Positions 1-64,000 of a DNA stretch of 64,000 nt are shown here, one piece after another. Made by a program: the position numbers and the translations under genes. The DNA comes from Pelomonas sp. Root405 (GTDB taxonomy: Bacteria; Pseudomonadota; Gammaproteobacteria; Burkholderiales; Burkholderiaceae_C). The notes beneath the pieces are model-generated. The model was not told the origin of the DNA and searched no databases. It saw nothing but the letters and a program-made list of their open reading frames with translations. Numbering within the stretch: the first letter of the stretch is position 1; the number at the start of each line of letters is the position of its first letter. Location of the stretch: positions 565,056 through 629,055 of the forward strand of contig NZ_LMDU01000014.1 of the NCBI RefSeq assembly GCF_001425165.1, written 5' to 3'.

Positions 1-249
1 GCGCAAGATATCCGCTTCACGACCCGGGGCGATGCGCTGTACGCGCTGACGCTGGGCGAACCCAGGGGCACGCTGAAGATCGCCTCGCTGCGCCAAGGCA
101 ACGGTCACGACCCGCGCCCGGTGCGCCGGGTCGAGCTGCTGGGAGGCGGGCCGCTGAAGTTCCGCCAGACCGCCCAGGCGCTGGAGGTGGACGTGCCCGA
201 GCGCGTGCCCAGCCGCCACGCCAGCGCGTTGCGCATTGCCCGCGGCTGA
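1..249 (+). CDS. 3' end of a GH29 alpha-L-fucosidase-like protein (cut by window edge)
   Basis: Only the last 82 residues are present, read in frame 1 up to a TGA at 247-249. The segment begins AQDIRFTTRGDALYAL and ends ALRIARG. It aligns end to end with the C-terminal beta-sandwich of the fucosidase encoded just downstream (AQDIRFTTKAGALYAI there). It is therefore a paralogue of that GH29 enzyme, and the two genes are tandem duplicates. The catalytic barrel lies outside the window, so activity cannot be judged. Family assignment rests entirely on similarity to the neighbour. Confidence 0.8.
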   Translation, partial: AQDIRFTTRGDALYALTLGEPRGTLKIASLRQGNGHDPRPVRRVELLGGGPLKFRQTAQALEVDVPERVPSRHASALRIARG

Positions 250-322
250 AGAAGTGCGCCTGCTCGAAGGCCTGCTGGCACCCGCAATCGCGCTGAAGGT
301 CCGCGGCCGGGGCCTGGCGTGA
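248..322 (+). pseudogene. Orphan duplicate of the fucosidase C-terminal tail
   Basis: Immediately after the preceding stop, another frame reads EEVRLLEGLLAPAIALKVRG and then RGLA followed by TGA at 320-322. This matches the last residues of the downstream fucosidase (EVRLPEGLAGTPAVALRIRG, then GGLA). The upstream gene already has its own complete tail, so this is a second tail with no gene attached. The likely origin is unequal crossing-over between tandem fucosidase genes. It has no start codon or ribosome site of its own. Confidence 0.6.
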
Positions 323-351
323 GCGGCCACCGATTTCACTGAAAGCAAGCC

Positions 352-1992
352 ATGAACCAGAGACTTTCCCGCCGCGCGCTGCTGCAGGCCACCGCCGCAA
401 CCATGGGCGCCGCCGGCCTGCCGGCCGCGCAAGCCGCGCCCTCTCCTTTCAAGCCGACCTGGGATTCCCTGGTCGGCGGCTACCGCACGCCCGACTGGTT
501 TCGCGACGCCAAGTTCGGCATCTGGGCCCACTGGAGCGCGCAGTGCGTGCCCGAGGCCGGTGACTGGTACGCCCGCAGCATGTACTTGCAAGGCAACTGG
601 CAGTACGACCACCACGTCAAGACCTACGGCCATCCGACGAAGGTCGGCTTCATGGAAATGAACAACCGCTGGAAAGCGGAGAACTGGGATGCCGAAGCGC
701 TGATGGACCTGTACGCCAAGGCCGGTGCCAAGTACTTCGTCTCGCTCGCCAACCACCACGACAACTTCGACGCCTACGACTCCAAATACCACCCCTGGAA
801 CTCCGTCCGCGTCGGCCCGAAGAAGGACATCGTCGGCACCTGGGCCAAGGCCGCCCGCGCCAGGGGCCTGCGCTTCGGCGTCAGCAACCACTCGGCGCAT
901 GCCTGGCACTGGTTCCAGACGGCCTATGGCTACGACGCCGAAGGCCCGCTGGCCGGCCAGCGCTACGACGCCTTCAAGCTGACCAAGGCGGACGGTAAGG
1001 GCAAATGGTGGGAAGGCCTGGACCCGCAGGACCTCTACACCGGCCGCAACATGGTGATCCCCGACGGCATCACCACCGCGAGCGCCGCCACCGAATGGCA
1101 TGAGCGCAACGACCGCGTCTGGGACGAGAAGCCGCCCGCGCAAACCCCGGCATTCACGCGCCAATGGTTCCTGCGCTGCCGCGACCTGATCGACAGCTAC
1201 CGGCCCGACCTCGTCTACTTCGACAACACCGGCCTGCCGCTGGGCCAGGCCGGCCTGGACATCGCGGCGCACTTCTACAACGCCAGCATGGCCTGGCACG
1301 GCGGCAAGCTGGAGGCCGTCCTCAACGCCAAGGAACTTCCGCATGACAGGCGTGCCGGCCTGGTCGAGGACGTCGAGCGCGGCCAGCGCGCCGGCATCGA
1401 GCCCCTGCCCTGGCAGACCGACACCTGCCTCGGCGACTGGCACTACAACCGCGGCGTCTTCGAAGGCCACCACTACAAGTCGGCGGCCAGCGTCATCCAC
1501 CGCCTGGTCGACATCGTCTCCAAGAACGGCAACCTGCTGCTGTCCATCCCGCTGCGCGGCGACGGCACGATCGACGCCGACGAGCGCAAGGTGCTGGACG
1601 GGCTTGCCGAGTGGATGGGCAGCAATGGCGAGGCCATCCATGGCACCCGCCCGTGGCGCAGCTTCGGCGAGGGGCCGACGCAGATCGGTGGCGGCATGTT
1701 CAGCGAAGGCCAGGTCAAGGGCTTCACCGCCCAGGACATCCGCTTCACGACCAAGGCCGGCGCGCTTTACGCCATCGGGCTGGCCTGGCCGAAGGACGGC
1801 GTCATGCGCATCGCATCGCTGGCGCAGGACTCGGCGCTGGCGCCGGGCGTGATCGAGCGCGTCGAAGCCGTGGGCTCCACCGACGGCCTGCCCTTCAAGC
1901 GCACGCCGCAAGGGCTGGAAGTGCGGCTGCCCGAGGGCCTGGCCGGCACGCCGGCGGTGGCGTTGAGGATTCGAGGAGGCGGGCTCGCATGA
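352..1992 (+). CDS. GH29 alpha-L-fucosidase, Tat-exported
   Basis: 546-residue secreted glycoside hydrolase predicted to remove terminal alpha-L-fucose, for example from fucosylated xyloglucan side chains. The N-terminus (LSRRALLQ, then a hydrophobic stretch ending AQAA) is a twin-arginine signal. The family 29 barrel spans roughly residues 35-440, with conserved FGIWAHW, LANHHDNFD and LVYFDNTG segments. The Asp of YFDN (about residue 291) is the expected nucleophile by family analogy. A C-terminal beta-sandwich follows. The gene overlaps the next one by ATGA, so translation is probably coupled. Fucose is the family substrate; specificity within plant glycans is inferred from context. Confidence 0.88.
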   Translation: MNQRLSRRALLQATAATMGAAGLPAAQAAPSPFKPTWDSLVGGYRTPDWFRDAKFGIWAHWSAQCVPEAGDWYARSMYLQGNWQYDHHVKTYGHPTKVGFMEMNNRWKAENWDAEALMDLYAKAGAKYFVSLANHHDNFDAYDSKYHPWNSVRVGPKKDIVGTWAKAARARGLRFGVSNHSAHAWHWFQTAYGYDAEGPLAGQRYDAFKLTKADGKGKWWEGLDPQDLYTGRNMVIPDGITTASAATEWHERNDRVWDEKPPAQTPAFTRQWFLRCRDLIDSYRPDLVYFDNTGLPLGQAGLDIAAHFYNASMAWHGGKLEAVLNAKELPHDRRAGLVEDVERGQRAGIEPLPWQTDTCLGDWHYNRGVFEGHHYKSAASVIHRLVDIVSKNGNLLLSIPLRGDGTIDADERKVLDGLAEWMGSNGEAIHGTRPWRSFGEGPTQIGGGMFSEGQVKGFTAQDIRFTTKAGALYAIGLAWPKDGVMRIASLAQDSALAPGVIERVEAVGSTDGLPFKRTPQGLEVRLPEGLAGTPAVALRIRGGGLA

Positions 1993-3383
1993 CCACCCAT
2001 CGTGGCATGCATGCGCTCGTGGCGCTTGTACTCGCCTGCGTCTGGCCGCAGCCGAGCCAAGCCGAGAACCCGGTCGTCCAGACCAGCTTCACCGCCGATC
2101 CGGCGCCGTTGGTGCACAAGGGGGTGGTCTACCTCTACACCGGGCAGGACGAGGACGACGCCCGCGAGTTCAAGATGCGCAACTGGCGGCTCTACACGTC
2201 GACCGACATGTCCAACTGGACCGACAAGGGCGTCGTCGCATCGCTGGCGACCTTCCCGTGGGCAGTGCAGGACAACGATGCATGGGCTTCCCAGGTGGTC
2301 GAGCGCGACGGCAAGTTCTACCTTTACGCGTCGGTGAGCGTGCAGGGCTGGCCGAAGAACGTGATCGCCGTCGCGGTGGCCGACAGGCCCGAGGGGCCGT
2401 TCAAGGATGCCCTGGGCAAGCCGCTGATCGACAAGGCCATCGGCTACTTCGACCCCACCGCCTTCGTCGACGACGACGGGCAGGCCTACATGTACTGGGG
2501 CAACCCGAACCTGTACTACGTGAAGCTGAACCCGGACATGGTCTCCTACAGCGGCGAGATCCAGCAGGCCGAGGGCAAGCCGCGTAACTACCAGGAAGGC
2601 CCCTGGGTCTACAAGCGCCAGGGCAGGTACTACATGGCCTACGCGTCGAGTTGCTGCCCCGAAGGCATCGGCTACGCCATGAGCGACAAGCCCACCGGCC
2701 CCTGGGTCTACAAGGGCGACATCATGGACCACAACGCCAACTCGACGGGCAACCACCCGGGCATCGTCGACTTCATGGGCGGGTCCTACGTGTTCGGGTT
2801 CAACTACCGGCTGAACTTTGCCGACACGCCCATCCATCGCGAGCGCCGCTCCGTCACGGTGACCCGGTTCGACTACAACGCGGACGGCACCATCAACATG
2901 CTTCCCTGGTGGGACAACGTCGGGGTCGCTCCGCTCAAACCCCTGTCGCCCTACGAACGCGTGGAGGCCGAAACCATGGCCTGGACGTCCCGCGTGAAGC
3001 GGGATCGGGACCGCCCGATGGACTGGGCGCCTGGCATCAAGACCGCGCGCAATGACAAGGTCGGCATGGTCGTCACGCGCATCACCGATCACAGCTACAT
3101 CAAGGTCAACGGCGTCGACTTTGGCAGCAAGGGCGCGGCCCGCTTTGTCGCCAACCTGGCCAGCGAGAAGGACGGCGGCAAGATTGAATTGCGCCTCGAC
3201 AGCGTCGATGGGCCACACCTCGGCACGCTGACCGTAGCCCGAACCGGCGGCCGGGATCAGTGGCAGCAGCAAAGCGTGCCCGTCGCGGGCGCCACGGGCG
3301 TGCACGACCTCTTCCTCATCTTCAGGGGTCATGGCGAGCCGACGATGTTCGAGTTCGATCACTGGCGCTTCGAGCGCAAGTGA
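1989..3383 (+). CDS. GH43 glycosidase with C-terminal CBM6
   Basis: 464 residues. The start chosen is the ATG overlapping the fucosidase stop, because it gives a clean Sec signal (MTTHRGMHALVALVLACVWP to SQA); the reading frame is open further upstream but only as antisense-like shadow. The five-bladed propeller shows ADPAPLVHKG (catalytic Asp region), FDPTAFVDDDG and NYQEGPWVYK (acid Glu). The last roughly 130 residues, beginning YERVEAETMAW and ending FDHWRFERK, are a CBM6 beta-sandwich. Family 43 enzymes with CBM6 are mostly arabinofuranosidases or xylosidases acting on arabinoxylan-type chains. The exact linkage cannot be read from the sequence. Confidence 0.87.
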   Translation: MTTHRGMHALVALVLACVWPQPSQAENPVVQTSFTADPAPLVHKGVVYLYTGQDEDDAREFKMRNWRLYTSTDMSNWTDKGVVASLATFPWAVQDNDAWASQVVERDGKFYLYASVSVQGWPKNVIAVAVADRPEGPFKDALGKPLIDKAIGYFDPTAFVDDDGQAYMYWGNPNLYYVKLNPDMVSYSGEIQQAEGKPRNYQEGPWVYKRQGRYYMAYASSCCPEGIGYAMSDKPTGPWVYKGDIMDHNANSTGNHPGIVDFMGGSYVFGFNYRLNFADTPIHRERRSVTVTRFDYNADGTINMLPWWDNVGVAPLKPLSPYERVEAETMAWTSRVKRDRDRPMDWAPGIKTARNDKVGMVVTRITDHSYIKVNGVDFGSKGAARFVANLASEKDGGKIELRLDSVDGPHLGTLTVARTGGRDQWQQQSVPVAGATGVHDLFLIFRGHGEPTMFEFDHWRFERK

Positions 3384-3404
3384 AGCCAGCAACCGCAATC
3401 ACGC

Positions 3405-6119
3405 ATGAATAGCAAACCCACCATCTCCCGGCGCCAGGCGTTGCAGGCTGCCCTCGCAGCCGCGGCGCCACTGGGCGCTGCGGCAGCAACGGCCCCGATG
3501 GCCTCCTCCAGCGTGGCGAACGCCGCCGCCGGCAACCTGGAGCCAGCGAGCGTCGCGACCCACGGCGTGCAGGCATCGCTAACGCCGGAATGGGTGCTGA
3601 CGACGCCGCAAGGCACGCTGCGGATCAGCGCGCTCTGCGACCGGGCGCTGCGCGTGCGCTTCCTGCCACCGCAGGCCGCGACTCCAGTGCCGCCGCCCAG
3701 CCTCGCGCTGCTGCCCGGCCGCGCCAAGCCCCTCATGAAGCAGACGTCGGGTGCCAACGCGACCCGCCTGGAACTGCCGGGTATCCGCTGCGAGGTGGAC
3801 AAAGGGACCGGGGCGCTGCGCTTCTTCGACCGCCGCGGCGCCTTGCTGCTCGCTGAAGCGCCCGGCACGCGGCGGCTGACGCCGTCGCAGCTGGGTGACG
3901 AGCCCGTGTTCATCGCCGAGCAGGTGTTCGAGTCACCCGCCGGCGAGCGGCTCTACGGCACCGGCTGCTTCCAGGACGGCGCCATGGACCTGCGCGGCTT
4001 CCCGCGCCGCCTGACACAGGTGAACACGCAGATCAGCCTGCCGTTCATGCTGTCCAGCCGCGGCTACGGCCTGCTCTGGCACAACAACGGCATGGCCGAG
4101 CTGAACATGCCCGAGCAGTGGGTGGCGCTGAGTCGTGCCAATGCCGAAAGCAAGGCCGAAGTCGTGGATGTGACGACGACCACGGGCAATGCGCAGGTCG
4201 TGCGCAACCTGACGCGCTTCGAAGGCACGTTCAAGACGGGCACGCCGGGCCGTTTCGCATTCCTGCTCGACGTCGGCCGCGCCATGGGTTCGCGCCACTC
4301 GGTGGAGATCGATGGCAAGTCCTGTGTCGAGATCGCGAACCACTGGCTGCCGCCGACGGTCGGCTTCGTCGTCGAACTGCAGCCGGGCGAGCATCAGGTG
4401 CGCATCCACGCCGACAAGGACGACTCGCCCTCTCTGCGCTTCGGCCCCGTGCGCGCAAGCACCTCGTGGCGCTCGCCGGTGGCCGATGCCATCGACTACG
4501 TCGTCATCGCCGGCCCCAGCGCGGACGAGGTGTTCGAGGGCTACCGCGAGATCTCCGGCGCGACGCCCGTGATGCCGCGCTGGGCCTATGGCTACATCCA
4601 CTGCCGGGAGCGCTTCCATTCGTCGGCGGAGATCGTCGACACGCTGCGCGAATTCCGCCGCCGCAAGCTGCCCGTCGATGTGATGGTGCAGGACTGGCAG
4701 TACTGGGGCCGCCACGGCTGGAACGCGATGCGCTTCGACGAGGCCCACTACCCCGACCCCGCCGCGCTGGTGCGCGAGGTGCACGGCCTGAACGGGCGGC
4801 TCATGCTGTCGGTGTGGGCCAAGATCGCGCGCGACACCGAACTCGGTCGCGCAGCCGCAGCCGGCGGTCACTACATCGACCAGACCGACTGGGTCGACTT
4901 CTTCGACCCCAAGGCCGCCGCCTTCTACTGGAACAACCAGCGCGAACGCCTGCTCAAGCTCGGCATCGACGCCTGGTGGCAGGACGCGACGGAGCCCGAG
5001 AACGACGACCTGGTGGGCCGGCGTACGGCCGCGGGCCGCGGTGAGCGCGTGCGCCTGGCCTATCCGTGGTACGTCACGCGCACCGTCTACGAAGGCCAGC
5101 GCCAGGCGGCGCCCGACCGGCGCGTGATGATCATGACGCGCTCGGCCTTCCCCGGGCAGCAGCGCCATGCGGCGGCCACCTGGTCGGGCGACATCGGCAA
5201 CGACTGGGACACGCTCAAGCGGCAGATCCCCGCGGGCCTCAACATGGCCGCCGCCGGCTATGCCTACTGGACGATCGACGCTGGCGGCTTCTTCCGCCCG
5301 GGCGACGGCCAGTACACCGACAAGGCCTACCACGAGCGCCTGATCCGCTGGTTGCAGTACGCGACCTTCCTGCCGCTGCAGCGCGTGCACGGTTACATGA
5401 CCAACACCGAGTTCTGGCGCTATGGCGACACGGTGGAGACGTTAGCGCGCCAGTACCTGGAGCTGCGCTATCAGCTGCTGCCCTATCTCTATAGCCTGGC
5501 CCACGAGGTGCATGCCAAAGGCGCGCCGATCATGCGGCCGCTGGTGTTCGATTTTCCGCAGGACGAGCAGGCCCTGGACCAGGCGCACACCTACATGTTC
5601 GGCCGCGCCTTGCATGTAGCGCCGGTCCTGGCGCCTGAGGTGTCGACTTGGCCGGTGTACCTGCCGCAGTCCACCGGCGGCTGGGTCGATTTCTGGACAG
5701 GAGAACGGCGTGCCGGTGGCCGCACGCATGACGTGGCGTCGCCGCTTGAGCGCATGCCCCTGCACCTGCGCGCCGGCAGCGTCCTGCCGCTCGGGCCGGT
5801 GCTGCAGTCCACCGCCGAGGCCACCGGCGAGGTGCTCGACCTCTACGTGGTGCCCGGCGCCGACGGTGCCTTCAACCTCTACGAGGACGGCGGCCTGGAC
5901 TACGCCTACGAGAAGGGTGGGCTCAGCGTGATCCGCATGACCTGGGACGACCGCCGCGGCGTGCTGCGCCTGGCCGCGCGCAGCGGGCGTTTCGCGGGCA
6001 TGCGCACCACCAAGCGCTTGCGCATCCACCGCATCGGCAGCGGCGTGCCGACGCTGCAATCCACACCGCTGCGCGAGGTCGTCTACACCGGCCGCGCCGT
6101 CGAAATACGCCTGGGATGA
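3405..6119 (+). CDS. GH31 glycosidase, probable alpha-xylosidase
   Basis: 904 residues with a Tat-type signal (SRRQALQAALAAAAPLGAAA). The GH31 catalytic barrel carries the nucleophile motif GIDAWWQDATEPEND (Asp about 527) and the acid/base motif WSGDIGND (Asp about 596). A non-catalytic stretch of about 100 residues precedes the barrel (around residues 285-375; EIDGKSCVEIANHW to LRFGPVRA). It resembles a sugar-binding beta-sandwich insert. The alpha-xylosidase assignment is inferred from the GH74, fucosidase and arabinosidase neighbours; the family also includes alpha-glucosidases. The stop overlaps an upstream ATG of the next frame. Confidence 0.87.
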   Translation: MNSKPTISRRQALQAALAAAAPLGAAAATAPMASSSVANAAAGNLEPASVATHGVQASLTPEWVLTTPQGTLRISALCDRALRVRFLPPQAATPVPPPSLALLPGRAKPLMKQTSGANATRLELPGIRCEVDKGTGALRFFDRRGALLLAEAPGTRRLTPSQLGDEPVFIAEQVFESPAGERLYGTGCFQDGAMDLRGFPRRLTQVNTQISLPFMLSSRGYGLLWHNNGMAELNMPEQWVALSRANAESKAEVVDVTTTTGNAQVVRNLTRFEGTFKTGTPGRFAFLLDVGRAMGSRHSVEIDGKSCVEIANHWLPPTVGFVVELQPGEHQVRIHADKDDSPSLRFGPVRASTSWRSPVADAIDYVVIAGPSADEVFEGYREISGATPVMPRWAYGYIHCRERFHSSAEIVDTLREFRRRKLPVDVMVQDWQYWGRHGWNAMRFDEAHYPDPAALVREVHGLNGRLMLSVWAKIARDTELGRAAAAGGHYIDQTDWVDFFDPKAAAFYWNNQRERLLKLGIDAWWQDATEPENDDLVGRRTAAGRGERVRLAYPWYVTRTVYEGQRQAAPDRRVMIMTRSAFPGQQRHAAATWSGDIGNDWDTLKRQIPAGLNMAAAGYAYWTIDAGGFFRPGDGQYTDKAYHERLIRWLQYATFLPLQRVHGYMTNTEFWRYGDTVETLARQYLELRYQLLPYLYSLAHEVHAKGAPIMRPLVFDFPQDEQALDQAHTYMFGRALHVAPVLAPEVSTWPVYLPQSTGGWVDFWTGERRAGGRTHDVASPLERMPLHLRAGSVLPLGPVLQSTAEATGEVLDLYVVPGADGAFNLYEDGGLDYAYEKGGLSVIRMTWDDRRGVLRLAARSGRFAGMRTTKRLRIHRIGSGVPTLQSTPLREVVYTGRAVEIRLG

Positions 6120-6154
6120 ACGCTCCCCAAGACCAGCACAGCCGACACATTCCC

Positions 6155-8062
6155 ATGAAGACCACCACCATCCACCTCGCCATCGCCGCGCTCGCCCTGG
6201 CTGCATCAGGCGCCCAGGCGGCCGACGCCGTCATCACTTCGCCCGACGGCCGCGTCGCGCTGCGCATCGCCGACAACGGCAGCCAGTTCAGCATCAGCCG
6301 CCGTGGCGAAGCCGTCATCGCGCCCTCCCCGCTCGGGCTGGAGCTGGACGGCCCCGCCCTCGGCACGTTGACGCTGGAGTCGCGCCAGGACGTCGCGGAA
6401 GACCGCGTCATTCCCCTCGTCGCCACGAAGGCGGCCTCGGCGCGCGACCACTACCGCGGCGCGACCCTCACCTTCCGCGAGGCGGGCGCCGGCCGCCGCC
6501 TTTTCATCGACGCCCGCGCCTACGACGACGGCGTCGCCTTTCGCTACCGTCTTGAGGACACTGGCCCCGTCAAGCTGCGCGGCGAACGCACGGCCTTTGT
6601 GCCGGCCGGTGACCCGTCCTGCCTCGTCACGCATGCCGACGGCTCGCACGAGCAGTCGTTCGAGCGCCTGCGCATCTCGCAGCTGAAGCCCAGCGTTGCC
6701 TACGACGTGCCGGTGGTGTGCGCCACGCCCTCGGGTCGCACGCACTACGCCATCACGCAGGCCAACCTGAAGGGCTACACCGGCGCCTCGCTGCGGCAGG
6801 AGGGAAACGCGCTGCGCCTGCACCTGTCCGGCGTGCCGGGGCGGCCAGGCCCGGCCTTCGTCTCGCCCGCCGGCCTGACGACCGCCTGGCGCGCCGTCAT
6901 GATGGCCGACCAGGCCGGCAAGCTGATCGAGTCGCACCTTGTCGGCAACCTCAACCCGGCACCGACCGGCGACTTCAGCTGGGTCAAGCCCGGCAAGGCG
7001 GCGTGGGACTGGTGGTCGGGCCCGCTGGTCGGCATGAAGGCCGACATGGGCGCCTACAAGCGCTTCATCGACTTCGCGGCCGAGTCCGGCTTTCCCTACT
7101 ACCTGATCGACGTCAACTGGGCCTGGGGCCCGAGCGGCTGCTGCGACGCGCACCCAGAGACCGACATCACCCGCCCGGCCAAGGGCATCGACATGGCCGA
7201 GCTCGCGCGCTATGCCGAGGCCAAGGGCGTGGGCCTGCTGCTGTGGGCGCACTGGGTGCATGTGGACGCGCGCATGGACGAGGTGCTGGACACCTACGTC
7301 CGCTGGGGCATCAAGGGCGTCAAGGTCGACTTCATGAACCGCGACGACCAGCAGGTGGTGGACTTCTACGAGCGCATCGCCGCCGCCACCGCCAAGCGCA
7401 AGCTGCTGCTGGACCTGCACGGCGCCTATGTGCCCGCGGGCCTGCAGCGCACCTATCCCAACTACATCACGCAGGAGGGCGTGCTCGGCGCCGAGTGGAG
7501 CAAGATGAGCACGCGCGTCACGCCCAGCCATAACGTGACCCTGCCCTACACGCGCATGCTGGTCGGGCCGATGGACTACACGCCGGGCGGCTTCCGCAAC
7601 GCGACGGCGGCCTCCTTCGAGGTGCGTGCCGAGATGCCGCTGGTGCACAACACGCGCGGCCAGGCGCTGGCCATGTACGTCGTCTACGACAGCCCGCTGC
7701 AGATGGTCTCCGATGACCCTTCGAACTATCGCGGCGAGCCCGGCTTCGATTTCATCAAGCGCGTGCCCACGGCCTGGGACGAGACCCGCTTCATCTCCGG
7801 CGAGCCGGGGCGCGACATCGTGCTGGCGCGCCGCCAGGGCAACACCTGGTACCTCGGCGCGATGACCGGCGACCAGGCCCGCACGCAGAAGGTGCCGCTC
7901 GGCTTCCTGCCGCCCGGCAACTGGCGCGCCACGATCTGGCAGGACGGCGAGGTCGTGCGCGAAGTGCGCCGCACCGAACGCAAGGTGACCCGCAAAGACG
8001 TGCTGAACCTGTCGCTGGCCGCAGCGGGCGGCGCCGCCGTGGTGCTGGAGCCAGCGCCGTGA
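6155..8062 (+). CDS. GH97 retaining-type glycosidase (alpha-galactosidase-like)
   Basis: 635 residues. The second in-frame ATG was taken because it begins a proper Sec signal (MKTTTIHLAIAALALAA to AQA); the ATG at 6116, overlapping the previous stop, would add 13 polar residues. The N-terminal beta-sandwich (SPDGRVALRIADNG) is followed by a barrel with YLIDVNWAWG and GIKGVKVDFMNRDDQ. An Asp in the KVDFM position (about 392) is the pattern of retaining GH97 enzymes, alpha-galactosidases or beta-L-arabinopyranosidases, unlike the inverting SusB glucosidases. A conserved ITQEGVLGAEW segment follows. Substrate is inferred. Confidence 0.85.
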   Translation: MKTTTIHLAIAALALAASGAQAADAVITSPDGRVALRIADNGSQFSISRRGEAVIAPSPLGLELDGPALGTLTLESRQDVAEDRVIPLVATKAASARDHYRGATLTFREAGAGRRLFIDARAYDDGVAFRYRLEDTGPVKLRGERTAFVPAGDPSCLVTHADGSHEQSFERLRISQLKPSVAYDVPVVCATPSGRTHYAITQANLKGYTGASLRQEGNALRLHLSGVPGRPGPAFVSPAGLTTAWRAVMMADQAGKLIESHLVGNLNPAPTGDFSWVKPGKAAWDWWSGPLVGMKADMGAYKRFIDFAAESGFPYYLIDVNWAWGPSGCCDAHPETDITRPAKGIDMAELARYAEAKGVGLLLWAHWVHVDARMDEVLDTYVRWGIKGVKVDFMNRDDQQVVDFYERIAAATAKRKLLLDLHGAYVPAGLQRTYPNYITQEGVLGAEWSKMSTRVTPSHNVTLPYTRMLVGPMDYTPGGFRNATAASFEVRAEMPLVHNTRGQALAMYVVYDSPLQMVSDDPSNYRGEPGFDFIKRVPTAWDETRFISGEPGRDIVLARRQGNTWYLGAMTGDQARTQKVPLGFLPPGNWRATIWQDGEVVREVRRTERKVTRKDVLNLSLAAAGGAAVVLEPAP

Positions 8063-8112
8063 GCACTGCCGACGCGCGAGCCATTCCATCCAAACAGAAA
8101 CCGCCTTCCCTC

Positions 8113-9210
8113 ATGACCAAGTGCAATAAACAACTTCTCGTCTCTTCGATGCTCGCGGCCGGGCTCGTCGCTGGCTGCGGTGGCAGCAGCGCAGCCGCGG
8201 ACGCCAAGCCCGACGCCGGTGGCGGGACGGCGGCCCAAGCCATCGGCTTTGAATGGAAATCCAGCGAGACGCTGATCAGGCCGCCGGCCGACCGCGCCGA
8301 CATCTTCGGCGTCAAGGACCCGACCATCGTCCATCACGACGGCCGCTATCACGTCTTCATGACCACGGCCGCGAAGAGCGGCTGGGGCATGGCCTACACG
8401 AGCTTTGCGAACTGGGACGATGCCCCCAAAGCCCCTCAGTTCATGCTCGACAAGTCCCCCATCGGGCCCGGCTACCGCGCCGCTCCCCAGGTCTACTACT
8501 TTGCGCCGCAAAAGCTCTGGTACCTGATCTACCAGGGCGGTGACCCGCTGTACTCCACCACCAGCAACATCGCCGACCCGATGTCGTGGACCGCGCCGAA
8601 GCCCTTCTACTCCGCCGTGCCGGCAAGCGTCAAAGACGAAAAGGGCCATGCGGCCTGGCTGGACTTCTGGAACATCTGCGACGACAAGAAGTGCTATCTC
8701 TTCTTCACCGGCGACAACGGCCGCTTCTACCGCGGCGAGACGACGTTGGCGCGCTTCCCTCAGGGCTTCTCCGAACCTGTCGTTGTCATGGATGCGAAGC
8801 GTGACGACGTGTTCGAGGCGAGCAACACCTACAAGATCACTGGCACCAACCAGTACCTGACGCTGATCGAGGCGATGGGCCCCAAGGGCAGGTATTTCCG
8901 CGCCTGGACAGCGGATCGCCTGGATGGCGCCTGGCAACCCGTACCCGGCGCGCCGATGAACCTGTTTGCAGGCACGGACAACGTCAAGTTCAACGGCCGC
9001 ATCTGGTCCGAAGGCGTGTCCCACGGCGAGCTGATCCGCGACGGCATCGACCAGACGCTGAGCATCGACCCCTGCAAGCCGCTGCAATTCCTCTACCAGG
9101 GTCTGGACATGGAAAAGGGCAAGAGCTACGACTACATCGAGCTGCCTTATCGGCTCGGCGTGATCACGGCCACCGCCTCCAACGCCATCAGCGCGTTGTG
9201 CAAGAAATGA
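8113..9210 (+). CDS. GH62 alpha-L-arabinofuranosidase lipoprotein
   Basis: 365 residues. The ATG at 8113 gives a lipoprotein signal with lipobox VAGC (Cys22), so it is preferred over the GTG at 8059 that overlaps the GH97 stop. The catalytic five-bladed propeller shows FGVKDPTIVHHDGRYHVFMT (base Asp region), AWLDFWNICDDKKCYLFFTG, RGETTLARFPQGF and WTADRLDGAWQP, all typical of family 62. These enzymes release single arabinofuranose side groups from xylan or arabinan-type polymers. Lipid anchoring suggests action at the outer membrane surface. The signal peptide closely matches that of the GH74 protein downstream. Confidence 0.88.
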   Translation: MTKCNKQLLVSSMLAAGLVAGCGGSSAAADAKPDAGGGTAAQAIGFEWKSSETLIRPPADRADIFGVKDPTIVHHDGRYHVFMTTAAKSGWGMAYTSFANWDDAPKAPQFMLDKSPIGPGYRAAPQVYYFAPQKLWYLIYQGGDPLYSTTSNIADPMSWTAPKPFYSAVPASVKDEKGHAAWLDFWNICDDKKCYLFFTGDNGRFYRGETTLARFPQGFSEPVVVMDAKRDDVFEASNTYKITGTNQYLTLIEAMGPKGRYFRAWTADRLDGAWQPVPGAPMNLFAGTDNVKFNGRIWSEGVSHGELIRDGIDQTLSIDPCKPLQFLYQGLDMEKGKSYDYIELPYRLGVITATASNAISALCKK

Positions 9211-9242
9211 ACGCCCGCCCTGGCTCAGGGTCAGACACCCCC

Positions 9243-10859
9243 ATGACCGACAAGATCCCGTCCCTGCTGAGGGCCGTCGCGCTCGCCGGCGTCGCGTGTC
9301 TGGCGGCTCCGGCCGTACAGGCCGCACCCGCTGCACAGGTTGCCCTTGCCCACAACCCGCTGATCTGGGCCGACGTGCCCGACATCGCCGTCATCCGTGT
9401 CGGCAAGACCTACTACATGAGCAGCACGACGATGCACATGAGCCCGGGCCTGCCGATCATGACCTCGCCGGACCTCGTCAACTGGCGCATGGCCTCCTAC
9501 GCCCATCAGAACCTGGCCGACAACGAAGCCATGCGGCTAGAGAACGGCAAGAACGCCTACGGTGCCGGCTCCTGGGCCAGCAGCCTGCGTCACCACAACG
9601 GCGTGTTCTACGCATCGACTTTTGCGTACACCAGCGAACGCACCCACATCTACAGCACGCGCGATCCCGAGCGCGGCCCGTGGAAGGAGGTGAGCTTCGC
9701 GCCCGCGCTGCATGACCACAGCCTGTTCTTCGACGACGACGGTCGCGTCTACATGGTCTACGGCGGCGGTCGCATCACGCTCGTCGAGCTGAAACCGGAC
9801 CTCTCCGGCATCAAGCCCGGCGGCGTGAACAAGGTGCTCATCGAGAACGTCAACACCGTCTTCGGCACCGACCTGGGCGGGCTCAATGGCGAGGGTTCGC
9901 AGCTGCTCAAGGTCGACGGCCGCTACTACCTCTTCAACATCGCCTCGCCCGGCAGCCGCTGGGCGCGCACCGTCATCATCAGCCGCGCCGACAGCATCGA
10001 CGGCCCCTACGAGAGTCGCATCGCGCTCGACGACCGCGGCATCGCCCAGGGCGGCCTCATCGACACGCCGGACGGCAAGTGGTACGCCTATCTCTTCAAG
10101 GACAACGGCGCCGTCGGTCGCATCCCCTACCTCGTGCCCGTGACCTGGAAGGACGGCTGGCCCGTGCTCGGCACCGACGGCAAGGCGCCCATGACGCTGG
10201 ACATCCCTGCCGGTGGTCAAGGGGTCTCCGGCGTCTCGGGCATCGTCGCCTCCGACGAGTTCGACCGCCGGCCCGGCGACCCCGACCTGCCGCTGGCCTG
10301 GCAATGGAACCACAACCCCGTGCCGCGCGACTGGTCGCTCACGCAACGCCCGGGCCACCTGAGCCTGTCCACCAGCCGGGTCGTCGCCACGCTGCCCGAG
10401 GCCACCAACACCCTCACCCAGCGCACCTTCGGCCCCAAGAGTTCGGCCACCACCCGCATCGACGTGAGCGGCATGAAGGACGGCGACTGGGCCGGCCTGA
10501 GCGCCTTCCAGAAGAACTACGGTTTTGTCGGCGTCAAGATGAGCGGCGGGGTCAGGTCTCTCGTCATGGTGAGCGCCGACGCCGACAAGCCGGAGGAGGT
10601 CGCCACCGTTGCGCTGTCGGGCAAGACCGTGCACCTCAAGGTCGACACGGAATTCCAGCCCGCGCCCGAAGTCGCCGGCTTCTCCTACAGCCTGGACGGC
10701 AAGACCTGGACACCCATCGGCCGCCCCTCGCGCCTGGCCTACACCGCGCCGCACTTCATGGGCTACCGCTTCGGCCTCTTCTTCTACTCGACCAAGACCG
10801 CCGGCGGCCGTGTGGACTTTGACTACTACCGGGTCGAGCCCGCCGGCGGCTCCCGCTGA
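9243..10859 (+). CDS. GH43 (subfamily 12-like) arabinofuranosidase/xylosidase
   Basis: 538 residues; start at 9243 gives the Sec signal MTDKIPSLLRAVALAG to AQA. The propeller begins NPLIWADVPDIAVIRVGKTY and contains MSSTTMHMSPGLPIM, DHSLFFDDDGRVYMVYG and LNGEGSQL, a pattern typical of GH43 subfamily 12. The C-terminal 190 residues (FDRRPGDPDLPLAWQWNHNP onwards) form the usual beta-sandwich. Subfamily 12 enzymes in xyloglucan loci of other bacteria are alpha-L-arabinofuranosidases. A close paralogue lies in opposite orientation at 26967-28556. Confidence 0.87.
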   Translation: MTDKIPSLLRAVALAGVACLAAPAVQAAPAAQVALAHNPLIWADVPDIAVIRVGKTYYMSSTTMHMSPGLPIMTSPDLVNWRMASYAHQNLADNEAMRLENGKNAYGAGSWASSLRHHNGVFYASTFAYTSERTHIYSTRDPERGPWKEVSFAPALHDHSLFFDDDGRVYMVYGGGRITLVELKPDLSGIKPGGVNKVLIENVNTVFGTDLGGLNGEGSQLLKVDGRYYLFNIASPGSRWARTVIISRADSIDGPYESRIALDDRGIAQGGLIDTPDGKWYAYLFKDNGAVGRIPYLVPVTWKDGWPVLGTDGKAPMTLDIPAGGQGVSGVSGIVASDEFDRRPGDPDLPLAWQWNHNPVPRDWSLTQRPGHLSLSTSRVVATLPEATNTLTQRTFGPKSSATTRIDVSGMKDGDWAGLSAFQKNYGFVGVKMSGGVRSLVMVSADADKPEEVATVALSGKTVHLKVDTEFQPAPEVAGFSYSLDGKTWTPIGRPSRLAYTAPHFMGYRFGLFFYSTKTAGGRVDFDYYRVEPAGGSR

Positions 10860-10933
10860 TCTTCGTGCGCGATTGGGTTGCCGCAGTCGAGGCACGGAGC
10901 GCCAGCTGCCCCGCAAGGGGCAAGGATTCCCTC

Positions 10934-13345
10934 ATGAACAAGTGCAGTAAACGGTCCTTCGTCCTTTCCATCCTTGCCGCGAGCATCACCGCCGGTTGCG
11001 GCGGTGGCGGCGGTGGCGGCGGTGGCGGCGACACGCCACCGCCCCCATCGTCCGGCGGCGGGACGCCGCCGCCCCCTCCGCCGCCGCCTCCCCCGCCACC
11101 ACCGCCGCCGCCCGCAGGCGGCAGTGGTGGGACGACATCCCCTGCCGCGAAGTGGACGAGCGTGAAATGGGGCGGTGGCGGCTACGTCACCGGCCTCGTC
11201 TTCCACCCGACCACCGCCAACCTGCTGTACGCACGCACCGACATCGGCGGCGCCTACCGATGGCACGAGGCCACGTCGTCCTGGCTGCCCATCACCGACG
11301 GCGTGGGCTTCGGTGGCGGCGAGGCCCGTTTCCACGGCATCGAAAGCATCGCCGTCGATCCGAACAACGACCAGCTCGTCTACATGGCCGCCGGCATGTA
11401 CACGTCCGAGGGCAACGGCCGCCTGTACATCTCCAGCAACCGCGGTGACCAGTGGACCCACGTCGCCCTGCCCTTCCCGCTGGGCGGCAACAACCCCGGC
11501 CGGGCCATCGGCGAACGGCTGATGGTAGACCCCAACAAGCCGTCGACGATGTTCTACGGCTCGCGCACGGCCGGGCTGTGGAAGAGGGCCGACTCCGGCC
11601 TGACCTGGGCCCAGGTCACGTCGCTGTCGAGCACGCGGCTGACCCAGGACCAGGTCAACGCCCTGAGCATGGGCAGCGCGATGGGCGTCAGCCTTGTCGT
11701 CTACGACACCGGCACCCAGGGCAGCGGCTCGGCCACGCAGACGATCTATGCAGCCATCAACCCGGACTACGTCAATGCAGCGGGCCTGGCCTCGAACCTG
11801 TACCGGTCGACCGACGGCGGCGCCTCGTGGGCCGCGGTGTCGACGCCGGTCTCCGGCCATCACATTCCGCACATGGTGCGCGCTGCCGACGGCGTGTTCT
11901 ATGTCGTGTTCACCAAGGACCCCGGCCCAGGCGCAGGCGGCCCCGCGCGGCTCTACAAGTTCGACGGCAGCAGCTGGACCCTGCTGAAAGACCCGAACAG
12001 CGGCGGGACGGGCACGGGCCTTGGCCTCGGTGGCCTGTCGGTGTCGGGCACGGGCGCCAGCACCCGCATCGCGCTGGGCGTGACCAACTCGTGGGGCAAC
12101 TACAGCGGTCAGCAGGTCATCCAGTGGTCGGGCGACGGCGGCAAGACCTGGCGCGAAATCGCGGCCACCATGCCGCGCATGCCGGCTGATGGCGGCTTCT
12201 GGGGCTGGCCTGACGATGTCGAGATCGATCCGTTCAACCCGGATCGCGTCCTGCACGTCACTGGCGGCGGCATATGGGAAACGCGGAACGCGGCCTCGGC
12301 CACGCCAAGCTGGAACGAGTTGGTCGACGGCCTGGAGGAGACAGCGGTGCTGAGCCTGGCCACGCCGCCCGCTGGCGCCACGTACACCGTGATCAACAGC
12401 TCAGGCGACGTCGGCACCTGGGTGCACACCGATCTCGCCACCAAGCCGACGCTCACGCCGCGCACCGAATGGAGCAACGGCTTCGCCGCCGACATGGCCT
12501 GGTCCGACCCGCAATACATGGCCACCATCGGCGTCGTCCTGGGCACCAGCACCGGCTTCGGCTACTGGTCCGGCGACGGCGGCAAGACCTGGACGAAGTT
12601 CGCCAGCTACCCGCAAGGAGTGGCAGACAACAAGGGGGGAGAAGCGAGCATCGCCGTGACCGGGCGCAACAAGGCGGTCTGGGCGCCCGGCAACTCGGTG
12701 CCCTCGTACACCACGGACAACGGTGCCAGCTGGACCGCGACCAATCTGCCGGCGATCAACGCCGTCTTCCCCCGCGCCTATCGCCTGGTCGCGGATCGCA
12801 AGAACTCCAACAAGGTGTATGCCTACGATTCCGGTGGCCACTGGTGGGGCACGCCGGGCAAGGTGTATGTGTCGACGGATGGCGGCCATACCTTCACGCT
12901 GAGCGCCGGCTCGGTGGCCGCAGAGCTGGCGCCGAACTACTTCGGCAACACCTCGCTGGCGGTCAACCCCAACGCCGAAGGTGAGCTCTGGTTGGCCGAC
13001 GGCAACGCCGTGTACCGCTCGACCGATTCGGGTGCGACCTGGACCAAGCTGAGCCACTTCGCGTCCATCTTCACCGGCAACCAATGGGCCGCCGTGCAGG
13101 GCGCCAGCGCCATCGCGCTGGGCAAGCCGAAAGCCGGCGCACCGCACTCGGCGGCGGTCTATGTGGTGGGCGTGGTGGGCGGCGTGTGGGGCGTGCATCG
13201 CTCCGACGATGCCGGCGCCACCTGGACGCGCTTCAACGACGACGCCCACCAGTTCGGCGGCATCGGCGCGATCGCGGCTGACCAAGGCATGTACGGACGC
13301 ATCTACTTCAGCGGCACCGGCCGGGGCCTGCTGTACAGCAACTGA
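10934..13345 (+). CDS. GH74 endo-xyloglucanase lipoprotein
   Basis: 803 residues; the ATG at 10934 gives a lipobox TAGC (Cys22). Next come a run of ten glycines and a proline run of about sixteen residues, a flexible tether of about 55 residues from membrane to enzyme. The rest is the two seven-bladed propellers of family 74, with the signature ARTDIGGAYRW (catalytic Asp about 103) and many Asp-box-like STDGG, SGDGGKTW and STDSGATW turns. GH74 enzymes cut the beta-1,4-glucan backbone of xyloglucan. This is the only backbone-cutting enzyme in the window and defines the probable target polymer. Confidence 0.92.
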   Translation: MNKCSKRSFVLSILAASITAGCGGGGGGGGGGDTPPPPSSGGGTPPPPPPPPPPPPPPPPAGGSGGTTSPAAKWTSVKWGGGGYVTGLVFHPTTANLLYARTDIGGAYRWHEATSSWLPITDGVGFGGGEARFHGIESIAVDPNNDQLVYMAAGMYTSEGNGRLYISSNRGDQWTHVALPFPLGGNNPGRAIGERLMVDPNKPSTMFYGSRTAGLWKRADSGLTWAQVTSLSSTRLTQDQVNALSMGSAMGVSLVVYDTGTQGSGSATQTIYAAINPDYVNAAGLASNLYRSTDGGASWAAVSTPVSGHHIPHMVRAADGVFYVVFTKDPGPGAGGPARLYKFDGSSWTLLKDPNSGGTGTGLGLGGLSVSGTGASTRIALGVTNSWGNYSGQQVIQWSGDGGKTWREIAATMPRMPADGGFWGWPDDVEIDPFNPDRVLHVTGGGIWETRNAASATPSWNELVDGLEETAVLSLATPPAGATYTVINSSGDVGTWVHTDLATKPTLTPRTEWSNGFAADMAWSDPQYMATIGVVLGTSTGFGYWSGDGGKTWTKFASYPQGVADNKGGEASIAVTGRNKAVWAPGNSVPSYTTDNGASWTATNLPAINAVFPRAYRLVADRKNSNKVYAYDSGGHWWGTPGKVYVSTDGGHTFTLSAGSVAAELAPNYFGNTSLAVNPNAEGELWLADGNAVYRSTDSGATWTKLSHFASIFTGNQWAAVQGASAIALGKPKAGAPHSAAVYVVGVVGGVWGVHRSDDAGATWTRFNDDAHQFGGIGAIAADQGMYGRIYFSGTGRGLLYSN

Positions 13346-13377
13346 ACGCCCGCTTCTCTCTCATCCCTCTATCGCTC

Positions 13378-13434
13378 ATGAACACGAGAACCGCCACGGC
13401 TCACCCGCGCGCTCACCATCCCACGCTGCGTTGA
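13378..13434 (+). other. Possible 18-codon leader ORF before GH31
   Basis: ATG at 13378 opens an 18-codon frame (MNTRTATAHPRAHHPTLR) that stops one base before the GH31 start codon. The arrangement would allow translational coupling or attenuation, but the ATG has no clear ribosome site and the peptide resembles nothing known. It may be chance. Confidence 0.2.
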
Positions 13435-13435
13435 C

Positions 13436-16396
13436 ATGAAGCGTCGAGACCTCGTCGGCCTGATGGCCTGTGTCCCCGCCGGCGCTTTGGCTGCCCCGGG
13501 CGCCAAGGCGTCCCCCCATCCTTCAGCGCTGGACGCCGCCGGCCAGCTGCGTGCCCTGCCCCTGGACGGCCCACCCGACGGCTTCGCCTGGCGGCGCGTC
13601 GCCGAGGGCCTGCAGTTCCGCGCTGGCGGGCTGACCAAGAGCGTGCTGTTCTACGGCCCGAGCCTGGTGCGGGTGGCCGCCCACCTTGGCCAGGCCCACA
13701 CCACCCAGCCCAGCCTCGTCGTGGTGGCACGGCCGCAGCCGCTCGCCTTCGACGTGCAGGAAGCAGGCGACCAGCTCGCGCTGACCGGCGCCGGCCTGCG
13801 CATCACGGTGGACAAGCGCAGCGGCGCGCTGGCCTTCTTCACCGCCGACGGCCGGCCGCTGACGCGTGAGCGCGCAACCTCGCCCACCGAGCTCAAGCAA
13901 GTCGAGATCGCCGGCAGCCCCAGCTACACGCTGGCGCAGACCTTCACGCTGACGCCTGACGAGTCCCTCTACGGCCTGGGCCAGTACGACGAGCCCTACA
14001 TGGACTACCGCGGCCGCGATGTGCTGATGGTGCAGACCAACATCGGCATCGTCGTGCCCTTCCTCGTGTCCACGCGGCGCTGGGGCCTGCTGCTGGACGT
14101 CTACTCCAAGATGACCTTCCGCGACCGGCCCGAGGGCATGAGCTTCACGGCCGACAGCGCGCCGGCGGGTGCCGACTACTACCTCACTGCCGGCGCCGAC
14201 ATGGACGCCGTCATCCGCGGCTACCGCCACCTGACCGGTGCCGCACCGATGTTCCCCAAGGCCGCCTTCGGCCTCTTCATGAGCAAGGAGCGCTACGAGA
14301 CTCAAGCGCAGCTGCTGGACGTGGTCAAGCGCTTCCGCGCCGAGCGCTTCCCGCTCGACTACATCGTGCAGGACTGGCAGTACTGGGGCGGCGAGAAGAA
14401 CGGTCCGAACGGTCGCGAGTGGGACGGCAAATGGAGCGGCATGGTCTGGGACGCCGAGCGCTTCCCCGACCCCGCCGGCATGGCGCGCGAGCTGCACGGC
14501 AAGCTCAACGTGAAGCTGATGGCCTCCATCTGGCCGAGCGTCGGCAACGACACCGACCTGGCCCGCGAGCTGGATGCCAAGGGCCTGCGCTTCGAGCCGC
14601 TGCACTGGATCTCCAAGAAGGCGCGCATCTACGACGCCTTCAGCGCCGAGGGCCGCCGCATCTACTTCAAGCATGCCAAGAAGGGGCTGCTGGACATCGG
14701 CGTGGATGCCCTGTGGATGGACGGCACCGAGGTCGAGGTGGGCGGTGCCGCCCACGACCCGCGCGAAGTCGAGGCCGACATCAAGAAGCTGGGCATGACC
14801 GCGATGGGCGACACCACGCGCTACCTCAACGTCTACACGCTGGTGACGACGCGCGGCGTCTACGAGGGCCAGCGCGCCGCCGGCCCTGCGGCCAAGCGGG
14901 TGCTGACGCTGACGCGCTCAGCCTGGGCCGGGCAGCAGCGCTATGCGGCCCTATCCTGGTCTGGAGACACGACGGCCTCCTGGGCCACGTTCCGCGCGCA
15001 GATCGCCGGCGGACTCAACGTCGCAATGGCCGGCCAGCCCTACTGGACGCAGGACACCGGGGGCTTCTTCGTCAACTTCGCCGGCGGCCAGAACAACCCG
15101 TCCTGGCGCGAGCTGTACGCGCGCTGGAACCAGTTCGGCATCTTCAACCCGGTCTACCGCATCCACGGCACCTCGGTGGACCGCGAGCCCTATTTGTTCA
15201 AGACGTTGGACCCGCAGGTCTACGCCTCGCTGCTGGGCGCCGCGCAGCTGCGCATGCGCCTGCTGCCGTATCTGTACGGCCTGGCCTGGCGCAGCACGCA
15301 GGACGGCTACACGATGATGCGCGGCCTGGCGATGGACTTCCCCGACCAGACGGCGCTGCGCAAGGTCGACGACACCTACATGTTCGGCCCCGCCTTCCTG
15401 GTGCAGCCAATCACGCGGGCCATGTTCCACCCCGAGGCGCCACCGCCGCAGACGGTGCCGGCCACGCAGCTGCGCACGCCCGACGGCCAGCGCGGCCTGG
15501 TCATGGAGTACTTCGACGGCGTCAACTTCGACAAACCGGCGAGCCGCACCGTCGATACCGTGGTCGCCCACCACTGGCCCGACCCGCCGCTGGGCAGCAT
15601 CCCGCCGGGGCTGAAGGGCCTGAGCAACTTCTCCGTGCGCTGGACTGGCGAGATCACCGTGCCGGAGAGCGGCGACTACGAGCTGGGTGTCGAGGGCGAC
15701 GACGGCTTTCGCATGTGGCTGGAGGACAAGCTGGTTGTCGACGACTGGACCATGGGCGCCGCCCGCTTCAAGGGCCAGCTCATGACGCTGCGCGAAGGCC
15801 AGGTGATCAAGCTGCGCGTGGACTTCTTCCAGGCCGGTGGCGGCCGTGTGCTGCGCCTGGCCTGGCGCACGCCGGCCCAGCGCCGCGAGGCGGCCGAGGC
15901 CCAGCGCAAGATCGACCAGCGCCAGCGCACGCTGCTCCCCGCCGGCACCGACTGGTTCGATTTCTGGACCGGGGAGCTGCACAAAGGCGACCGCAGTGTC
16001 GAGCGCGACTACACGCTGGACCAGTTCCCGCTGTTCGTGCGCGCCGGCTCGGTCGTGCCGCTGGGCCCGGTCGTCGAGCACACCGGCCAACACCGCGACG
16101 CGCCGTGGGAGATCCGCATCTACCCCGGCGCCGACGCCAGCTGCACGCTCTACGACGATGACGGCGAGACCTACCGCTACGAGCGCGGCGAGCGCACCAC
16201 CACCGCGCTGCGCTGGGACGACGCGCGCCGCACGCTGCACATCGGCGCCCGCCAGGGGCGCTACCCCGGCATGGTCGCGCGTCGCGAGCTGAACGTGCGA
16301 CTGATGGCGCCACCCGGCCAGGCCGAGCAGGCCCGCACCGTCACCTACCAGGGCGCCGCGCAGAACATCACTTTTGATTCCTCCCCCAAGACCTGA
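13436..16396 (+). CDS. GH31 alpha-xylosidase-like enzyme with nested PA14 domain
   Basis: 986 residues, with a short signal (MKRRDLVGLMACVPAGALAA). The GH31 barrel has the nucleophile motif GVDALWMDGTE (Asp about 429) and acid/base motif LSWSGDTTASW (Asp about 511). A PA14 domain (about 685-810; VMEYFDGVNFDKPASR to GGRVLRLAW, including GDYELGVEGDDGFRMW) is inserted into the C-terminal beta domain, which resumes at DWFDFWTGELHKGDR. PA14 domains in xyloglucan-active GH31 enzymes bind the oligosaccharide. Xylose release from the non-reducing end of xylogluco-oligosaccharides is the likely role. Its stop shares one base with the next start. Confidence 0.88.
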   Translation: MKRRDLVGLMACVPAGALAAPGAKASPHPSALDAAGQLRALPLDGPPDGFAWRRVAEGLQFRAGGLTKSVLFYGPSLVRVAAHLGQAHTTQPSLVVVARPQPLAFDVQEAGDQLALTGAGLRITVDKRSGALAFFTADGRPLTRERATSPTELKQVEIAGSPSYTLAQTFTLTPDESLYGLGQYDEPYMDYRGRDVLMVQTNIGIVVPFLVSTRRWGLLLDVYSKMTFRDRPEGMSFTADSAPAGADYYLTAGADMDAVIRGYRHLTGAAPMFPKAAFGLFMSKERYETQAQLLDVVKRFRAERFPLDYIVQDWQYWGGEKNGPNGREWDGKWSGMVWDAERFPDPAGMARELHGKLNVKLMASIWPSVGNDTDLARELDAKGLRFEPLHWISKKARIYDAFSAEGRRIYFKHAKKGLLDIGVDALWMDGTEVEVGGAAHDPREVEADIKKLGMTAMGDTTRYLNVYTLVTTRGVYEGQRAAGPAAKRVLTLTRSAWAGQQRYAALSWSGDTTASWATFRAQIAGGLNVAMAGQPYWTQDTGGFFVNFAGGQNNPSWRELYARWNQFGIFNPVYRIHGTSVDREPYLFKTLDPQVYASLLGAAQLRMRLLPYLYGLAWRSTQDGYTMMRGLAMDFPDQTALRKVDDTYMFGPAFLVQPITRAMFHPEAPPPQTVPATQLRTPDGQRGLVMEYFDGVNFDKPASRTVDTVVAHHWPDPPLGSIPPGLKGLSNFSVRWTGEITVPESGDYELGVEGDDGFRMWLEDKLVVDDWTMGAARFKGQLMTLREGQVIKLRVDFFQAGGGRVLRLAWRTPAQRREAAEAQRKIDQRQRTLLPAGTDWFDFWTGELHKGDRSVERDYTLDQFPLFVRAGSVVPLGPVVEHTGQHRDAPWEIRIYPGADASCTLYDDDGETYRYERGERTTTALRWDDARRTLHIGARQGRYPGMVARRELNVRLMAPPGQAEQARTVTYQGAAQNITFDSSPKT

Positions 16397-18348
16397 TGAA
16401 GAAGACTTCCCTCCCCCTGCTGCTGGCGCTGCTGGCCGCCAACGCACAGGCCGATGTGCGCCTGGCCGAAGTGTTCGGCGAGCACATGGTGCTGCAGCGC
16501 GACCGGCCGCTGAACGTGTGGGGCCAGGCCACGCCCGGTCAGACGCTGAACGTCGAACTGGGTGGCCGCAGCGGCACAGCGCGCGTCGGCGCCGACGGTC
16601 GCTGGCGTGTTCAGCTGGCGCCGCTGCCGGCCGGCGGTCCGCACCGCCTCGTCGTCAAGGGCGACCAGACCGTGACGCTCAACGACGTGCTGATCGGCGA
16701 TGTCTGGCTGCTCGGCGGCCAGTCCAACATGGAATGGGTGCTGGCCCAGACCGACACCGGCCCGCAGGAAGTCGCCTCGCCGCAGAACGCGCAGCTGCGC
16801 CATCTGCGCGTGCCGCACCGCGCCAGCGTGAAGGCGGAGGCCGAGATCGCACCCGCGCGCTGGGTCGTCGCCGAGCCGGGCCGCGTGGCCGAGTTCAGCG
16901 CCGTCGGCTACCACTTCGCCAAGCAATTGCAGGCTGTGCAGGGCGTGCCCATGGGCCTTGTCAACACCGCCTGGGGCGGCTCCATGCTGGAGACCTGGAT
17001 GAGCCGCGAGGCCGCGCTGCGCGACCCGGACCTCGCGCCCTTCGTCCAGAACCTGCCGGCCGACAACGCCGCCTTCGGCACCACGCTGGCCCAGCGCGTG
17101 CTGCCGCGCATTGCCGCCTGGCAGCCAGGCCTGCCGCTGCAGGGTGTCGACGTTGCGGGCTGGTCGGCCACCGGCGACATCGAAGGCAGTTGGCCCACGC
17201 TGAAGGCCCCCGGCAACTGGGAACGCCAGGGCCTGCCCGACGTGGACGGCGTGGTCTGGATGCGCAAGCGCGTGGAGCTGAACGCGGCGCAGGCGGCAGG
17301 CACGGCCCAGCTGCACCTGGCCAAGGTGGATGACTGCGACGAGGCCTGGGTCAATGGTCAGAAGGTCGGCGGCCAGTGCGGCTGGGATCAGCCGCGCCGC
17401 TACGCCGTGCCCGCCGGCCTGCTGCGCGCCGGCGCCAACTGGATCGCCATGCGCGTGACCGACAACGGTGGCGGCGGCGGCATCCAGGGCGAAGCCGCAG
17501 AACTGCGGCTGGACACGGCGGCCGGCGCGGTTTCGCTGGCCGGCACCTGGCGGGCGCGCGTCGAGAAGGTCGCTGCGGCGGCTGGCCCGGCCATCAACGA
17601 CGCACCGACGCTGGGCCACAACGGCCTCATCGCGCCGTTGAACGGCCTGTCGGTGCGTGGCGTGCTCTGGTACCAGGGCGAGGAGAACGGAGGTCGCGCG
17701 GCCGCCTATGCCGATGGCTTCAAGCGCCTGATCCAGGACTGGCGCGCGCAGTTCGCCGACGCGAAGCTGCCCTTCTACTTCGTGCAGCTGGCGTCCTGGT
17801 TCCCGCTGGCCGACAACCGGCCCGACGGCAACGGCTGGGCCGAACTGCGCGCCAGCCAGGCCGCCGCGCTGGCCCTGCCCCACACCGGCATGGCCACGGC
17901 CATCGACGTGGGCGACGCGGTCGACATCCACCCGCGCAACAAGCGCACGGTGGGCCAGCGCCTGGCCGGGCTCGCGCTGCATGAGCTGGGCCTGCGCGCC
18001 ACACCGGCCACCGGCCCGCGCCTGACCGGCCACCAGGTGCGGGGCGGCGAAATGGAGCTGCGCTTCGACACCACCGTCGGCGGCCTGCGCACCGCGCGCA
18101 CCGGTGAGGCGCCGCGCGGCTTCTACGTCGCCGGCGCCGATCGCCGCTGGCTACCGGCCGAAGCCCGGCTCGACGGCGACCGCATCGTGTTGCGCAGTGC
18201 CGCCGTGCCGTCGCCTGTCGCGGCGCGCTATGCCTGGGTCAACAACGCCAGCGAGGCCAACGTCGTCGGCGGCGATGGCCTGCCCCTGCCGCCACTGCGC
18301 ACCGACGACTGGCCGCTGGAATCGGCCGGCCGCCGCTACGGCCGTTGA
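16396..18348 (+). CDS. SASA/CE20-type carbohydrate acetylesterase
   Basis: 650 residues with a Sec signal (MKKTSLPLLLALLAANAQA). The SGNH-type esterase of the sialate O-acetylesterase family shows the serine motif GGQSNMEW (Ser110), the oxyanion-region WYQGEENG, and the late Asp-His segment DAVDIHPRNKRTVGQRL. A beta-sandwich of about 130 residues (WPTLKAPGNWERQ to GEAAELRLD), similar to GH2 jelly-rolls, is inserted in the middle. This architecture matches CE20 xyloglucan acetylesterases known from Xanthomonas xyloglucan loci. It would deacetylate side chains so the glycosidases can act. No sialate genes are nearby, so a sialic acid role is unlikely. Confidence 0.82.
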   Translation: MKKTSLPLLLALLAANAQADVRLAEVFGEHMVLQRDRPLNVWGQATPGQTLNVELGGRSGTARVGADGRWRVQLAPLPAGGPHRLVVKGDQTVTLNDVLIGDVWLLGGQSNMEWVLAQTDTGPQEVASPQNAQLRHLRVPHRASVKAEAEIAPARWVVAEPGRVAEFSAVGYHFAKQLQAVQGVPMGLVNTAWGGSMLETWMSREAALRDPDLAPFVQNLPADNAAFGTTLAQRVLPRIAAWQPGLPLQGVDVAGWSATGDIEGSWPTLKAPGNWERQGLPDVDGVVWMRKRVELNAAQAAGTAQLHLAKVDDCDEAWVNGQKVGGQCGWDQPRRYAVPAGLLRAGANWIAMRVTDNGGGGGIQGEAAELRLDTAAGAVSLAGTWRARVEKVAAAAGPAINDAPTLGHNGLIAPLNGLSVRGVLWYQGEENGGRAAAYADGFKRLIQDWRAQFADAKLPFYFVQLASWFPLADNRPDGNGWAELRASQAAALALPHTGMATAIDVGDAVDIHPRNKRTVGQRLAGLALHELGLRATPATGPRLTGHQVRGGEMELRFDTTVGGLRTARTGEAPRGFYVAGADRRWLPAEARLDGDRIVLRSAAVPSPVAARYAWVNNASEANVVGGDGLPLPPLRTDDWPLESAGRRYGR

Positions 18349-18383
18349 GTAGTCCACCGCCGCATATCTTTGAAAGAGTCCCC

Positions 18384-19592
18384 ATGCATCATCTGATCCA
18401 ACGCACCGCTCACACGCTCGCCCTGCTCGGCGCCCTGGCAGCCCTGCCGGCCCACGCGCATGACACCCTCAAGCTCGAGGCTCCCAAGCCCAAACTTGCG
18501 CCCACGCCACCCATGGGCTGGAACTCCTGGAACAAGTTCGCCTGCAACGTCAGCGAGCAGTTGATCCGCCAGCAGGCCGACGCCATGGCCGCCTCCGGCA
18601 TGAAAGACGCCGGCTACCAGTACATCGTCATCGACGACTGCTGGCAGAAGAGCCGCGATGCCGACGGCAACATCCAGGCCGACCCCGAGCGCTTCCCGTC
18701 GGGCATCAAGGCACTGGCCGACTATGTGCACAGCAAGGGCCTGAAGTTCGGCCTCTACTCCGACGCCGGCTCGCTGACCTGCGGCGGCCGCCCGGGCAGC
18801 GCCGGCCATGAGTTCCAGGACGCGCGCCAATACGCCAAATGGGGTGTCGACTACCTGAAGTACGACTGGTGCTACACCGGCACCCGCAACGCCGAGGCGG
18901 CCTACACCATCATGGCCAAGGCCCTGCGCGAGTCGGGCCGTGACATCGTGTTTTCCCTCTGCGAATGGGGCGGCAGCAAGCCTGGCCGCTGGGCCCACCC
19001 CGTCGGCCATCTGTGGCGCACCACGGGCGACATCTACGACGCCTGGGAGGGCAAGAAGGGGTGGTCGCATGGCATGACCAACATCCTCGACATGAACGCC
19101 GACCTGTCGGGCGACTCCGCCCCCAACGGCTGGAACGACCCCGACATGCTCGAAGTGGGCAACGGCGGCATGACGACCACCGAGTACGAGAGCCACTTTT
19201 CGCTGTGGGCCATGCTGGCCGCGCCGCTGATCGCCGGCAATGACCTCTCCAGGATGGACGCCGACACGCTGCGCATCCTCACCAACAAGGACGTCATCGC
19301 CGTCGACCAGGACCCGCTGGGCAAGCAAGGCCAGCGCGCGCTGAAGGAAGGTGACCTGGAGGTCTGGGTGCGGCCGCTGTCGGGCGGTGAGCACGCGGTG
19401 GTGCTGTTCAACCGCGGCAAGACGCCGGCCGACATGAAGGTGGCCTGGGAGCTGCTCCAGTTGCCCAACGACAAGAAGGCCGACGTGAAGGACCTGTGGA
19501 GCAAGAAGGTCACGAAGGGCGTGAGCGGCAGCTACGGCGCCAAGGTCGCGCCGCATGGCGTGGTCATGATTCGCATCAAGGCCGCGTCATGA
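18384..19592 (+). CDS. GH27 alpha-galactosidase / beta-L-arabinopyranosidase
   Basis: 402 residues. The ATG at 18384 follows a GAAAGAG ribosome site and begins a Sec signal (MHHLIQRTAHTLALLGAL to AHA). The catalytic barrel starts TPPMGWNSWN, with DYLKYDWCY (nucleophile Asp about 161) and NGWNDPDMLEVGNGGMT (acid/base region), all classic family 27. A small C-terminal beta domain follows. The enzyme would hydrolyse terminal alpha-galactose or the stereochemically equivalent beta-L-arabinopyranose. It overlaps the next gene by ATGA. Confidence 0.9.
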   Translation: MHHLIQRTAHTLALLGALAALPAHAHDTLKLEAPKPKLAPTPPMGWNSWNKFACNVSEQLIRQQADAMAASGMKDAGYQYIVIDDCWQKSRDADGNIQADPERFPSGIKALADYVHSKGLKFGLYSDAGSLTCGGRPGSAGHEFQDARQYAKWGVDYLKYDWCYTGTRNAEAAYTIMAKALRESGRDIVFSLCEWGGSKPGRWAHPVGHLWRTTGDIYDAWEGKKGWSHGMTNILDMNADLSGDSAPNGWNDPDMLEVGNGGMTTTEYESHFSLWAMLAAPLIAGNDLSRMDADTLRILTNKDVIAVDQDPLGKQGQRALKEGDLEVWVRPLSGGEHAVVLFNRGKTPADMKVAWELLQLPNDKKADVKDLWSKKVTKGVSGSYGAKVAPHGVVMIRIKAAS

Positions 19593-21907
19593 GGATGAAG
19601 GCGCTGCTGCTCACGCTGGCGGTTCTGGCCGGCGGTGCACAGGCCGAGACACTGACCGTCAAGGACTCCAGCTCGCTGGAGGCGGCACTGCTGAAGGCCC
19701 GGAGCGACAAGCGCATCCGCCGCATCGAGCTGGCCAGCGGCCGCTACGCGCTGGCCGCGCCCATCGTCATCGACGAGACGCTGTCGGGTACGGCCCAGCA
19801 GCCCTTCGTGCTCGCCGCTGCGCCCGGCGCCCAGCCGGTGCTGAGCGGCGCGACGCCGCTGCCGGCGCTGCGCTGGGAACGATGGAAGGACGGCCTCTGG
19901 CGCGCGCGCTTCACCGGCGCGTCGTTTCAACGCCTGTGGCTGGGCCAGCACGCGCTGGTGCGCGCCCGCTATCCGAATTTCGACCAAGCCGCCCCGGGCT
20001 TCGGCGGCGCGGCCGATGCCACGTCGCCCGAGCGCGTGGCGCGCTGGCGCGACCCGCAGGGCGCGGTGCTGCACGCACTGCACGGTTATGGCTGGGGTGG
20101 CCTGCAGGTCCCCATCCTCGGCAAGACGGCTGACGGCAGCCTGGACTACGGCCCGCAGCTGGCCAACAACCGCGTGATGCCCCCGAGCGACAAGGACCGC
20201 TGGGTCGACAACGTGCTGGAGGAGCTGGATGCGCCGGGCGAGTGGTTCCATGACGGCCAGCAGGGCTGGCTGTACTTCAAGCCGCTTGCCGGCGAGCGCC
20301 CGCCGGCGCGGGGCTTTCGCGCCGGCACGTTGGAGGCGCTGGTGCGCATCGAGGGCCGGGCAGCCGACGTGCAGCATGTGCATCTGCGCGGCCTGCAGTT
20401 CAGCGACACCGAGCCGACATTCCTGAAGGCCACCGAGCCGCTGCTGCGCTCGGACTGGAAGTTCTACCGCGTGGGCGCGGTGACGGTGGAGAACGCGCGC
20501 GACGTGCGCGTCGACAGCTCCGAGTTCACCGGGCTGGGCGGGCATGCCGTCGTCGTCAGCGGCCGCGCGCAGCGCGTGGCCGTGTCGAGCAACCACATCC
20601 ATGACATCGGCGGCACGGCCATCGCCTTCGTCGGCCGGCCGGAGGCGGTGCGCTCGCCGCTGTTCGAATACCACGAGCGGCTGGAGGTCGCGGCCATCGA
20701 CCGCACGCCCGGCCCGAAGTCGGATGCCTACCCCAAGGACTCCGAGGCCAGCGACAACCTCATCCACGACATCGGCCAGATCGACCGGCAGGCCACCGGC
20801 GTACAGATCGCGATGGCCGCGCGCATCAGCGTCGACCACAACAGCATCTACCGCATGCCGCGCGCCGGCATCAACATTGGCGACGGCACCTGGGGCGGCC
20901 ACCGCATCACGCACAACGATGTCTTCGACACGGTGCGCCTGACCGGCGACCACGGCAGCTTCAACAGTTGGGGCCGCGACCGCTTCTGGCACCCGGACCG
21001 CGCCGAGATGGACCGCCGCGCGGCGGCGCACCCCGAGCTGGCGCTGCTGGACGCCGTCGAGCCCATCGTCATGCGTCGCAACCGCTGGCGCTGCGACCGC
21101 GGCTGGGACGTGGACCTGGACGACGGCGCCTCCAACTACGTCATTGAGGAGAACCTCATGCTGGCCGGCGGCCTCAAGTTGCGTGAGGGCTTCCAGCGCA
21201 TCGTGCGCAACAACATCCTCATCAACGGCAGCTTCCACCCGCATGTGTGGTTCGACAACGGCGGCGACGTGTTCGAGTCCAACCTCGTCATGGGCGCGCA
21301 CCAGCCGGTGGAGATCAGGCGTTGGGGGCGCAGCGTCAACCGCAACTTCTTTGCGAACGAGGCCGACCTGCGCAAGACCCAGGCCCATGGCGTCGACGCC
21401 GACTCCGTCGCCGGTGACCCGCGCTTCGCCGCCCCGGCCAGTGGCGACTACACGGTCACGAACGCTGCGCTTGCTGAGCGCGTCGGCTTCGTCAACTTCC
21501 CGATGGACGACTTCGGCGTGCGCCCGGCGCGGCTGAAGGCGCTGGCCTTGCGGCCTGCATTCCCGGTGCCCCAACAGCTCAGCCAGGCCGCGCCGCTGCA
21601 AGCCGCGCAGCAACTGCACGGCCTGAGCCTCAAGCCGGTCGAGACGCTGGGCGAGCAGTCGGCCGCCGGGCTGGGCGACAAGGCGGGGCTCATCGTGCTC
21701 AGCGTCGAGGCGGGCAGCCCGGGCGAGGCGGCCGGCTTCAAGCCGCGCGATGTCATCGTTGGCAGCGGCCAGCAGGCGATCAAAGACATGGTGACGCTGC
21801 AGGCGCTGCTGGCCACGGGCCGGCGCGTGGAACTCACGGTCGTGCGCAACCAGTCAAGGATGTCGCTGCAATGGCCGCGCGCTGCAGCCGCCTCCGCCAA
21901 CCCGTGA
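19589..21907 (+). CDS. GH141-like right-handed beta-helix glycosidase with PDZ domain
   Basis: 772 residues with a Sec signal (MRMKALLLTLAVLAGGAQA). The start overlaps the GH27 stop. Residues about 25-690 form a right-handed parallel beta-helix with the segments SSNHIHDIGGTAIAF, ASDNLIHDIGQIDRQ and GINIGDGTWGG, and resemble family 141, whose known members are alpha-L-fucosidase and xylanase. Residues about 695-765 (LGDKAGLIVLSVEAGSPGEA onwards) form a PDZ domain, unusual on a secreted glycosidase. A pectate-lyase-like role is the main alternative. Fucose removal fits the neighbouring GH29 genes. Confidence 0.68.
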   Translation: MRMKALLLTLAVLAGGAQAETLTVKDSSSLEAALLKARSDKRIRRIELASGRYALAAPIVIDETLSGTAQQPFVLAAAPGAQPVLSGATPLPALRWERWKDGLWRARFTGASFQRLWLGQHALVRARYPNFDQAAPGFGGAADATSPERVARWRDPQGAVLHALHGYGWGGLQVPILGKTADGSLDYGPQLANNRVMPPSDKDRWVDNVLEELDAPGEWFHDGQQGWLYFKPLAGERPPARGFRAGTLEALVRIEGRAADVQHVHLRGLQFSDTEPTFLKATEPLLRSDWKFYRVGAVTVENARDVRVDSSEFTGLGGHAVVVSGRAQRVAVSSNHIHDIGGTAIAFVGRPEAVRSPLFEYHERLEVAAIDRTPGPKSDAYPKDSEASDNLIHDIGQIDRQATGVQIAMAARISVDHNSIYRMPRAGINIGDGTWGGHRITHNDVFDTVRLTGDHGSFNSWGRDRFWHPDRAEMDRRAAAHPELALLDAVEPIVMRRNRWRCDRGWDVDLDDGASNYVIEENLMLAGGLKLREGFQRIVRNNILINGSFHPHVWFDNGGDVFESNLVMGAHQPVEIRRWGRSVNRNFFANEADLRKTQAHGVDADSVAGDPRFAAPASGDYTVTNAALAERVGFVNFPMDDFGVRPARLKALALRPAFPVPQQLSQAAPLQAAQQLHGLSLKPVETLGEQSAAGLGDKAGLIVLSVEAGSPGEAAGFKPRDVIVGSGQQAIKDMVTLQALLATGRRVELTVVRNQSRMSLQWPRAAAASANP

Positions 21908-21911
21908 ACGC

Positions 21912-23372
21912 ATGAAGCTCAAGCACGCCCTCTTCACGTGCGTCGGCGCGCTCATGCTGTCAGTTGCCGATTCGACCGCTTCGGCCGCCCCTGAAGCGCC
22001 GCCCGTCAAGCCGCGCCTCGTCGTCCTCACCGACATCGAGAACGAGCCCGACGACACCCAGTCCCTCGTGCGGCTGCTGCTCTATGCCAACGACATCGAG
22101 CTGCGCGGCCTCGTGGCCACGACGTCGGTGCACATGAAGCAGGGCCTACATCCCGGGTCGATCAAACAGCTCATTCAGCGTTACGCCCAGGTGTTGCCCC
22201 GGTTGCGCCAGCACGACCGCGCCTACCCGGACGCCGCGCAGCTGCTGGCCCGCGTGGTGCCGGGCCAGCCCGGCTACGGCATGCAGGCCATCGGCGACGG
22301 GCGCGACAGCCCCGGCTCAGAGCTGCTGCTGCGCGAGCTTGAACGCGCCGACCCGCGCCCGCTGTGGGTCAGCGTCTGGGGCGGCGCCAACACGCTGGCG
22401 CAGGCCCTGCACAGCCTGCGCCGCACGCGCCCGAAAGACGCCGTCGACGCGGCCGTCAGCCGCCTGCGCGTCTACACCATCTCCGACCAGGACGACAGCG
22501 GCGCCTGGCTGCGCCGCGAGTTCCCGGGCCTCTTCTACATCGTCAGCCCCGGCAGCTATGCGCGCCCCACCTGGGCCGCGATGCACCGCGAGATCGAAGG
22601 CATCGACAACCAGCACGTCAGCAACGCCTGGATCGCGCGCCACATCCAGCAAGGCCACGGCCCGCTCGGCGCCGCCTACCCCGACATCGCCTACGGCATG
22701 GAGGGCGACACGCCCTCCTTCCTCGGCATCATTCCCAACGGCCTGAACGCGCCCGAGCACCCGAACTGGGGCGGCTGGGGCGGGCGCTACGAGCTCTACA
22801 CGCCGCGCCGCGAGGACACCGACCCTGATGGCTTCACCGGCGGCGTGCCCGTCGAGCAGGAGACGCGCCCGATCTGGACCAACGCCGTGGACCGCTACCG
22901 GCCCGTGGTTGCTTCAGCCTACGGCCGCCCGCTCAAGCCCGGGGCGCGTGAGTTCAACGATGCGCTCGTGACGCTGTGGCGCTGGCGCGATGCCATCCAG
23001 AACGACTTCGCCGCCCGCATGCTGTGGACGACGCGCGCGCCCGCCGAAGCCAACCACGCACCCGTCGCGCGCCTGGCCCACGCCGCCGAGCTGCGCGTGC
23101 GAGGCGGCGACTGGGTCACCCTCGACGCCACCCCCAGCAGCGACCCCGACGGCGACAGCCTGAGCTTTCTGTGGATCCCCTACCCCGAGGCCGGCACGCT
23201 GAAGGCTCCGCTGCCGCTGGGCGCCGAGGTTCAGCCTCGCATCTCGCTGCGTGCACCCGAAGTGGACGAGCCCGCCACCGCCCACGTCATCGTGCAGGTC
23301 ACCGACAAAGGCACGCCCGCCCTCACCCGCTACCAGCGCGTGATCCTGCACATCAAGCCGCAGGCAAGATGA
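21912..23372 (+). CDS. Sde0182-like secreted protein (DUF1593, nucleoside-hydrolase-like fold)
   Basis: 486 residues with a Sec signal (MKLKHALFTCVGALMLSVA). The N-terminal domain has RLVVLTDIENEPDDTQSLVR, the Asp cluster of the nucleoside hydrolase fold, and VSVWGGANTLAQAL. The C-terminal 110 residues (HAPVARLAHAAELRVRGGDW to LHIKPQAR) form a PKD/Ig-like sandwich. Members of this family are often secreted with plant polysaccharide enzymes and one is called a cellulose-binding protein. The reaction, if any, is not established. It sits four bases after the GH141-like gene in the same operon. Confidence 0.72.
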   Translation: MKLKHALFTCVGALMLSVADSTASAAPEAPPVKPRLVVLTDIENEPDDTQSLVRLLLYANDIELRGLVATTSVHMKQGLHPGSIKQLIQRYAQVLPRLRQHDRAYPDAAQLLARVVPGQPGYGMQAIGDGRDSPGSELLLRELERADPRPLWVSVWGGANTLAQALHSLRRTRPKDAVDAAVSRLRVYTISDQDDSGAWLRREFPGLFYIVSPGSYARPTWAAMHREIEGIDNQHVSNAWIARHIQQGHGPLGAAYPDIAYGMEGDTPSFLGIIPNGLNAPEHPNWGGWGGRYELYTPRREDTDPDGFTGGVPVEQETRPIWTNAVDRYRPVVASAYGRPLKPGAREFNDALVTLWRWRDAIQNDFAARMLWTTRAPAEANHAPVARLAHAAELRVRGGDWVTLDATPSSDPDGDSLSFLWIPYPEAGTLKAPLPLGAEVQPRISLRAPEVDEPATAHVIVQVTDKGTPALTRYQRVILHIKPQAR

Positions 23373-24762
23373 TCAGCACCACCGCACGCCAACGCCCGCA
23401 CACCATGACCCGGCCGGCAGCGTCGTCGCCCGCGCCAGCGTGCCCGCAAGCCGCATGGCCGCCGATGCCAGCCTGGACGCGACGGCGCAACTGAGCGTCA
23501 CGGCGCCGCGGCTGTGGTGACTGGAGGCGCCGCAGCGCTACACGCTGACGACCGTCGTCAAGCGCGGCGCCGAGGTGGTCGACCGCGTCGACACGCCGTT
23601 CGGCATCCGTACGATCCGCTTCGATGCCAACCAGGGCTTCTTCCTCAACGGCCGCCACGTCAAGCTGCACGGCGTCAACAACCACCAGGACCATGCCGGC
23701 ATCGGCGTGGCGCTGCCGGACGGCATGCACGAGGCGCGGTTGAGGATGCTCAAGGTGGTGGGCGTGAACGCCATCCGCTCGGCCCACAACCCCGCCACGC
23801 GCGAGCTGCTGGAGGCCTGTGATCGCTTGGGCATGCTCATCATCGACGAGCACCGCATGATGGGCACGGCGCCGCAGATCCGTGACGAGTTAGAGCGCAT
23901 GGTGCGCCGCGGGCGCAACGATCCGTCGGTCATCCTTTGGTCGGTCGGCAACGAGGAATGGGCGATCGAGAACAGCGAGATCGGCACCCGGCTGACGCAG
24001 CAGATGACGGCCATCGTCAAGCGCCTGGACCCGACGCGACCGGTGACGCAGGCCGCCTCCAGCTCGGGCCAGCCGCAAGGCACGTCGGCGGGCGCAGAGG
24101 TCATCGGTTTCAACTACAAGGGCCAGCTTGACATCGACGCCATGCACCGGCGCTTCCCCGACCGGCCCATGCTTGTCAGCGAGGAAGGTGCGACGCATGC
24201 CACGCGCGGCGTCTACGCCAACGATCCGGCGCGCGCCCACGTCGCCGCCTACGACAAGCGCACGGGCGCCAGCTACACCTCGTCCATCGAGGAAGGCTGG
24301 CGCTTCGTCGCCGAGCGCCCCTTCCTGGCCGGCATGTTCGTCTGGACCGGCTTCGACTATCGCGGCGAGACCACCCCGTTCGGCTGGCCGGCCGTCTGCT
24401 CGGCGAGGTGACGCCGGGCGTGCAGTTCCATCTCGACGGCCGTGCGGTCACACCGCGCCAGGAGGCCGGTATGGCGGCCATCGACCTCGACCCGGCCGCA
24501 GGGGCCCGAGGCGACGCTGACCGCCGTCTTCCCGACACCCGCAGGCGGCACGCGCGCGTTGTTCGACGCCGCCCAGAGCGGCCGCCGCTGGGCGACGCTG
24601 CGCACCACCACACCGGCTGCACCGTGGCAGCGCAGCTTGTTCAACGGCCAGACCCAGGTGATCCTGCAGCCCACTGGCAAGACCGGGGACAGTGGCCGCG
24701 CGACGCTGCGCGCCGTCAGTGACGGCCTGGCCTCGGCGGCGACGGTGATCGAGATCTTTTGA
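23373..24762 (+). pseudogene. Decayed GH2 beta-galactosidase
   Basis: Remains of a family 2 enzyme. The N-terminal sugar-binding domain is missing. The Ig-like domain reads through SVVARASVPASRMAADASLD to PRLW, then hits an in-frame TGA (23518-23520) inside the conserved PRLW-x-LEAPQRYTL segment. The barrel continues in the same frame to 24411 and keeps the catalytic GNEEW and MLVSEEGATH motifs. After FDYRGETTPFGWPAV the frame breaks, and a large piece is absent. The tail (GQTQVILQPTGKTGDSG to TVIEIF) sits in another frame and stops at 24760-24762. At least one nonsense, two frame changes and two deletions make function implausible. Confidence 0.82.
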
Positions 24763-24813
24763 ACAACATCAGCATGGCAGCGCGGCCACAAGGGCTATGC
24801 GCTGACCACGGCT

Positions 24814-25344
24814 TCAGGGCCTTGGGGGTTCTCGCTGGAGCCCTTGCTGGAACGCATCTCGCTCAGGGGGACCCAGCACGTCAATATCGCCTTGAGCCTC
24901 GCCGATCACACGTGTCCGCAGGCAGCGGCTTGTCTCCAACGCCCCGCCGACCTCGCCGACGGCGTAGACCAGGTAGATGCCTCCGACACGGAAGTCCACA
25001 CCACAGGCGGTGACCTGAGAGTCAGTTCGGACGATCAATTCGTTCGCGGTGGCCCCCTTCCATGACTTGAACACCCGGAAGCGGACCGCGACCTGCCCTT
25101 GCTCGCAGAGGGCGACTCCGTCTTCGTCGCCGGAAATCAGGGTCCGGCAATCGCCCGGTCGCCTGGCCGATGAGTCAATCCACTTCGTGTCGAGTGTGAC
25201 GGCGGTGACCAGCCCCGTGAACACCGCGGCCGCTGCATCCCGCGCGCGTTCCGGCGAGCGGTGTACGCAACTGCACGCGAAGGACGTATCAGGCTGAGCA
25301 ACAAGCGCGACGACGATCAGGCCTGTAGCGATTGAACCTCGCAT
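24814..25344 (-). CDS. Secreted NTR/TIMP-like domain protein
   Basis: 176 residues, preceded by a good GAGGA ribosome site. The signal peptide (MRGSIATGLIVVALVAQPDT to SFA) would be cut to leave a mature protein starting at or next to CSC. A Cys-x-Cys at the mature N-terminus is the hallmark of the netrin/TIMP (NTR) fold. Further cysteines (DCRTL, ALCEQG, ACGVD, SRCLRT) could form disulfides. The VFTGLVTAV and VRFRVFKSWKG strands fit the OB-like barrel. Function in bacteria is unknown; metal or protease binding is possible. It is the last gene after GH51, 28 bases downstream. Confidence 0.65.
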   Translation of the reverse strand: MRGSIATGLIVVALVAQPDTSFACSCVHRSPERARDAAAAVFTGLVTAVTLDTKWIDSSARRPGDCRTLISGDEDGVALCEQGQVAVRFRVFKSWKGATANELIVRTDSQVTACGVDFRVGGIYLVYAVGEVGGALETSRCLRTRVIGEAQGDIDVLGPPERDAFQQGLQREPPRP

Positions 25345-25372
25345 CTTTTTCCTCAGACTTTCTAGACGAGGC

Positions 25373-26908
25373 TCACTCCTCCAAAGCGACCACCATCACG
25401 GCCTTGGCAGGCACCTTGATCGACAGCTTGCCGCCTGCGGCACGCGTGCTGAACGCGGCGGGCTTGATGACCTGCGGGTTCTGGAAGGTGTTGTGCGCGT
25501 CCATCGCGGCCGAGGTCAGCACCCTGCCGGCCGCACCGTTGACCTTCGTGCCGCTCACGTTGACGGCGACATCAACCGCCTTGTGCGGATCGGTGTTGAC
25601 CAGCGACAGGTAGACCTTGCCGTCTTTGGCACGCGCCGCCGAAGCGCTCACGCCCGGAATGGTCGTCGTGCCCAAGCTGTAGCTTGTGTTGTCCTTGATC
25701 GCCGTCGGCAGCGACTTGGCGTCCTGGAACGGCGCATACATCTGGAAGGCGTAGTAGGTCGGCGTCAGGACCATCTTCTCCTTCTCCGTCAGAATCATCG
25801 CCTGCAGCACGTTGACCATCTGGGCGATGGTCGTCATGGGGACCCGCTCGGCATGCTCATGGAAGATGTGGAAGTTGAGCGCCGCCACCAGCGCGTCGCG
25901 CAGGGAGTTCTGCTGGAACAGCCCGCCTCGGGGGTTCACTTCGTCATACCAGGTGCCCCACTCGTCGATCATCAAACCGATCTTCTTCTCGGGGTCGTTC
26001 TTGTCCAGCACGGCCACGTGATCCTTGATGAGCTGATCCATCTTCAAGGTGTTGGCCAGGGTCGAGATCCACTCGCCTTCCTTGAAGCCGAGGTCCTTGC
26101 CCTTGAGCTCCCATTTGCCGGTCGGGACGGTGTACTGGTGGACGGTGATGCCGATCGTGCGGCCCTTGAGTTCCTTGCTCAGGACTTGCGTCCACGCGGT
26201 GTCGAAGCCGCTGCCGCCGCTGGCGATCATCTTCGGCCGGGACTTCTCGGGTGCCCACAGGAAGTGTTCGTAGTTGCTGTAGAGGTTGGCGTAGTAGTCG
26301 GGCTTCATGTTGCCGCCGCAGCCCCACAGCTCATTGCCGATGCCGAAGTAGGCGACCTTGAACGGCTTCTCGCGGCCGTTCTGCGCGCGCAGCCTGGCCA
26401 GCGGCGAGCCGCCCTCCGCCGTCATGTACTGGACCCAGTCGGCCATCTCCTGCACCGTGCCGGTACCGACGTTGCCGTTGACGTAGGCATCGGCGCCGAT
26501 CATCTCGATCAGGTCGAAGAACTCGTGGGTGCCGACGGCGTTGATCTCTTCGACCTTGTCCCCGTGGATGTTGCTCGGGCGCTTGTCCTGCGGGCCGATG
26601 CCGTCGCGCCAGTGGTAGGTGTCGGCGAAGCAGCCGCCCGGCCAGCGCACCAGCGGCACCTGCAAGGCCTTGAGCGCGCCGACGACGTCATTGCGCCAGC
26701 CCCGGGTGTTGGGGATGGTCGACTTGGTGCCGACCCACATGCCTTCGTAGACGCCGGTGCCGAGGTGTTCGGCGAACTGGCCGTACACGTACTTGTTGAT
26801 GACCGGGCCAGGCTTGCCGGCGTCGATGTGGATGCTGACCGTGTTGGCGGCAAAGGCCGGCGCCGCGACCAGGCCGAGAACGGCGAGGCCGTGTTTGAGG
26901 GTGTTCAC
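25373..26908 (-). CDS. GH51 alpha-L-arabinofuranosidase
   Basis: 511 residues from a GTG start, with a Sec signal (MNTLKHGLAVLGLVAAPAFA). The barrel shows the acid/base motif GIGNELWGCGG (Glu193) and nucleophile motif GLMIDEWGTWYD (Glu316), plus VRWPGGCFADTYHWRDGIGP, all diagnostic of family 51. The C-terminal beta domain ends TRAAGGKLSIKVPAKAVMVV. It releases arabinofuranose from arabinan, arabinoxylan or arabinoxyloglucan fragments. With the signal it is probably periplasmic. It follows the GH43 gene in the minus-strand operon, 58 bases away. Confidence 0.92.
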   Translation of the reverse strand: MNTLKHGLAVLGLVAAPAFAANTVSIHIDAGKPGPVINKYVYGQFAEHLGTGVYEGMWVGTKSTIPNTRGWRNDVVGALKALQVPLVRWPGGCFADTYHWRDGIGPQDKRPSNIHGDKVEEINAVGTHEFFDLIEMIGADAYVNGNVGTGTVQEMADWVQYMTAEGGSPLARLRAQNGREKPFKVAYFGIGNELWGCGGNMKPDYYANLYSNYEHFLWAPEKSRPKMIASGGSGFDTAWTQVLSKELKGRTIGITVHQYTVPTGKWELKGKDLGFKEGEWISTLANTLKMDQLIKDHVAVLDKNDPEKKIGLMIDEWGTWYDEVNPRGGLFQQNSLRDALVAALNFHIFHEHAERVPMTTIAQMVNVLQAMILTEKEKMVLTPTYYAFQMYAPFQDAKSLPTAIKDNTSYSLGTTTIPGVSASAARAKDGKVYLSLVNTDPHKAVDVAVNVSGTKVNGAAGRVLTSAAMDAHNTFQNPQVIKPAAFSTRAAGGKLSIKVPAKAVMVVALEE

Positions 26909-26966
26909 AGGGTTGTCATCTCATGTAGGGCCGAACCGGCTGGGGGCGGCATGCGGCCAGGCCGTG

Positions 26967-28556
26967 TCATTGCCCGACGCGGTAGTAGTCAAAGTCCACC
27001 CGTCCGCCGGCGGTCTTGGTCGAGTAATAGAACAGGCCGTAGCGGTAACCCATGAAGTGCGGGAAGGTGTAGGCCAGGCGCGAGGGGCGGCCGATGGGCG
27101 TCCACGATTTGCCGTCGAGGCTGTAGGAAAACCGGGCGAGTTCGGGCGCAGGCTCGAACTCGCAGTCGACCTTGAGGTGCACGGTCTTGCCGGACAGCGG
27201 AATGGACGCGACTTCCTCGGGCTTGTCGGATTCGGCGCTGACCATCACCAGCGATCTGGCGCCGTCGCTCATCTTTACGCCAACAAAACCGTACTGTCTC
27301 TGGAAGGCGGCCAGGCCGGCCCAGTCGCCGTCCTTCATGCCGCTCACGTCGATGCGGGTGGTGGCCGAACTGCGTGGGCCGAAGCTGCGTTGCGTGAGGG
27401 TGTTGCGCGCCTCCAGCAGCGTGGGAACGACCCGGCTCGTGGCCAGGCTCAGGTGGCCCGGGCGCTGGGTCAGAGACCAGTCACCCGGCACGGGGTTGTG
27501 GTTCCATTGCCAGGCCAGGGGCAGCTCGGGGTCGCCAGCGCGGCGGTCGAATTCGTCGGAGGCGACGATGCCCGAGGCGCCAGAGACGCCCTGCGCGCCG
27601 GCGGGGATATCCAGCGTCATGGGCACCTTGCCGTCTTTGCCAAGCACGGGCCAGCCGTCCTTCCAGGTCACGGGCACGAGGTAGGGGATGCGGCCGACGG
27701 CGGCGTTGTCCTTGAAGAGGTAGGCGTACCACTTGCCTTCCGGCGTGTCGATGAGGCCGCCCTGGGCGATGCCACGGTCATCGAGCGCGATGCGGCTTTC
27801 GTAGGGGCCGTCGAGGCTGTCGGCGCGACTGATGATGACGGTGCGCGCCCAGCGGCTGCCGGGCGAGGCGATGTTGAAGAGGTAGTAGCGCCCGTTGGCC
27901 TTCACAAGCTGCGAGCCCTCGCCCTTGAGCCCGCCCTGGTCGGCGCCGAACAGGGCGTTGACGCTTTCGACGAGGGTCTTGTTCACGCCGCCGGGCTTGA
28001 TGCCGGAGAGATCGGGCTTCAGCTCGATGAGCATGATGCGACCGCTGCCGTAAACCATGTAGACGCGGCCGTCGTCGTCGAAGAACAGGCTGTGGTCACC
28101 CAGCGAGGGCTCGAAGCTCGTCGCCTTCCACGGGCCGCGATCAGGGTCGCGCGTGGTGTAGATGTGGGTGCGCCCGGTGTTGGCCGAGAACGTCGACGCG
28201 TGGAACACGCCGTCGTGGTAGCGCAGGCTGCTGGCCCACGAGCCCTCACCATAGGCGCTCTTGCCGTTGGCGAGGTTGAGGGCGTCGTTGTCGGCCAGGG
28301 TTTCGTAGGCGTAGGACGCCATGCGCCAATTGACCAGATCGGTCGACTTCATTATTGGCAGACCCGGGCTCATGTGCATGGTCGTGCTGCTCATGTAGTA
28401 GGTCTTGCCGACCCGGATGATGGCGATGTCCGGGACGTCGGCCCAGATCAGCGGGTTGCGGGCAGAAGCCGTCTGTGACGCTTCGGCCGCCGCAACGCCC
28501 TGGGGCGCGACCGAGAGTGCGAGGACCATCAGCAGCGGAGAAATCGCGCGCTTCAT
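26967..28556 (-). CDS. GH43 (subfamily 12-like), paralogue of the plus-strand copy
   Basis: 529 residues. The ATG at 28556 is chosen since it opens a Sec signal (MKRAISPLLMVLALSVAPQG); an in-frame ATG at 28643 would add 29 polar residues. The protein starts NPLIWADVPDIAIIRVGKTY and matches the 9243-10859 product almost throughout, including STTMHMSPGLPIM, LKGEGSQLVKANGRYYLFN and the C-terminal sandwich ending GGRVDFDYYRV. Probable alpha-L-arabinofuranosidase or beta-xylosidase. The two copies are inverted relative to each other, about 16 kb apart. Confidence 0.87.
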   Translation of the reverse strand: MKRAISPLLMVLALSVAPQGVAAAEASQTASARNPLIWADVPDIAIIRVGKTYYMSSTTMHMSPGLPIMKSTDLVNWRMASYAYETLADNDALNLANGKSAYGEGSWASSLRYHDGVFHASTFSANTGRTHIYTTRDPDRGPWKATSFEPSLGDHSLFFDDDGRVYMVYGSGRIMLIELKPDLSGIKPGGVNKTLVESVNALFGADQGGLKGEGSQLVKANGRYYLFNIASPGSRWARTVIISRADSLDGPYESRIALDDRGIAQGGLIDTPEGKWYAYLFKDNAAVGRIPYLVPVTWKDGWPVLGKDGKVPMTLDIPAGAQGVSGASGIVASDEFDRRAGDPELPLAWQWNHNPVPGDWSLTQRPGHLSLATSRVVPTLLEARNTLTQRSFGPRSSATTRIDVSGMKDGDWAGLAAFQRQYGFVGVKMSDGARSLVMVSAESDKPEEVASIPLSGKTVHLKVDCEFEPAPELARFSYSLDGKSWTPIGRPSRLAYTFPHFMGYRYGLFYYSTKTAGGRVDFDYYRVGQ

Positions 28557-28655
28557 GAGGCGGGCCGGAGAGCCGGTGGTCGTGCGGCTCGGGCTGTCAG
28601 GGTGTTTGTCCATGTCTCGGGTCATTGCGAATCCGGGGAGCACGCCTCGGCCGTC

Positions 28656-30248
28656 TCAGCGCGCCTGGCGCGCATACAGCGCGAAAGCGAAGTCCGCGGG
28701 CCGGCCGTCCTTGTCCTTCAGCGGCCGGTCATCGAGGGTCGCCTCGCCGTCGGCATAAACGTCGCTGCGGCTGGCACGCAGATTGATCGTCACCGCGTCT
28801 TTCTCGCCCTGCAGCGCCAGTGCGTAGCGGCGACCGGACTTCAGCACGATGGACGGATGGGCGCCGAAGTCGAAAGTCAGCAGGCCGGCGCCTTGCGGCC
28901 GGTAGGCGATGGCCAGGCCCTCGCCGGCGCCGAGCAGTTCGGTGCCCGCCTCCACGTCGCGCAGCGACAGGCGCAGCGAGCGCGTGGCGTCGGTGCCGTG
29001 GCCGTCACCGGCATACAGGCTCAGCCGGCCCAGCGGGATGTCGGCGCGCGGCACGAAGGTCTGCGTCAGGCGGGTCGAGCCGCCGTCTCGGTTGAAGCCG
29101 ATGGGCTCGGGCGTCTGCTCGAAAGGCCGGGTGACCGAGGCCAGTGCCGGGTCGCCCGGCCAGGTGTCGGGATAGCCCTGAGCGAACTGCTGGACGGCCA
29201 CACGCGGGTCAGAGCGGCCCGGGTCCGCCAGCGCCGCCACCTTGCCGGTGGGCGGCTGCGGCGGCTTGCTGACGCCCGCCTCGGTCTGCCTGACCGGCCA
29301 CATGCGACCGTCGGCGTCGTAGTGGAGGTACTCCATCGCGACGGAGCGGCGGCTGCCGGCGCCGGTCTCGCCGTTCAGGGTCAGGCCGGCGTTGTGATAA
29401 ACAAGATAGGACTGGCCCTTGAAGTCGTCGATGAGGCCCGCGTGGATGGTGAAGCTGTTGGGCACCGGCCCGGTCAGCAGGCCTTGATAGGTCCAGGGCC
29501 CGCGCGGGCTGGGCGCGGTGGCATAGGACAGGTGCTCGAAGAGACCTTGATGCGCCATGGACGCGTAGGTCATGTAGTACATCCCCTTGCGCTTGGACAG
29601 CCACGGCCCCTCGGTGTAGTTGGGCAGCGCGATCTTTTCGATGGGGCAGTCCAGCTCGGTCATGTTGGCCTTGAGCTTGGCCAGGTACAGCACCGGGTTG
29701 CCCCAGGCCAGCCAAGCTGTGCCGTCGTCGTCGATGAAGACGGTGGGGTCGATGTCGTTCCAGCCGTAGGGGCCGGGCGTCGTGGCATCAGTGACCAGCG
29801 CGGACCCGCGCGCATCCTTGAACGGGCCCAGCGGGTTGTCGGCCACCGCGACGCCGATGGCCTTGCCCTGGTGGGTGTTGTCGTGCTGCACGGTGGCGTA
29901 GAAATAGAAGCGGCCGTTGCGCTGCACCACCTGTGCGGCCCAGGCGTCGCCCACCGCCCACTTGAAGTCGGTGGGCTTCATGAAGGCGCCGTGGGCGGTC
30001 CAGTGGCGCAGGTCCTTGGACGAATAGGCCACCCACTCCTTCATCAGGAAGAAGTCGTTGCCCTTGGCCTCGTCACGACCGGCATAGAGGTAAACCGTGT
30101 CGCCCACGACCAGCGGTGCGGGGTCGGCGGTGAAGCGGTCCCGCAGCACGGGGTTGGCGCCGGGCGCCGGCTCCGCCGCATGCGCGGCCGCGCAGGCAAG
30201 GGCCGCACAGCAGACGGTGAGGTGTTGCACAAAGCTGGGGAGGCGCAT
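28656..30248 (-). CDS. GH43 glycosidase with C-terminal beta-sandwich
   Basis: 530 residues with a Sec signal (LTVCCAALACAAAHA). The propeller has FTADPAPLVVGDTVYLYAGR (base Asp), NDIDPTVFIDDDGTAWLAWG and NYTEGPWLSKR (acid Glu), and resembles the GH43-CBM6 protein at 1989-3383 in its catalytic half. The C-terminal 170 residues (GYPDTWPGDPALASVTRPFE onwards) form a beta-sandwich that is not CBM6-like by eye. Arabinan- or xylan-directed arabinosidase or xylosidase activity is expected. It is the first hydrolase after the halogenase in the minus-strand operon. Confidence 0.84.
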   Translation of the reverse strand: MRLPSFVQHLTVCCAALACAAAHAAEPAPGANPVLRDRFTADPAPLVVGDTVYLYAGRDEAKGNDFFLMKEWVAYSSKDLRHWTAHGAFMKPTDFKWAVGDAWAAQVVQRNGRFYFYATVQHDNTHQGKAIGVAVADNPLGPFKDARGSALVTDATTPGPYGWNDIDPTVFIDDDGTAWLAWGNPVLYLAKLKANMTELDCPIEKIALPNYTEGPWLSKRKGMYYMTYASMAHQGLFEHLSYATAPSPRGPWTYQGLLTGPVPNSFTIHAGLIDDFKGQSYLVYHNAGLTLNGETGAGSRRSVAMEYLHYDADGRMWPVRQTEAGVSKPPQPPTGKVAALADPGRSDPRVAVQQFAQGYPDTWPGDPALASVTRPFEQTPEPIGFNRDGGSTRLTQTFVPRADIPLGRLSLYAGDGHGTDATRSLRLSLRDVEAGTELLGAGEGLAIAYRPQGAGLLTFDFGAHPSIVLKSGRRYALALQGEKDAVTINLRASRSDVYADGEATLDDRPLKDKDGRPADFAFALYARQAR

Positions 30249-30280
30249 CGCTTGGTGTGAAGTTCAAAGGTTGTCTTGAC

Positions 30281-30304
30281 TGACGTGTTCACTCGACCAC
30301 GTCA
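30281..30304. promoter_or_regulatory. Inverted repeat TGACGTG-n10-CACGTCA
   Basis: A perfect 7-bp inverted repeat with a 10-base spacer lies in the 94-base gap between the halogenase stop and the GH43 start on the minus strand. There is no following T-run, so it is not a standard terminator. It could be an operator or an RNA hairpin that sets relative expression. Functional role is unproven. Confidence 0.3.
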
Positions 30305-30342
30305 ACAGGTGCTGAGGCGACGCCACCTGGCGCCGTCCTTTC

Positions 30343-31836
30343 TCAGACCCGGCGCTCAGCCAGCATCTTGAGCAGCGTGAAGTGGTGAGGCGGCATGCGC
30401 TCCACCGAGGCTTCGATGGCCTGACGGCGTTGGTCCAGCGCCGCAAGCGCACGCTCGCGCGGGATCTCGCCATACACCGGGTCGTGGCGCTCGGGCCAGT
30501 GGTCCATGCCGGCGTGGACGGCCAGCCAACTGGTCGCGTCGAAGCCCTCGTCGTCGTACTGGTGCAGCACGCCGTAGCGCCGCCATAGCTCCAGTTTGAA
30601 GGCCAGCGTCTCGGGCAGTTCCATCGATGACACGTGGCGCCACAGCGCGCTGTCGCGGCGGCGGGTCAGGCAGTAGTGCAGGATGATGAAGTCGCGGATG
30701 CGTGCAAAGCGCCGCGCGGCGCCGTCGTTGAACAGCGCCAGGTCCGACTCGTTGAGCGGGCGTCCCGCTGTTACTGCCGTCAGCGCAGCCATCAGCCGGC
30801 TGATGCCGTCCTGGATCAGGTAGATGCTGGTCGACTCCAGCGGCTCCAGGAAGCCCGAGGACAGGCCGATGGCGACGACGTTGTGCACCCAGAAGCGTTC
30901 ACGGTGGCCGGTGCTGAAGCGCAGCAGCCGCGGCTCTGCCAGCGGTTTGCCGTCGAGCCGGGCCAGCAGCTGTTCGCGCGCGCGGTCGGGGTCGATGAAA
31001 CGGCTCGCGAAGACGTGGCCGTGGCCTGTGCGGTTTTGCAGCGGGATGCGCCAGGCCCAGCCGCCTTCCAGCGCCGTGGCCTGGGTATACGGGGCCAGTT
31101 CTTCGCCAGTGCGCTCGCAGGGGCAGGCCCAGGCGCCGTCAACGGGCAGCCAGTGGCCGAAGTCGACGAAGGGCTCGTTCAGCGTCTTGCCCAGTAGCAG
31201 CGCGTTGAAGCCCGAGCAGTCGATGAAGAGGTCGCCCTCCACCCGCCGCCCGTCGTCAAGGTGCAGGGCCGCGACACCGCCGTCGGCCCGTCGCGACACG
31301 TCGGCGATACGCCCCTGCGTGTGCCGCGCATCGCGCTTGACCGCCAGTTCGCGCAGGAACGCCGCATACCTGACCGCATCGAAGTGATAGGCGTACTTGA
31401 ACTGCGCCTGCTCGCTCGGCAGAACGAAGCGCCCCTTCATTGCCATCACCGTGGGCACGCACTGCTGGCCCAGCGGTTCGGTCAGGCCCATGCGCCGATG
31501 CTGGGCCCACAGGGTCTGCGACCCGAACAGGTTGCCGAAATGGCCGAAGGTGTGGAAGTAGTCCTGGCCCACCTCCAGCCAGTCGCCAAAGCGGATGCCG
31601 AGCTTGTAGCTGCCGTTGGTGGCGCGCAGGAACTCGGCCTCGTCGATGCCCAGCAGCTGGTTGTAGTCGCGGATCGACGGGAAAGTGGCCTCGCCGACAC
31701 CGACGATGCCGATGTCTTCGGACTCGACCACCTCCACCGCCACGCGGCCTTTGAGCCCTGTGACGAGGGCAGCTGCCGTCATCCAGCCAGCGCTGCCTCC
31801 ACCCACGACGACGATGCGGTTAAACGTCTGCGACAT
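30343..31836 (-). CDS. Flavin-dependent (tryptophan-type) halogenase
   Basis: 497 residues from the ATG at 31836 (nine extra residues if 31863 is used). It shows the FAD-binding RIVVVGGGSAGWMTA, the conserved lysine in YKLGIRFGDW (Lys78, where family members have the haloamine-forming Lys), WAWRIP (the WxWxIP motif that separates halogenases from monooxygenases) and SGFLEPLEST with the catalytic Glu. All key elements are present. It uses reduced FAD, oxygen and halide. The substrate is unknown; homologues beside TonB-dependent receptors are common but their physiological role is unsettled. No flavin reductase gene is near. Confidence 0.88.
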   Translation of the reverse strand: MSQTFNRIVVVGGGSAGWMTAAALVTGLKGRVAVEVVESEDIGIVGVGEATFPSIRDYNQLLGIDEAEFLRATNGSYKLGIRFGDWLEVGQDYFHTFGHFGNLFGSQTLWAQHRRMGLTEPLGQQCVPTVMAMKGRFVLPSEQAQFKYAYHFDAVRYAAFLRELAVKRDARHTQGRIADVSRRADGGVAALHLDDGRRVEGDLFIDCSGFNALLLGKTLNEPFVDFGHWLPVDGAWACPCERTGEELAPYTQATALEGGWAWRIPLQNRTGHGHVFASRFIDPDRAREQLLARLDGKPLAEPRLLRFSTGHRERFWVHNVVAIGLSSGFLEPLESTSIYLIQDGISRLMAALTAVTAGRPLNESDLALFNDGAARRFARIRDFIILHYCLTRRRDSALWRHVSSMELPETLAFKLELWRRYGVLHQYDDEGFDATSWLAVHAGMDHWPERHDPVYGEIPRERALAALDQRRQAIEASVERMPPHHFTLLKMLAERRV

Positions 31837-31962
31837 GGTTCTCGCTGCCATCGTGATGGCCAAGCATGGACCTGGGTGATTTCAACTTGCACCTCACTGG
31901 GTTCGAAGCAGCGACCCGCGTTGAAACCGCCCTGGCGGCATGCGACTTCTGACCGGACGAGT

Positions 31963-34900
31963 TCAAAACTCGTAGCGAGCGCCCATGTTGTAGGTGCGAC
32001 CGGGGTAGAACCAGGCGCGGCCCATGTTGCCGATGTGCTGCTGCTGCGTCTGGCGCACGATGACGTCGTTCAGGTTGGTCACGTTCAGCGACAGACTCAG
32101 CTTGTCGCTGAACCGGTAGCTGATGCTGCCGTCCCACTGGCCGAAGCCCTCCTGCCAGGTCGGCAGGCCCCAGCCGACATCCCGTGCACCGGGCCGCGCG
32201 GGGTCCGCGCTGGTGGCGTCGGTGCCGCGCGTGCCGTTGGCATCGGTCGCCTGGAGGATGCGGCTGTGCCAGTTGTAGGCCAGCCGCGCCGACAGCGGGC
32301 CGCGGTCGTACATGATGATGAAGTTGGCCGAGTTCTTCGCCATATAGGGCAGTGGCAGGTCACGGAACGGCAGGCCGTTGGTGTCGCAGCCGAAGGCCTG
32401 CAGGGCAGCGGTGCTGGTCGCGTTGCCCGCGCCGCAATAGGGAATGTCGAACTCCTTGTAGAGCTTTTGCTTGCCGTCGATGTAGGTGTAGTTGGCCGAC
32501 ACGCCGAATCCCTTGGCCCACTCGGGCAACACGCCCGCCAGGAAGGGAAGGCGGTCAAGATAGGTCATGCCGGCGATCTCGATGCCGCTGACCGTGCCGC
32601 GCCCTACGTTGTCGGGGCCGCTGATGGCGAAGGTCTGCGGATTCCCCGCTGCACTCTTGTAGGTGCGGGTGTAGACCGTGTTCATGATGATGTCCTTGAC
32701 ATCCTTGTGGAACACCGTTCCCGTCAGCGACTGCCCGCCCTGCGGATACCACTCGAGCGCGAGGTCGAAGCTGTTGGCCGTGATGGGCTTCAGATTGACG
32801 TTGCCGTTGTTTCTGCCGGTGTAGGTCACGGTCTTGTTGGTGACGTCGTAGTTCTGGCTCAGCTCGATGTATTCGCGCAGCTTGTCGAAGCCGGGGCGGT
32901 TCATGCTCTGCGCCATGGCCAGGCGGGCCTGCAGCGTGTCGCTGAAATTCAGCTTGAGGTTCAACGATGGCAGCACATGGACGGCCTTCTTTTCCACGTT
33001 CAACGGCGCCTCGACCTCGTCGAAGCGAGGCAGGTCCGGCGGCGTCGTTGCGCTGTAAGTCGGCTTGAACTTCTCATAGCCATGGGACACCACATGCGTG
33101 TGCACGACACGCACGCCGAGGTTGCCTTCCAGCGGGAACTTCCAGTCATCGAAGCCGAACCGCAGCGTGCCGTACACCGACTGGGTGCGTTCGCTGTGCG
33201 AGCTCTTCTTGGATGGATCGTTGTCGTAGGTGAACGCCTTGAAGTTGTTGTAGGTGGCCGGGTCGCAATTGGCGGCCGGCTGGCCAAACAGCTGGGCGCC
33301 GTCCAGGCATTGCTGATAGCGGTACTCGTTGACCAGCGTCGCATAGGAGCCGGGATAGTCGCGCACCACGTCCAGCGTCGGCAGCACGATGTTGGGCAGC
33401 GTGCCGACCTTGCCGTTGTAGAACTTGCCGAAGTCGTAGACCTCGACGGGAACAGTGGCGTAGCGCGGATCGCTCATGTAGCCGAAGCTGCCACGCGACT
33501 GCCAGCTCTGTTCATCGGTGGGCAGCGGGGGGTTGCCTGGACGCGAGGTCTGGCGGACCGACCAGGGCTCGGCCACCGAGGTCCAGCCGTTGCCGCTGCC
33601 TTCCTGGCGGTCGGCGACACGGTAGGCGGTGCGGAACCCGAATCGGAAGTCGCGCAGCACGGGGTGCTCAAAGCGGAACCGCGCATCGGCCTTCCAGGCG
33701 TAGAGGTCGGCGTCCGCCTTGCTCTGGCCTGGCATGACGATGTTCCAGTAGTAGTTCTTTGGGTCCGCCAGGAAGGTGCGCGCCGCATCGTCGAAGCCGA
33801 TGCGAGCCGGGTCGGTGCCGCTCACGTCGACCGACATGCTAGGCACGAACGTGCCCAGCTGCACGCTGCCGCCAAAGCCCTCGGTCTTGGCGTGCACCCA
33901 TTGCAGGTCGTTCTCGACCTGCCAGCGGTCGTTGACTGTCCACTTGAACTTCCAGGCCAGCTCACCCGTCTGAGACTTGCTGCGGTTCCAGCCACGCGGG
34001 GCGGCGAAGCTCAGGCCGCCCTCGGCAAAGTCATTGGCGCCCAGGCCGCCGGACGGGTAGGTGTAGATGCCCGAGACGAGCACATTGCGGTCGTCGTACT
34101 TGGCGTCCTTGATCACCGATCGGTAGGCATTCTCGACGGTGGCATAGATGCCCTGCTCGCTGCCCTCCTCGCGCACGCCGGCGACGAAGTAGGTCAGCGC
34201 CGACTCCATGCGGTCCTTCTTCCACTGCAGGGCGCCGTAGAAGCCACCACGCTCGTTGTCACCGGTGTTGGTGCGGTAGGACGCCGACTTGGGCGCCCAC
34301 GCCGTCTGGCCCGCGATCAGATCGGTACGGGGGTAGTAGGCGTCGAGCTGGATGCTTTCGTTCTTGAAGCTGGAGTGGTTGTAGGACAGGTCGACCAGCA
34401 CGCCCACGCGACCCAGGTCGGTGTTCCATTGCGTCGTGTAAAGGCCGGAGACGTTGGGCGAACTCTTGCCCGAGCGCTGGGTGTAGTTGTTGCCCAGCGA
34501 CACGTAGGCCTTGGTGCCCTTGAAGTCGAAGGGCAGCGCGGTGCGCAGGTTCACCGTGCCGCTGACGCCGCCCTCGATGATCTCGCTGGACGGGTTCTTG
34601 TAAACGTCCACGCCAGCCATCAGCTCGGGTGGCACGTCGCCCCAGCTCAGCTCCCGGCCAGGCCAGCCGGCCGAGAAGGTCTCGCGGCCATTCAGCAGCG
34701 ACGAGCCCCAGCTGAGGCCGCGCACGCTGATGCCCGATCCCTCAACGGAAAAATGCTCCGGGTCGCCACGTGACTTGTTGCGGTCGATGGTGATGCCGAC
34801 CACGCGCTGCAGCACCTCCGTGATCGACTTGTCCGGCAACTTGCCGGCTTCTTCTGCCACGACCGAGTCGACGATCTCCTCGGCGTTCTGCTTGATCTTC

Positions 34901-35073
34901 TGTGCCGTCTGCAGCGCCGCGCGCTGCCCGGTGACAACGACGGTTTCAAGGTTGGCGGGCGTGGCGGGTGGCTTCTCCGTTGCCGACTGCGCCAGGGCCG
35001 CGCTGCCGACGGTCAGCAGCATCATGTGGACCATGCCGCGATGAATGGCCGTGGTGCGGAACTGTTTTTTCAT
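31963..35073 (-). CDS. TonB-dependent outer-membrane receptor
   Basis: 1036 residues. The ATG at 35073 follows a GGAGA ribosome site; an upstream ATG would add 12 residues. The signal peptide is followed by a TonB-box-like ETVVVTGQR. The plug domain (about 65-190) includes LPDKSITEVLQRVVGITIDR and ISVRGLSWGSSLLNGRE, and a 22-strand barrel ends in the aromatic terminal YEF typical of outer-membrane insertion. It probably imports xyloglucan or arabinan oligosaccharides. The lipoprotein gene upstream on the same strand may supply its surface binding partner. It is the only uptake gene in the window. Confidence 0.92.
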   Translation of the reverse strand: MKKQFRTTAIHRGMVHMMLLTVGSAALAQSATEKPPATPANLETVVVTGQRAALQTAQKIKQNAEEIVDSVVAEEAGKLPDKSITEVLQRVVGITIDRNKSRGDPEHFSVEGSGISVRGLSWGSSLLNGRETFSAGWPGRELSWGDVPPELMAGVDVYKNPSSEIIEGGVSGTVNLRTALPFDFKGTKAYVSLGNNYTQRSGKSSPNVSGLYTTQWNTDLGRVGVLVDLSYNHSSFKNESIQLDAYYPRTDLIAGQTAWAPKSASYRTNTGDNERGGFYGALQWKKDRMESALTYFVAGVREEGSEQGIYATVENAYRSVIKDAKYDDRNVLVSGIYTYPSGGLGANDFAEGGLSFAAPRGWNRSKSQTGELAWKFKWTVNDRWQVENDLQWVHAKTEGFGGSVQLGTFVPSMSVDVSGTDPARIGFDDAARTFLADPKNYYWNIVMPGQSKADADLYAWKADARFRFEHPVLRDFRFGFRTAYRVADRQEGSGNGWTSVAEPWSVRQTSRPGNPPLPTDEQSWQSRGSFGYMSDPRYATVPVEVYDFGKFYNGKVGTLPNIVLPTLDVVRDYPGSYATLVNEYRYQQCLDGAQLFGQPAANCDPATYNNFKAFTYDNDPSKKSSHSERTQSVYGTLRFGFDDWKFPLEGNLGVRVVHTHVVSHGYEKFKPTYSATTPPDLPRFDEVEAPLNVEKKAVHVLPSLNLKLNFSDTLQARLAMAQSMNRPGFDKLREYIELSQNYDVTNKTVTYTGRNNGNVNLKPITANSFDLALEWYPQGGQSLTGTVFHKDVKDIIMNTVYTRTYKSAAGNPQTFAISGPDNVGRGTVSGIEIAGMTYLDRLPFLAGVLPEWAKGFGVSANYTYIDGKQKLYKEFDIPYCGAGNATSTAALQAFGCDTNGLPFRDLPLPYMAKNSANFIIMYDRGPLSARLAYNWHSRILQATDANGTRGTDATSADPARPGARDVGWGLPTWQEGFGQWDGSISYRFSDKLSLSLNVTNLNDVIVRQTQQQHIGNMGRAWFYPGRTYNMGARYEF

Positions 35074-35235
35074 GGTGTCTCCGTATTCGTTCGATGTGTC
35101 CGGCGGCAACCGCGGTGCTCGGCGCTGCCGCTTGCCCTGGCGCCGGATGCCGGGGCCGCTCGTTGCGATGCTGGCGTCACAGTCCAGATCGGCGCCGGGG
35201 GCTGCTCGCTGACCTGCACGCCGCTCGCCGACTGG

Positions 35236-36648
35236 TTACTGGATGGTGATGGCGCCCTTGATGCTCAAGTCGGAGGCGAAGATGCCGGCGGTCTTCCTGT
35301 CCACGTTCGCATCCATCAACCAGAAGCGCGTACGGACGATGTTGGAGGACTGCAGCAGCGTCGCCGCCGAGGCGCGCGAGGCCGCCATCTTTTCCAGACC
35401 CGCCGCAAACGCTGCAGCGTTGACTGGCACGCCCGAGCTGTTGAACGGGTTGGGCAGCGTGCGCACATCGTTGTCCAGCGACGCCGTGGTGACGCCCGAC
35501 AGGCCACACGCCTCGGTCACCGCGAAGTTGCTCAGCGGCACGGCGTAGCCGATCAGCCCAGGCGCCGGCGCCCACACCAGGGTGCTCAGGGTGACGTTGC
35601 AGCCGTTGTTGCGCTTGCCCAGGTCCAGGTGCACGACGACGGGCTTGCCGGCCGAGTAGAGATCGGCGTTCAAGCCCAGGGTGAAGCCCAGCGCCTTCTC
35701 GGTGGTTACCTGCAGCCCGCCCGTCGTGTCGCCCGACCCATTGAAGCCGGTCAGGCCGGGCGCGAAGATGTCGATGCGGTTGAAGCTGTATTGCCAGCCA
35801 CCGGTGTACGCGGTGTCGCGGATATGCAGGGCCGACTCAAGCGTGGTGCCATCGGTGGAGACCGTGCTGTAGCACCAATCGCCTGCGCTGGCATCGCACC
35901 ATTCCCATCCCGCGTTCAACGGGCTGGCCCAGGGGTTGACCATGACGCCGCCGCCCTGCTTCGTGCGCAGGTTGTTCATGGTTCCGCGGCCGCCGCCCGG
36001 CGCGAAGCCGTCGGCGACCAGCAGCGGGTCGACGGCGATGAAGCGTTGCGTCGTCTGCTCCGAGTAGTTCTCATTGCCGGCCTGCTTGGCCGACACCGCG
36101 CAAGAGCCCTTGGCCAGCAGATTGAGCGTGCTGCCGCTGATGGCGCACACGGCCGGCGTGTCACTCGAGAACGTGACCGGCAGCCCCGAGTCCGCCGTCG
36201 CGCTGAGCGCGACCGATGTCGTGGCCGTGCTGAGCACATAGTCGGGCGGCGTAAACGCGACCACCTGCGCACGCTTCAACACGTTGAACAGTTGGCTCGT
36301 ATCGTCGGCCGCTGCCCACTTGACGCCGCTCGACCCCGCCCCGCCCGGCTGGCTGGCGATCACTAGGCATTCACCGGCAGCGACCAGCGTCAGCTGGTTC
36401 TCCCCCGCGACCGTGCAGGTGGTGGGCGTGCCGCTGCGGAAGCTGACCGGCAGGCCGGACGTGGCGGTGGCCACCAAAGTGGTCGGACCGTTCAGCAGGG
36501 TGTTGCCGCCCGGGTACTTGAAGTCGATGACTTGCAGCCGGCCTTCGGAGCCTCCGCTGCCTCCACCCCCGCCTCCGCAGGCGGCCAGAAAAGCGCAGGC
36601 CGCTGCAACGGTCAACTTGCGCGCCTGCGGAACCAACTTTTTCGCCAC
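35236..36648 (-). CDS. Ig-like lipoprotein, candidate surface glycan-binding protein
   Basis: 470 residues from a GTG at 36648 preceded by AGGAGA; the longer ATG frame lacks such a site. Lipobox LAAC (Cys24) and a glycine run follow. Two Ig-like repeats each have the pattern SGLPVxFxSxTPxxCxxxG then LxxxAxGxCxxxAxQ (about residues 60-115 and 150-210). The C-terminal 260 residues (NPWASPLNAGWEWCDASAGD onwards) are not recognised, are rich in aromatic residues and have paired cysteines. First gene of the minus-strand operon, directly before the TonB-dependent receptor, so a SusD-like binding role is inferred, not shown. Confidence 0.7.
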   Translation of the reverse strand: MAKKLVPQARKLTVAAACAFLAACGGGGGGSGGSEGRLQVIDFKYPGGNTLLNGPTTLVATATSGLPVSFRSGTPTTCTVAGENQLTLVAAGECLVIASQPGGAGSSGVKWAAADDTSQLFNVLKRAQVVAFTPPDYVLSTATTSVALSATADSGLPVTFSSDTPAVCAISGSTLNLLAKGSCAVSAKQAGNENYSEQTTQRFIAVDPLLVADGFAPGGGRGTMNNLRTKQGGGVMVNPWASPLNAGWEWCDASAGDWCYSTVSTDGTTLESALHIRDTAYTGGWQYSFNRIDIFAPGLTGFNGSGDTTGGLQVTTEKALGFTLGLNADLYSAGKPVVVHLDLGKRNNGCNVTLSTLVWAPAPGLIGYAVPLSNFAVTEACGLSGVTTASLDNDVRTLPNPFNSSGVPVNAAAFAAGLEKMAASRASAATLLQSSNIVRTRFWLMDANVDRKTAGIFASDLSIKGAITIQ

Positions 36649-36916
36649 GTTCTGTCTCCTGTTTTTTGATTGAACTGGGGCACCTGACTTCAGAGCCTGA
36701 ACTGCAGCCATTTAGTTCGGCCATCGCACCAACTATTTGTTGCCGAGAAAACCGCCTTGGGGTGCCTTGTCTGGGCCTGCCGGGCGACCAGCAGACCTTG
36801 GGCGTCCTCCAGAATCACTTTCAGATGCCGTGCCGCAAGCGTACAACTGGTATGACCAACTGGACATAGGGCAAACTCCTGGACTGACCACATCTGTCAT
36901 TTTTTGGAGACTGCCT
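36649..36916. promoter_or_regulatory. Divergent promoter region between lipoprotein and halogenase
   Basis: This 268-base gap separates the minus-strand receptor operon from the plus-strand halogenase, so it must hold both promoters. It contains one palindromic element (36845-36861, listed separately) and is less GC-rich than its surroundings. No convincing -35/-10 pair was identified by eye. Confidence 0.6.
36845..36861. promoter_or_regulatory. Candidate GntR-type operator AACTGGTATGACCAACT
   Basis: TGGT-ATG-ACCA is an inverted repeat extended by AAC/ACT flanks. It resembles the TGGT..ACCA core of FadR/UxuR/ExuR-type GntR operators. It sits centrally in the divergent promoter region, a position suitable for controlling both directions. 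No regulator gene is in the window to pair with it. Confidence 0.35.
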
Positions 36917-38446
36917 GTGCGAAATCGTCCACTTCAGCGCATCGTCATCGTGGGCGGCGGCAGCGCAGGCTGGATCACCGCCGCGCCGCTGGCGCGCATG
37001 CTGTGCCGGCCTGATCAACCCGATCAGCATTGCGAGGTGGTGCTGGTGGAGTCGGCGGACATCGGCACCGTGGGTGTCGGCGAAGCGACCTTGCCCACCA
37101 TCCGGTTCTACAACCAGATGCTGGGCATCGACGAGGCCGACTTCGTGCGCCGCACCCGTGCCACCTTCAAACTCGGCATCGAGTTCCAGGACTGGGGTCG
37201 CATGGGCAACCGCTTCTTCCACGGCTTTGGCGGGTTCGGCCCGGCCATTCACAACCGCCCGCTGTGGGCCTACTGGCTGCGTCTGCAGGCGCTGGGCGAC
37301 AAGCTGCCTTCCTACGAGGAATGGTCGACCGCGACGGTGATGGCTCGCCAGATGCGCTTCACCCCGCCGACCTCCGGCGAGCCAGCTGCGTCCAACGCCT
37401 TCGACTACGCCTTTCACTTCGACGCGTCGCTGTACGGCGCCTACCTGCGCGACTACGCGCTGCGACACGGCGCCGAGCGCGTCGAGGGCACCATCACGCG
37501 CGTCGAGACGCGCCCCGACGACGGTTTCGTGGCCGCGCTGCACCTGGATGACGGGCGCCGGCTGGAGGGAGACCTCTTCATTGACTGCTCCGGCTTTCGT
37601 GCCTTGTTGATCGGCGGTGCGATGAACTCGCCCTACGAGGACTGGAGCCACTGGCTGCCCTGCGACCGCGCGCTGGCAGTGCCGAGCGAGCGTGTCGAGC
37701 CCATCACGCCCTACACAAGGTCGACGGCCCGCACCGCGGGCTGGCAATGGCGCATCCCGCTGCAGCACCGCACCGGCAATGGCCTGGTCTACTGCAGCGG
37801 CTACCTGAACGAAGACGAGGCGCAGCGCATGCTGCTCGATAACCTCGACGCCAAACCGCTCGACGAGCCGCGCCCTCAGCGCTTCGTCACCGGGCGACGC
37901 AAGCAGGGCTGGGTCAAGAACGTGGTGGCCATCGGCCTGTCGTCGGGCTTTCTGGAGCCGCTGGAATCCACCAGCCTGCATCTCATCATGGACGGCGTCA
38001 GTCGCCTGACCGCCATGCTGCCGGACCTGTCATTCCAGCCCGCGCTGGCGGACGAGTTCAACCGGCAGATGGCCTACCGCTACGAGTCCGTGCGCGACTT
38101 CATCATCCTTCACTACAAGCTCGGTGAACGGCGTGACAGCGAGTTCTGGCGCTACTGCGCCGACATGCCGATACCCGACGAGCTCGCGCATCAGATTGAA
38201 CTGTTCCGCAAGACCGGCCGCGTCGCCGTGATCGAGCCCGAGGGCTTTGCCGAGCCGTCATGGGCCTCCATCCTGATGGGCCTGGGCGTCTACCCCGAGC
38301 GTTACGACCCCTACATCGATCTGGTGGACCCGCAGCTCATCCGCCGGCAGCTCCACTCGGTGCACGGCGCGATCTCCCGCACGGTGGCGGCCATGCCCGC
38401 GCACGCGGACTTCCTGGGCAGGATCTCAACACCGCCGCGTCGCTGA
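36917..38446 (+). CDS. Second flavin-dependent (tryptophan-type) halogenase
   Basis: 509 residues from a GTG at 36917, eight bases after GGAGA; the frame is open further upstream but lacks a ribosome site there. It shows RIVIVGGGSAGWITA (FAD), FKLGIEFQDW (catalytic-type Lys85), WQWRIP (WxWxIP motif) and SGFLEPLEST (catalytic Glu). All expected catalytic motifs are intact. It is clearly related to the halogenase at 30343-31836, sharing HFDA, RRLEGDLFIDCSGF and VVAIGLSSGFLEPLES blocks, but is diverged. Read divergently from the receptor operon. Substrate unknown. Confidence 0.88.
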   Translation: MRNRPLQRIVIVGGGSAGWITAAPLARMLCRPDQPDQHCEVVLVESADIGTVGVGEATLPTIRFYNQMLGIDEADFVRRTRATFKLGIEFQDWGRMGNRFFHGFGGFGPAIHNRPLWAYWLRLQALGDKLPSYEEWSTATVMARQMRFTPPTSGEPAASNAFDYAFHFDASLYGAYLRDYALRHGAERVEGTITRVETRPDDGFVAALHLDDGRRLEGDLFIDCSGFRALLIGGAMNSPYEDWSHWLPCDRALAVPSERVEPITPYTRSTARTAGWQWRIPLQHRTGNGLVYCSGYLNEDEAQRMLLDNLDAKPLDEPRPQRFVTGRRKQGWVKNVVAIGLSSGFLEPLESTSLHLIMDGVSRLTAMLPDLSFQPALADEFNRQMAYRYESVRDFIILHYKLGERRDSEFWRYCADMPIPDELAHQIELFRKTGRVAVIEPEGFAEPSWASILMGLGVYPERYDPYIDLVDPQLIRRQLHSVHGAISRTVAAMPAHADFLGRISTPPRR

Positions 38447-38543
38447 TGCGCGAACTGCACCCACGCCCACCTGGGGCGGGGAACGCCACTTGCTCCGGGT
38501 TGGTCCGCACAAGTTGCGGTTCAACCCATCCAAGGAGCAGTTC

Positions 38544-38918
38544 ATGAAGACTCGATTCATCACCGCCGCCCTCACCGCCGGCGCGCTGACGGTCGCCACC
38601 ATCGCGATCGCCCAGTCCACCAGTGCTGGCGGCACAGCCGGCAACACCAGCGCCACATCCGGTGGCATCGCGGGCACCGACAGCGCCCGCCCCAACGACC
38701 ATCGCGAAGGCACGACGGGCTCGGGCACCACCAACAGCCCCGAAGTCACGGGCCAGACCGGCGGCCGCGCGGGCACCAGCATCAGCGGCAGCACATCGGG
38801 AACCAGCGGCATGGGCGGGGCCGGTGACCCCAGCAGCACCAGCGGCGGCAACACCGGCTACGGCGGTGCGGGCGGCTCGACCGGCGGCGACCTGGGCGCC
38901 CGCGCCGACCGCAACTGA
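38544..38918 (+). CDS. Small secreted Gly/Ser/Thr-rich protein
   Basis: 124 residues preceded by AAGGAG. A Sec signal (MKTRFITAALTAGALTVATI to AIAQ) leads into about 100 residues made almost only of Gly, Ser, Thr, Ala and Asn (TSATSGGIAGTDSAR, SISGSTSGTSGMGGAGD), with no cysteine. Probably disordered in the periplasm or outside. No family recognised. A likely terminator hairpin follows the stop. Confidence 0.65.
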   Translation: MKTRFITAALTAGALTVATIAIAQSTSAGGTAGNTSATSGGIAGTDSARPNDHREGTTGSGTTNSPEVTGQTGGRAGTSISGSTSGTSGMGGAGDPSSTSGGNTGYGGAGGSTGGDLGARADRN

Positions 38919-38937
38919 GGGCGGCGCGATGGCGTCG

Positions 38938-38971
38938 GCGGGCGACGGCGATGAGCCGCCGCCCGCTATTT
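38938..38971 (+). terminator. Rho-independent terminator after the Gly/Ser/Thr-rich gene
   Basis: A 12-base stem with one mismatch (left arm 38938-38949, right arm 38955-38966) and a GATGA loop is followed by TATTTTC on the plus strand. It lies between two convergent genes and could stop transcription from the plus side. Confidence 0.5.
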
Positions 38972-39475
38972 TCAGACGCGCCCGCGCCGCTTCATCAGCC
39001 AACAGGCCACGCCGACCACGGCCAGCAGCCCGACGGCCTTCTTCACCGTGCCAGCCGGGTTGTGGCGCATCTCGGCGCGGCCGCCCATCTCGGCATAGAT
39101 GCGCGGCACATGGCCACGCAGCAGGTCGCCGACCAGGCCCTCGACCATGTCGACCCGGTCGGCCGCCAGCAGCATCAGCCAATGCCGCAGGTCGTTCTCG
39201 CTGCGGCGAAAGGCCTGCCGGCGCAGCGCACCGCTGAGGCCCCTGGGCGGCAGCGTCGAGCCGAACAGCGGCGTGATGCCCGGTCGCTCGTTGGAATGCA
39301 GCACCTCGACATGGACAGGCTGCTGCGCGGGCGGCCCAGGCTGGACATCGAGCCGCGGTGGCGAGTGCTCCATCGGCACGGCAGGTCGGCGTGATTGCGG
39401 CAGATCGCTGCCCCAACCCTTGATATGGGCAAAGCGCTGGGCGTCTTTCGGGCTGTCTTGCGGGGTGTTTTGCAT
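38972..39475 (-). CDS. Conserved hypothetical protein with C-terminal membrane segment
   Basis: 167 residues. The N-terminus (AHIKGWGSDLPQSRRPAVPM) is a pattern seen in a conserved family next to zinc alcohol dehydrogenases, recognised here only from memory. A basic middle part (RRQAFRRSENDLRHWLMLLA) precedes one membrane-type helix (VKKAVGLLAVVGVACWLM) and a positively charged end. No catalytic motif is visible. It follows the dehydrogenase gene by nine bases on the same strand, so co-transcription is likely. Confidence 0.6.
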   Translation of the reverse strand: MQNTPQDSPKDAQRFAHIKGWGSDLPQSRRPAVPMEHSPPRLDVQPGPPAQQPVHVEVLHSNERPGITPLFGSTLPPRGLSGALRRQAFRRSENDLRHWLMLLAADRVDMVEGLVGDLLRGHVPRIYAEMGGRAEMRHNPAGTVKKAVGLLAVVGVACWLMKRRGRV

Positions 39476-39484
39476 GGTGGGCTC

Positions 39485-40639
39485 CTAGACCGACACGCCC
39501 GGCGGGATCAGCACCGTCTTGATGCAGCCGTCGAGCTTGTTGGCGAACAGGTGATAGGCATCGGCCACCTCTTCCAACGGCACCCGGTGCGTGATGATCC
39601 GTTTGGGGTCGATGTGGCCGGACTGGATGTGCTCGATGAGGCGCGGCAGGTGGCGCTTGACGCTGGCCTGGTTCATGCGCAGCGTCAGGCCCTTGTTGAG
39701 CGCGTTGCCGATGGGCACGGCATTGAAGGTCGGCCCGTAGACGCCGACGATGGAGATGTTGCCGCCCTTGCGCGCGGAGTTGATGGCCCAGTGCAGCACG
39801 GTGGCCGCGCCGGCCTGGAGCTTCATCTTCACGCCGGTGAGGCGCTGCAGGGCGCTGCCCTCGGCCTCGCAACCCACCGCGTCGATGCAGACATCGGCGC
39901 CCAGGCCATCGGTCATGCTCTTGATCTTGATGGCCATGTCGTCGACGCTGCGGAAGTTCAGCACCTCGCACTGCGCATAGTCCTTCACGAAGGCCAGCCG
40001 CTCTTCGACATGGTCGATGACGATGACGCGCCCCGCGCCGAACAGCCAGGCTGACTTGGCCGCGAAGATGCCGATGGGCCCGGCTCCGAAGACCACGACG
40101 GTGTCGCCTTCCGCGATGTCGCCCATCTCGGCGGCCTGGTAGCCGGTGGGCAGCGCATCGGTCAGCAGCACCGCATCGTCCAGGTCCATGTCGGGCGGGA
40201 TCAGCGTGGGACCGACGTCGGCGCGCGGCACGCGCACGAACTGCGCCTGGCCACCGTCGTAGCCGCCGGCCGTGTGCGAGTAGCCGTAGATGCCGCCCAC
40301 CGCGGTCGCCTCGGGATTGGTGTCGTGGCAGTTGCCGAACAGCTCGCGCTGGCAGAAGAAGCAATTGCCGCAAAAGATGTTGAAAGGCACGAGCACGCGG
40401 TCGCCGACCTTCAGGCGCTGCACGCCCGGGCCTGTGTCGATGACCTCGCCGACGAACTCGTGGCCGAAGGTGGTGCCGATGCGCGTGTCGGGCACCAGAC
40501 CGTGATAGAGGTGCAGGTCAGACCCGCAGATGCACGAGCGCAGCACGCGCACGATGGCGTCATCCGGGTGTTCGATGCAGGGATCGGGCTTGTGCGCGGC
40601 GCGCACGCGGTAAGGCCCGCGGTAGTTCATGGCAAGCAT
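39485..40639 (-). CDS. Zinc-dependent alcohol/formaldehyde dehydrogenase-like enzyme
   Basis: 384 residues; ATG at 40639 follows AGGAG. Medium-chain dehydrogenase: catalytic zinc region CICGSDLHLYHG and GHEFVGEV, structural zinc cysteines CGNCFFCQRELFGNC, and Rossmann motif VVFGAGPIGIFAA followed by VIVIDHVEERL for the dinucleotide. The long N-loop and the HTAGGYDGGQAQFVRVP segment resemble the glutathione-independent formaldehyde dehydrogenase branch. Substrate is unproven. Further upstream the frame translates a DNA tandem repeat, so longer starts are rejected. Confidence 0.88.
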   Translation of the reverse strand: MLAMNYRGPYRVRAAHKPDPCIEHPDDAIVRVLRSCICGSDLHLYHGLVPDTRIGTTFGHEFVGEVIDTGPGVQRLKVGDRVLVPFNIFCGNCFFCQRELFGNCHDTNPEATAVGGIYGYSHTAGGYDGGQAQFVRVPRADVGPTLIPPDMDLDDAVLLTDALPTGYQAAEMGDIAEGDTVVVFGAGPIGIFAAKSAWLFGAGRVIVIDHVEERLAFVKDYAQCEVLNFRSVDDMAIKIKSMTDGLGADVCIDAVGCEAEGSALQRLTGVKMKLQAGAATVLHWAINSARKGGNISIVGVYGPTFNAVPIGNALNKGLTLRMNQASVKRHLPRLIEHIQSGHIDPKRIITHRVPLEEVADAYHLFANKLDGCIKTVLIPPGVSV

Positions 40640-40682
40640 GTCGGCGTTCTCCTGGTCGGGGAGCACGACCGGGCAAACGAGG

Positions 40683-40698
40683 CACCCGAACGGGTGCA
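40683..40698. promoter_or_regulatory. Palindrome GCACCCG-AA-CGGGTGC upstream of the dehydrogenase
   Basis: A perfect 7-bp inverted repeat with a two-base centre lies 44 bases before the dehydrogenase start, in the region divergent to the zinc-ribbon gene. Symmetry and position suit a dimeric repressor operator. No matching regulator is nearby. Confidence 0.35.
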
Positions 40699-40704
40699 CA
40701 ACAG

Positions 40705-40759
40705 AGCGCACTACCGGGCGCACTACCGGGCGCACTACCGGGCGCACCACCGGGCGCCG
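40705..40759. repeat. 12-bp tandem repeat GGGCGCACTACC, about 4.6 copies
   Basis: Units start at 40705, 40717, 40729, 40741 and 40753 (partial). The first and fourth have single changes. The array lies between the dehydrogenase and the zinc-ribbon gene. It would encode repeated PVVR if translated on the minus strand, but lies upstream of the real start. Confidence 0.85.
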
Positions 40760-40808
40760 GATTTGCTCGCACCTCACACCGCCTCACGCGAATGCCAAGG
40801 AGCCCGAC

Positions 40809-40997
40809 ATGCCAGACGCCCCCACGCCATCGCCCGCCGCTGACCCCGCACCCGGGGACGAAGCGCCGGCTGGCACACCCGGCACCGGTGAAGCGCCCTG
40901 CCCCGACTGCGGCGGCAGCGGCCGCGCTGACAGTGGTGGCGTGTGCCCGAACTGCGCAGGCAGCGGCAAGGTGATCGCCGGCATCGGCGGCGGCTGA
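40809..40997 (+). CDS. 62-residue DnaJ-type zinc-ribbon protein
   Basis: The ATG follows AAGGAG at the right distance. The first 29 residues are Pro/Ala-rich and probably disordered; the rest holds two CxxCxGSG units (CPDCGGSGRADSGG and CPNCAGSGK), like the zinc centre of DnaJ, ending in a glycine run. It probably binds one zinc and may act with a partner protein. The 13 bases up to and including its ATG (GGAGCCCGACATG) are identical to those at the oxidase gene start at 41055. Confidence 0.68.
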   Translation: MPDAPTPSPAADPAPGDEAPAGTPGTGEAPCPDCGGSGRADSGGVCPNCAGSGKVIAGIGGG

Positions 40998-41054
40998 ATG
41001 GCATCTGGATTGCCGGCCGGCGCCACACCCAAATAGCCGGCCGAGGAGCCCGAC

Positions 41055-42678
41055 ATGAGCAGCACCATCGCCGCGCCCCACGCGGGCGCCACGCACGATG
41101 AACACCACGACACGCCGCACGGCTGGCGGCGCTGGGTGTTCGCCACCAATCACAAGGACATCGGCACGCTCTACCTGCTGTTCAGCTTCGCGATGTTCCT
41201 CGTCGGCGGCGTGCTGGCCCTGCTGATCCGCGCCGAGTTGTTCCAGCCGGGGCTGCAGTTCGTCAACCCGCATCTCTACAACCAGCATGGTGACCATGCA
41301 CGGCCTGATCATGGTGTTCGGCGCCATCATGCCGGCCTTCGTCGGCTTTGCTAACTGGATGGTGCCGCTGCTGATCGGCGCGTCAGACATGGCCTTTGCG
41401 CGCATGAACAACTTCAGCTTCTGGCTGACGATTCCGGCGGCCATCATTCTTGTGGCCGGCTTCTTCATGCCAGGCGGCGCGCCGGCCTCGGGTTGGACGA
41501 TCTACGCGCCGCTGACCTACCAGATGCCGGCCAGCATGGACTTGGCGATCTTCTCGCTGCACCTGCTCGGCGCCAGCTCCATCATGGGCGCCATCAACAT
41601 CATCGTGACCATCCTCAACATGCGCGCGCCCGGCATGACGCTGTTGAAGATGCCGATGTTCTGCTGGGGCTGGCTGATCACCGCCTATCTGCTGATCGCG
41701 GTGATGCCGGTGCTTGCAGGCGCCATCACGATGACGCTGACCGACCGGCATTTCGGCACCGCGTTCTTCAACCCGGCCGGCGGCGGCGACCCGGTGCTGT
41801 TCCAGCACATCTTCTGGTTCTTCGGCCACCCGGAGGTCTACATCATGATCCTGCCGGCGTTCGGCATCGTCAGCCACGTGGTGCCCGCGTTCGCACGCAA
41901 GCGCCTGTTTGGCTACACGTCGATGGTCTATGCCATCGCGGCCATCGCCGTGCTGTCGTTCATCGTCTGGGCGCACCACATGTTCGCCACCGGCATGCCG
42001 GTCACCGGCCAGCTGTTCTTCATGTACGCCACCATGCTGATCGCCGTGCCGACAGGCGTGAAGGTCTTCAACTGGATCGCGACGATGTGGCAGGGCTCGA
42101 TGAGCTTCGAGACGCCGATGTTGTTCGCGGTCGGCTTCATCTTCGTCTTCACCATCGGCGGCTTCAGCGGCATCATCCTGTCGGTCGCGCCCGTCGACAT
42201 CCAGGTGCACGACACCTATTACGTCGTCGCGCATTTCCACTACGTGCTGGTCGCCGGCTCGCTGTTCGCGCTGTTCGCCGGCTTCTACTACTGGGCACCG
42301 AAATGGTCGGGCGTCATGTATGACGAGCTGCGCGGAAAGATCCATTTCTGGGTCTCCATGGTCAGCTTCAACGTCGCCTTCTTCCCGATGCACTTCCTCG
42401 GCCTGGCCGGCATGCCGCGTCGCTATGCCGACTATCCCCTGCAGTTCGCCGACTTCAACATGCTGGCCTCGGTGGCGGCCTTTGCCTTCGGCCTGGCGCA
42501 GGCCTATTTCGCCCTGTTGATCGTGCTGCCCGTGCTGCGCAAGCGCGGTGCGCCGGCACCGCAGAAGCCCTGGGAAGGCGCCGAAGGGCTGGAGTGGGAA
42601 GTGCCGTCGCCCGCGCCCTTCCATACCTTCGCAACACCGCCCAAGCTGGACGAGAGCGCGACCCGCGTGATCGGCTGA
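41055..42678 (+). pseudogene. ctaD: Cytochrome c oxidase subunit I, one-base frameshift
   Basis: The N-terminal 77 codons ([20 protein letters not shown] to NPHLYNQ, including [14 protein letters not shown]) are in one frame. From 41287 the protein continues in another frame ([20 protein letters not shown]) to 42678. Removing the extra C at 41286 restores one continuous subunit I of about 540 residues. The rest is intact: heme ligands in TMHGLIM and VVAHFHYVL, copper ligands in GHPEVYIM and [10 protein letters not shown], and about twelve membrane helices. Either a real disruption or a sequencing error. Subunits II and III are absent nearby. Confidence 0.85.
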
Positions 42679-42683
42679 GCACC

Positions 42684-43139
42684 ATGACACCGACGACCAC
42701 GAGCTGGCAGCTGCGGCGCAACTGTTCCTTGACGCCGTGCCAGGCGCTGCTTGCCGCGAGCGTGCCGGCGCTCGCCCTGCTGGGGGTGTCGCTGGCCGCG
42801 GCGGCGCAGGGCATGTGGTGGGTGGTGCTTTTTGCGCTGCTCAACATCGTCGTACTCGCTGCAGCGCTTTGCAGCTATGCAAGGCACGCACTCGATGGCG
42901 AGACCCTGCGCCTGGGCGAGGACGGCATGCTGCACATCGAGCAGCAATGCGGCACCCGGCTGCAGCGCATCAGCTGGCCCGTGTCGATGGTGCGCATTCA
43001 GGCGCGCGACGGCGAACCAATCACGCTTTGGGCCGGGCCCCACAGCCTGCAGATCGGCCGCGAGGCCCGACCGGCCATGCGCCAGCAGACGGCGCTGCAG
43101 CTGCGGCGAGCTCTGCGCCTGGACGCCGGCTACTTCTGA
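42684..43139 (+). CDS. DUF2244 membrane protein
   Basis: 151 residues, five bases after the oxidase gene. Two membrane helices (ALLAASVPALALLGVSLAAA and WWVVLFALLNIVVLAAALC) are followed by a soluble beta-rich domain (LRLGEDGMLHIEQQCGTRLQ to QLRRALRLDAGYF). This is the layout of DUF2244, often found with cytochrome oxidase genes; its role is unknown. The association with the adjacent subunit I gene fits that pattern. Confidence 0.75.
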   Translation: MTPTTTSWQLRRNCSLTPCQALLAASVPALALLGVSLAAAAQGMWWVVLFALLNIVVLAAALCSYARHALDGETLRLGEDGMLHIEQQCGTRLQRISWPVSMVRIQARDGEPITLWAGPHSLQIGREARPAMRQQTALQLRRALRLDAGYF

Positions 43140-43183
43140 AATTTTGAAGGCGTAGAACTTACCGCCCGCGCCGCTCTTGCCGC

Positions 43184-44053
43184 ATGAATTTCGCAACCCG
43201 CCATCTCAACTGCGTCTCGTCCTGTCCGCTCGGCGGCCGGCTGATGGACGGGCGTTCGCCCTCGGTGCTGGCGCGCGGCAGCCTGTGCTGCCATTGCCTG
43301 CTGGTCGAAACTCGGGACGGCCTCGCGCTCGTCGACACCGGCTTCGGTCAACGCGACGTGGCCAACCCGCGTGCGCGGCTCAGCGGCTTCTTCCTGGCCC
43401 TGCTCAGCCCCGACTTTCGGCAGGAGATGACGGCGGCGCACCAGATCGCCGCGCTGGGTTATCGGCCTGCCGACGTGCGCCATATCGTGCTGACGCATCT
43501 GGATTTCGACCATGCCGGTGGCCTCGACGACTTCCCCGAGACCACCATCCATCTGCTGCAACGTGAACGCGACGAGGCCTTCCGCCAGACCACGTGGCTG
43601 GACCGCCAGCGCTACCGGCCGCAGCAATGGAGTTCGCACCCGCGCTGGCGGCTGCACGGCGCCAGCGGTGGCGAAGCGTGGTTCGGGTTCGACCAGGTCT
43701 GCACCGGCCAGGGCCTGCCCGCAGGTATCGCGCTCGTGCCGCTGCCTGGCCACACCTTCGGCCATGCGGGCGTGGCGGTCGACATGGGAGGGCGCTGGCT
43801 GCTGCAGGCGGGTGATGCCTACTTCCATCATCGTGAGATGGATGCGGAGCGCCCCTGGTGCACGCCGGGGCTGCGCGCGTACCAGACGCTGATGGAGAAA
43901 TCGCGCCAAACGCGGCTGGCCAACCAGGAGAGATTGCGCCGCTTTGCGGCCGGCCATCCGGAAGTGCAGGTCTTCTGCTCGCACGACCCGCAGGAGTTCG
44001 AACGCCTGTCGGGCCGGCCCGAGCGCCTGCCGGTACCGCCCTCACCTCGCTAG
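43184..44053 (+). CDS. Metallo-beta-lactamase-fold hydrolase
   Basis: 289 residues, no signal peptide. The dinuclear metal site is clear: HLDFDHAGG (HxxxDH) and PLPGHTFGHAG, then LLQAGDAYFHH and FCSHDPQEF. This arrangement resembles the lactonase-like branch of the superfamily (N-acyl-homoserine lactonase and relatives), but the substrate cannot be read. The gene converges with the P450 gene; their stop codons overlap in the palindrome CTAG. Confidence 0.82.
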   Translation: MNFATRHLNCVSSCPLGGRLMDGRSPSVLARGSLCCHCLLVETRDGLALVDTGFGQRDVANPRARLSGFFLALLSPDFRQEMTAAHQIAALGYRPADVRHIVLTHLDFDHAGGLDDFPETTIHLLQRERDEAFRQTTWLDRQRYRPQQWSSHPRWRLHGASGGEAWFGFDQVCTGQGLPAGIALVPLPGHTFGHAGVAVDMGGRWLLQAGDAYFHHREMDAERPWCTPGLRAYQTLMEKSRQTRLANQERLRRFAAGHPEVQVFCSHDPQEFERLSGRPERLPVPPSPR

Positions 44054-45347
44054 ACGCGCAGCACCTGCGGGCTTCGCAGCATCGCGCCGGGCCGGCGTAT
44101 CACCAGGCCGCCCTCGGGCAGGGCCGGCAGGCGGCTGAAGTCAAGCGGCGGCCGGCGCTCGCCGGGTTCGTAGCGCATGCGCAGCAGGAACATGTCCAGC
44201 GAGAGCAGCATCAGCTGCAGCGCCACGTCCTCGCCGGGGCAGCGGTGGCCGGTCGCCGCCGGGCCGCCGCCTTGGGGCACGAAGGCCGACGGCGTCTGGA
44301 GCGCAAAGGCGCCCCAGCGCTCGGGCAGGAAGACATCGGGCTCGACCCAGTCGCGCCGGCTGTGGTTGGTGCCGTAGACATCGAGGATGACGCGCATGCC
44401 CGCCGGGATGGCGGCCCCGCGCCAGCGCGCGCCGGCGCGAGTTCTCCCAGCAAGCAGCGGAAAGAACGGGTAGTGCCGCCGAACCTCCTGGACGAAATGC
44501 AGGGCCTCCTTGCCTTGCGCGCCGTCCCGCAGCCGCTCGGCCCAGTCGGCACGCCCCTGCAATGCATGGGCGACGAACACCAGGTAGACCGACACGGCCA
44601 CCACCGGCCGCAGCACGTTCAGCAGCTCCACCGCCGCAATCGCTGGCGGCAGCTCGCGCCCGTCGGCATCGGGATGCCGGGCGATACGCGCCAGGACGGT
44701 GTCCTCGGCAGGGCGCCGTGCGCCCACGCGCACCGCCTCGATATGCCGGCGCGCCCAGGCCTCGGCCTGATGGCGGCGCAGCCGGGCACGCAGATGCCCG
44801 CCGACGCCCCGGGCCGCATCGTCGAACAGCGACACCAGCTCGCGCGTTCGCACGCCACGCTCGCCGGGGTCCAGCGGCAGGCCAGCCCAGTCGCACACTG
44901 CCACCGCCAGCACCTCCTGCAGCGCGCCATACAGCTGCACTTCCTCGCAGTGCTGCCAGCGTTGCAGGGCTTGCAGCCACTCGCGGCGCACCGTGCCACC
45001 AGGGCCGCGACGGCGCCCGGCCCCAGCAGGCCGGTGAACAAGGCCTTGCGGTGGCGGTGTTGCGCGTCGTCCAGTCCCTGCACGCCGCCCTTGCCGAAAA
45101 GCGTGGCGCGCACCGGCTCGGGCGCCGCACCGTGGCGCCGGATCTGCCGGTCGTCGTAGAAGAAGGCCACCGCCTCGCCGCCGACCAGGCACAGCGTCGG
45201 CTCGCCCATCAGGCGCAGCTGCAGCGCGTCGGTGTCGCGCGCGAGCATCAGCACCGACAGATGGCGGTAGGGGTCGGCCAGCAACCGGGCGTCATGCGTC
45301 CAGCCGCTGGCGCGCGGCAGGTTGGGCGCCCATTGGGCGAGGTTCAT
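44050..45347 (-). pseudogene. CYP152-like fatty-acid peroxygenase P450, one-base frameshift
   Basis: The N-terminal part (MNLAQWAPNLPRASGWTHDA to VAALVAR) and the rest (VRREWLQALQRWQHCEEVQL to MLRSPQVLRV) are in different frames. One G is missing at about 44991, in ACGG-TGCGCC. Apart from that, the protein has the CYP152 features: FVPQGGG then GHRCPGED with the heme cysteine, and short overall length (about 430 residues). CYP152 enzymes oxidise or decarboxylate fatty acids with hydrogen peroxide. Either a real loss or a sequencing error. Confidence 0.8.
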
Positions 45348-45520
45348 GGCGGGCTCGGGTCTCGGTCGTCTGGCATGGGGCCGCTCGTGGTCTTCAAAGC
45401 CCTGCCACGGCGGCAATCGCGATGCCGGGACGGCACGCCGGCAGCCCAGCCACTACGATGCCGGCCCTGGAGCAAGGGGTCGTGGACGATGGCATGGACG
45501 GTTCTCACTGAGGTGGACGC
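45348..45520. promoter_or_regulatory. Divergent intergenic region, P450 / acyltransferase
   Basis: This 173-base gap must contain the promoter of the P450 gene (minus) and of the acyltransferase gene (plus). A TACGAT hexamer near 45455 is a weak -10 candidate for the plus direction. Nothing else stands out. Confidence 0.4.
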
Positions 45521-46402
45521 GTGGGCGTGAGGCTGCTGCTGCGCGTGCTCGTCGGCTTGGTGTGGCTGCTGAGCTGGCTGCCGTTTCGCGTCATCTCGGG
45601 GCTGGGCTGGGTCATCGGCAGCCTGCTCGCCGCTCTGCCCTCGTCGCGCCGGCATATCGGCACGGTCAACCTTGCGCTGGTGCTGCCGAACTGGACGCCT
45701 GCCGCGCGCAAACGCCTGCTGCGCCAGCATTTCGTCGCGATGGTGCAGATGCTGCTGGAGTACGGCTACTGCTGGTTCGCATCGCAGGAGCGCCTCAAGC
45801 GCCTGATGCGCATCGAAGGCCTGGAGCACCTGCGCGCGCTGGACGGCCGCAATGTGATCTTGATGATGCCGCACTTCACCGGGTTGGACCTGGCAGGCCT
45901 GCGCATCTCGCTGGAAACGCCGCTGGTCAGCATCTACTCGGTGCAGAAAGACCCGTGGCTGGACGCTTTCTTCCGCGCCAAGCGGCTGCGCTTCGGTACC
46001 GGCATCATCTTTGCGCGCCAGCAGGGCACGCGGCCGACGCTGCGCGCGTTGAAGGACGGCTACCGCCTGTATTACCTGCCCGACCAGGACTTCGGCCACC
46101 GCGACTCGGTCTTCGTGCCCTTCTTCGGCGTGCAGGCGGCCACCATCGGCGGGCTGTCGCGCATGGCCGCGGTGACCAAGGCGGCGGTGCTGCCCTGCTA
46201 CCCCCGTCGCGAGGCCAATGGCTACACGCTGGTCATCGAGCCGGCGCTCGACAATTTCCCGACCGCCGACGTGGTGGCCGACGCCACGCGCATGAACGCG
46301 GTCATCGAAGCCCAGGCGCGCCGACAATTGCACCAATACTTCTGGCTGCACAAGCGCTTCAAGTCGCGCCCGCCGGGCGAGGCCGACTTTTACGGGCGCT
46401 GA
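45521..46402 (+). CDS. Lipid A late acyltransferase (LpxL/HtrB family)
   Basis: 293 residues from a GTG start. An N-terminal membrane anchor (LLLRVLVGLVWLLSWLPF) is followed by the acyltransferase motif HFTGLDL (HxxxxD), YSVQKDPWLDAFF and YYLPDQDFGHRDSVFVPFFG, typical of the LpxL/LpxM group that adds secondary acyl chains to lipid A on the inner membrane. Which chain it adds cannot be told. The next gene, ten bases away, encodes a lipid A hydroxylase, so the two probably act on the same molecule. Confidence 0.85.
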   Translation: MGVRLLLRVLVGLVWLLSWLPFRVISGLGWVIGSLLAALPSSRRHIGTVNLALVLPNWTPAARKRLLRQHFVAMVQMLLEYGYCWFASQERLKRLMRIEGLEHLRALDGRNVILMMPHFTGLDLAGLRISLETPLVSIYSVQKDPWLDAFFRAKRLRFGTGIIFARQQGTRPTLRALKDGYRLYYLPDQDFGHRDSVFVPFFGVQAATIGGLSRMAAVTKAAVLPCYPRREANGYTLVIEPALDNFPTADVVADATRMNAVIEAQARRQLHQYFWLHKRFKSRPPGEADFYGR

Positions 46403-46412
46403 CTTACTGACG

Positions 46413-47330
46413 ATGAACGACATTCCCTACATCAAGCTCGGCATCGTCGCGGTCTTCATCGCGAGCACGGTCTATGTGCATTTCCGCGGCAAGGTGAGGT
46501 TGCGCTTCTTCCGCCAGCTGACGGACCACTCGACCTTCATGGCGCCGATCAACTGCCTGATGTACATGTTCTCCAAGCTGCCGGCCAAGCCGTATCTGCC
46601 AGTGGCCGAGTTTCCGGAGCTCAAGCTGCTGGAGGCGCACTGGCAGGACATCCGCGCCGAGGCGCATCAGCTGGCCGCAGCCGGTGAGATCAAGAAGAGC
46701 GACAAGTACAACGACGCCGGCTTCAACAGCTTCTTCAAGACCGGCTGGACCCGCTTTCACCTGAAGTGGTACGACGAGGCCCATTCCTCGGCCCGCGAGC
46801 TGTGCCCGGTGACGACGGGGCTGCTGCAGCGCATCCCGACCGTGAAGGCCGCCATGTTCGCGGCCCTGCCGCCCGGCGGCCGGCTGGTGACGCACCGCGA
46901 CCCGTTCGCCGGCTCGCTGCGCTATCACCTCGGCCTGGTCACGCCCAATGCCGACAGCTGCTACATCTCCGTCGACGGCGAGCGCTATTTCTGGCGCGAT
47001 GGCGAGGGTGTCATCTTCGACGAGACCTACCTGCACTACGCCGAGAACCAGTCGGACATGATGCGCATCATCCTGTTCTGCGACATCGAGCGGCCGCTGA
47101 ACAACCCGGTGGCACGCTGGTTCAACCACTTCATCAGCCACACGCTGATCCGCGCCGCGTCGGCGCCCAATTCGGACACCGACCGCACCGGCGGCATCAA
47201 CAAGCTGTTTGCCTATGTGCAGCAGGTGCGGCTGTTCGGCAAGCGCATCAAGGCCAGGAGTCGTTTCGCCTACTACGGCCTGCAATGGCTGATTTTTGGC
47301 GGCTTGCTGATCTGGTGGCTGCTGGGCTGA
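46413..47330 (+). CDS. lpxO: LpxO-like lipid A hydroxylase (Asp/Asn hydroxylase family)
   Basis: 305 residues with membrane helices at both ends (IKLGIVAVFIASTVYVHF; YYGLQWLIFGGLLIWWLL). The iron/2-oxoglutarate core has THRDPFAGSLRYHLGL (HxD...), FDETYLHYAEN (distal His) and MMRIILFCDIERP (Arg for 2-oxoglutarate). This matches LpxO, which hydroxylates the alpha carbon of a secondary lipid A acyl chain. The adjacent acyltransferase supports that. An alternative is another Asp/Asn beta-hydroxylase-family enzyme. Confidence 0.82.
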   Translation: MNDIPYIKLGIVAVFIASTVYVHFRGKVRLRFFRQLTDHSTFMAPINCLMYMFSKLPAKPYLPVAEFPELKLLEAHWQDIRAEAHQLAAAGEIKKSDKYNDAGFNSFFKTGWTRFHLKWYDEAHSSARELCPVTTGLLQRIPTVKAAMFAALPPGGRLVTHRDPFAGSLRYHLGLVTPNADSCYISVDGERYFWRDGEGVIFDETYLHYAENQSDMMRIILFCDIERPLNNPVARWFNHFISHTLIRAASAPNSDTDRTGGINKLFAYVQQVRLFGKRIKARSRFAYYGLQWLIFGGLLIWWLLG

Positions 47331-47427
47331 CCCAGGGGAAGCCCTGAGTCCGAAGGAGGCCTGACCTCCAGCGTGGCAAGTCTGGCTTCGTTAGCATCGA
47401 AGGTTTTGGTCTTCCGAAACCTTGTCC

Positions 47428-50697
<3,270 letters not shown>

Positions 50698-50701
50698 CCG
50701 C

Positions 50702-50707
50702 TAGAAT
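50702..50707 (+). promoter_or_regulatory. Candidate -10 box TAGAAT for the gcv transcript
   Basis: TAGAAT lies about 8-12 bases before the first riboswitch helix, where a transcription start would be expected. No good -35 hexamer is visible at the usual distance, so the promoter may depend on an activator. Confidence 0.35.
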
Positions 50708-50714
50708 CCGCCCC

Positions 50715-50940
50715 GTTCAGGAGAGCGCCCCGGTGAAGTTGGGGGCCGCCGAAGGCGCAGGGTCGTCAGACTCAAACGCTCAGGCAGAAGGACTGACAAG
50801 ACGCGACGGGTGACAGACACTCGGCGCGTTCCTCACTGGAGAGAGGCGGGCCGCCGAGCCCGTCCACCGAAGGGGCAAGCTTGCGCGGGACTGCAAACCG
50901 CCTTGTCAATCTCTCAGGTACCCCGGACAGCGAGGACATC
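50715..50940 (+). ncRNA. Tandem glycine riboswitch
   Basis: Two glycine aptamers precede gcvT. The first (about 50715-50800) has GGAGAG, GGGCCGCCGAAGG, and the closing GCTCAGGCAGAAGGACTGAC. The second (about 50832-50940) has CTGGAGAGA, GGCCGCCGAGC, CCGAAGGGGCAAGC, and CTCTCAGGTACCCCGGACAG. These conserved blocks are diagnostic. Glycine binding would switch on the downstream cleavage operon so that excess glycine is consumed. The remaining 25 bases to the gcvT ATG probably form the expression platform with the ribosome site CGGAGC. Confidence 0.93.
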
Positions 50941-50965
50941 CAAACCCGACCCATCGGAGCACTTG

Positions 50966-52078
50966 ATGTCCTCTTTGCTGCAGACACCTCTTCACGCCCT
51001 CCACGTCGAACTCGGCGCCAAGATGGTGCCCTTCGCCGGCTACGACATGCCGGTGCAATACCCGGCCGGCGTGATGGCCGAGCACAAGCACACACGTGCT
51101 GCTGCCGGCCTGTTCGATGTGTCGCACATGGGCCAGGTGCGCCTGGTCGGCGCCGATGCCGCCGCAGCGCTGGAAACCCTGGTGCCCGTCGACATCGTCG
51201 ACCTGGGTGAGTTCAAGCAGCGCTATGCCCTGTTCACCAATGAGCAAGGCGGCCTGCTGGATGACCTGATGGTCTGCAGGCGGCCCGACGACTTGTTCGT
51301 CGTGGTCAACGCCGGTTGCAAGGCGCAGGACATTGCTCACATGCAGCAGCACATCGGCTCGCGCTGCCAAGTCATCCCTGTCCCCGAGCGCGCGCTGCTG
51401 GCGCTGCAGGGCCCGCAGGCGGTGGACGTGCTGAGCCGCCTGAACCCCGAGGTCGCCAAGCTGACCTTCATGACCGGCGGCTTCTTCGCGCTCGACGGCA
51501 TCGACACCTTCCTGACCCGCTCCGGCTACACCGGCGAGGACGGTTTCGAGATCTCGGTCCACCAGGACGCCGCCGTCGCCCTGGCCCGCAAGCTGCTGAG
51601 CCACGCCGAGGTCAAGCCCATCGGCCTGGGCGCGCGCGACTCGCTGCGCCTGGAAGCCGGCCTGTGCCTGTACGGCCACGACATCAATGAGACGACCACG
51701 CCGGTCGAAGCGGCCATCACCTGGGCCATCCAGAAGGTGCGCCGCGCTGGTGGCGCGCGTGCCGGCGGCTATCCGGGTGCTGCCGTCATCGACGAGCAAC
51801 TCGCCAAAGGGCCGAGCCGCAAGCGCGTCGGCCTCATCGGCAAGGAACGCATGCCGGTCCGCGAGGGCGCCAAGATCGTGACAGCCGACGGCACCGAGAT
51901 CGGCATCGTCACCAGCGGCACCCTCGGCCCCACGGTCAACCAGCCGGTCGCCCTGGCCTATGTCGGCACGCCGCATGCTGCCATCGGCACCGAAGTCTTC
52001 GCCATCGTGCGCGACAAGCGCACGCCCATGGTCGTTTCCGCTACCCCCTTCACCCCCAACCGCTACTACAGAGGCTGA
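50966..52078 (+). CDS. gcvT: Glycine cleavage system T protein (aminomethyltransferase)
   Basis: 370 residues. T protein transfers the methylene group from the aminomethyl-lipoyl arm of H protein to tetrahydrofolate, releasing ammonia. Conserved segments include MVPFAGYDMPVQYPAGVMAE, FDVSHMGQVRL, SGYTGEDGFEI and GLGARDSLRLEAGLCLYGHD (folate-binding). The ATG at 50966 is right after the riboswitch; the frame is open upstream but only across the riboswitch RNA. First gene of gcvT-gcvH-gcvP-sdaA. Confidence 0.96.
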   Translation: MSSLLQTPLHALHVELGAKMVPFAGYDMPVQYPAGVMAEHKHTRAAAGLFDVSHMGQVRLVGADAAAALETLVPVDIVDLGEFKQRYALFTNEQGGLLDDLMVCRRPDDLFVVVNAGCKAQDIAHMQQHIGSRCQVIPVPERALLALQGPQAVDVLSRLNPEVAKLTFMTGGFFALDGIDTFLTRSGYTGEDGFEISVHQDAAVALARKLLSHAEVKPIGLGARDSLRLEAGLCLYGHDINETTTPVEAAITWAIQKVRRAGGARAGGYPGAAVIDEQLAKGPSRKRVGLIGKERMPVREGAKIVTADGTEIGIVTSGTLGPTVNQPVALAYVGTPHAAIGTEVFAIVRDKRTPMVVSATPFTPNRYYRG

Positions 52079-52080
52079 GC

Positions 52081-52455
52081 ATGTCCATCAAATACACCCC
52101 CGACCACGAATGGCTTGACGTGCATGGCGATGGCACGGCCACCGTCGGCATCACCGTCCACGCGCAGGATGCGCTCGGCGACGTGGTCTTCGTGGACCTG
52201 CCCGAAGTGGGCAAGACCTACGCCGAGAAGGAAGTCGCCGGCGTCGTCGAATCCGTCAAGGCCGCGGCCGACGTCTACATGCCGGTAGACGGCGAGGTCG
52301 TCGAGGTGAACGAAGCCCTGCGCGACGACCCGGCCCTGGCCAACACCGACCCGCTCAAGGCTGGCTGGTTCTTCAAGGTCAAGCTGAGCAATCCCAGCCA
52401 GCTCGACGCGTTGATGGACTCGACCGCCTACGACGCCCTGCTGAAGACGCTGTAG
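52081..52455 (+). CDS. gcvH: Glycine cleavage system H protein
   Basis: 124 residues, two bases after gcvT. Lipoyl carrier that shuttles the aminomethyl group between P and T proteins and dihydrolipoamide dehydrogenase. The lipoylated lysine is in [12 protein letters not shown] (Lys60). The start [10 protein letters not shown] and end [19 protein letters not shown] are typical. Length is normal. Confidence 0.97.
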
Positions 52456-52473
52456 TACGCCCCAGCTCAGTAA

Positions 52474-52550
52474 ATGCAACCACGGAGGCACGGAGCAAGG
52501 CAGAGATGAGTTCTCTGTGTCTCTGTGTCTCTGTGCCTCTGTGGTTGCAT
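52474..52550. repeat. Long hairpin repeat between gcvH and gcvP
   Basis: Arms 52474-52495 and 52529-52550 are 22 bases each and pair completely, counting two G-U pairs, around a 33-base loop. The right half contains the 8-base unit TCTCTGTG repeated about three times. Such CACAGAGG/CCTCTGTG repeats occur scattered in many proteobacterial genomes (general knowledge). Inside the operon the hairpin may protect RNA or dampen expression of gcvP. Confidence 0.8.
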
Positions 52551-52579
52551 CTGGTTCTCTCTTTGCCCAAAGACCTGCC

Positions 52580-55480
<2,901 letters not shown>

Positions 55481-55483
55481 GCC

Positions 55484-56872
55484 ATGGCGGTGTCGGTCTT
55501 CGACCTCTTCAAGATCGGCATCGGCCCGAGCTCCTCGCACACCGTCGGGCCGATGCGCGCTGCGCGCCTGTTCGGGCTGCGGCTGCAGCACGACGGCCTG
55601 CTGCCCAACGTGGCGCGCGTGCAGGTCATCCTGTACGGCTCGCTCGGCGCCACCGGCAAGGGCCACGGCAGCGACAAGGCGGTGCTGCTCGGCCTGGCCG
55701 GGCATGAGCCCGACACGGTGGACATCGAAGCCATCCCTCTGCTGCTGGCCGACATCCGCGCCGGCCATCTGCAACTCCTTGGCCAGCACGCCGTCGCCTT
55801 TGACGAGGCCAAGGACCTGATCTTCAAGCGCCGCGAGACGCTTCCCTTCCACGCCAACGGCATGCGCTGCATCGCCTTCGACGCGGAAGGTGGCGAGATC
55901 GCCAACCGCGTCTACTACTCGGTCGGCGGCGGCTTTGTCGTCAGCGATGAAGTAGCGGCCGACGGCAGCAAGCAGAAGGTCATCGCACCCGACGTGACCG
56001 TGCTGCCCTACCCCTTCAAGAGCGGGGACGAGCTGCTGGTGCAGACGCAGCGCCACGGCATCTCCATCGCCGAGCTGATGCGCCGCAACGAATGCCACTG
56101 GCGCAGCGAGGCCGAGATCGACGCCGGCCTGCTGAAGATCTGGGACGTCATGCAGGCCTGCGTCGTGCGCGGCTGCAAGACCGAGGGCATCCTGCCCGGC
56201 GGCTTCAAGGTCAAGCGCCGCGCGGCGCAGCTGCATCGCGACCTGACCGCCAACCCCGAGGCCGCGCTGCGCGACCCGCTGCAGGTGATGGACTGGGTCA
56301 ACCTCTATGCGCTGGCCGTCAACGAGGAGAACGCTGCCGGCGGCCGCGTCGTCACGGCGCCCACCAACGGCGCGGCCGGCATCATCCCCGCGGTGCTGCA
56401 TTACTACACGCGCTTCGTCCACCATGCGAGCGAGCGCGGCGTCATCGACTTCCTGCTCACCGCTGCGGCCATCGGCATCCTCTACAAGGAGAACGCCTCC
56501 ATCAGCGGCGCCGAGGTCGGCTGCCAGGGCGAGGTGGGCGTGGCCTGCTCGATGGCCGCCGGCGCGCTCTGCGCCGTCATGGGCGGCACGCCCGAGCAGG
56601 TGGAGAACGCCGCCGAGATCGGCATGGAGCACCACCTGGGCCTGACCTGCGACCCGGTCGGCGGCCTGGTGCAGATCCCCTGCATCGAGCGCAACGCCAT
56701 CGCGTCGGTCAAGGCCATCAACGCCGCGCGCATGGCGCTGCGCGGCGACGGCACACATTTCGTCAGCCTCGACAAGGTGATCAAGACCATGCGCGACACC
56801 GGTGCAGACATGATGACCAAGTACAAGGAAACTGCGCGCGGCGGGCTCGCTGTCAACATCGTCGAGTGCTGA
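55484..56872 (+). CDS. sdaA: L-serine ammonia-lyase (iron-sulfur)
   Basis: 462 residues, three bases after gcvP. The single-chain SdaA type converts L-serine to pyruvate and ammonia with a 4Fe-4S cluster. Conserved: [77 protein letters not shown] and a C-terminal Cys. In this operon it drains serine formed from glycine (via serine hydroxymethyltransferase encoded elsewhere) into pyruvate. Confidence 0.96.
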
Positions 56873-56876
56873 AGGC

Positions 56877-57674
56877 ATGTGCCTCGCCGCGTTCGCGCTG
56901 AACGCCCACCCGCGCTTCCCCCTCGTCATCGCGGCCAACCGCGACGAGTTCTTCGCCCGCGATGCAGCGCCCATGGCGTGGTGGGCGGATCACCCAGACA
57001 TCCTTGCAGGCCGCGATCTCAGCGCCGGCGGCACCTGGTTCGGCCTGAGCCGCGCCGGCCGGCTGGCCCTGCTGACCAATGTGCGGGAGCCCGGTCGACA
57101 CAACCCCGATGCGCCGTCACGCGGCGCCCTCGTGGTGGACTGGCTGGGCGCCAGTGATGAAGCGCCGGCCTTCGCCAGCCGGTTGACCGGCGGCTACAAC
57201 GGCTTCAACCTGATCACGGCCGATGTCGCACGTGGCGCTTGGCACTGGCTCAGCAATCGGGCCGCGGCGCCCGTCGCGCTGGTACAGGGCATTCACGCGC
57301 TGTCCAACGCCGCGCTGGACACGCCCTGGCCCAAGGCCGTTGGCCTGAAGGCAGCGATGGCCGAGGCGCTGGCCGCGGCAACGGGCACGCAAGACCTGGC
57401 CGAGCGCCTGCTGCAGGCGCTCGCCGACGACAGCCCCGCGCGCGATGACGAACTGCCGGACACCGGCGTCGGCCTGGCGCGCGAGCGCCTGTTGTCGCCG
57501 CGCTTCATCCGCATCCCCGACCCCGCTCAGCCGGCTGCGGCGGTCTACGGCACGCGTTGCTCCACCGTGCTGGTGAGCGAGGCCAGCGGCGCGACCGTCG
57601 TCACCGAGCGCAGCGTGAGCGCTGACGGCCGCTGGCTCGCGCCTGTCACTCATATCCTGGGCAACTGGCCCTGA
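56877..57674 (+). CDS. NRDE family protein (TANGO2-like)
   Basis: 265 residues, four bases after sdaA. It starts MCLAAFALNAHPRFPLVIAA followed by NRDEFF, the NRDE signature; Cys2 could become an N-terminal nucleophile after Met removal. Other family blocks are ILAGRDLSAGGTWFGLSRAG, RLALLTNVREPG, GGYNGFNL and YGTRCSTVLV. The family is linked to heme handling or Golgi organisation in eukaryotes; the bacterial role is unclear. No signal peptide, so cytosolic. Confidence 0.88.
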   Translation: MCLAAFALNAHPRFPLVIAANRDEFFARDAAPMAWWADHPDILAGRDLSAGGTWFGLSRAGRLALLTNVREPGRHNPDAPSRGALVVDWLGASDEAPAFASRLTGGYNGFNLITADVARGAWHWLSNRAAAPVALVQGIHALSNAALDTPWPKAVGLKAAMAEALAAATGTQDLAERLLQALADDSPARDDELPDTGVGLARERLLSPRFIRIPDPAQPAAAVYGTRCSTVLVSEASGATVVTERSVSADGRWLAPVTHILGNWP

Positions 57675-57735
57675 CGGCGCGGCTTCGCGCGGCTAAGCTG
57701 CTGGCCGGACACATCCCCACCAGCGCGCTGCCCTG

Positions 57736-60700
57736 ATGACGCCCCTGCTTCGTTTGACCACCGCCCGTTGGGCGGCGCTGGCCTGCATGCTGATCGCCGG
57801 CCTGGTGGCCCTGCGCTGGGCCTTCAGGATCGACCTCGGCGACTGGCTACCCGGCCTGAACGAGGCGGGCATCGTCGCGGCGACGCTGCTGCTGGCTGGC
57901 AGCGCGGCGGTCTGGTTCATGGCCGGCTGGCCCCAGGGCCAGCCGCCGAGCGCCAAGGCGGGCCATGTCGTGCGCGGCCTGGCCTTGCTGCTGGCGGTGA
58001 TGCCGGTGCTGATGCTGATCGAAGCCGCCAGCGGCATGTCGTTGGGCATCGACTTCGGCCGCGGCGCGCTGCCTTCGGCGCAGAACCCGCACCCGGGCCG
58101 CATCTCGCCCAATGCCTGCTTCGGCTTCCTCCTGCTGTTTGCCAGCATGGCGTTGCTGGCCGGCCGGGCGGACCGCCTCGCGCGTCGCCTCAGCACCGCC
58201 TGCATCGCGGGTGCCGCCCTCATTGCGGCGCTCGGCGTGCTGGGCTATCTGCTGAACCTGGAACAGCTCTACCACTGGGGTTCGTTCAACCGCCTGACGC
58301 TGCCGACCGCCCTCGGCCTGGCCCTGCTGGCGACGGCGCTGTGGGAGCTGCGCCTGCGCTGGACGGGCGTGCAGCAGCGCCTGGATCTGCATGAGCGGCG
58401 CATCACCCACCGGTCGCTGGCCGTGCTGGCCCTGGTGGCCGTTGCCGCCGGCGCGGGCGGCTTCGCCGCACTGGCGCCCGAGTTCGAGCGCATGCGCAAG
58501 CAGGACGTGTACGCCTCCGCGGTCGTCACCGGCGAGGCGCTGACCAGCGCGGTGGACCAGGGGGTCTGGCTGGCCGAGACGATTGCCACCCGGCCGGTCG
58601 TCGTCGAACAGCTGGTCCAGCTGGCCGACAACCCCGCCGACGCGGCCCGGCGCGAGCGCCTGCGCGCCATCACGGGCAGCTTGCTGACGGCCGGGGTGAC
58701 CGCGGCCCGCTTTGTCGGCACCGCAGGCACGACGCTGGCCGAGGCCGGCAAATTCGCGGCGCAGGCCGATACGCCGTCGCTGGCGCTGGCGCGCGACTAC
58801 GCGCCGACCAGCCGCCTGCTCTGGTCCAGCGGCTTCATCCTCGCCACCGACCGGCCGGTCACCGACCGCGGCGAGGTCGTCGGCCGCTTCCAGAGCGAGC
58901 AACGCCTGGCGTTGATGGACCGCCTCGTGCTGCGCGTGCACGACAGTGACGCCTCCGCCGATGTATTGATCTGCAACCGCGTCGATGCCGTGGCCTCCTG
59001 CGTGCCGTCCAAGCTCTACCCGACGGCCTTCACGATCCCGATGTTCGACGCCAGCGGCCGGGTCAACCTGCCGATCAACCGAGCGCTGCTGGGCGAATCC
59101 GGCGTCCTGCTGACACCCGACCTGCGCGGCAAACCGGTCGTCGCGGCCTATGTGCCGCTGGCGCGCACCGGCCTGGCGATGGTCGTCAAGGCAGACATCG
59201 AAGCGGTCTTCGCCACCATCCGCGAGCGCCTGGGCTGGCTGGTACTGCTGATGTGCGGGCTGACACTGGTGGGCACCTGGGTGCTGAGGCTGCACGTGCG
59301 TCCGCTGGTCAAACAGCTGGCCAACGAGCAGGCACGCTGCCGGGCCATCCTTGACCACTCTGGCGACGCCTTCATCGCCATCGACGTTGAAGGCTGCGTC
59401 ACCGACTGGAACCTGCAGGCGCAGGCGCTGTTCGGCTACAGCGCCACCGAGGCAACGGGCCAGCGCCTGGCGGAGCTCATCATTCCGGCCGAATCGCGTG
59501 CCGCACACCAGGCCGGCATGGCGCGCTTCCGCCACACCGGCCAGGGGCGCGTCGTCAACCAGCGGGTCGAAGTCGCCGCACAGCACCGCGACGGCCGGCG
59601 CATCGATGTCGAGCTGTCCGTGGCCGCCTCGCCCACCCACTCGGGCGACGGCTACACGGCGCATGCCTTCGTGCGCGACATCGGCCAGCGCAAGGCCGCT
59701 GCCAGCCAGCTCGCCGCCAGCGAGCAGCGCATGCGCGACATCACCAACGCCATTCCCGCGCTGGTGGGCGTCTTCGATGCCGAGCAGCGCTGCATCTACG
59801 CCAACGACCTGGCGCTCAAGGTGCATGGCCTGCGGCCCGAGAGCGCCATCGGCATGACGATGAAGGAAGGCCTGGGCGAGCAAAGCTACGCACTGCACGA
59901 GGCTTATGTACAGGCCGTGCTGCAAGGACACCCCCAGTCCTTCGAGGGCACCCTGCCCTGGCGCGGCGGCACGGGCCATTTCCAGGTCCACCTCGTGCCC
60001 ATGCGTGACGCGCTGACCCAGGCGGTCAACGGCTTCTATCTGATGACTTTCGACATCACCGAGCTGCGTAGCGCCCAACTGCAGCAGGAGCGCAGCGAGC
60101 GGCGCCTGCGCGCCATCACCGACAACCTGCCGGCGCTGATCTCCCACCTCGACGCCGAAGGCCGCTACCTGTTCGCCAACCGCCAGTTCGAGACCATGCT
60201 CGGCCTGCCGCCTGAACAGCTGCTGGGCAAACACATCGGCGAGGTGCGCGACAAGGCCTACGTGGAGCAAGTCATGCCCTGGCTGCGCAGGGCCATGGCC
60301 GGCGAGACCGTCGTCTTCGAGCCCGAGACCGGTCCGCGCGGTGGCGACGCGCGCAAGTACCAGCAGACCTATGTGCCGGAGTTCGATGCCGGCGGCCACG
60401 TCACCGGCGTGTTCGCCGTCACCTTCGACATCACTGAACGCAAGCTGACCGAGCAGCGTGTCAGCGACGCCCAGGCCCACCTGAAAGCCATCGCAGACAA
60501 CCTGCCGGTGCTCATCTCCTACATTGATCGCCACCACCGCCTCACCTTCGTCAACAAGACCTTCAAGGAATGGATGGGCGTCGACCCTGAGCAGGCGATC
60601 GGCACCCACCTGAAAGCCCTGATTGGCCCCGACCTGTACGCACAGCGCCTGCCGGCGATTGAGGAAGCACTGGGCGGCCAGCGCGTCGAGTTCGACGTCG

Positions 60701-61341
60701 CGTCGCAGGCCCTGGGCGTCACACGCCAGCTGCACACCATCTACATCCCCGACCGCCACATCGACGGCAGCGTGAGCGGGATCTACGCGCTGTCCAGCGA
60801 CGTCACCTTGACCAAGGAAGCCGAGCGCCGGCTGCAGGACCTGGCCCGCAACGACCCGCTGACCGGCCTGCCCAACCGTCGAGAGTTCGAACACCGGCTG
60901 GTGCTGGCGCTGGCCCGCGCCCGCCGCAGCCACAAGGCCATGGCTTTGATCTTCATGGACGTCGACCACTTCAAGGGCATCAACGATGGCCACGGCCATG
61001 CCGCCGGCGACGTCGTGCTGAAGGAATTCGCCAACCGCGTCCGCAACGCCGTGCGCGCCACCGACACCGCGGCCCGCCTGGCCGGCGACGAATTCATCGT
61101 CATCCTCGAAGGTCTGCACGATGCCGCCGAGGCCTCGCAGGTGGCGTCCAAGCTCGTTGACGCGATCCGTGCGCCAATGCTGCTGCCCAGCGGCCAGGAA
61201 ATCAGCGTGACGACCAGCCTGGGCATGGCCTGCTGGGGCGGCACGGGCGATGGCGCCGACGACATCCTTGACCGCGCCGACCGCGCGCTCTATCGCGCCA
61301 AGGCGGCAGGCCGTGACACCTTTGCGCAAACGGTCTTCTGA
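57736..61341 (+). CDS. Membrane diguanylate cyclase with four PAS domains
   Basis: 1201 residues. About seven membrane helices lie in residues 10-245, a periplasmic sensing segment spans about 250-495, and a last helix (LGWLVLLMCGLTLVGTWVLR) leads to four PAS domains (about 535-655, 665-785, 790-915 and 920-1045). The final GGDEF-type domain (about 1045-1200) makes cyclic di-GMP. Its active-site motif is AGDEF (residues 1116-1120); an RATD inhibitory site lies five residues before. Active cyclases with AGDEF are known. No EAL domain, so synthesis only. Confidence 0.9.
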   Translation: MTPLLRLTTARWAALACMLIAGLVALRWAFRIDLGDWLPGLNEAGIVAATLLLAGSAAVWFMAGWPQGQPPSAKAGHVVRGLALLLAVMPVLMLIEAASGMSLGIDFGRGALPSAQNPHPGRISPNACFGFLLLFASMALLAGRADRLARRLSTACIAGAALIAALGVLGYLLNLEQLYHWGSFNRLTLPTALGLALLATALWELRLRWTGVQQRLDLHERRITHRSLAVLALVAVAAGAGGFAALAPEFERMRKQDVYASAVVTGEALTSAVDQGVWLAETIATRPVVVEQLVQLADNPADAARRERLRAITGSLLTAGVTAARFVGTAGTTLAEAGKFAAQADTPSLALARDYAPTSRLLWSSGFILATDRPVTDRGEVVGRFQSEQRLALMDRLVLRVHDSDASADVLICNRVDAVASCVPSKLYPTAFTIPMFDASGRVNLPINRALLGESGVLLTPDLRGKPVVAAYVPLARTGLAMVVKADIEAVFATIRERLGWLVLLMCGLTLVGTWVLRLHVRPLVKQLANEQARCRAILDHSGDAFIAIDVEGCVTDWNLQAQALFGYSATEATGQRLAELIIPAESRAAHQAGMARFRHTGQGRVVNQRVEVAAQHRDGRRIDVELSVAASPTHSGDGYTAHAFVRDIGQRKAAASQLAASEQRMRDITNAIPALVGVFDAEQRCIYANDLALKVHGLRPESAIGMTMKEGLGEQSYALHEAYVQAVLQGHPQSFEGTLPWRGGTGHFQVHLVPMRDALTQAVNGFYLMTFDITELRSAQLQQERSERRLRAITDNLPALISHLDAEGRYLFANRQFETMLGLPPEQLLGKHIGEVRDKAYVEQVMPWLRRAMAGETVVFEPETGPRGGDARKYQQTYVPEFDAGGHVTGVFAVTFDITERKLTEQRVSDAQAHLKAIADNLPVLISYIDRHHRLTFVNKTFKEWMGVDPEQAIGTHLKALIGPDLYAQRLPAIEEALGGQRVEFDVASQALGVTRQLHTIYIPDRHIDGSVSGIYALSSDVTLTKEAERRLQDLARNDPLTGLPNRREFEHRLVLALARARRSHKAMALIFMDVDHFKGINDGHGHAAGDVVLKEFANRVRNAVRATDTAARLAGDEFIVILEGLHDAAEASQVASKLVDAIRAPMLLPSGQEISVTTSLGMACWGGTGDGADDILDRADRALYRAKAAGRDTFAQTVF

Positions 61342-61394
61342 ACGACAGAGCCGGTAACAAGCCCGCTGCCGCGCCGCGCCACAATCCGCCGGCC

Positions 61395-62918
61395 GTGACT
61401 GCTGCCGTTCTCCGTCGCCCACCGCCCTACCTCCGCCAGTTGCAGCCGCGCCAGTTGGAGCGCTGCCTGCTGCTGGCGGTGCTGCTGCACATCTGGCTGG
61501 TGCTGGTGTTCGGGAATGCCACCGGCACGGCCGCGCCCGGCGAAGGCGTCTGGGGCAGCCTGACCGTCAAGCTGCTGGGCCGAAGCGGCGGTGAAGCCGG
61601 CGCACCGCCGGGCGAGCCCAGCACGGAATGGCGCGACAACGGCGCACCGGGCAGCGGCGCGGCGCCGCGTCAGGGCGGCCAGGTCCGCCCCGCCGCGCCG
61701 GAGGCGGCCGAGACCGGAGCGGCCGAACTCGGCCGCTGGAACCCGCGCGAGGTGCCGCCCGAGGCCGCCCGGACCGAAGAGGTCTCGCCCGCGCCGCCGA
61801 GCACGGCAACCCTGAGCCTGCCCGAGGGCTTCAAACCCATCGAGCGAGAGAGCGTCGACACGCCGCAGCCGCGCAGCGCCGCGCAGCCGGCGGCCGCTGC
61901 CGAGCTGCCCGCCGCCGTCGGCCGCCTGGAAGCCCGCCCCGACGCCGCCGTCGCGCCGCTGCCGTCGGCTGCCGAGCTGCGACCCCAAAGCCGCCCGGCC
62001 GAGCTGCCCACGCTGCCTGCCCAGCTGCCGGCCGCCGTCAGTCGCCTGGATGCCGCGCCCACCGCGGCCCGTGCCGCCACGCTGCCGAGCCCGGCCGACC
62101 TGCGCACGCCCGCAGTGACGGCCGCCGCGGCAGCACCCAGCGCCGATCTGCCGGCGCCGGTGCGCCGCCTCGAAGCCCCCGCCGAAACCGGCGTCGCCAC
62201 CGCCTTGCCGAACGCAGCCGAGCTGCGCGCTGCCCCGGGCACCGCCGCCGCGCAGTCCGCGCCCAGCACTGCCCTGCCCGCCGCGGTGCAGCGGCTGGAG
62301 GCCGCGACCGGGCAAGGCGCCGCCGTCACGCCGCTGAGCCGGTCGAGCGAGCTGCGCACCGCCACGCCTTCCACTGCCGCGGCCACGCTGCAGGCTGGCC
62401 AGGACCTGCCCGCGCCCGTGCGCCGGCTGGAATCGGCAGACAGCGCCGGCGGCGTCGCGCCGCTGCAGGCCGCGCCCAACGCGCGCGCAGCGGCAGCCAC
62501 GGCGGGCGGGCAATCCTTGCCCGAGTTGTCAGGCGCCTTGCCGGGCGAGGTGGTCGCGCCAAGCGGCCCGGCCAGGGGCGACCCGAACGCCAACCCGTAC
62601 GCGGCGCCCAAGGCCTCGGCCGGCTCGCCCGATGCGGGCTCGCGCCTGGGTGTCGACCTGGCCGTGCCGCCCTCGGCAGCCGCCAGCGCGCCGAGGGCGC
62701 CGCTCAACTTGTCCTTGCCACGCGGCGACATCGCGGCCCGCCGCGGCCCGGGCCTCGTCGACATGCTGCCCCAGCCCCCCGAGCGCAAGTCCAAGCTTGA
62801 GCAGTCCATCGAGGACGCCGCCAACAAGGACTGCCGCAATGCCTACGCAGGCGCCGGCATCCTGGCCGTCGTGCCATTGGCCCTGGACACGGCGCGTGGC
62901 AAGGGTTGCAAGTGGTAA
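61395..62918 (+). CDS. Ala/Pro-rich repeat protein with N-terminal membrane anchor
   Basis: 507 residues from a GTG start. One membrane helix (CLLLAVLLHIWLVLVFG) is followed by a long low-complexity part. Residues about 171-365 contain five copies of a 40-44 residue repeat with core LPAAVxRLEA and xLPSAAELR. The C-terminal 60 residues (GLVDMLPQPPERKSKLEQSI to GKGCKW) are conserved-looking, with a DCR..YAG segment. The layout resembles TonB-like energy transducers spanning the periplasm, but no TonB C-terminal domain is evident. Function unknown. Confidence 0.7.
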   Translation: MTAAVLRRPPPYLRQLQPRQLERCLLLAVLLHIWLVLVFGNATGTAAPGEGVWGSLTVKLLGRSGGEAGAPPGEPSTEWRDNGAPGSGAAPRQGGQVRPAAPEAAETGAAELGRWNPREVPPEAARTEEVSPAPPSTATLSLPEGFKPIERESVDTPQPRSAAQPAAAAELPAAVGRLEARPDAAVAPLPSAAELRPQSRPAELPTLPAQLPAAVSRLDAAPTAARAATLPSPADLRTPAVTAAAAAPSADLPAPVRRLEAPAETGVATALPNAAELRAAPGTAAAQSAPSTALPAAVQRLEAATGQGAAVTPLSRSSELRTATPSTAAATLQAGQDLPAPVRRLESADSAGGVAPLQAAPNARAAAATAGGQSLPELSGALPGEVVAPSGPARGDPNANPYAAPKASAGSPDAGSRLGVDLAVPPSAAASAPRAPLNLSLPRGDIAARRGPGLVDMLPQPPERKSKLEQSIEDAANKDCRNAYAGAGILAVVPLALDTARGKGCKW

Positions 62919-62922
62919 GCCT

Positions 62923-63648
62923 TCAAACGAGTTCCTGAAGCTGCAACGCGTTCTGCAGCGCCGCACCGGACGCGGTGTTGTCGAAGATGCACCAGCAGTC
63001 GGCGTCGCTCGTCAGTTCGCGCGCCCGCGCCTGCAGCCACTCGGCCTCATAGGACGACCAGTAGACCCGCGGCGAGCCATGCCAGCGGTAGTAGCGCAGG
63101 CCCGCCCAGCCGCCGGGCGCGTCGGCTCCGGGCCATTTGGCAGGGTCGACGGCGGCACGCGCCACCTCGCTCTTGATCAGCAGTTTTTCGGCCTCGGGCG
63201 TGAACCAGCTGGCGTGGCGAGGCTCGCAGACGATGACGCCACCGAACACGGCATGCGCCCGCTTGAAGAAGCGCTTGGCCACCGACGCGTCGAGCTGCAG
63301 CGAGGGCGGCAGCTGGACCAGCAGCACCGCCCACTTCGGGCCGAGGCCGCCGGCCTCTTCGGCGAAGCGGGCCAGCAGCGCATCCGCGCCGTCGAGCCGG
63401 CACTCATGCGAAATCTGCTTGGGACATTTGACGGCGAACCGGAAGTCGGCCGGCGTGCTGGCGGCCCATTTCTCGTAGGTCTGCGGCCGGTGCGGGCGGT
63501 AGAAGGAGGTGTTGATTTCCGCGCAGCGCATCAGGTTGGCGTAGCGCTGCAGCTGCGAACCTTCGGCCGGGAAGGCGCTCGCCGTCTTGGCGGGAATGGA
63601 CCAGCCAGCCGTGCCGATGACAGGGCCCGCAATCTTCTGAGAAGCCAT
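62923..63648 (-). CDS. DUF72 family protein
   Basis: 241 residues, cytosolic. It shows the family start VIGTAGWSIP, YANLMRCAEINTSFYRPHRP, FRFAVKCPKQISH, VCEPRHASWF and RYYRWHGSPRVYWSSY, ending with DCWCIFDNTASGAALQNALQ. The fold is TIM-barrel-like and no reaction is established. It converges with the repeat protein gene, with four bases between stops. Confidence 0.9.
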   Translation of the reverse strand: MASQKIAGPVIGTAGWSIPAKTASAFPAEGSQLQRYANLMRCAEINTSFYRPHRPQTYEKWAASTPADFRFAVKCPKQISHECRLDGADALLARFAEEAGGLGPKWAVLLVQLPPSLQLDASVAKRFFKRAHAVFGGVIVCEPRHASWFTPEAEKLLIKSEVARAAVDPAKWPGADAPGGWAGLRYYRWHGSPRVYWSSYEAEWLQARARELTSDADCWCIFDNTASGAALQNALQLQELV

Positions 63649-63754
63649 GCGGCCAAGCCTAGGATTGCAGCGTCATGGCGTGCGTCGGACAAGGCGCCAT
63701 GCCGCGCCCATGCATCCAACACGGCTTTCCACGCGCGGTCATGCGCAAATGAAA

Positions 63755-63775
63755 CAGGGCCCACTGAGGGCCCTG
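63755..63775 (-). terminator. Rho-independent terminator after the PEP-CTERM gene
   Basis: Perfect 8-bp stem (CAGGGCCC / GGGCCCTG) with a five-base loop. Read on the minus strand it is followed by TTTCATTT, suited to end transcription of the gene at 63810-64000. Confidence 0.7.
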
Positions 63776-63809
63776 ATGAGACGAGAGGCGGCCACCGAGG
63801 CCGCGAGGT

Positions 63810-64000
63810 TCAACGGCGGCGGCGGATGCTGCCAAGACCGACAAGCGCCAGGCCCACGAGCGCCAGGCTGGCCGGCTCGGGCAGGCGGTTCGGGTCACGC
63901 ACGGTGAAGTTGAGCGGGCCGCTGGAGAAACCGCAGCCGTAGTTCTGGATGTTGGAGTTCAGGCACTGATTGCTGGTACCGATGAAACTGCTACCGACAG
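63810..64000 (-). CDS. C-terminal end of a PEP-CTERM sorted exoprotein (cut by window edge)
   Basis: The last 62 residues are visible. They end LPEPASLALVGLALVGLGSI then RRRR and stop at 63810-63812. PEP motif, hydrophobic helix and arginine tail are the PEP-CTERM sorting signal recognised by exosortase, which places proteins at the cell surface with exopolysaccharide. The segment before contains two Cys (NQCLNS, YGCGFSS). The body of the protein is outside the window. Confidence 0.88.
   Translation of the reverse strand, partial: VGSSFIGTSNQCLNSNIQNYGCGFSSGPLNFTVRDPNRLPEPASLALVGLALVGLGSIRRRR

Follow-up and report, generated by a model that had tools for sequence, protein, structure and literature searches.

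Paired indole-type flavin-dependent halogenases beside a TonB-dependent receptor in a probably hexuronate-regulated module of a Roseateles-like bacterium

The flavin-dependent halogenase BrvH of Brevundimonas BAL3 (structure 6frl) brominates indole and not tryptophan, is dead when its lysine is mutated, and has a second halogenase gene of 42.7% identity upstream of its own; its authors question whether indole is what the enzyme acts on in nature (passages of PMC5945002). Xcc4156 of Xanthomonas campestris (structure 6y1w) acts on indoles and not on free tryptophan. A peptide substrate has been proposed for BrvH and Xcc4156, and the native substrates of BrvH and the Xanthomonas halogenases are given as unknown (passages of PMC7336383). 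The locus reported here differs from both descriptions in its setting: TonB is absent from the main text of PMC5945002 and a regulon from its account of brvH, and neither TonB nor gene cluster occurs in the text of PMC7336383. The CUT loci of Xanthomonas are defined by a receptor, degradative enzymes, an inner-membrane transporter and a regulator in one region, and the main text describing them contains neither 'halogenase' nor 'tryptophan' (PMC1790865). The main text on XyGUL, the Xanthomonas xyloglucan locus, is likewise without a halogenase (PMC8245568). The earlier note on this DNA described receptor-halogenase linkage as known in several proteobacteria. No confirmation was found: among the papers listed, from a literature collection with few subscription journals and judged by title, opening lines of the abstract and frequency of terms, none connected halogenases with TonB receptors of glycan loci. 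Passages were also retrieved by term from PMC8269204, PMC11337851, PMC10919026 and PMC8407142; those of PMC12145609 contained just a row of read counts for a tryptophan 7-halogenase and a comment about transporters, and the searched terms do not occur in PMC4052901.

The window, which is the whole 64,000-nucleotide stretch that was analysed, carries two halogenase genes, W1 (30343..31836, minus strand) and W2 (36917..38446, plus strand). W1 matched PF04820 with 536.8 bits over positions 1-455 of 458 and W2 with 595 bits over positions 1-457 (cut-off 21 bits), which places both among the flavin-dependent halogenases. The preferred starts are ATG 31836 over TTG 31863 of the ORF list for W1 and GTG 36917 over TTG 36737 for W2. 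Both proteins retain GGGSAGW (GxGxxG), the catalytic lysine of YKLGI/FKLGI, WxWxIP and the glutamate of FLEPLEST, so that two halogenases with intact catalytic residues bracket the receptor and the Ig-like lipoprotein, as the earlier note had read from the letters and as the PF04820 and TIGR01782 matches now confirm. GxGxxG, the lysine and WxWxIP are also described for BrvH (passages of PMC5945002). W1 and W2 share 49% identity. The best solved match of W1 is Xcc4156 (411.3 bits, against 296.2 for PyrH) and that of W2, which has the same motifs, is BrvH (502.5 bits, against 293.6 for PyrH). PyrH, PrnA, RebH and similar enzymes reached at most 296 bits, and both proteins fall in the BrvH/Xcc4156 (indole-type) subgroup. 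A third near match, 9luq, scored 490 bits with W2 and 385 with W1 and bears the depositors' name 'Tryptophan halogenase'. The host genome has 16 PF04820 proteins with whole-domain matches.

The TonB-dependent receptor (31963..35073, minus strand) matched TIGR01782 (TonB-Xanth-Caul) over its full length, 1-868 of 868, with 568.6 bits (cut-off 310). Its preferred start is ATG 35073, with GGAGAC ahead, and not TTG 35109 of the ORF list. The lipoprotein (35236..36648, minus strand) has a LAAC lipobox, a GTG start at 36648 preceded by GGAGAC, apparent Ig-like domains and a C-terminal module that varies, the C-terminal parts of its orthologues being of two unlike kinds. Searches with Pfam and NCBIfam profiles gave no match for it. 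Its structure model is poor (pLDDT 56.3) with Ig-like strands visible, and the top Foldseek matches were chains of S-layer proteins, nucleoporins and cadherins, while SGBP-B (rank 30) and CBMs were matched weakly; the model suggests Ig-like domains and nothing more specific.

The lipoprotein, the receptor and W1 head a minus-strand run that continues, after a gap of 94 bp, with a GH43 gene (28656..30248; PF04616, 160.4 bits), a GH43 gene with GH43_C2 (26967..28643; PF04616 and PF17851) and a GH51-type arabinofuranosidase gene (25373..26908; PF06964, 157 bits; NCBIfam ArfA-like match below cut-off). A neighbouring, convergent run of xyloglucan type (352..24411, plus strand, possibly beginning before the window) lies outside the halogenase module. 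It contains GH29, GH43-CBM6, two GH31, GH97, GH62, a BNR/GH74-like protein, a SASA esterase, an alpha-galactosidase and others, where the GH numbers are taken from Pfam names and the GH74 label from BNR/Sortilin matches. GH31, the GH74-like protein and the SASA-type esterase recall XyGUL (passages of PMC8245568); the halogenase module lies on the opposite strand. The claim that the halogenases sit in a xyloglucan locus is therefore not borne out: the module belongs to a separate convergent run with GH43/GH43/GH51-type genes, it has palindromes in common with the GntR-FCD genes in a uronate/galactan locus, and no operator-like site precedes the plus-strand run within the window, though that run may start before the window. 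Two further remarks of the earlier note hold: no flavin reductase of PF01613 is nearby, the sole one of the genome being at C11:491348, and no family of indole biosynthesis was found among the scanned window ORFs, which left aside some smaller ORFs. A scan for promoters and terminators gave one promoter-like site (0.8 expected) and seven terminator-like sites (5.4 expected), an uninformative outcome. As in the CUT loci, the receptor adjoins plant-glycan enzymes (passages of PMC1790865). The module differs from them in that its scanned genes include no sugar transporter or regulator family; the GntR-FCD and ChvE/GguAB genes, a putative regulator and a transporter, are on another contig, C4. It is a partial CUT locus at most.

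The halogenase-receptor linkage is far above chance in the host genome: of its 11 halogenase clusters, 8 have a TIGR01782 receptor no more than 10 kb away (1.07 expected as the null mean) and 6 have one no more than 500 bp away (0.30 expected), with P <= 5e-5 at both distances. In other genomes, a neighbourhood comparison of close homologues, which the earlier note had proposed, found the receptor linkage retained, with the order W1-receptor-lipoprotein-W2 kept in five of the six closest loci (L019-L024); L023 is without W1, and in L019, where a contig ends, W1 is split in two. Linkage also occurs in alphaproteobacteria such as Erythrobacter and Maricaulis, and in Henriciella. Three of 146 halogenase matches (two fragments, one fused) and 8 of 93 receptor matches (fewer than 900 model positions) were dropped, and a four-genome check likewise set aside the weak PF04820 fragments in genomes G001 (307 kb) and G004 (C27). 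On a tree of 85 receptors, which has long branches that meet, the label 'linked' changed 7 times against 13.9 for shuffled labels; the linked receptors are clustered, yet spread over several receptor clades. In L020, L023 and L024 the halogenases are 73-84% identical, against 50-54% for the receptor and 32-61% for the lipoprotein. Since proteins of the cell surface often change faster than enzymes do, this contrast says little about the substrate. Strict co-evolution of halogenase and receptor was also considered and was rejected: the distances correlate weakly (rho 0.34 overall, 0 of 999 permutations) and hardly beyond close relatives (0.15 below 40% receptor identity; 0.10 within the host genome, p 0.71). 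The flanks were surveyed with 98 proteins of L019-L074, out of 102 selected from 755 called ORFs, the lipoproteins of L019, L021, L022 and L024 being removed. They are varied, with 118 Pfam families; the 25 commonest are headed by LacI regulators (7), DUF6445 (6), DUF5597/GH35-42 type (5) and alpha-amylase (4).

The divergent promoter between the lipoprotein and W2 contains FadR/ExuR-like palindromes: TGGTATGACCA (36848..36858, plus strand) and, 32 bp beyond it, the operator-like site TGGACTGACCA (36880..36890, plus strand), which has one mismatch to TGGTNNGACCA. The pair at W2 occurs once in the genome and not at all in a reversed control. The 11-mer TGGACTGACCA recurs ahead of both GntR-FCD genes of C4, two copies with 71% identity in a uronate/galactan locus that also encodes proteins related to altronate/galactarate dehydratase and to tagaturonate reductase, neither of which reaches its NCBIfam cut-off; the NCBIfam matches of the regulators to LldR/NanR/ExuR/UxuR are all below cut-off as well. 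Fifteen chosen intergenic stretches (2,881 bp) held 28 palindromes and the remaining 203,463 bp held 33, but 17 of the 28 come from the seven lipoprotein/W2 stretches in which the motif was first read and are no independent test; without these, 11 remain in 1,479 bp. The other eight stretches have sites in four, and none in the gaps upstream of the window receptor and of W1 or upstream of L020 GntR1 and L023 GntR. Window sites are 26-58 bp from W2 and about 200 bp from the start of the lipoprotein, which makes control of the lipoprotein side less sure. GntR-FCD genes orthologous to the C4 copies adjoin W2 in L020, L023 and L024, with gaps of 42-86 bp that are too short to accommodate a precursor-peptide gene, and in L021 a relative is found 2.2 kb from W1. 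Such an operator, present also at the putative regulator's own promoter, is what an ExuR/UxuR-type regulon would predict. Judging from these shared sites and from the regulator orthologues beside W2, the halogenases and their module are probably regulated by hexuronates.

We tentatively propose, at somewhat less than even chances for the explanation as a whole, that indole-type halogenases of a hexuronate-induced uptake module act on an endogenous indolic or tryptophan-bearing molecule. W1 and W2 would be active cytosolic enzymes of the bromide-preferring BrvH/Xcc4156 kind and would form, with the lipoprotein and receptor, one conserved module of the Roseateles lineage. An ExuR/UxuR-like GntR-FCD regulator from another contig would control it, and hexuronates set free when pectin or glucuronoxylan is broken down would jointly induce the receptor, the lipoprotein, the arabinan-type hydrolases and both halogenases. 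With oxygen, halide and the FADH2 of a reductase whose gene lies elsewhere, W1 and W2 would halogenate a small indole or a peptide, and glycan feeding would yield a halogenated product. Against this explanation, the locus has neither an indole source nor a flavin reductase, and the near match 9luq bears the name of a tryptophan halogenase.

An endogenous indolic or peptidyl substrate is favoured over an aromatic brought in by the glycan, such as ferulate on pectic arabinan/galactan, or a plant defence indole, which the halogenases would modify or detoxify. Pectic arabinan and galactan side chains can be feruloylated, and this unlikely alternative agrees with the GH43/GH51-type genes of the W1 run and with the galactan/uronate type of the C4 locus, where the operator recurs, as well as with the acceptance of indole by BrvH (passages of PMC5945002). 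However, the five minus-strand genes below W1, two of them without any match, include no esterase or aromatic-catabolism family, the flanks of halogenase loci are varied, and the linkage extends to Erythrobacter, Maricaulis and Henriciella, so that the earlier note's suggestion of a plant aromatic or defence compound is without direct support. Halogenated indoles are bioactive, and the product might instead be an antibiotic or signal released on meeting plant polysaccharide. The operator common to feeding genes suits that idea, and two proteins encoded less than 7 kb from W2, a zinc alcohol dehydrogenase (39485-40777) and one that weakly matches cytochrome P450 (44050-45192, 43.9 bits), could be tailoring enzymes; the idea is nevertheless improbable, since the scanned neighbours include no synthase, exporter or resistance family and the dehydrogenase was matched weakly (26-28%) in just 2 of 90 loci. 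That halogenation has been lost in W1 and W2 in favour of another redox role is highly improbable. Paralogues lacking the lysine and/or glutamate do exist (nine low-scoring ones in other genomes and C1:23272 of the host genome), but every catalytic residue checked is present in W1 and W2 and is retained in 133 of 134 paralogues outside the low-scoring group.

The receptor, lipoprotein or another envelope protein might also be brominated on tryptophan before export. This is very unlikely, despite the peptide substrate proposed for BrvH and Xcc4156 (passages of PMC7336383) and the invariant W132 and W271 of seven lipoprotein orthologues, for the lipoprotein was detected in only 6 of 90 loci. A receptor tryptophan was rejected as substrate: among 70 linked and 15 unlinked receptors (weighted 28.9 and 14.5) no column was general to the former and absent from the latter (best 0.53 against 0.10), a comparison confounded by ancestry because the unlinked set came from the host genome only. 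Some receptor-linked cassettes of other loci also carry DUF6445 and Cupin_8. The DUF6445 model has a fold like that of 2OG-iron hydroxylases and resembles the protein hydroxylase OGFOD1 (Z 14.6, rmsd 2.8, 175 aligned), but fits the small-molecule oxygenase PasI about equally (Z 14.1), and the window module is without DUF6445, SapC and Cupin_8. It is quite unlikely, though conceivable, that halogenases, DUF6445/Cupin_8-type hydroxylases and dead halogenases together form a protein or peptide oxidative modification system of TonB-dependent glycan uptake. If so, receptors, surface glycan-binding proteins or a peptide signal would be brominated or hydroxylated when glycan is present, and the window module would be the simplest, two-halogenase form. 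The presence of the 2OG-iron hydroxylase-like protein and of dead halogenase paralogues in other receptor-linked cassettes hints that several enzymes take part in a tailoring linked to nutrient uptake, and not in classical antibiotic biosynthesis.

BrvH-type halogenases are numerous, as the 16 PF04820 proteins of this genome illustrate, while the published enzymes are described without native substrates (passages of PMC7336383). Here a halogenase pair and a receptor are apparently under joint control with pectin-sugar genes, and their link with an uptake module that hexuronates likely control points to an inducer, a regulator gene and two genes open to deletion, which allows the substrate to be sought in a comparison of the induced wild type with mutants.

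Both flavin halogenases, W1 (30343-31836, minus strand) and W2 (36917-38446, plus strand), align with almost the full PF04820 profile. Both proteins retain the FAD motif, the lysine, WxWxIP and the PLEST glutamate, and the description of them as intact in the earlier note is therefore confirmed. The best matches among solved structures are BrvH (6frl) for W2 and Xcc4156 (6y1w) for W1, and a third structure (9luq) is also close to both. W1 and W2 are members of an already known halogenase subgroup. In PMC5945002, BrvH is reported to brominate indole at C3 with low activity and to reject tryptophan, its natural substrate being unknown. According to PMC7336383, it has been suggested that BrvH and Xcc4156 both act on a peptide. 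The nearest named loci for W2 are those of Pelomonas sp. Root1217 and Root1237 (91-92%). A W2-type halogenase at 63% is also found in the gammaproteobacterium Pseudoxanthomonas sp. NC8 (locus L055), an assembly with many frame breaks, where transfer is possible. In a wheat rhizosphere study (PMC12145609), the figures for tryptophan 7-halogenase reads are 71% for heritage and 27% for modern cultivars; this KEGG label could cover receptor-linked halogenases such as W1 and W2.

The window (G000:C14:565056-629055) lies within a genome of 5.81 Mb in 18 contigs. W2 is divergent from a minus-strand run that consists of the lipoprotein (36648-35236), the TIGR01782 receptor (35073-31963), W1, a GH43 gene (30248-28656), a GH43 gene with GH43_C2 (28643-26967), a GH51-type gene (26908-25373) and, at the end, two small ORFs without a Pfam match. 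The start codons were chosen by us from inspection of the sequence. Adjacent genes of the run are 12-162 bp apart, and a single transcript from the lipoprotein to the small ORFs is thus plausible. Two other genes were observed in the window: 44050-45192, 6 kb past W2, matches cytochrome P450 weakly (43.9 bits) and has an unusual codon-position make-up, and 46413-47330 encodes a PF05118 (aspartyl/asparaginyl beta-hydroxylase family) protein that adjoins a lipid A acyltransferase gene and has no visible tie to the halogenases.

Of 17 PF04820 matches in the genome, 16 are proteins matched across the whole domain and one is a fragment; 23 TIGR01782 receptors exceed the cut-off. The 16 proteins form 11 clusters, of which eight lie within 10 kb (null mean 1.07) and six within 500 bp (null 0.30) of such a receptor; this proximity was reached in none of 20,000 random placements. 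W2-type queries identified 80 loci, selected by halogenase and not by receptor. A receptor or part of one is present in 64 and absent in 16, and no more than 500 bp separates halogenase and receptor in 53 of those 64. Whole-genome checks (receptor E <= 1e-60, counts by eye) linked six of eight halogenase clusters to a receptor in Caulobacter sp. HMWF025 (within 600 bp), two of three in Altererythrobacter xiamenensis, two of three in Pseudoxanthomonas NC8 (about 2 kb; many frame breaks) and neither of two in a Dokdonella MAG. Among 60 neighbour pairs less than 3 kb apart, the halogenase is co-directional with and downstream of the receptor in 39, and the gap is below 300 bp in 46. Halogenases bracket 14 of 70 receptors, both sides within 3 kb; Roseateles shows this arrangement and so, separately, do Erythrobacteraceae and others. 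The neighbourhood comparison that the earlier note proposed thus upholds the adjacency. That note may also be right that the linkage is already known; among the literature matches listed, no paper ties BrvH-type halogenases to TonB-linked glycan loci.

Other receptor-linked loci hold further partners. Two loci of the same genome have SapC and Cupin_8 genes with the receptor and halogenases, a third has two Cupin_8 genes, and one of these three lies next to the genome's sole DUF6445 gene. DUF6445 (PF20043) homologues were found in 10 of 106 loci searched (for example L046:14783-15472), eight of them with a co-directional halogenase 43-117 bp away. HxD, H and R are invariant in their alignment. 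The DUF6445 model (pLDDT 91.6) matches OGFOD1 (Z 14.6, rmsd 2.8, 175 residues), P. putida prolyl hydroxylase with EF-Tu (Z 12.7, rmsd 3.1, 161 residues) and the small-molecule enzyme PasI (Z 14.1, rmsd 3.5, 175 residues). DUF6445 has the motif and, as modelled, the fold of a 2OG-iron oxygenase, a fold that does not tell the substrate. The term DUF6445 is absent from the matches of a literature search covering DUF6445 and SapC.

Nine halogenase paralogues of 405-494 residues, from other and mostly alphaproteobacterial genomes, lack the lysine and/or the glutamate, and both residues are kept in 133 of the 134 remaining paralogues. The nine adjoin intact copies (L050, L053, L064, L076, L082, L089, L093, L095 and L097). 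Eight are the second gene in an array of three or four, with intact copies on either side, and each of these stretches includes a whole or fragmentary receptor. The L097 stretch holds only two copies and lacks a receptor. The nine form one clade (0.999), with long branches that lower its certainty. The dN/dS of about 0.41 in one pair suggests that they have been retained under selection, the second pair tested being saturated. A paralogue without lysine and glutamate was also observed in the Pelomonas genome itself (L018:9138-10673; C1:23272-24657). The window module has no SapC, Cupin_8, DUF6445 or dead paralogue.

The gene order W1-receptor-lipoprotein-W2 is kept in five of the six closest loci (L019-L022 and L024), and L023 is without W1. 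The W1 matches of L019 (split in two where a contig ends) and L022 (longer than usual) are not clean. The receptor falls to 50-54% in L020, L023 and L024, where W2 is still 73-78%, and W1 is still 77-84% in L020 and L024. The lipoprotein was found in six of 90 loci. Lipobox and N-terminal part are conserved among its orthologues, whose C-terminal parts are of two unlike kinds.

Seven aligned sequences of the divergent stretch between lipoprotein and W2 exhibit near-palindromes in pairs, with the pattern TGGTnnGACCA; the window has TGGTATGACCA (36848) and TGGACTGACCA (36880). The paired site has a single occurrence in the genome and none in the reversed control. By itself, one site with one mismatch allowed is not rare in the window (5 versus 2.33 expected). 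In L020, L023 and L024, 42-86 bp separate W2 from a GntR-FCD regulator gene, which in L020 is followed by a second one; L021 has a relative at 2.2 kb from W1. The two best matches in the Pelomonas genome (71%) stand in tandem on contig C4. Each of the two has an identical TGGACTGACCA about 20 bp upstream, and four sites with one mismatch lie ahead of the adjacent DUF5597/GH35-type gene. Across eight sequences, 28 operator-like sites lie in 15 selected intergenic stretches (2,881 bp) versus 33 in the remaining 203,463 bp, a test that is partly circular because the motif was derived from the seven lipoprotein/W2 stretches, which hold 17 sites. The other eight stretches have 11 sites in 1,479 bp. 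Four bear sites (the stretch upstream of C4 GntR2, and the stretches C4 GntR1|DUF5597, L020 GntR2|second receptor and L024 GntR|DUF5597). The other four have none: those upstream of L020 GntR1 and of L023 GntR and, in the window, the gaps that precede the receptor and W1.

At the C4 locus, ChvE/GguA/GguB transport genes score over the cut-off, whereas the relatives of altronate/galactarate dehydratase and of tagaturonate reductase score below it; GH95 and GH43 genes are present too. Because of this gene content, hexuronate is likely the effector of the putative regulon. With the flanking halogenases C4c (66% to W2) and C4d (70% to W1), the locus repeats the two-type arrangement; this uronate/galactan-type locus with its close paralogues spans G000:C4:308-47208 (L014, L118 and L015). 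A 1445-residue ORF with Big_5, LamG, PKD and cytochrome c domains was observed next to C4d. The xyloglucan setting proposed earlier is not borne out by the sites, which the module has in common with the C4 GntR-FCD genes and which are absent ahead of the plus-strand xyloglucan-type run in the window, a run that may begin before the window.

A plant aromatic, as the earlier note proposed, may be the substrate of W1 and W2, and this reading is without gene-level support. The same note's statement that a flavin reductase is missing nearby holds for PF01613, the family searched, whose sole protein is on contig C11. Most likely, W1 and W2 would act in the cytosol, with FADH2 supplied by a reductase encoded elsewhere in the genome; their substrate would be endogenous and either indolic or peptidyl, and they would be induced together with uronate-linked feeding.
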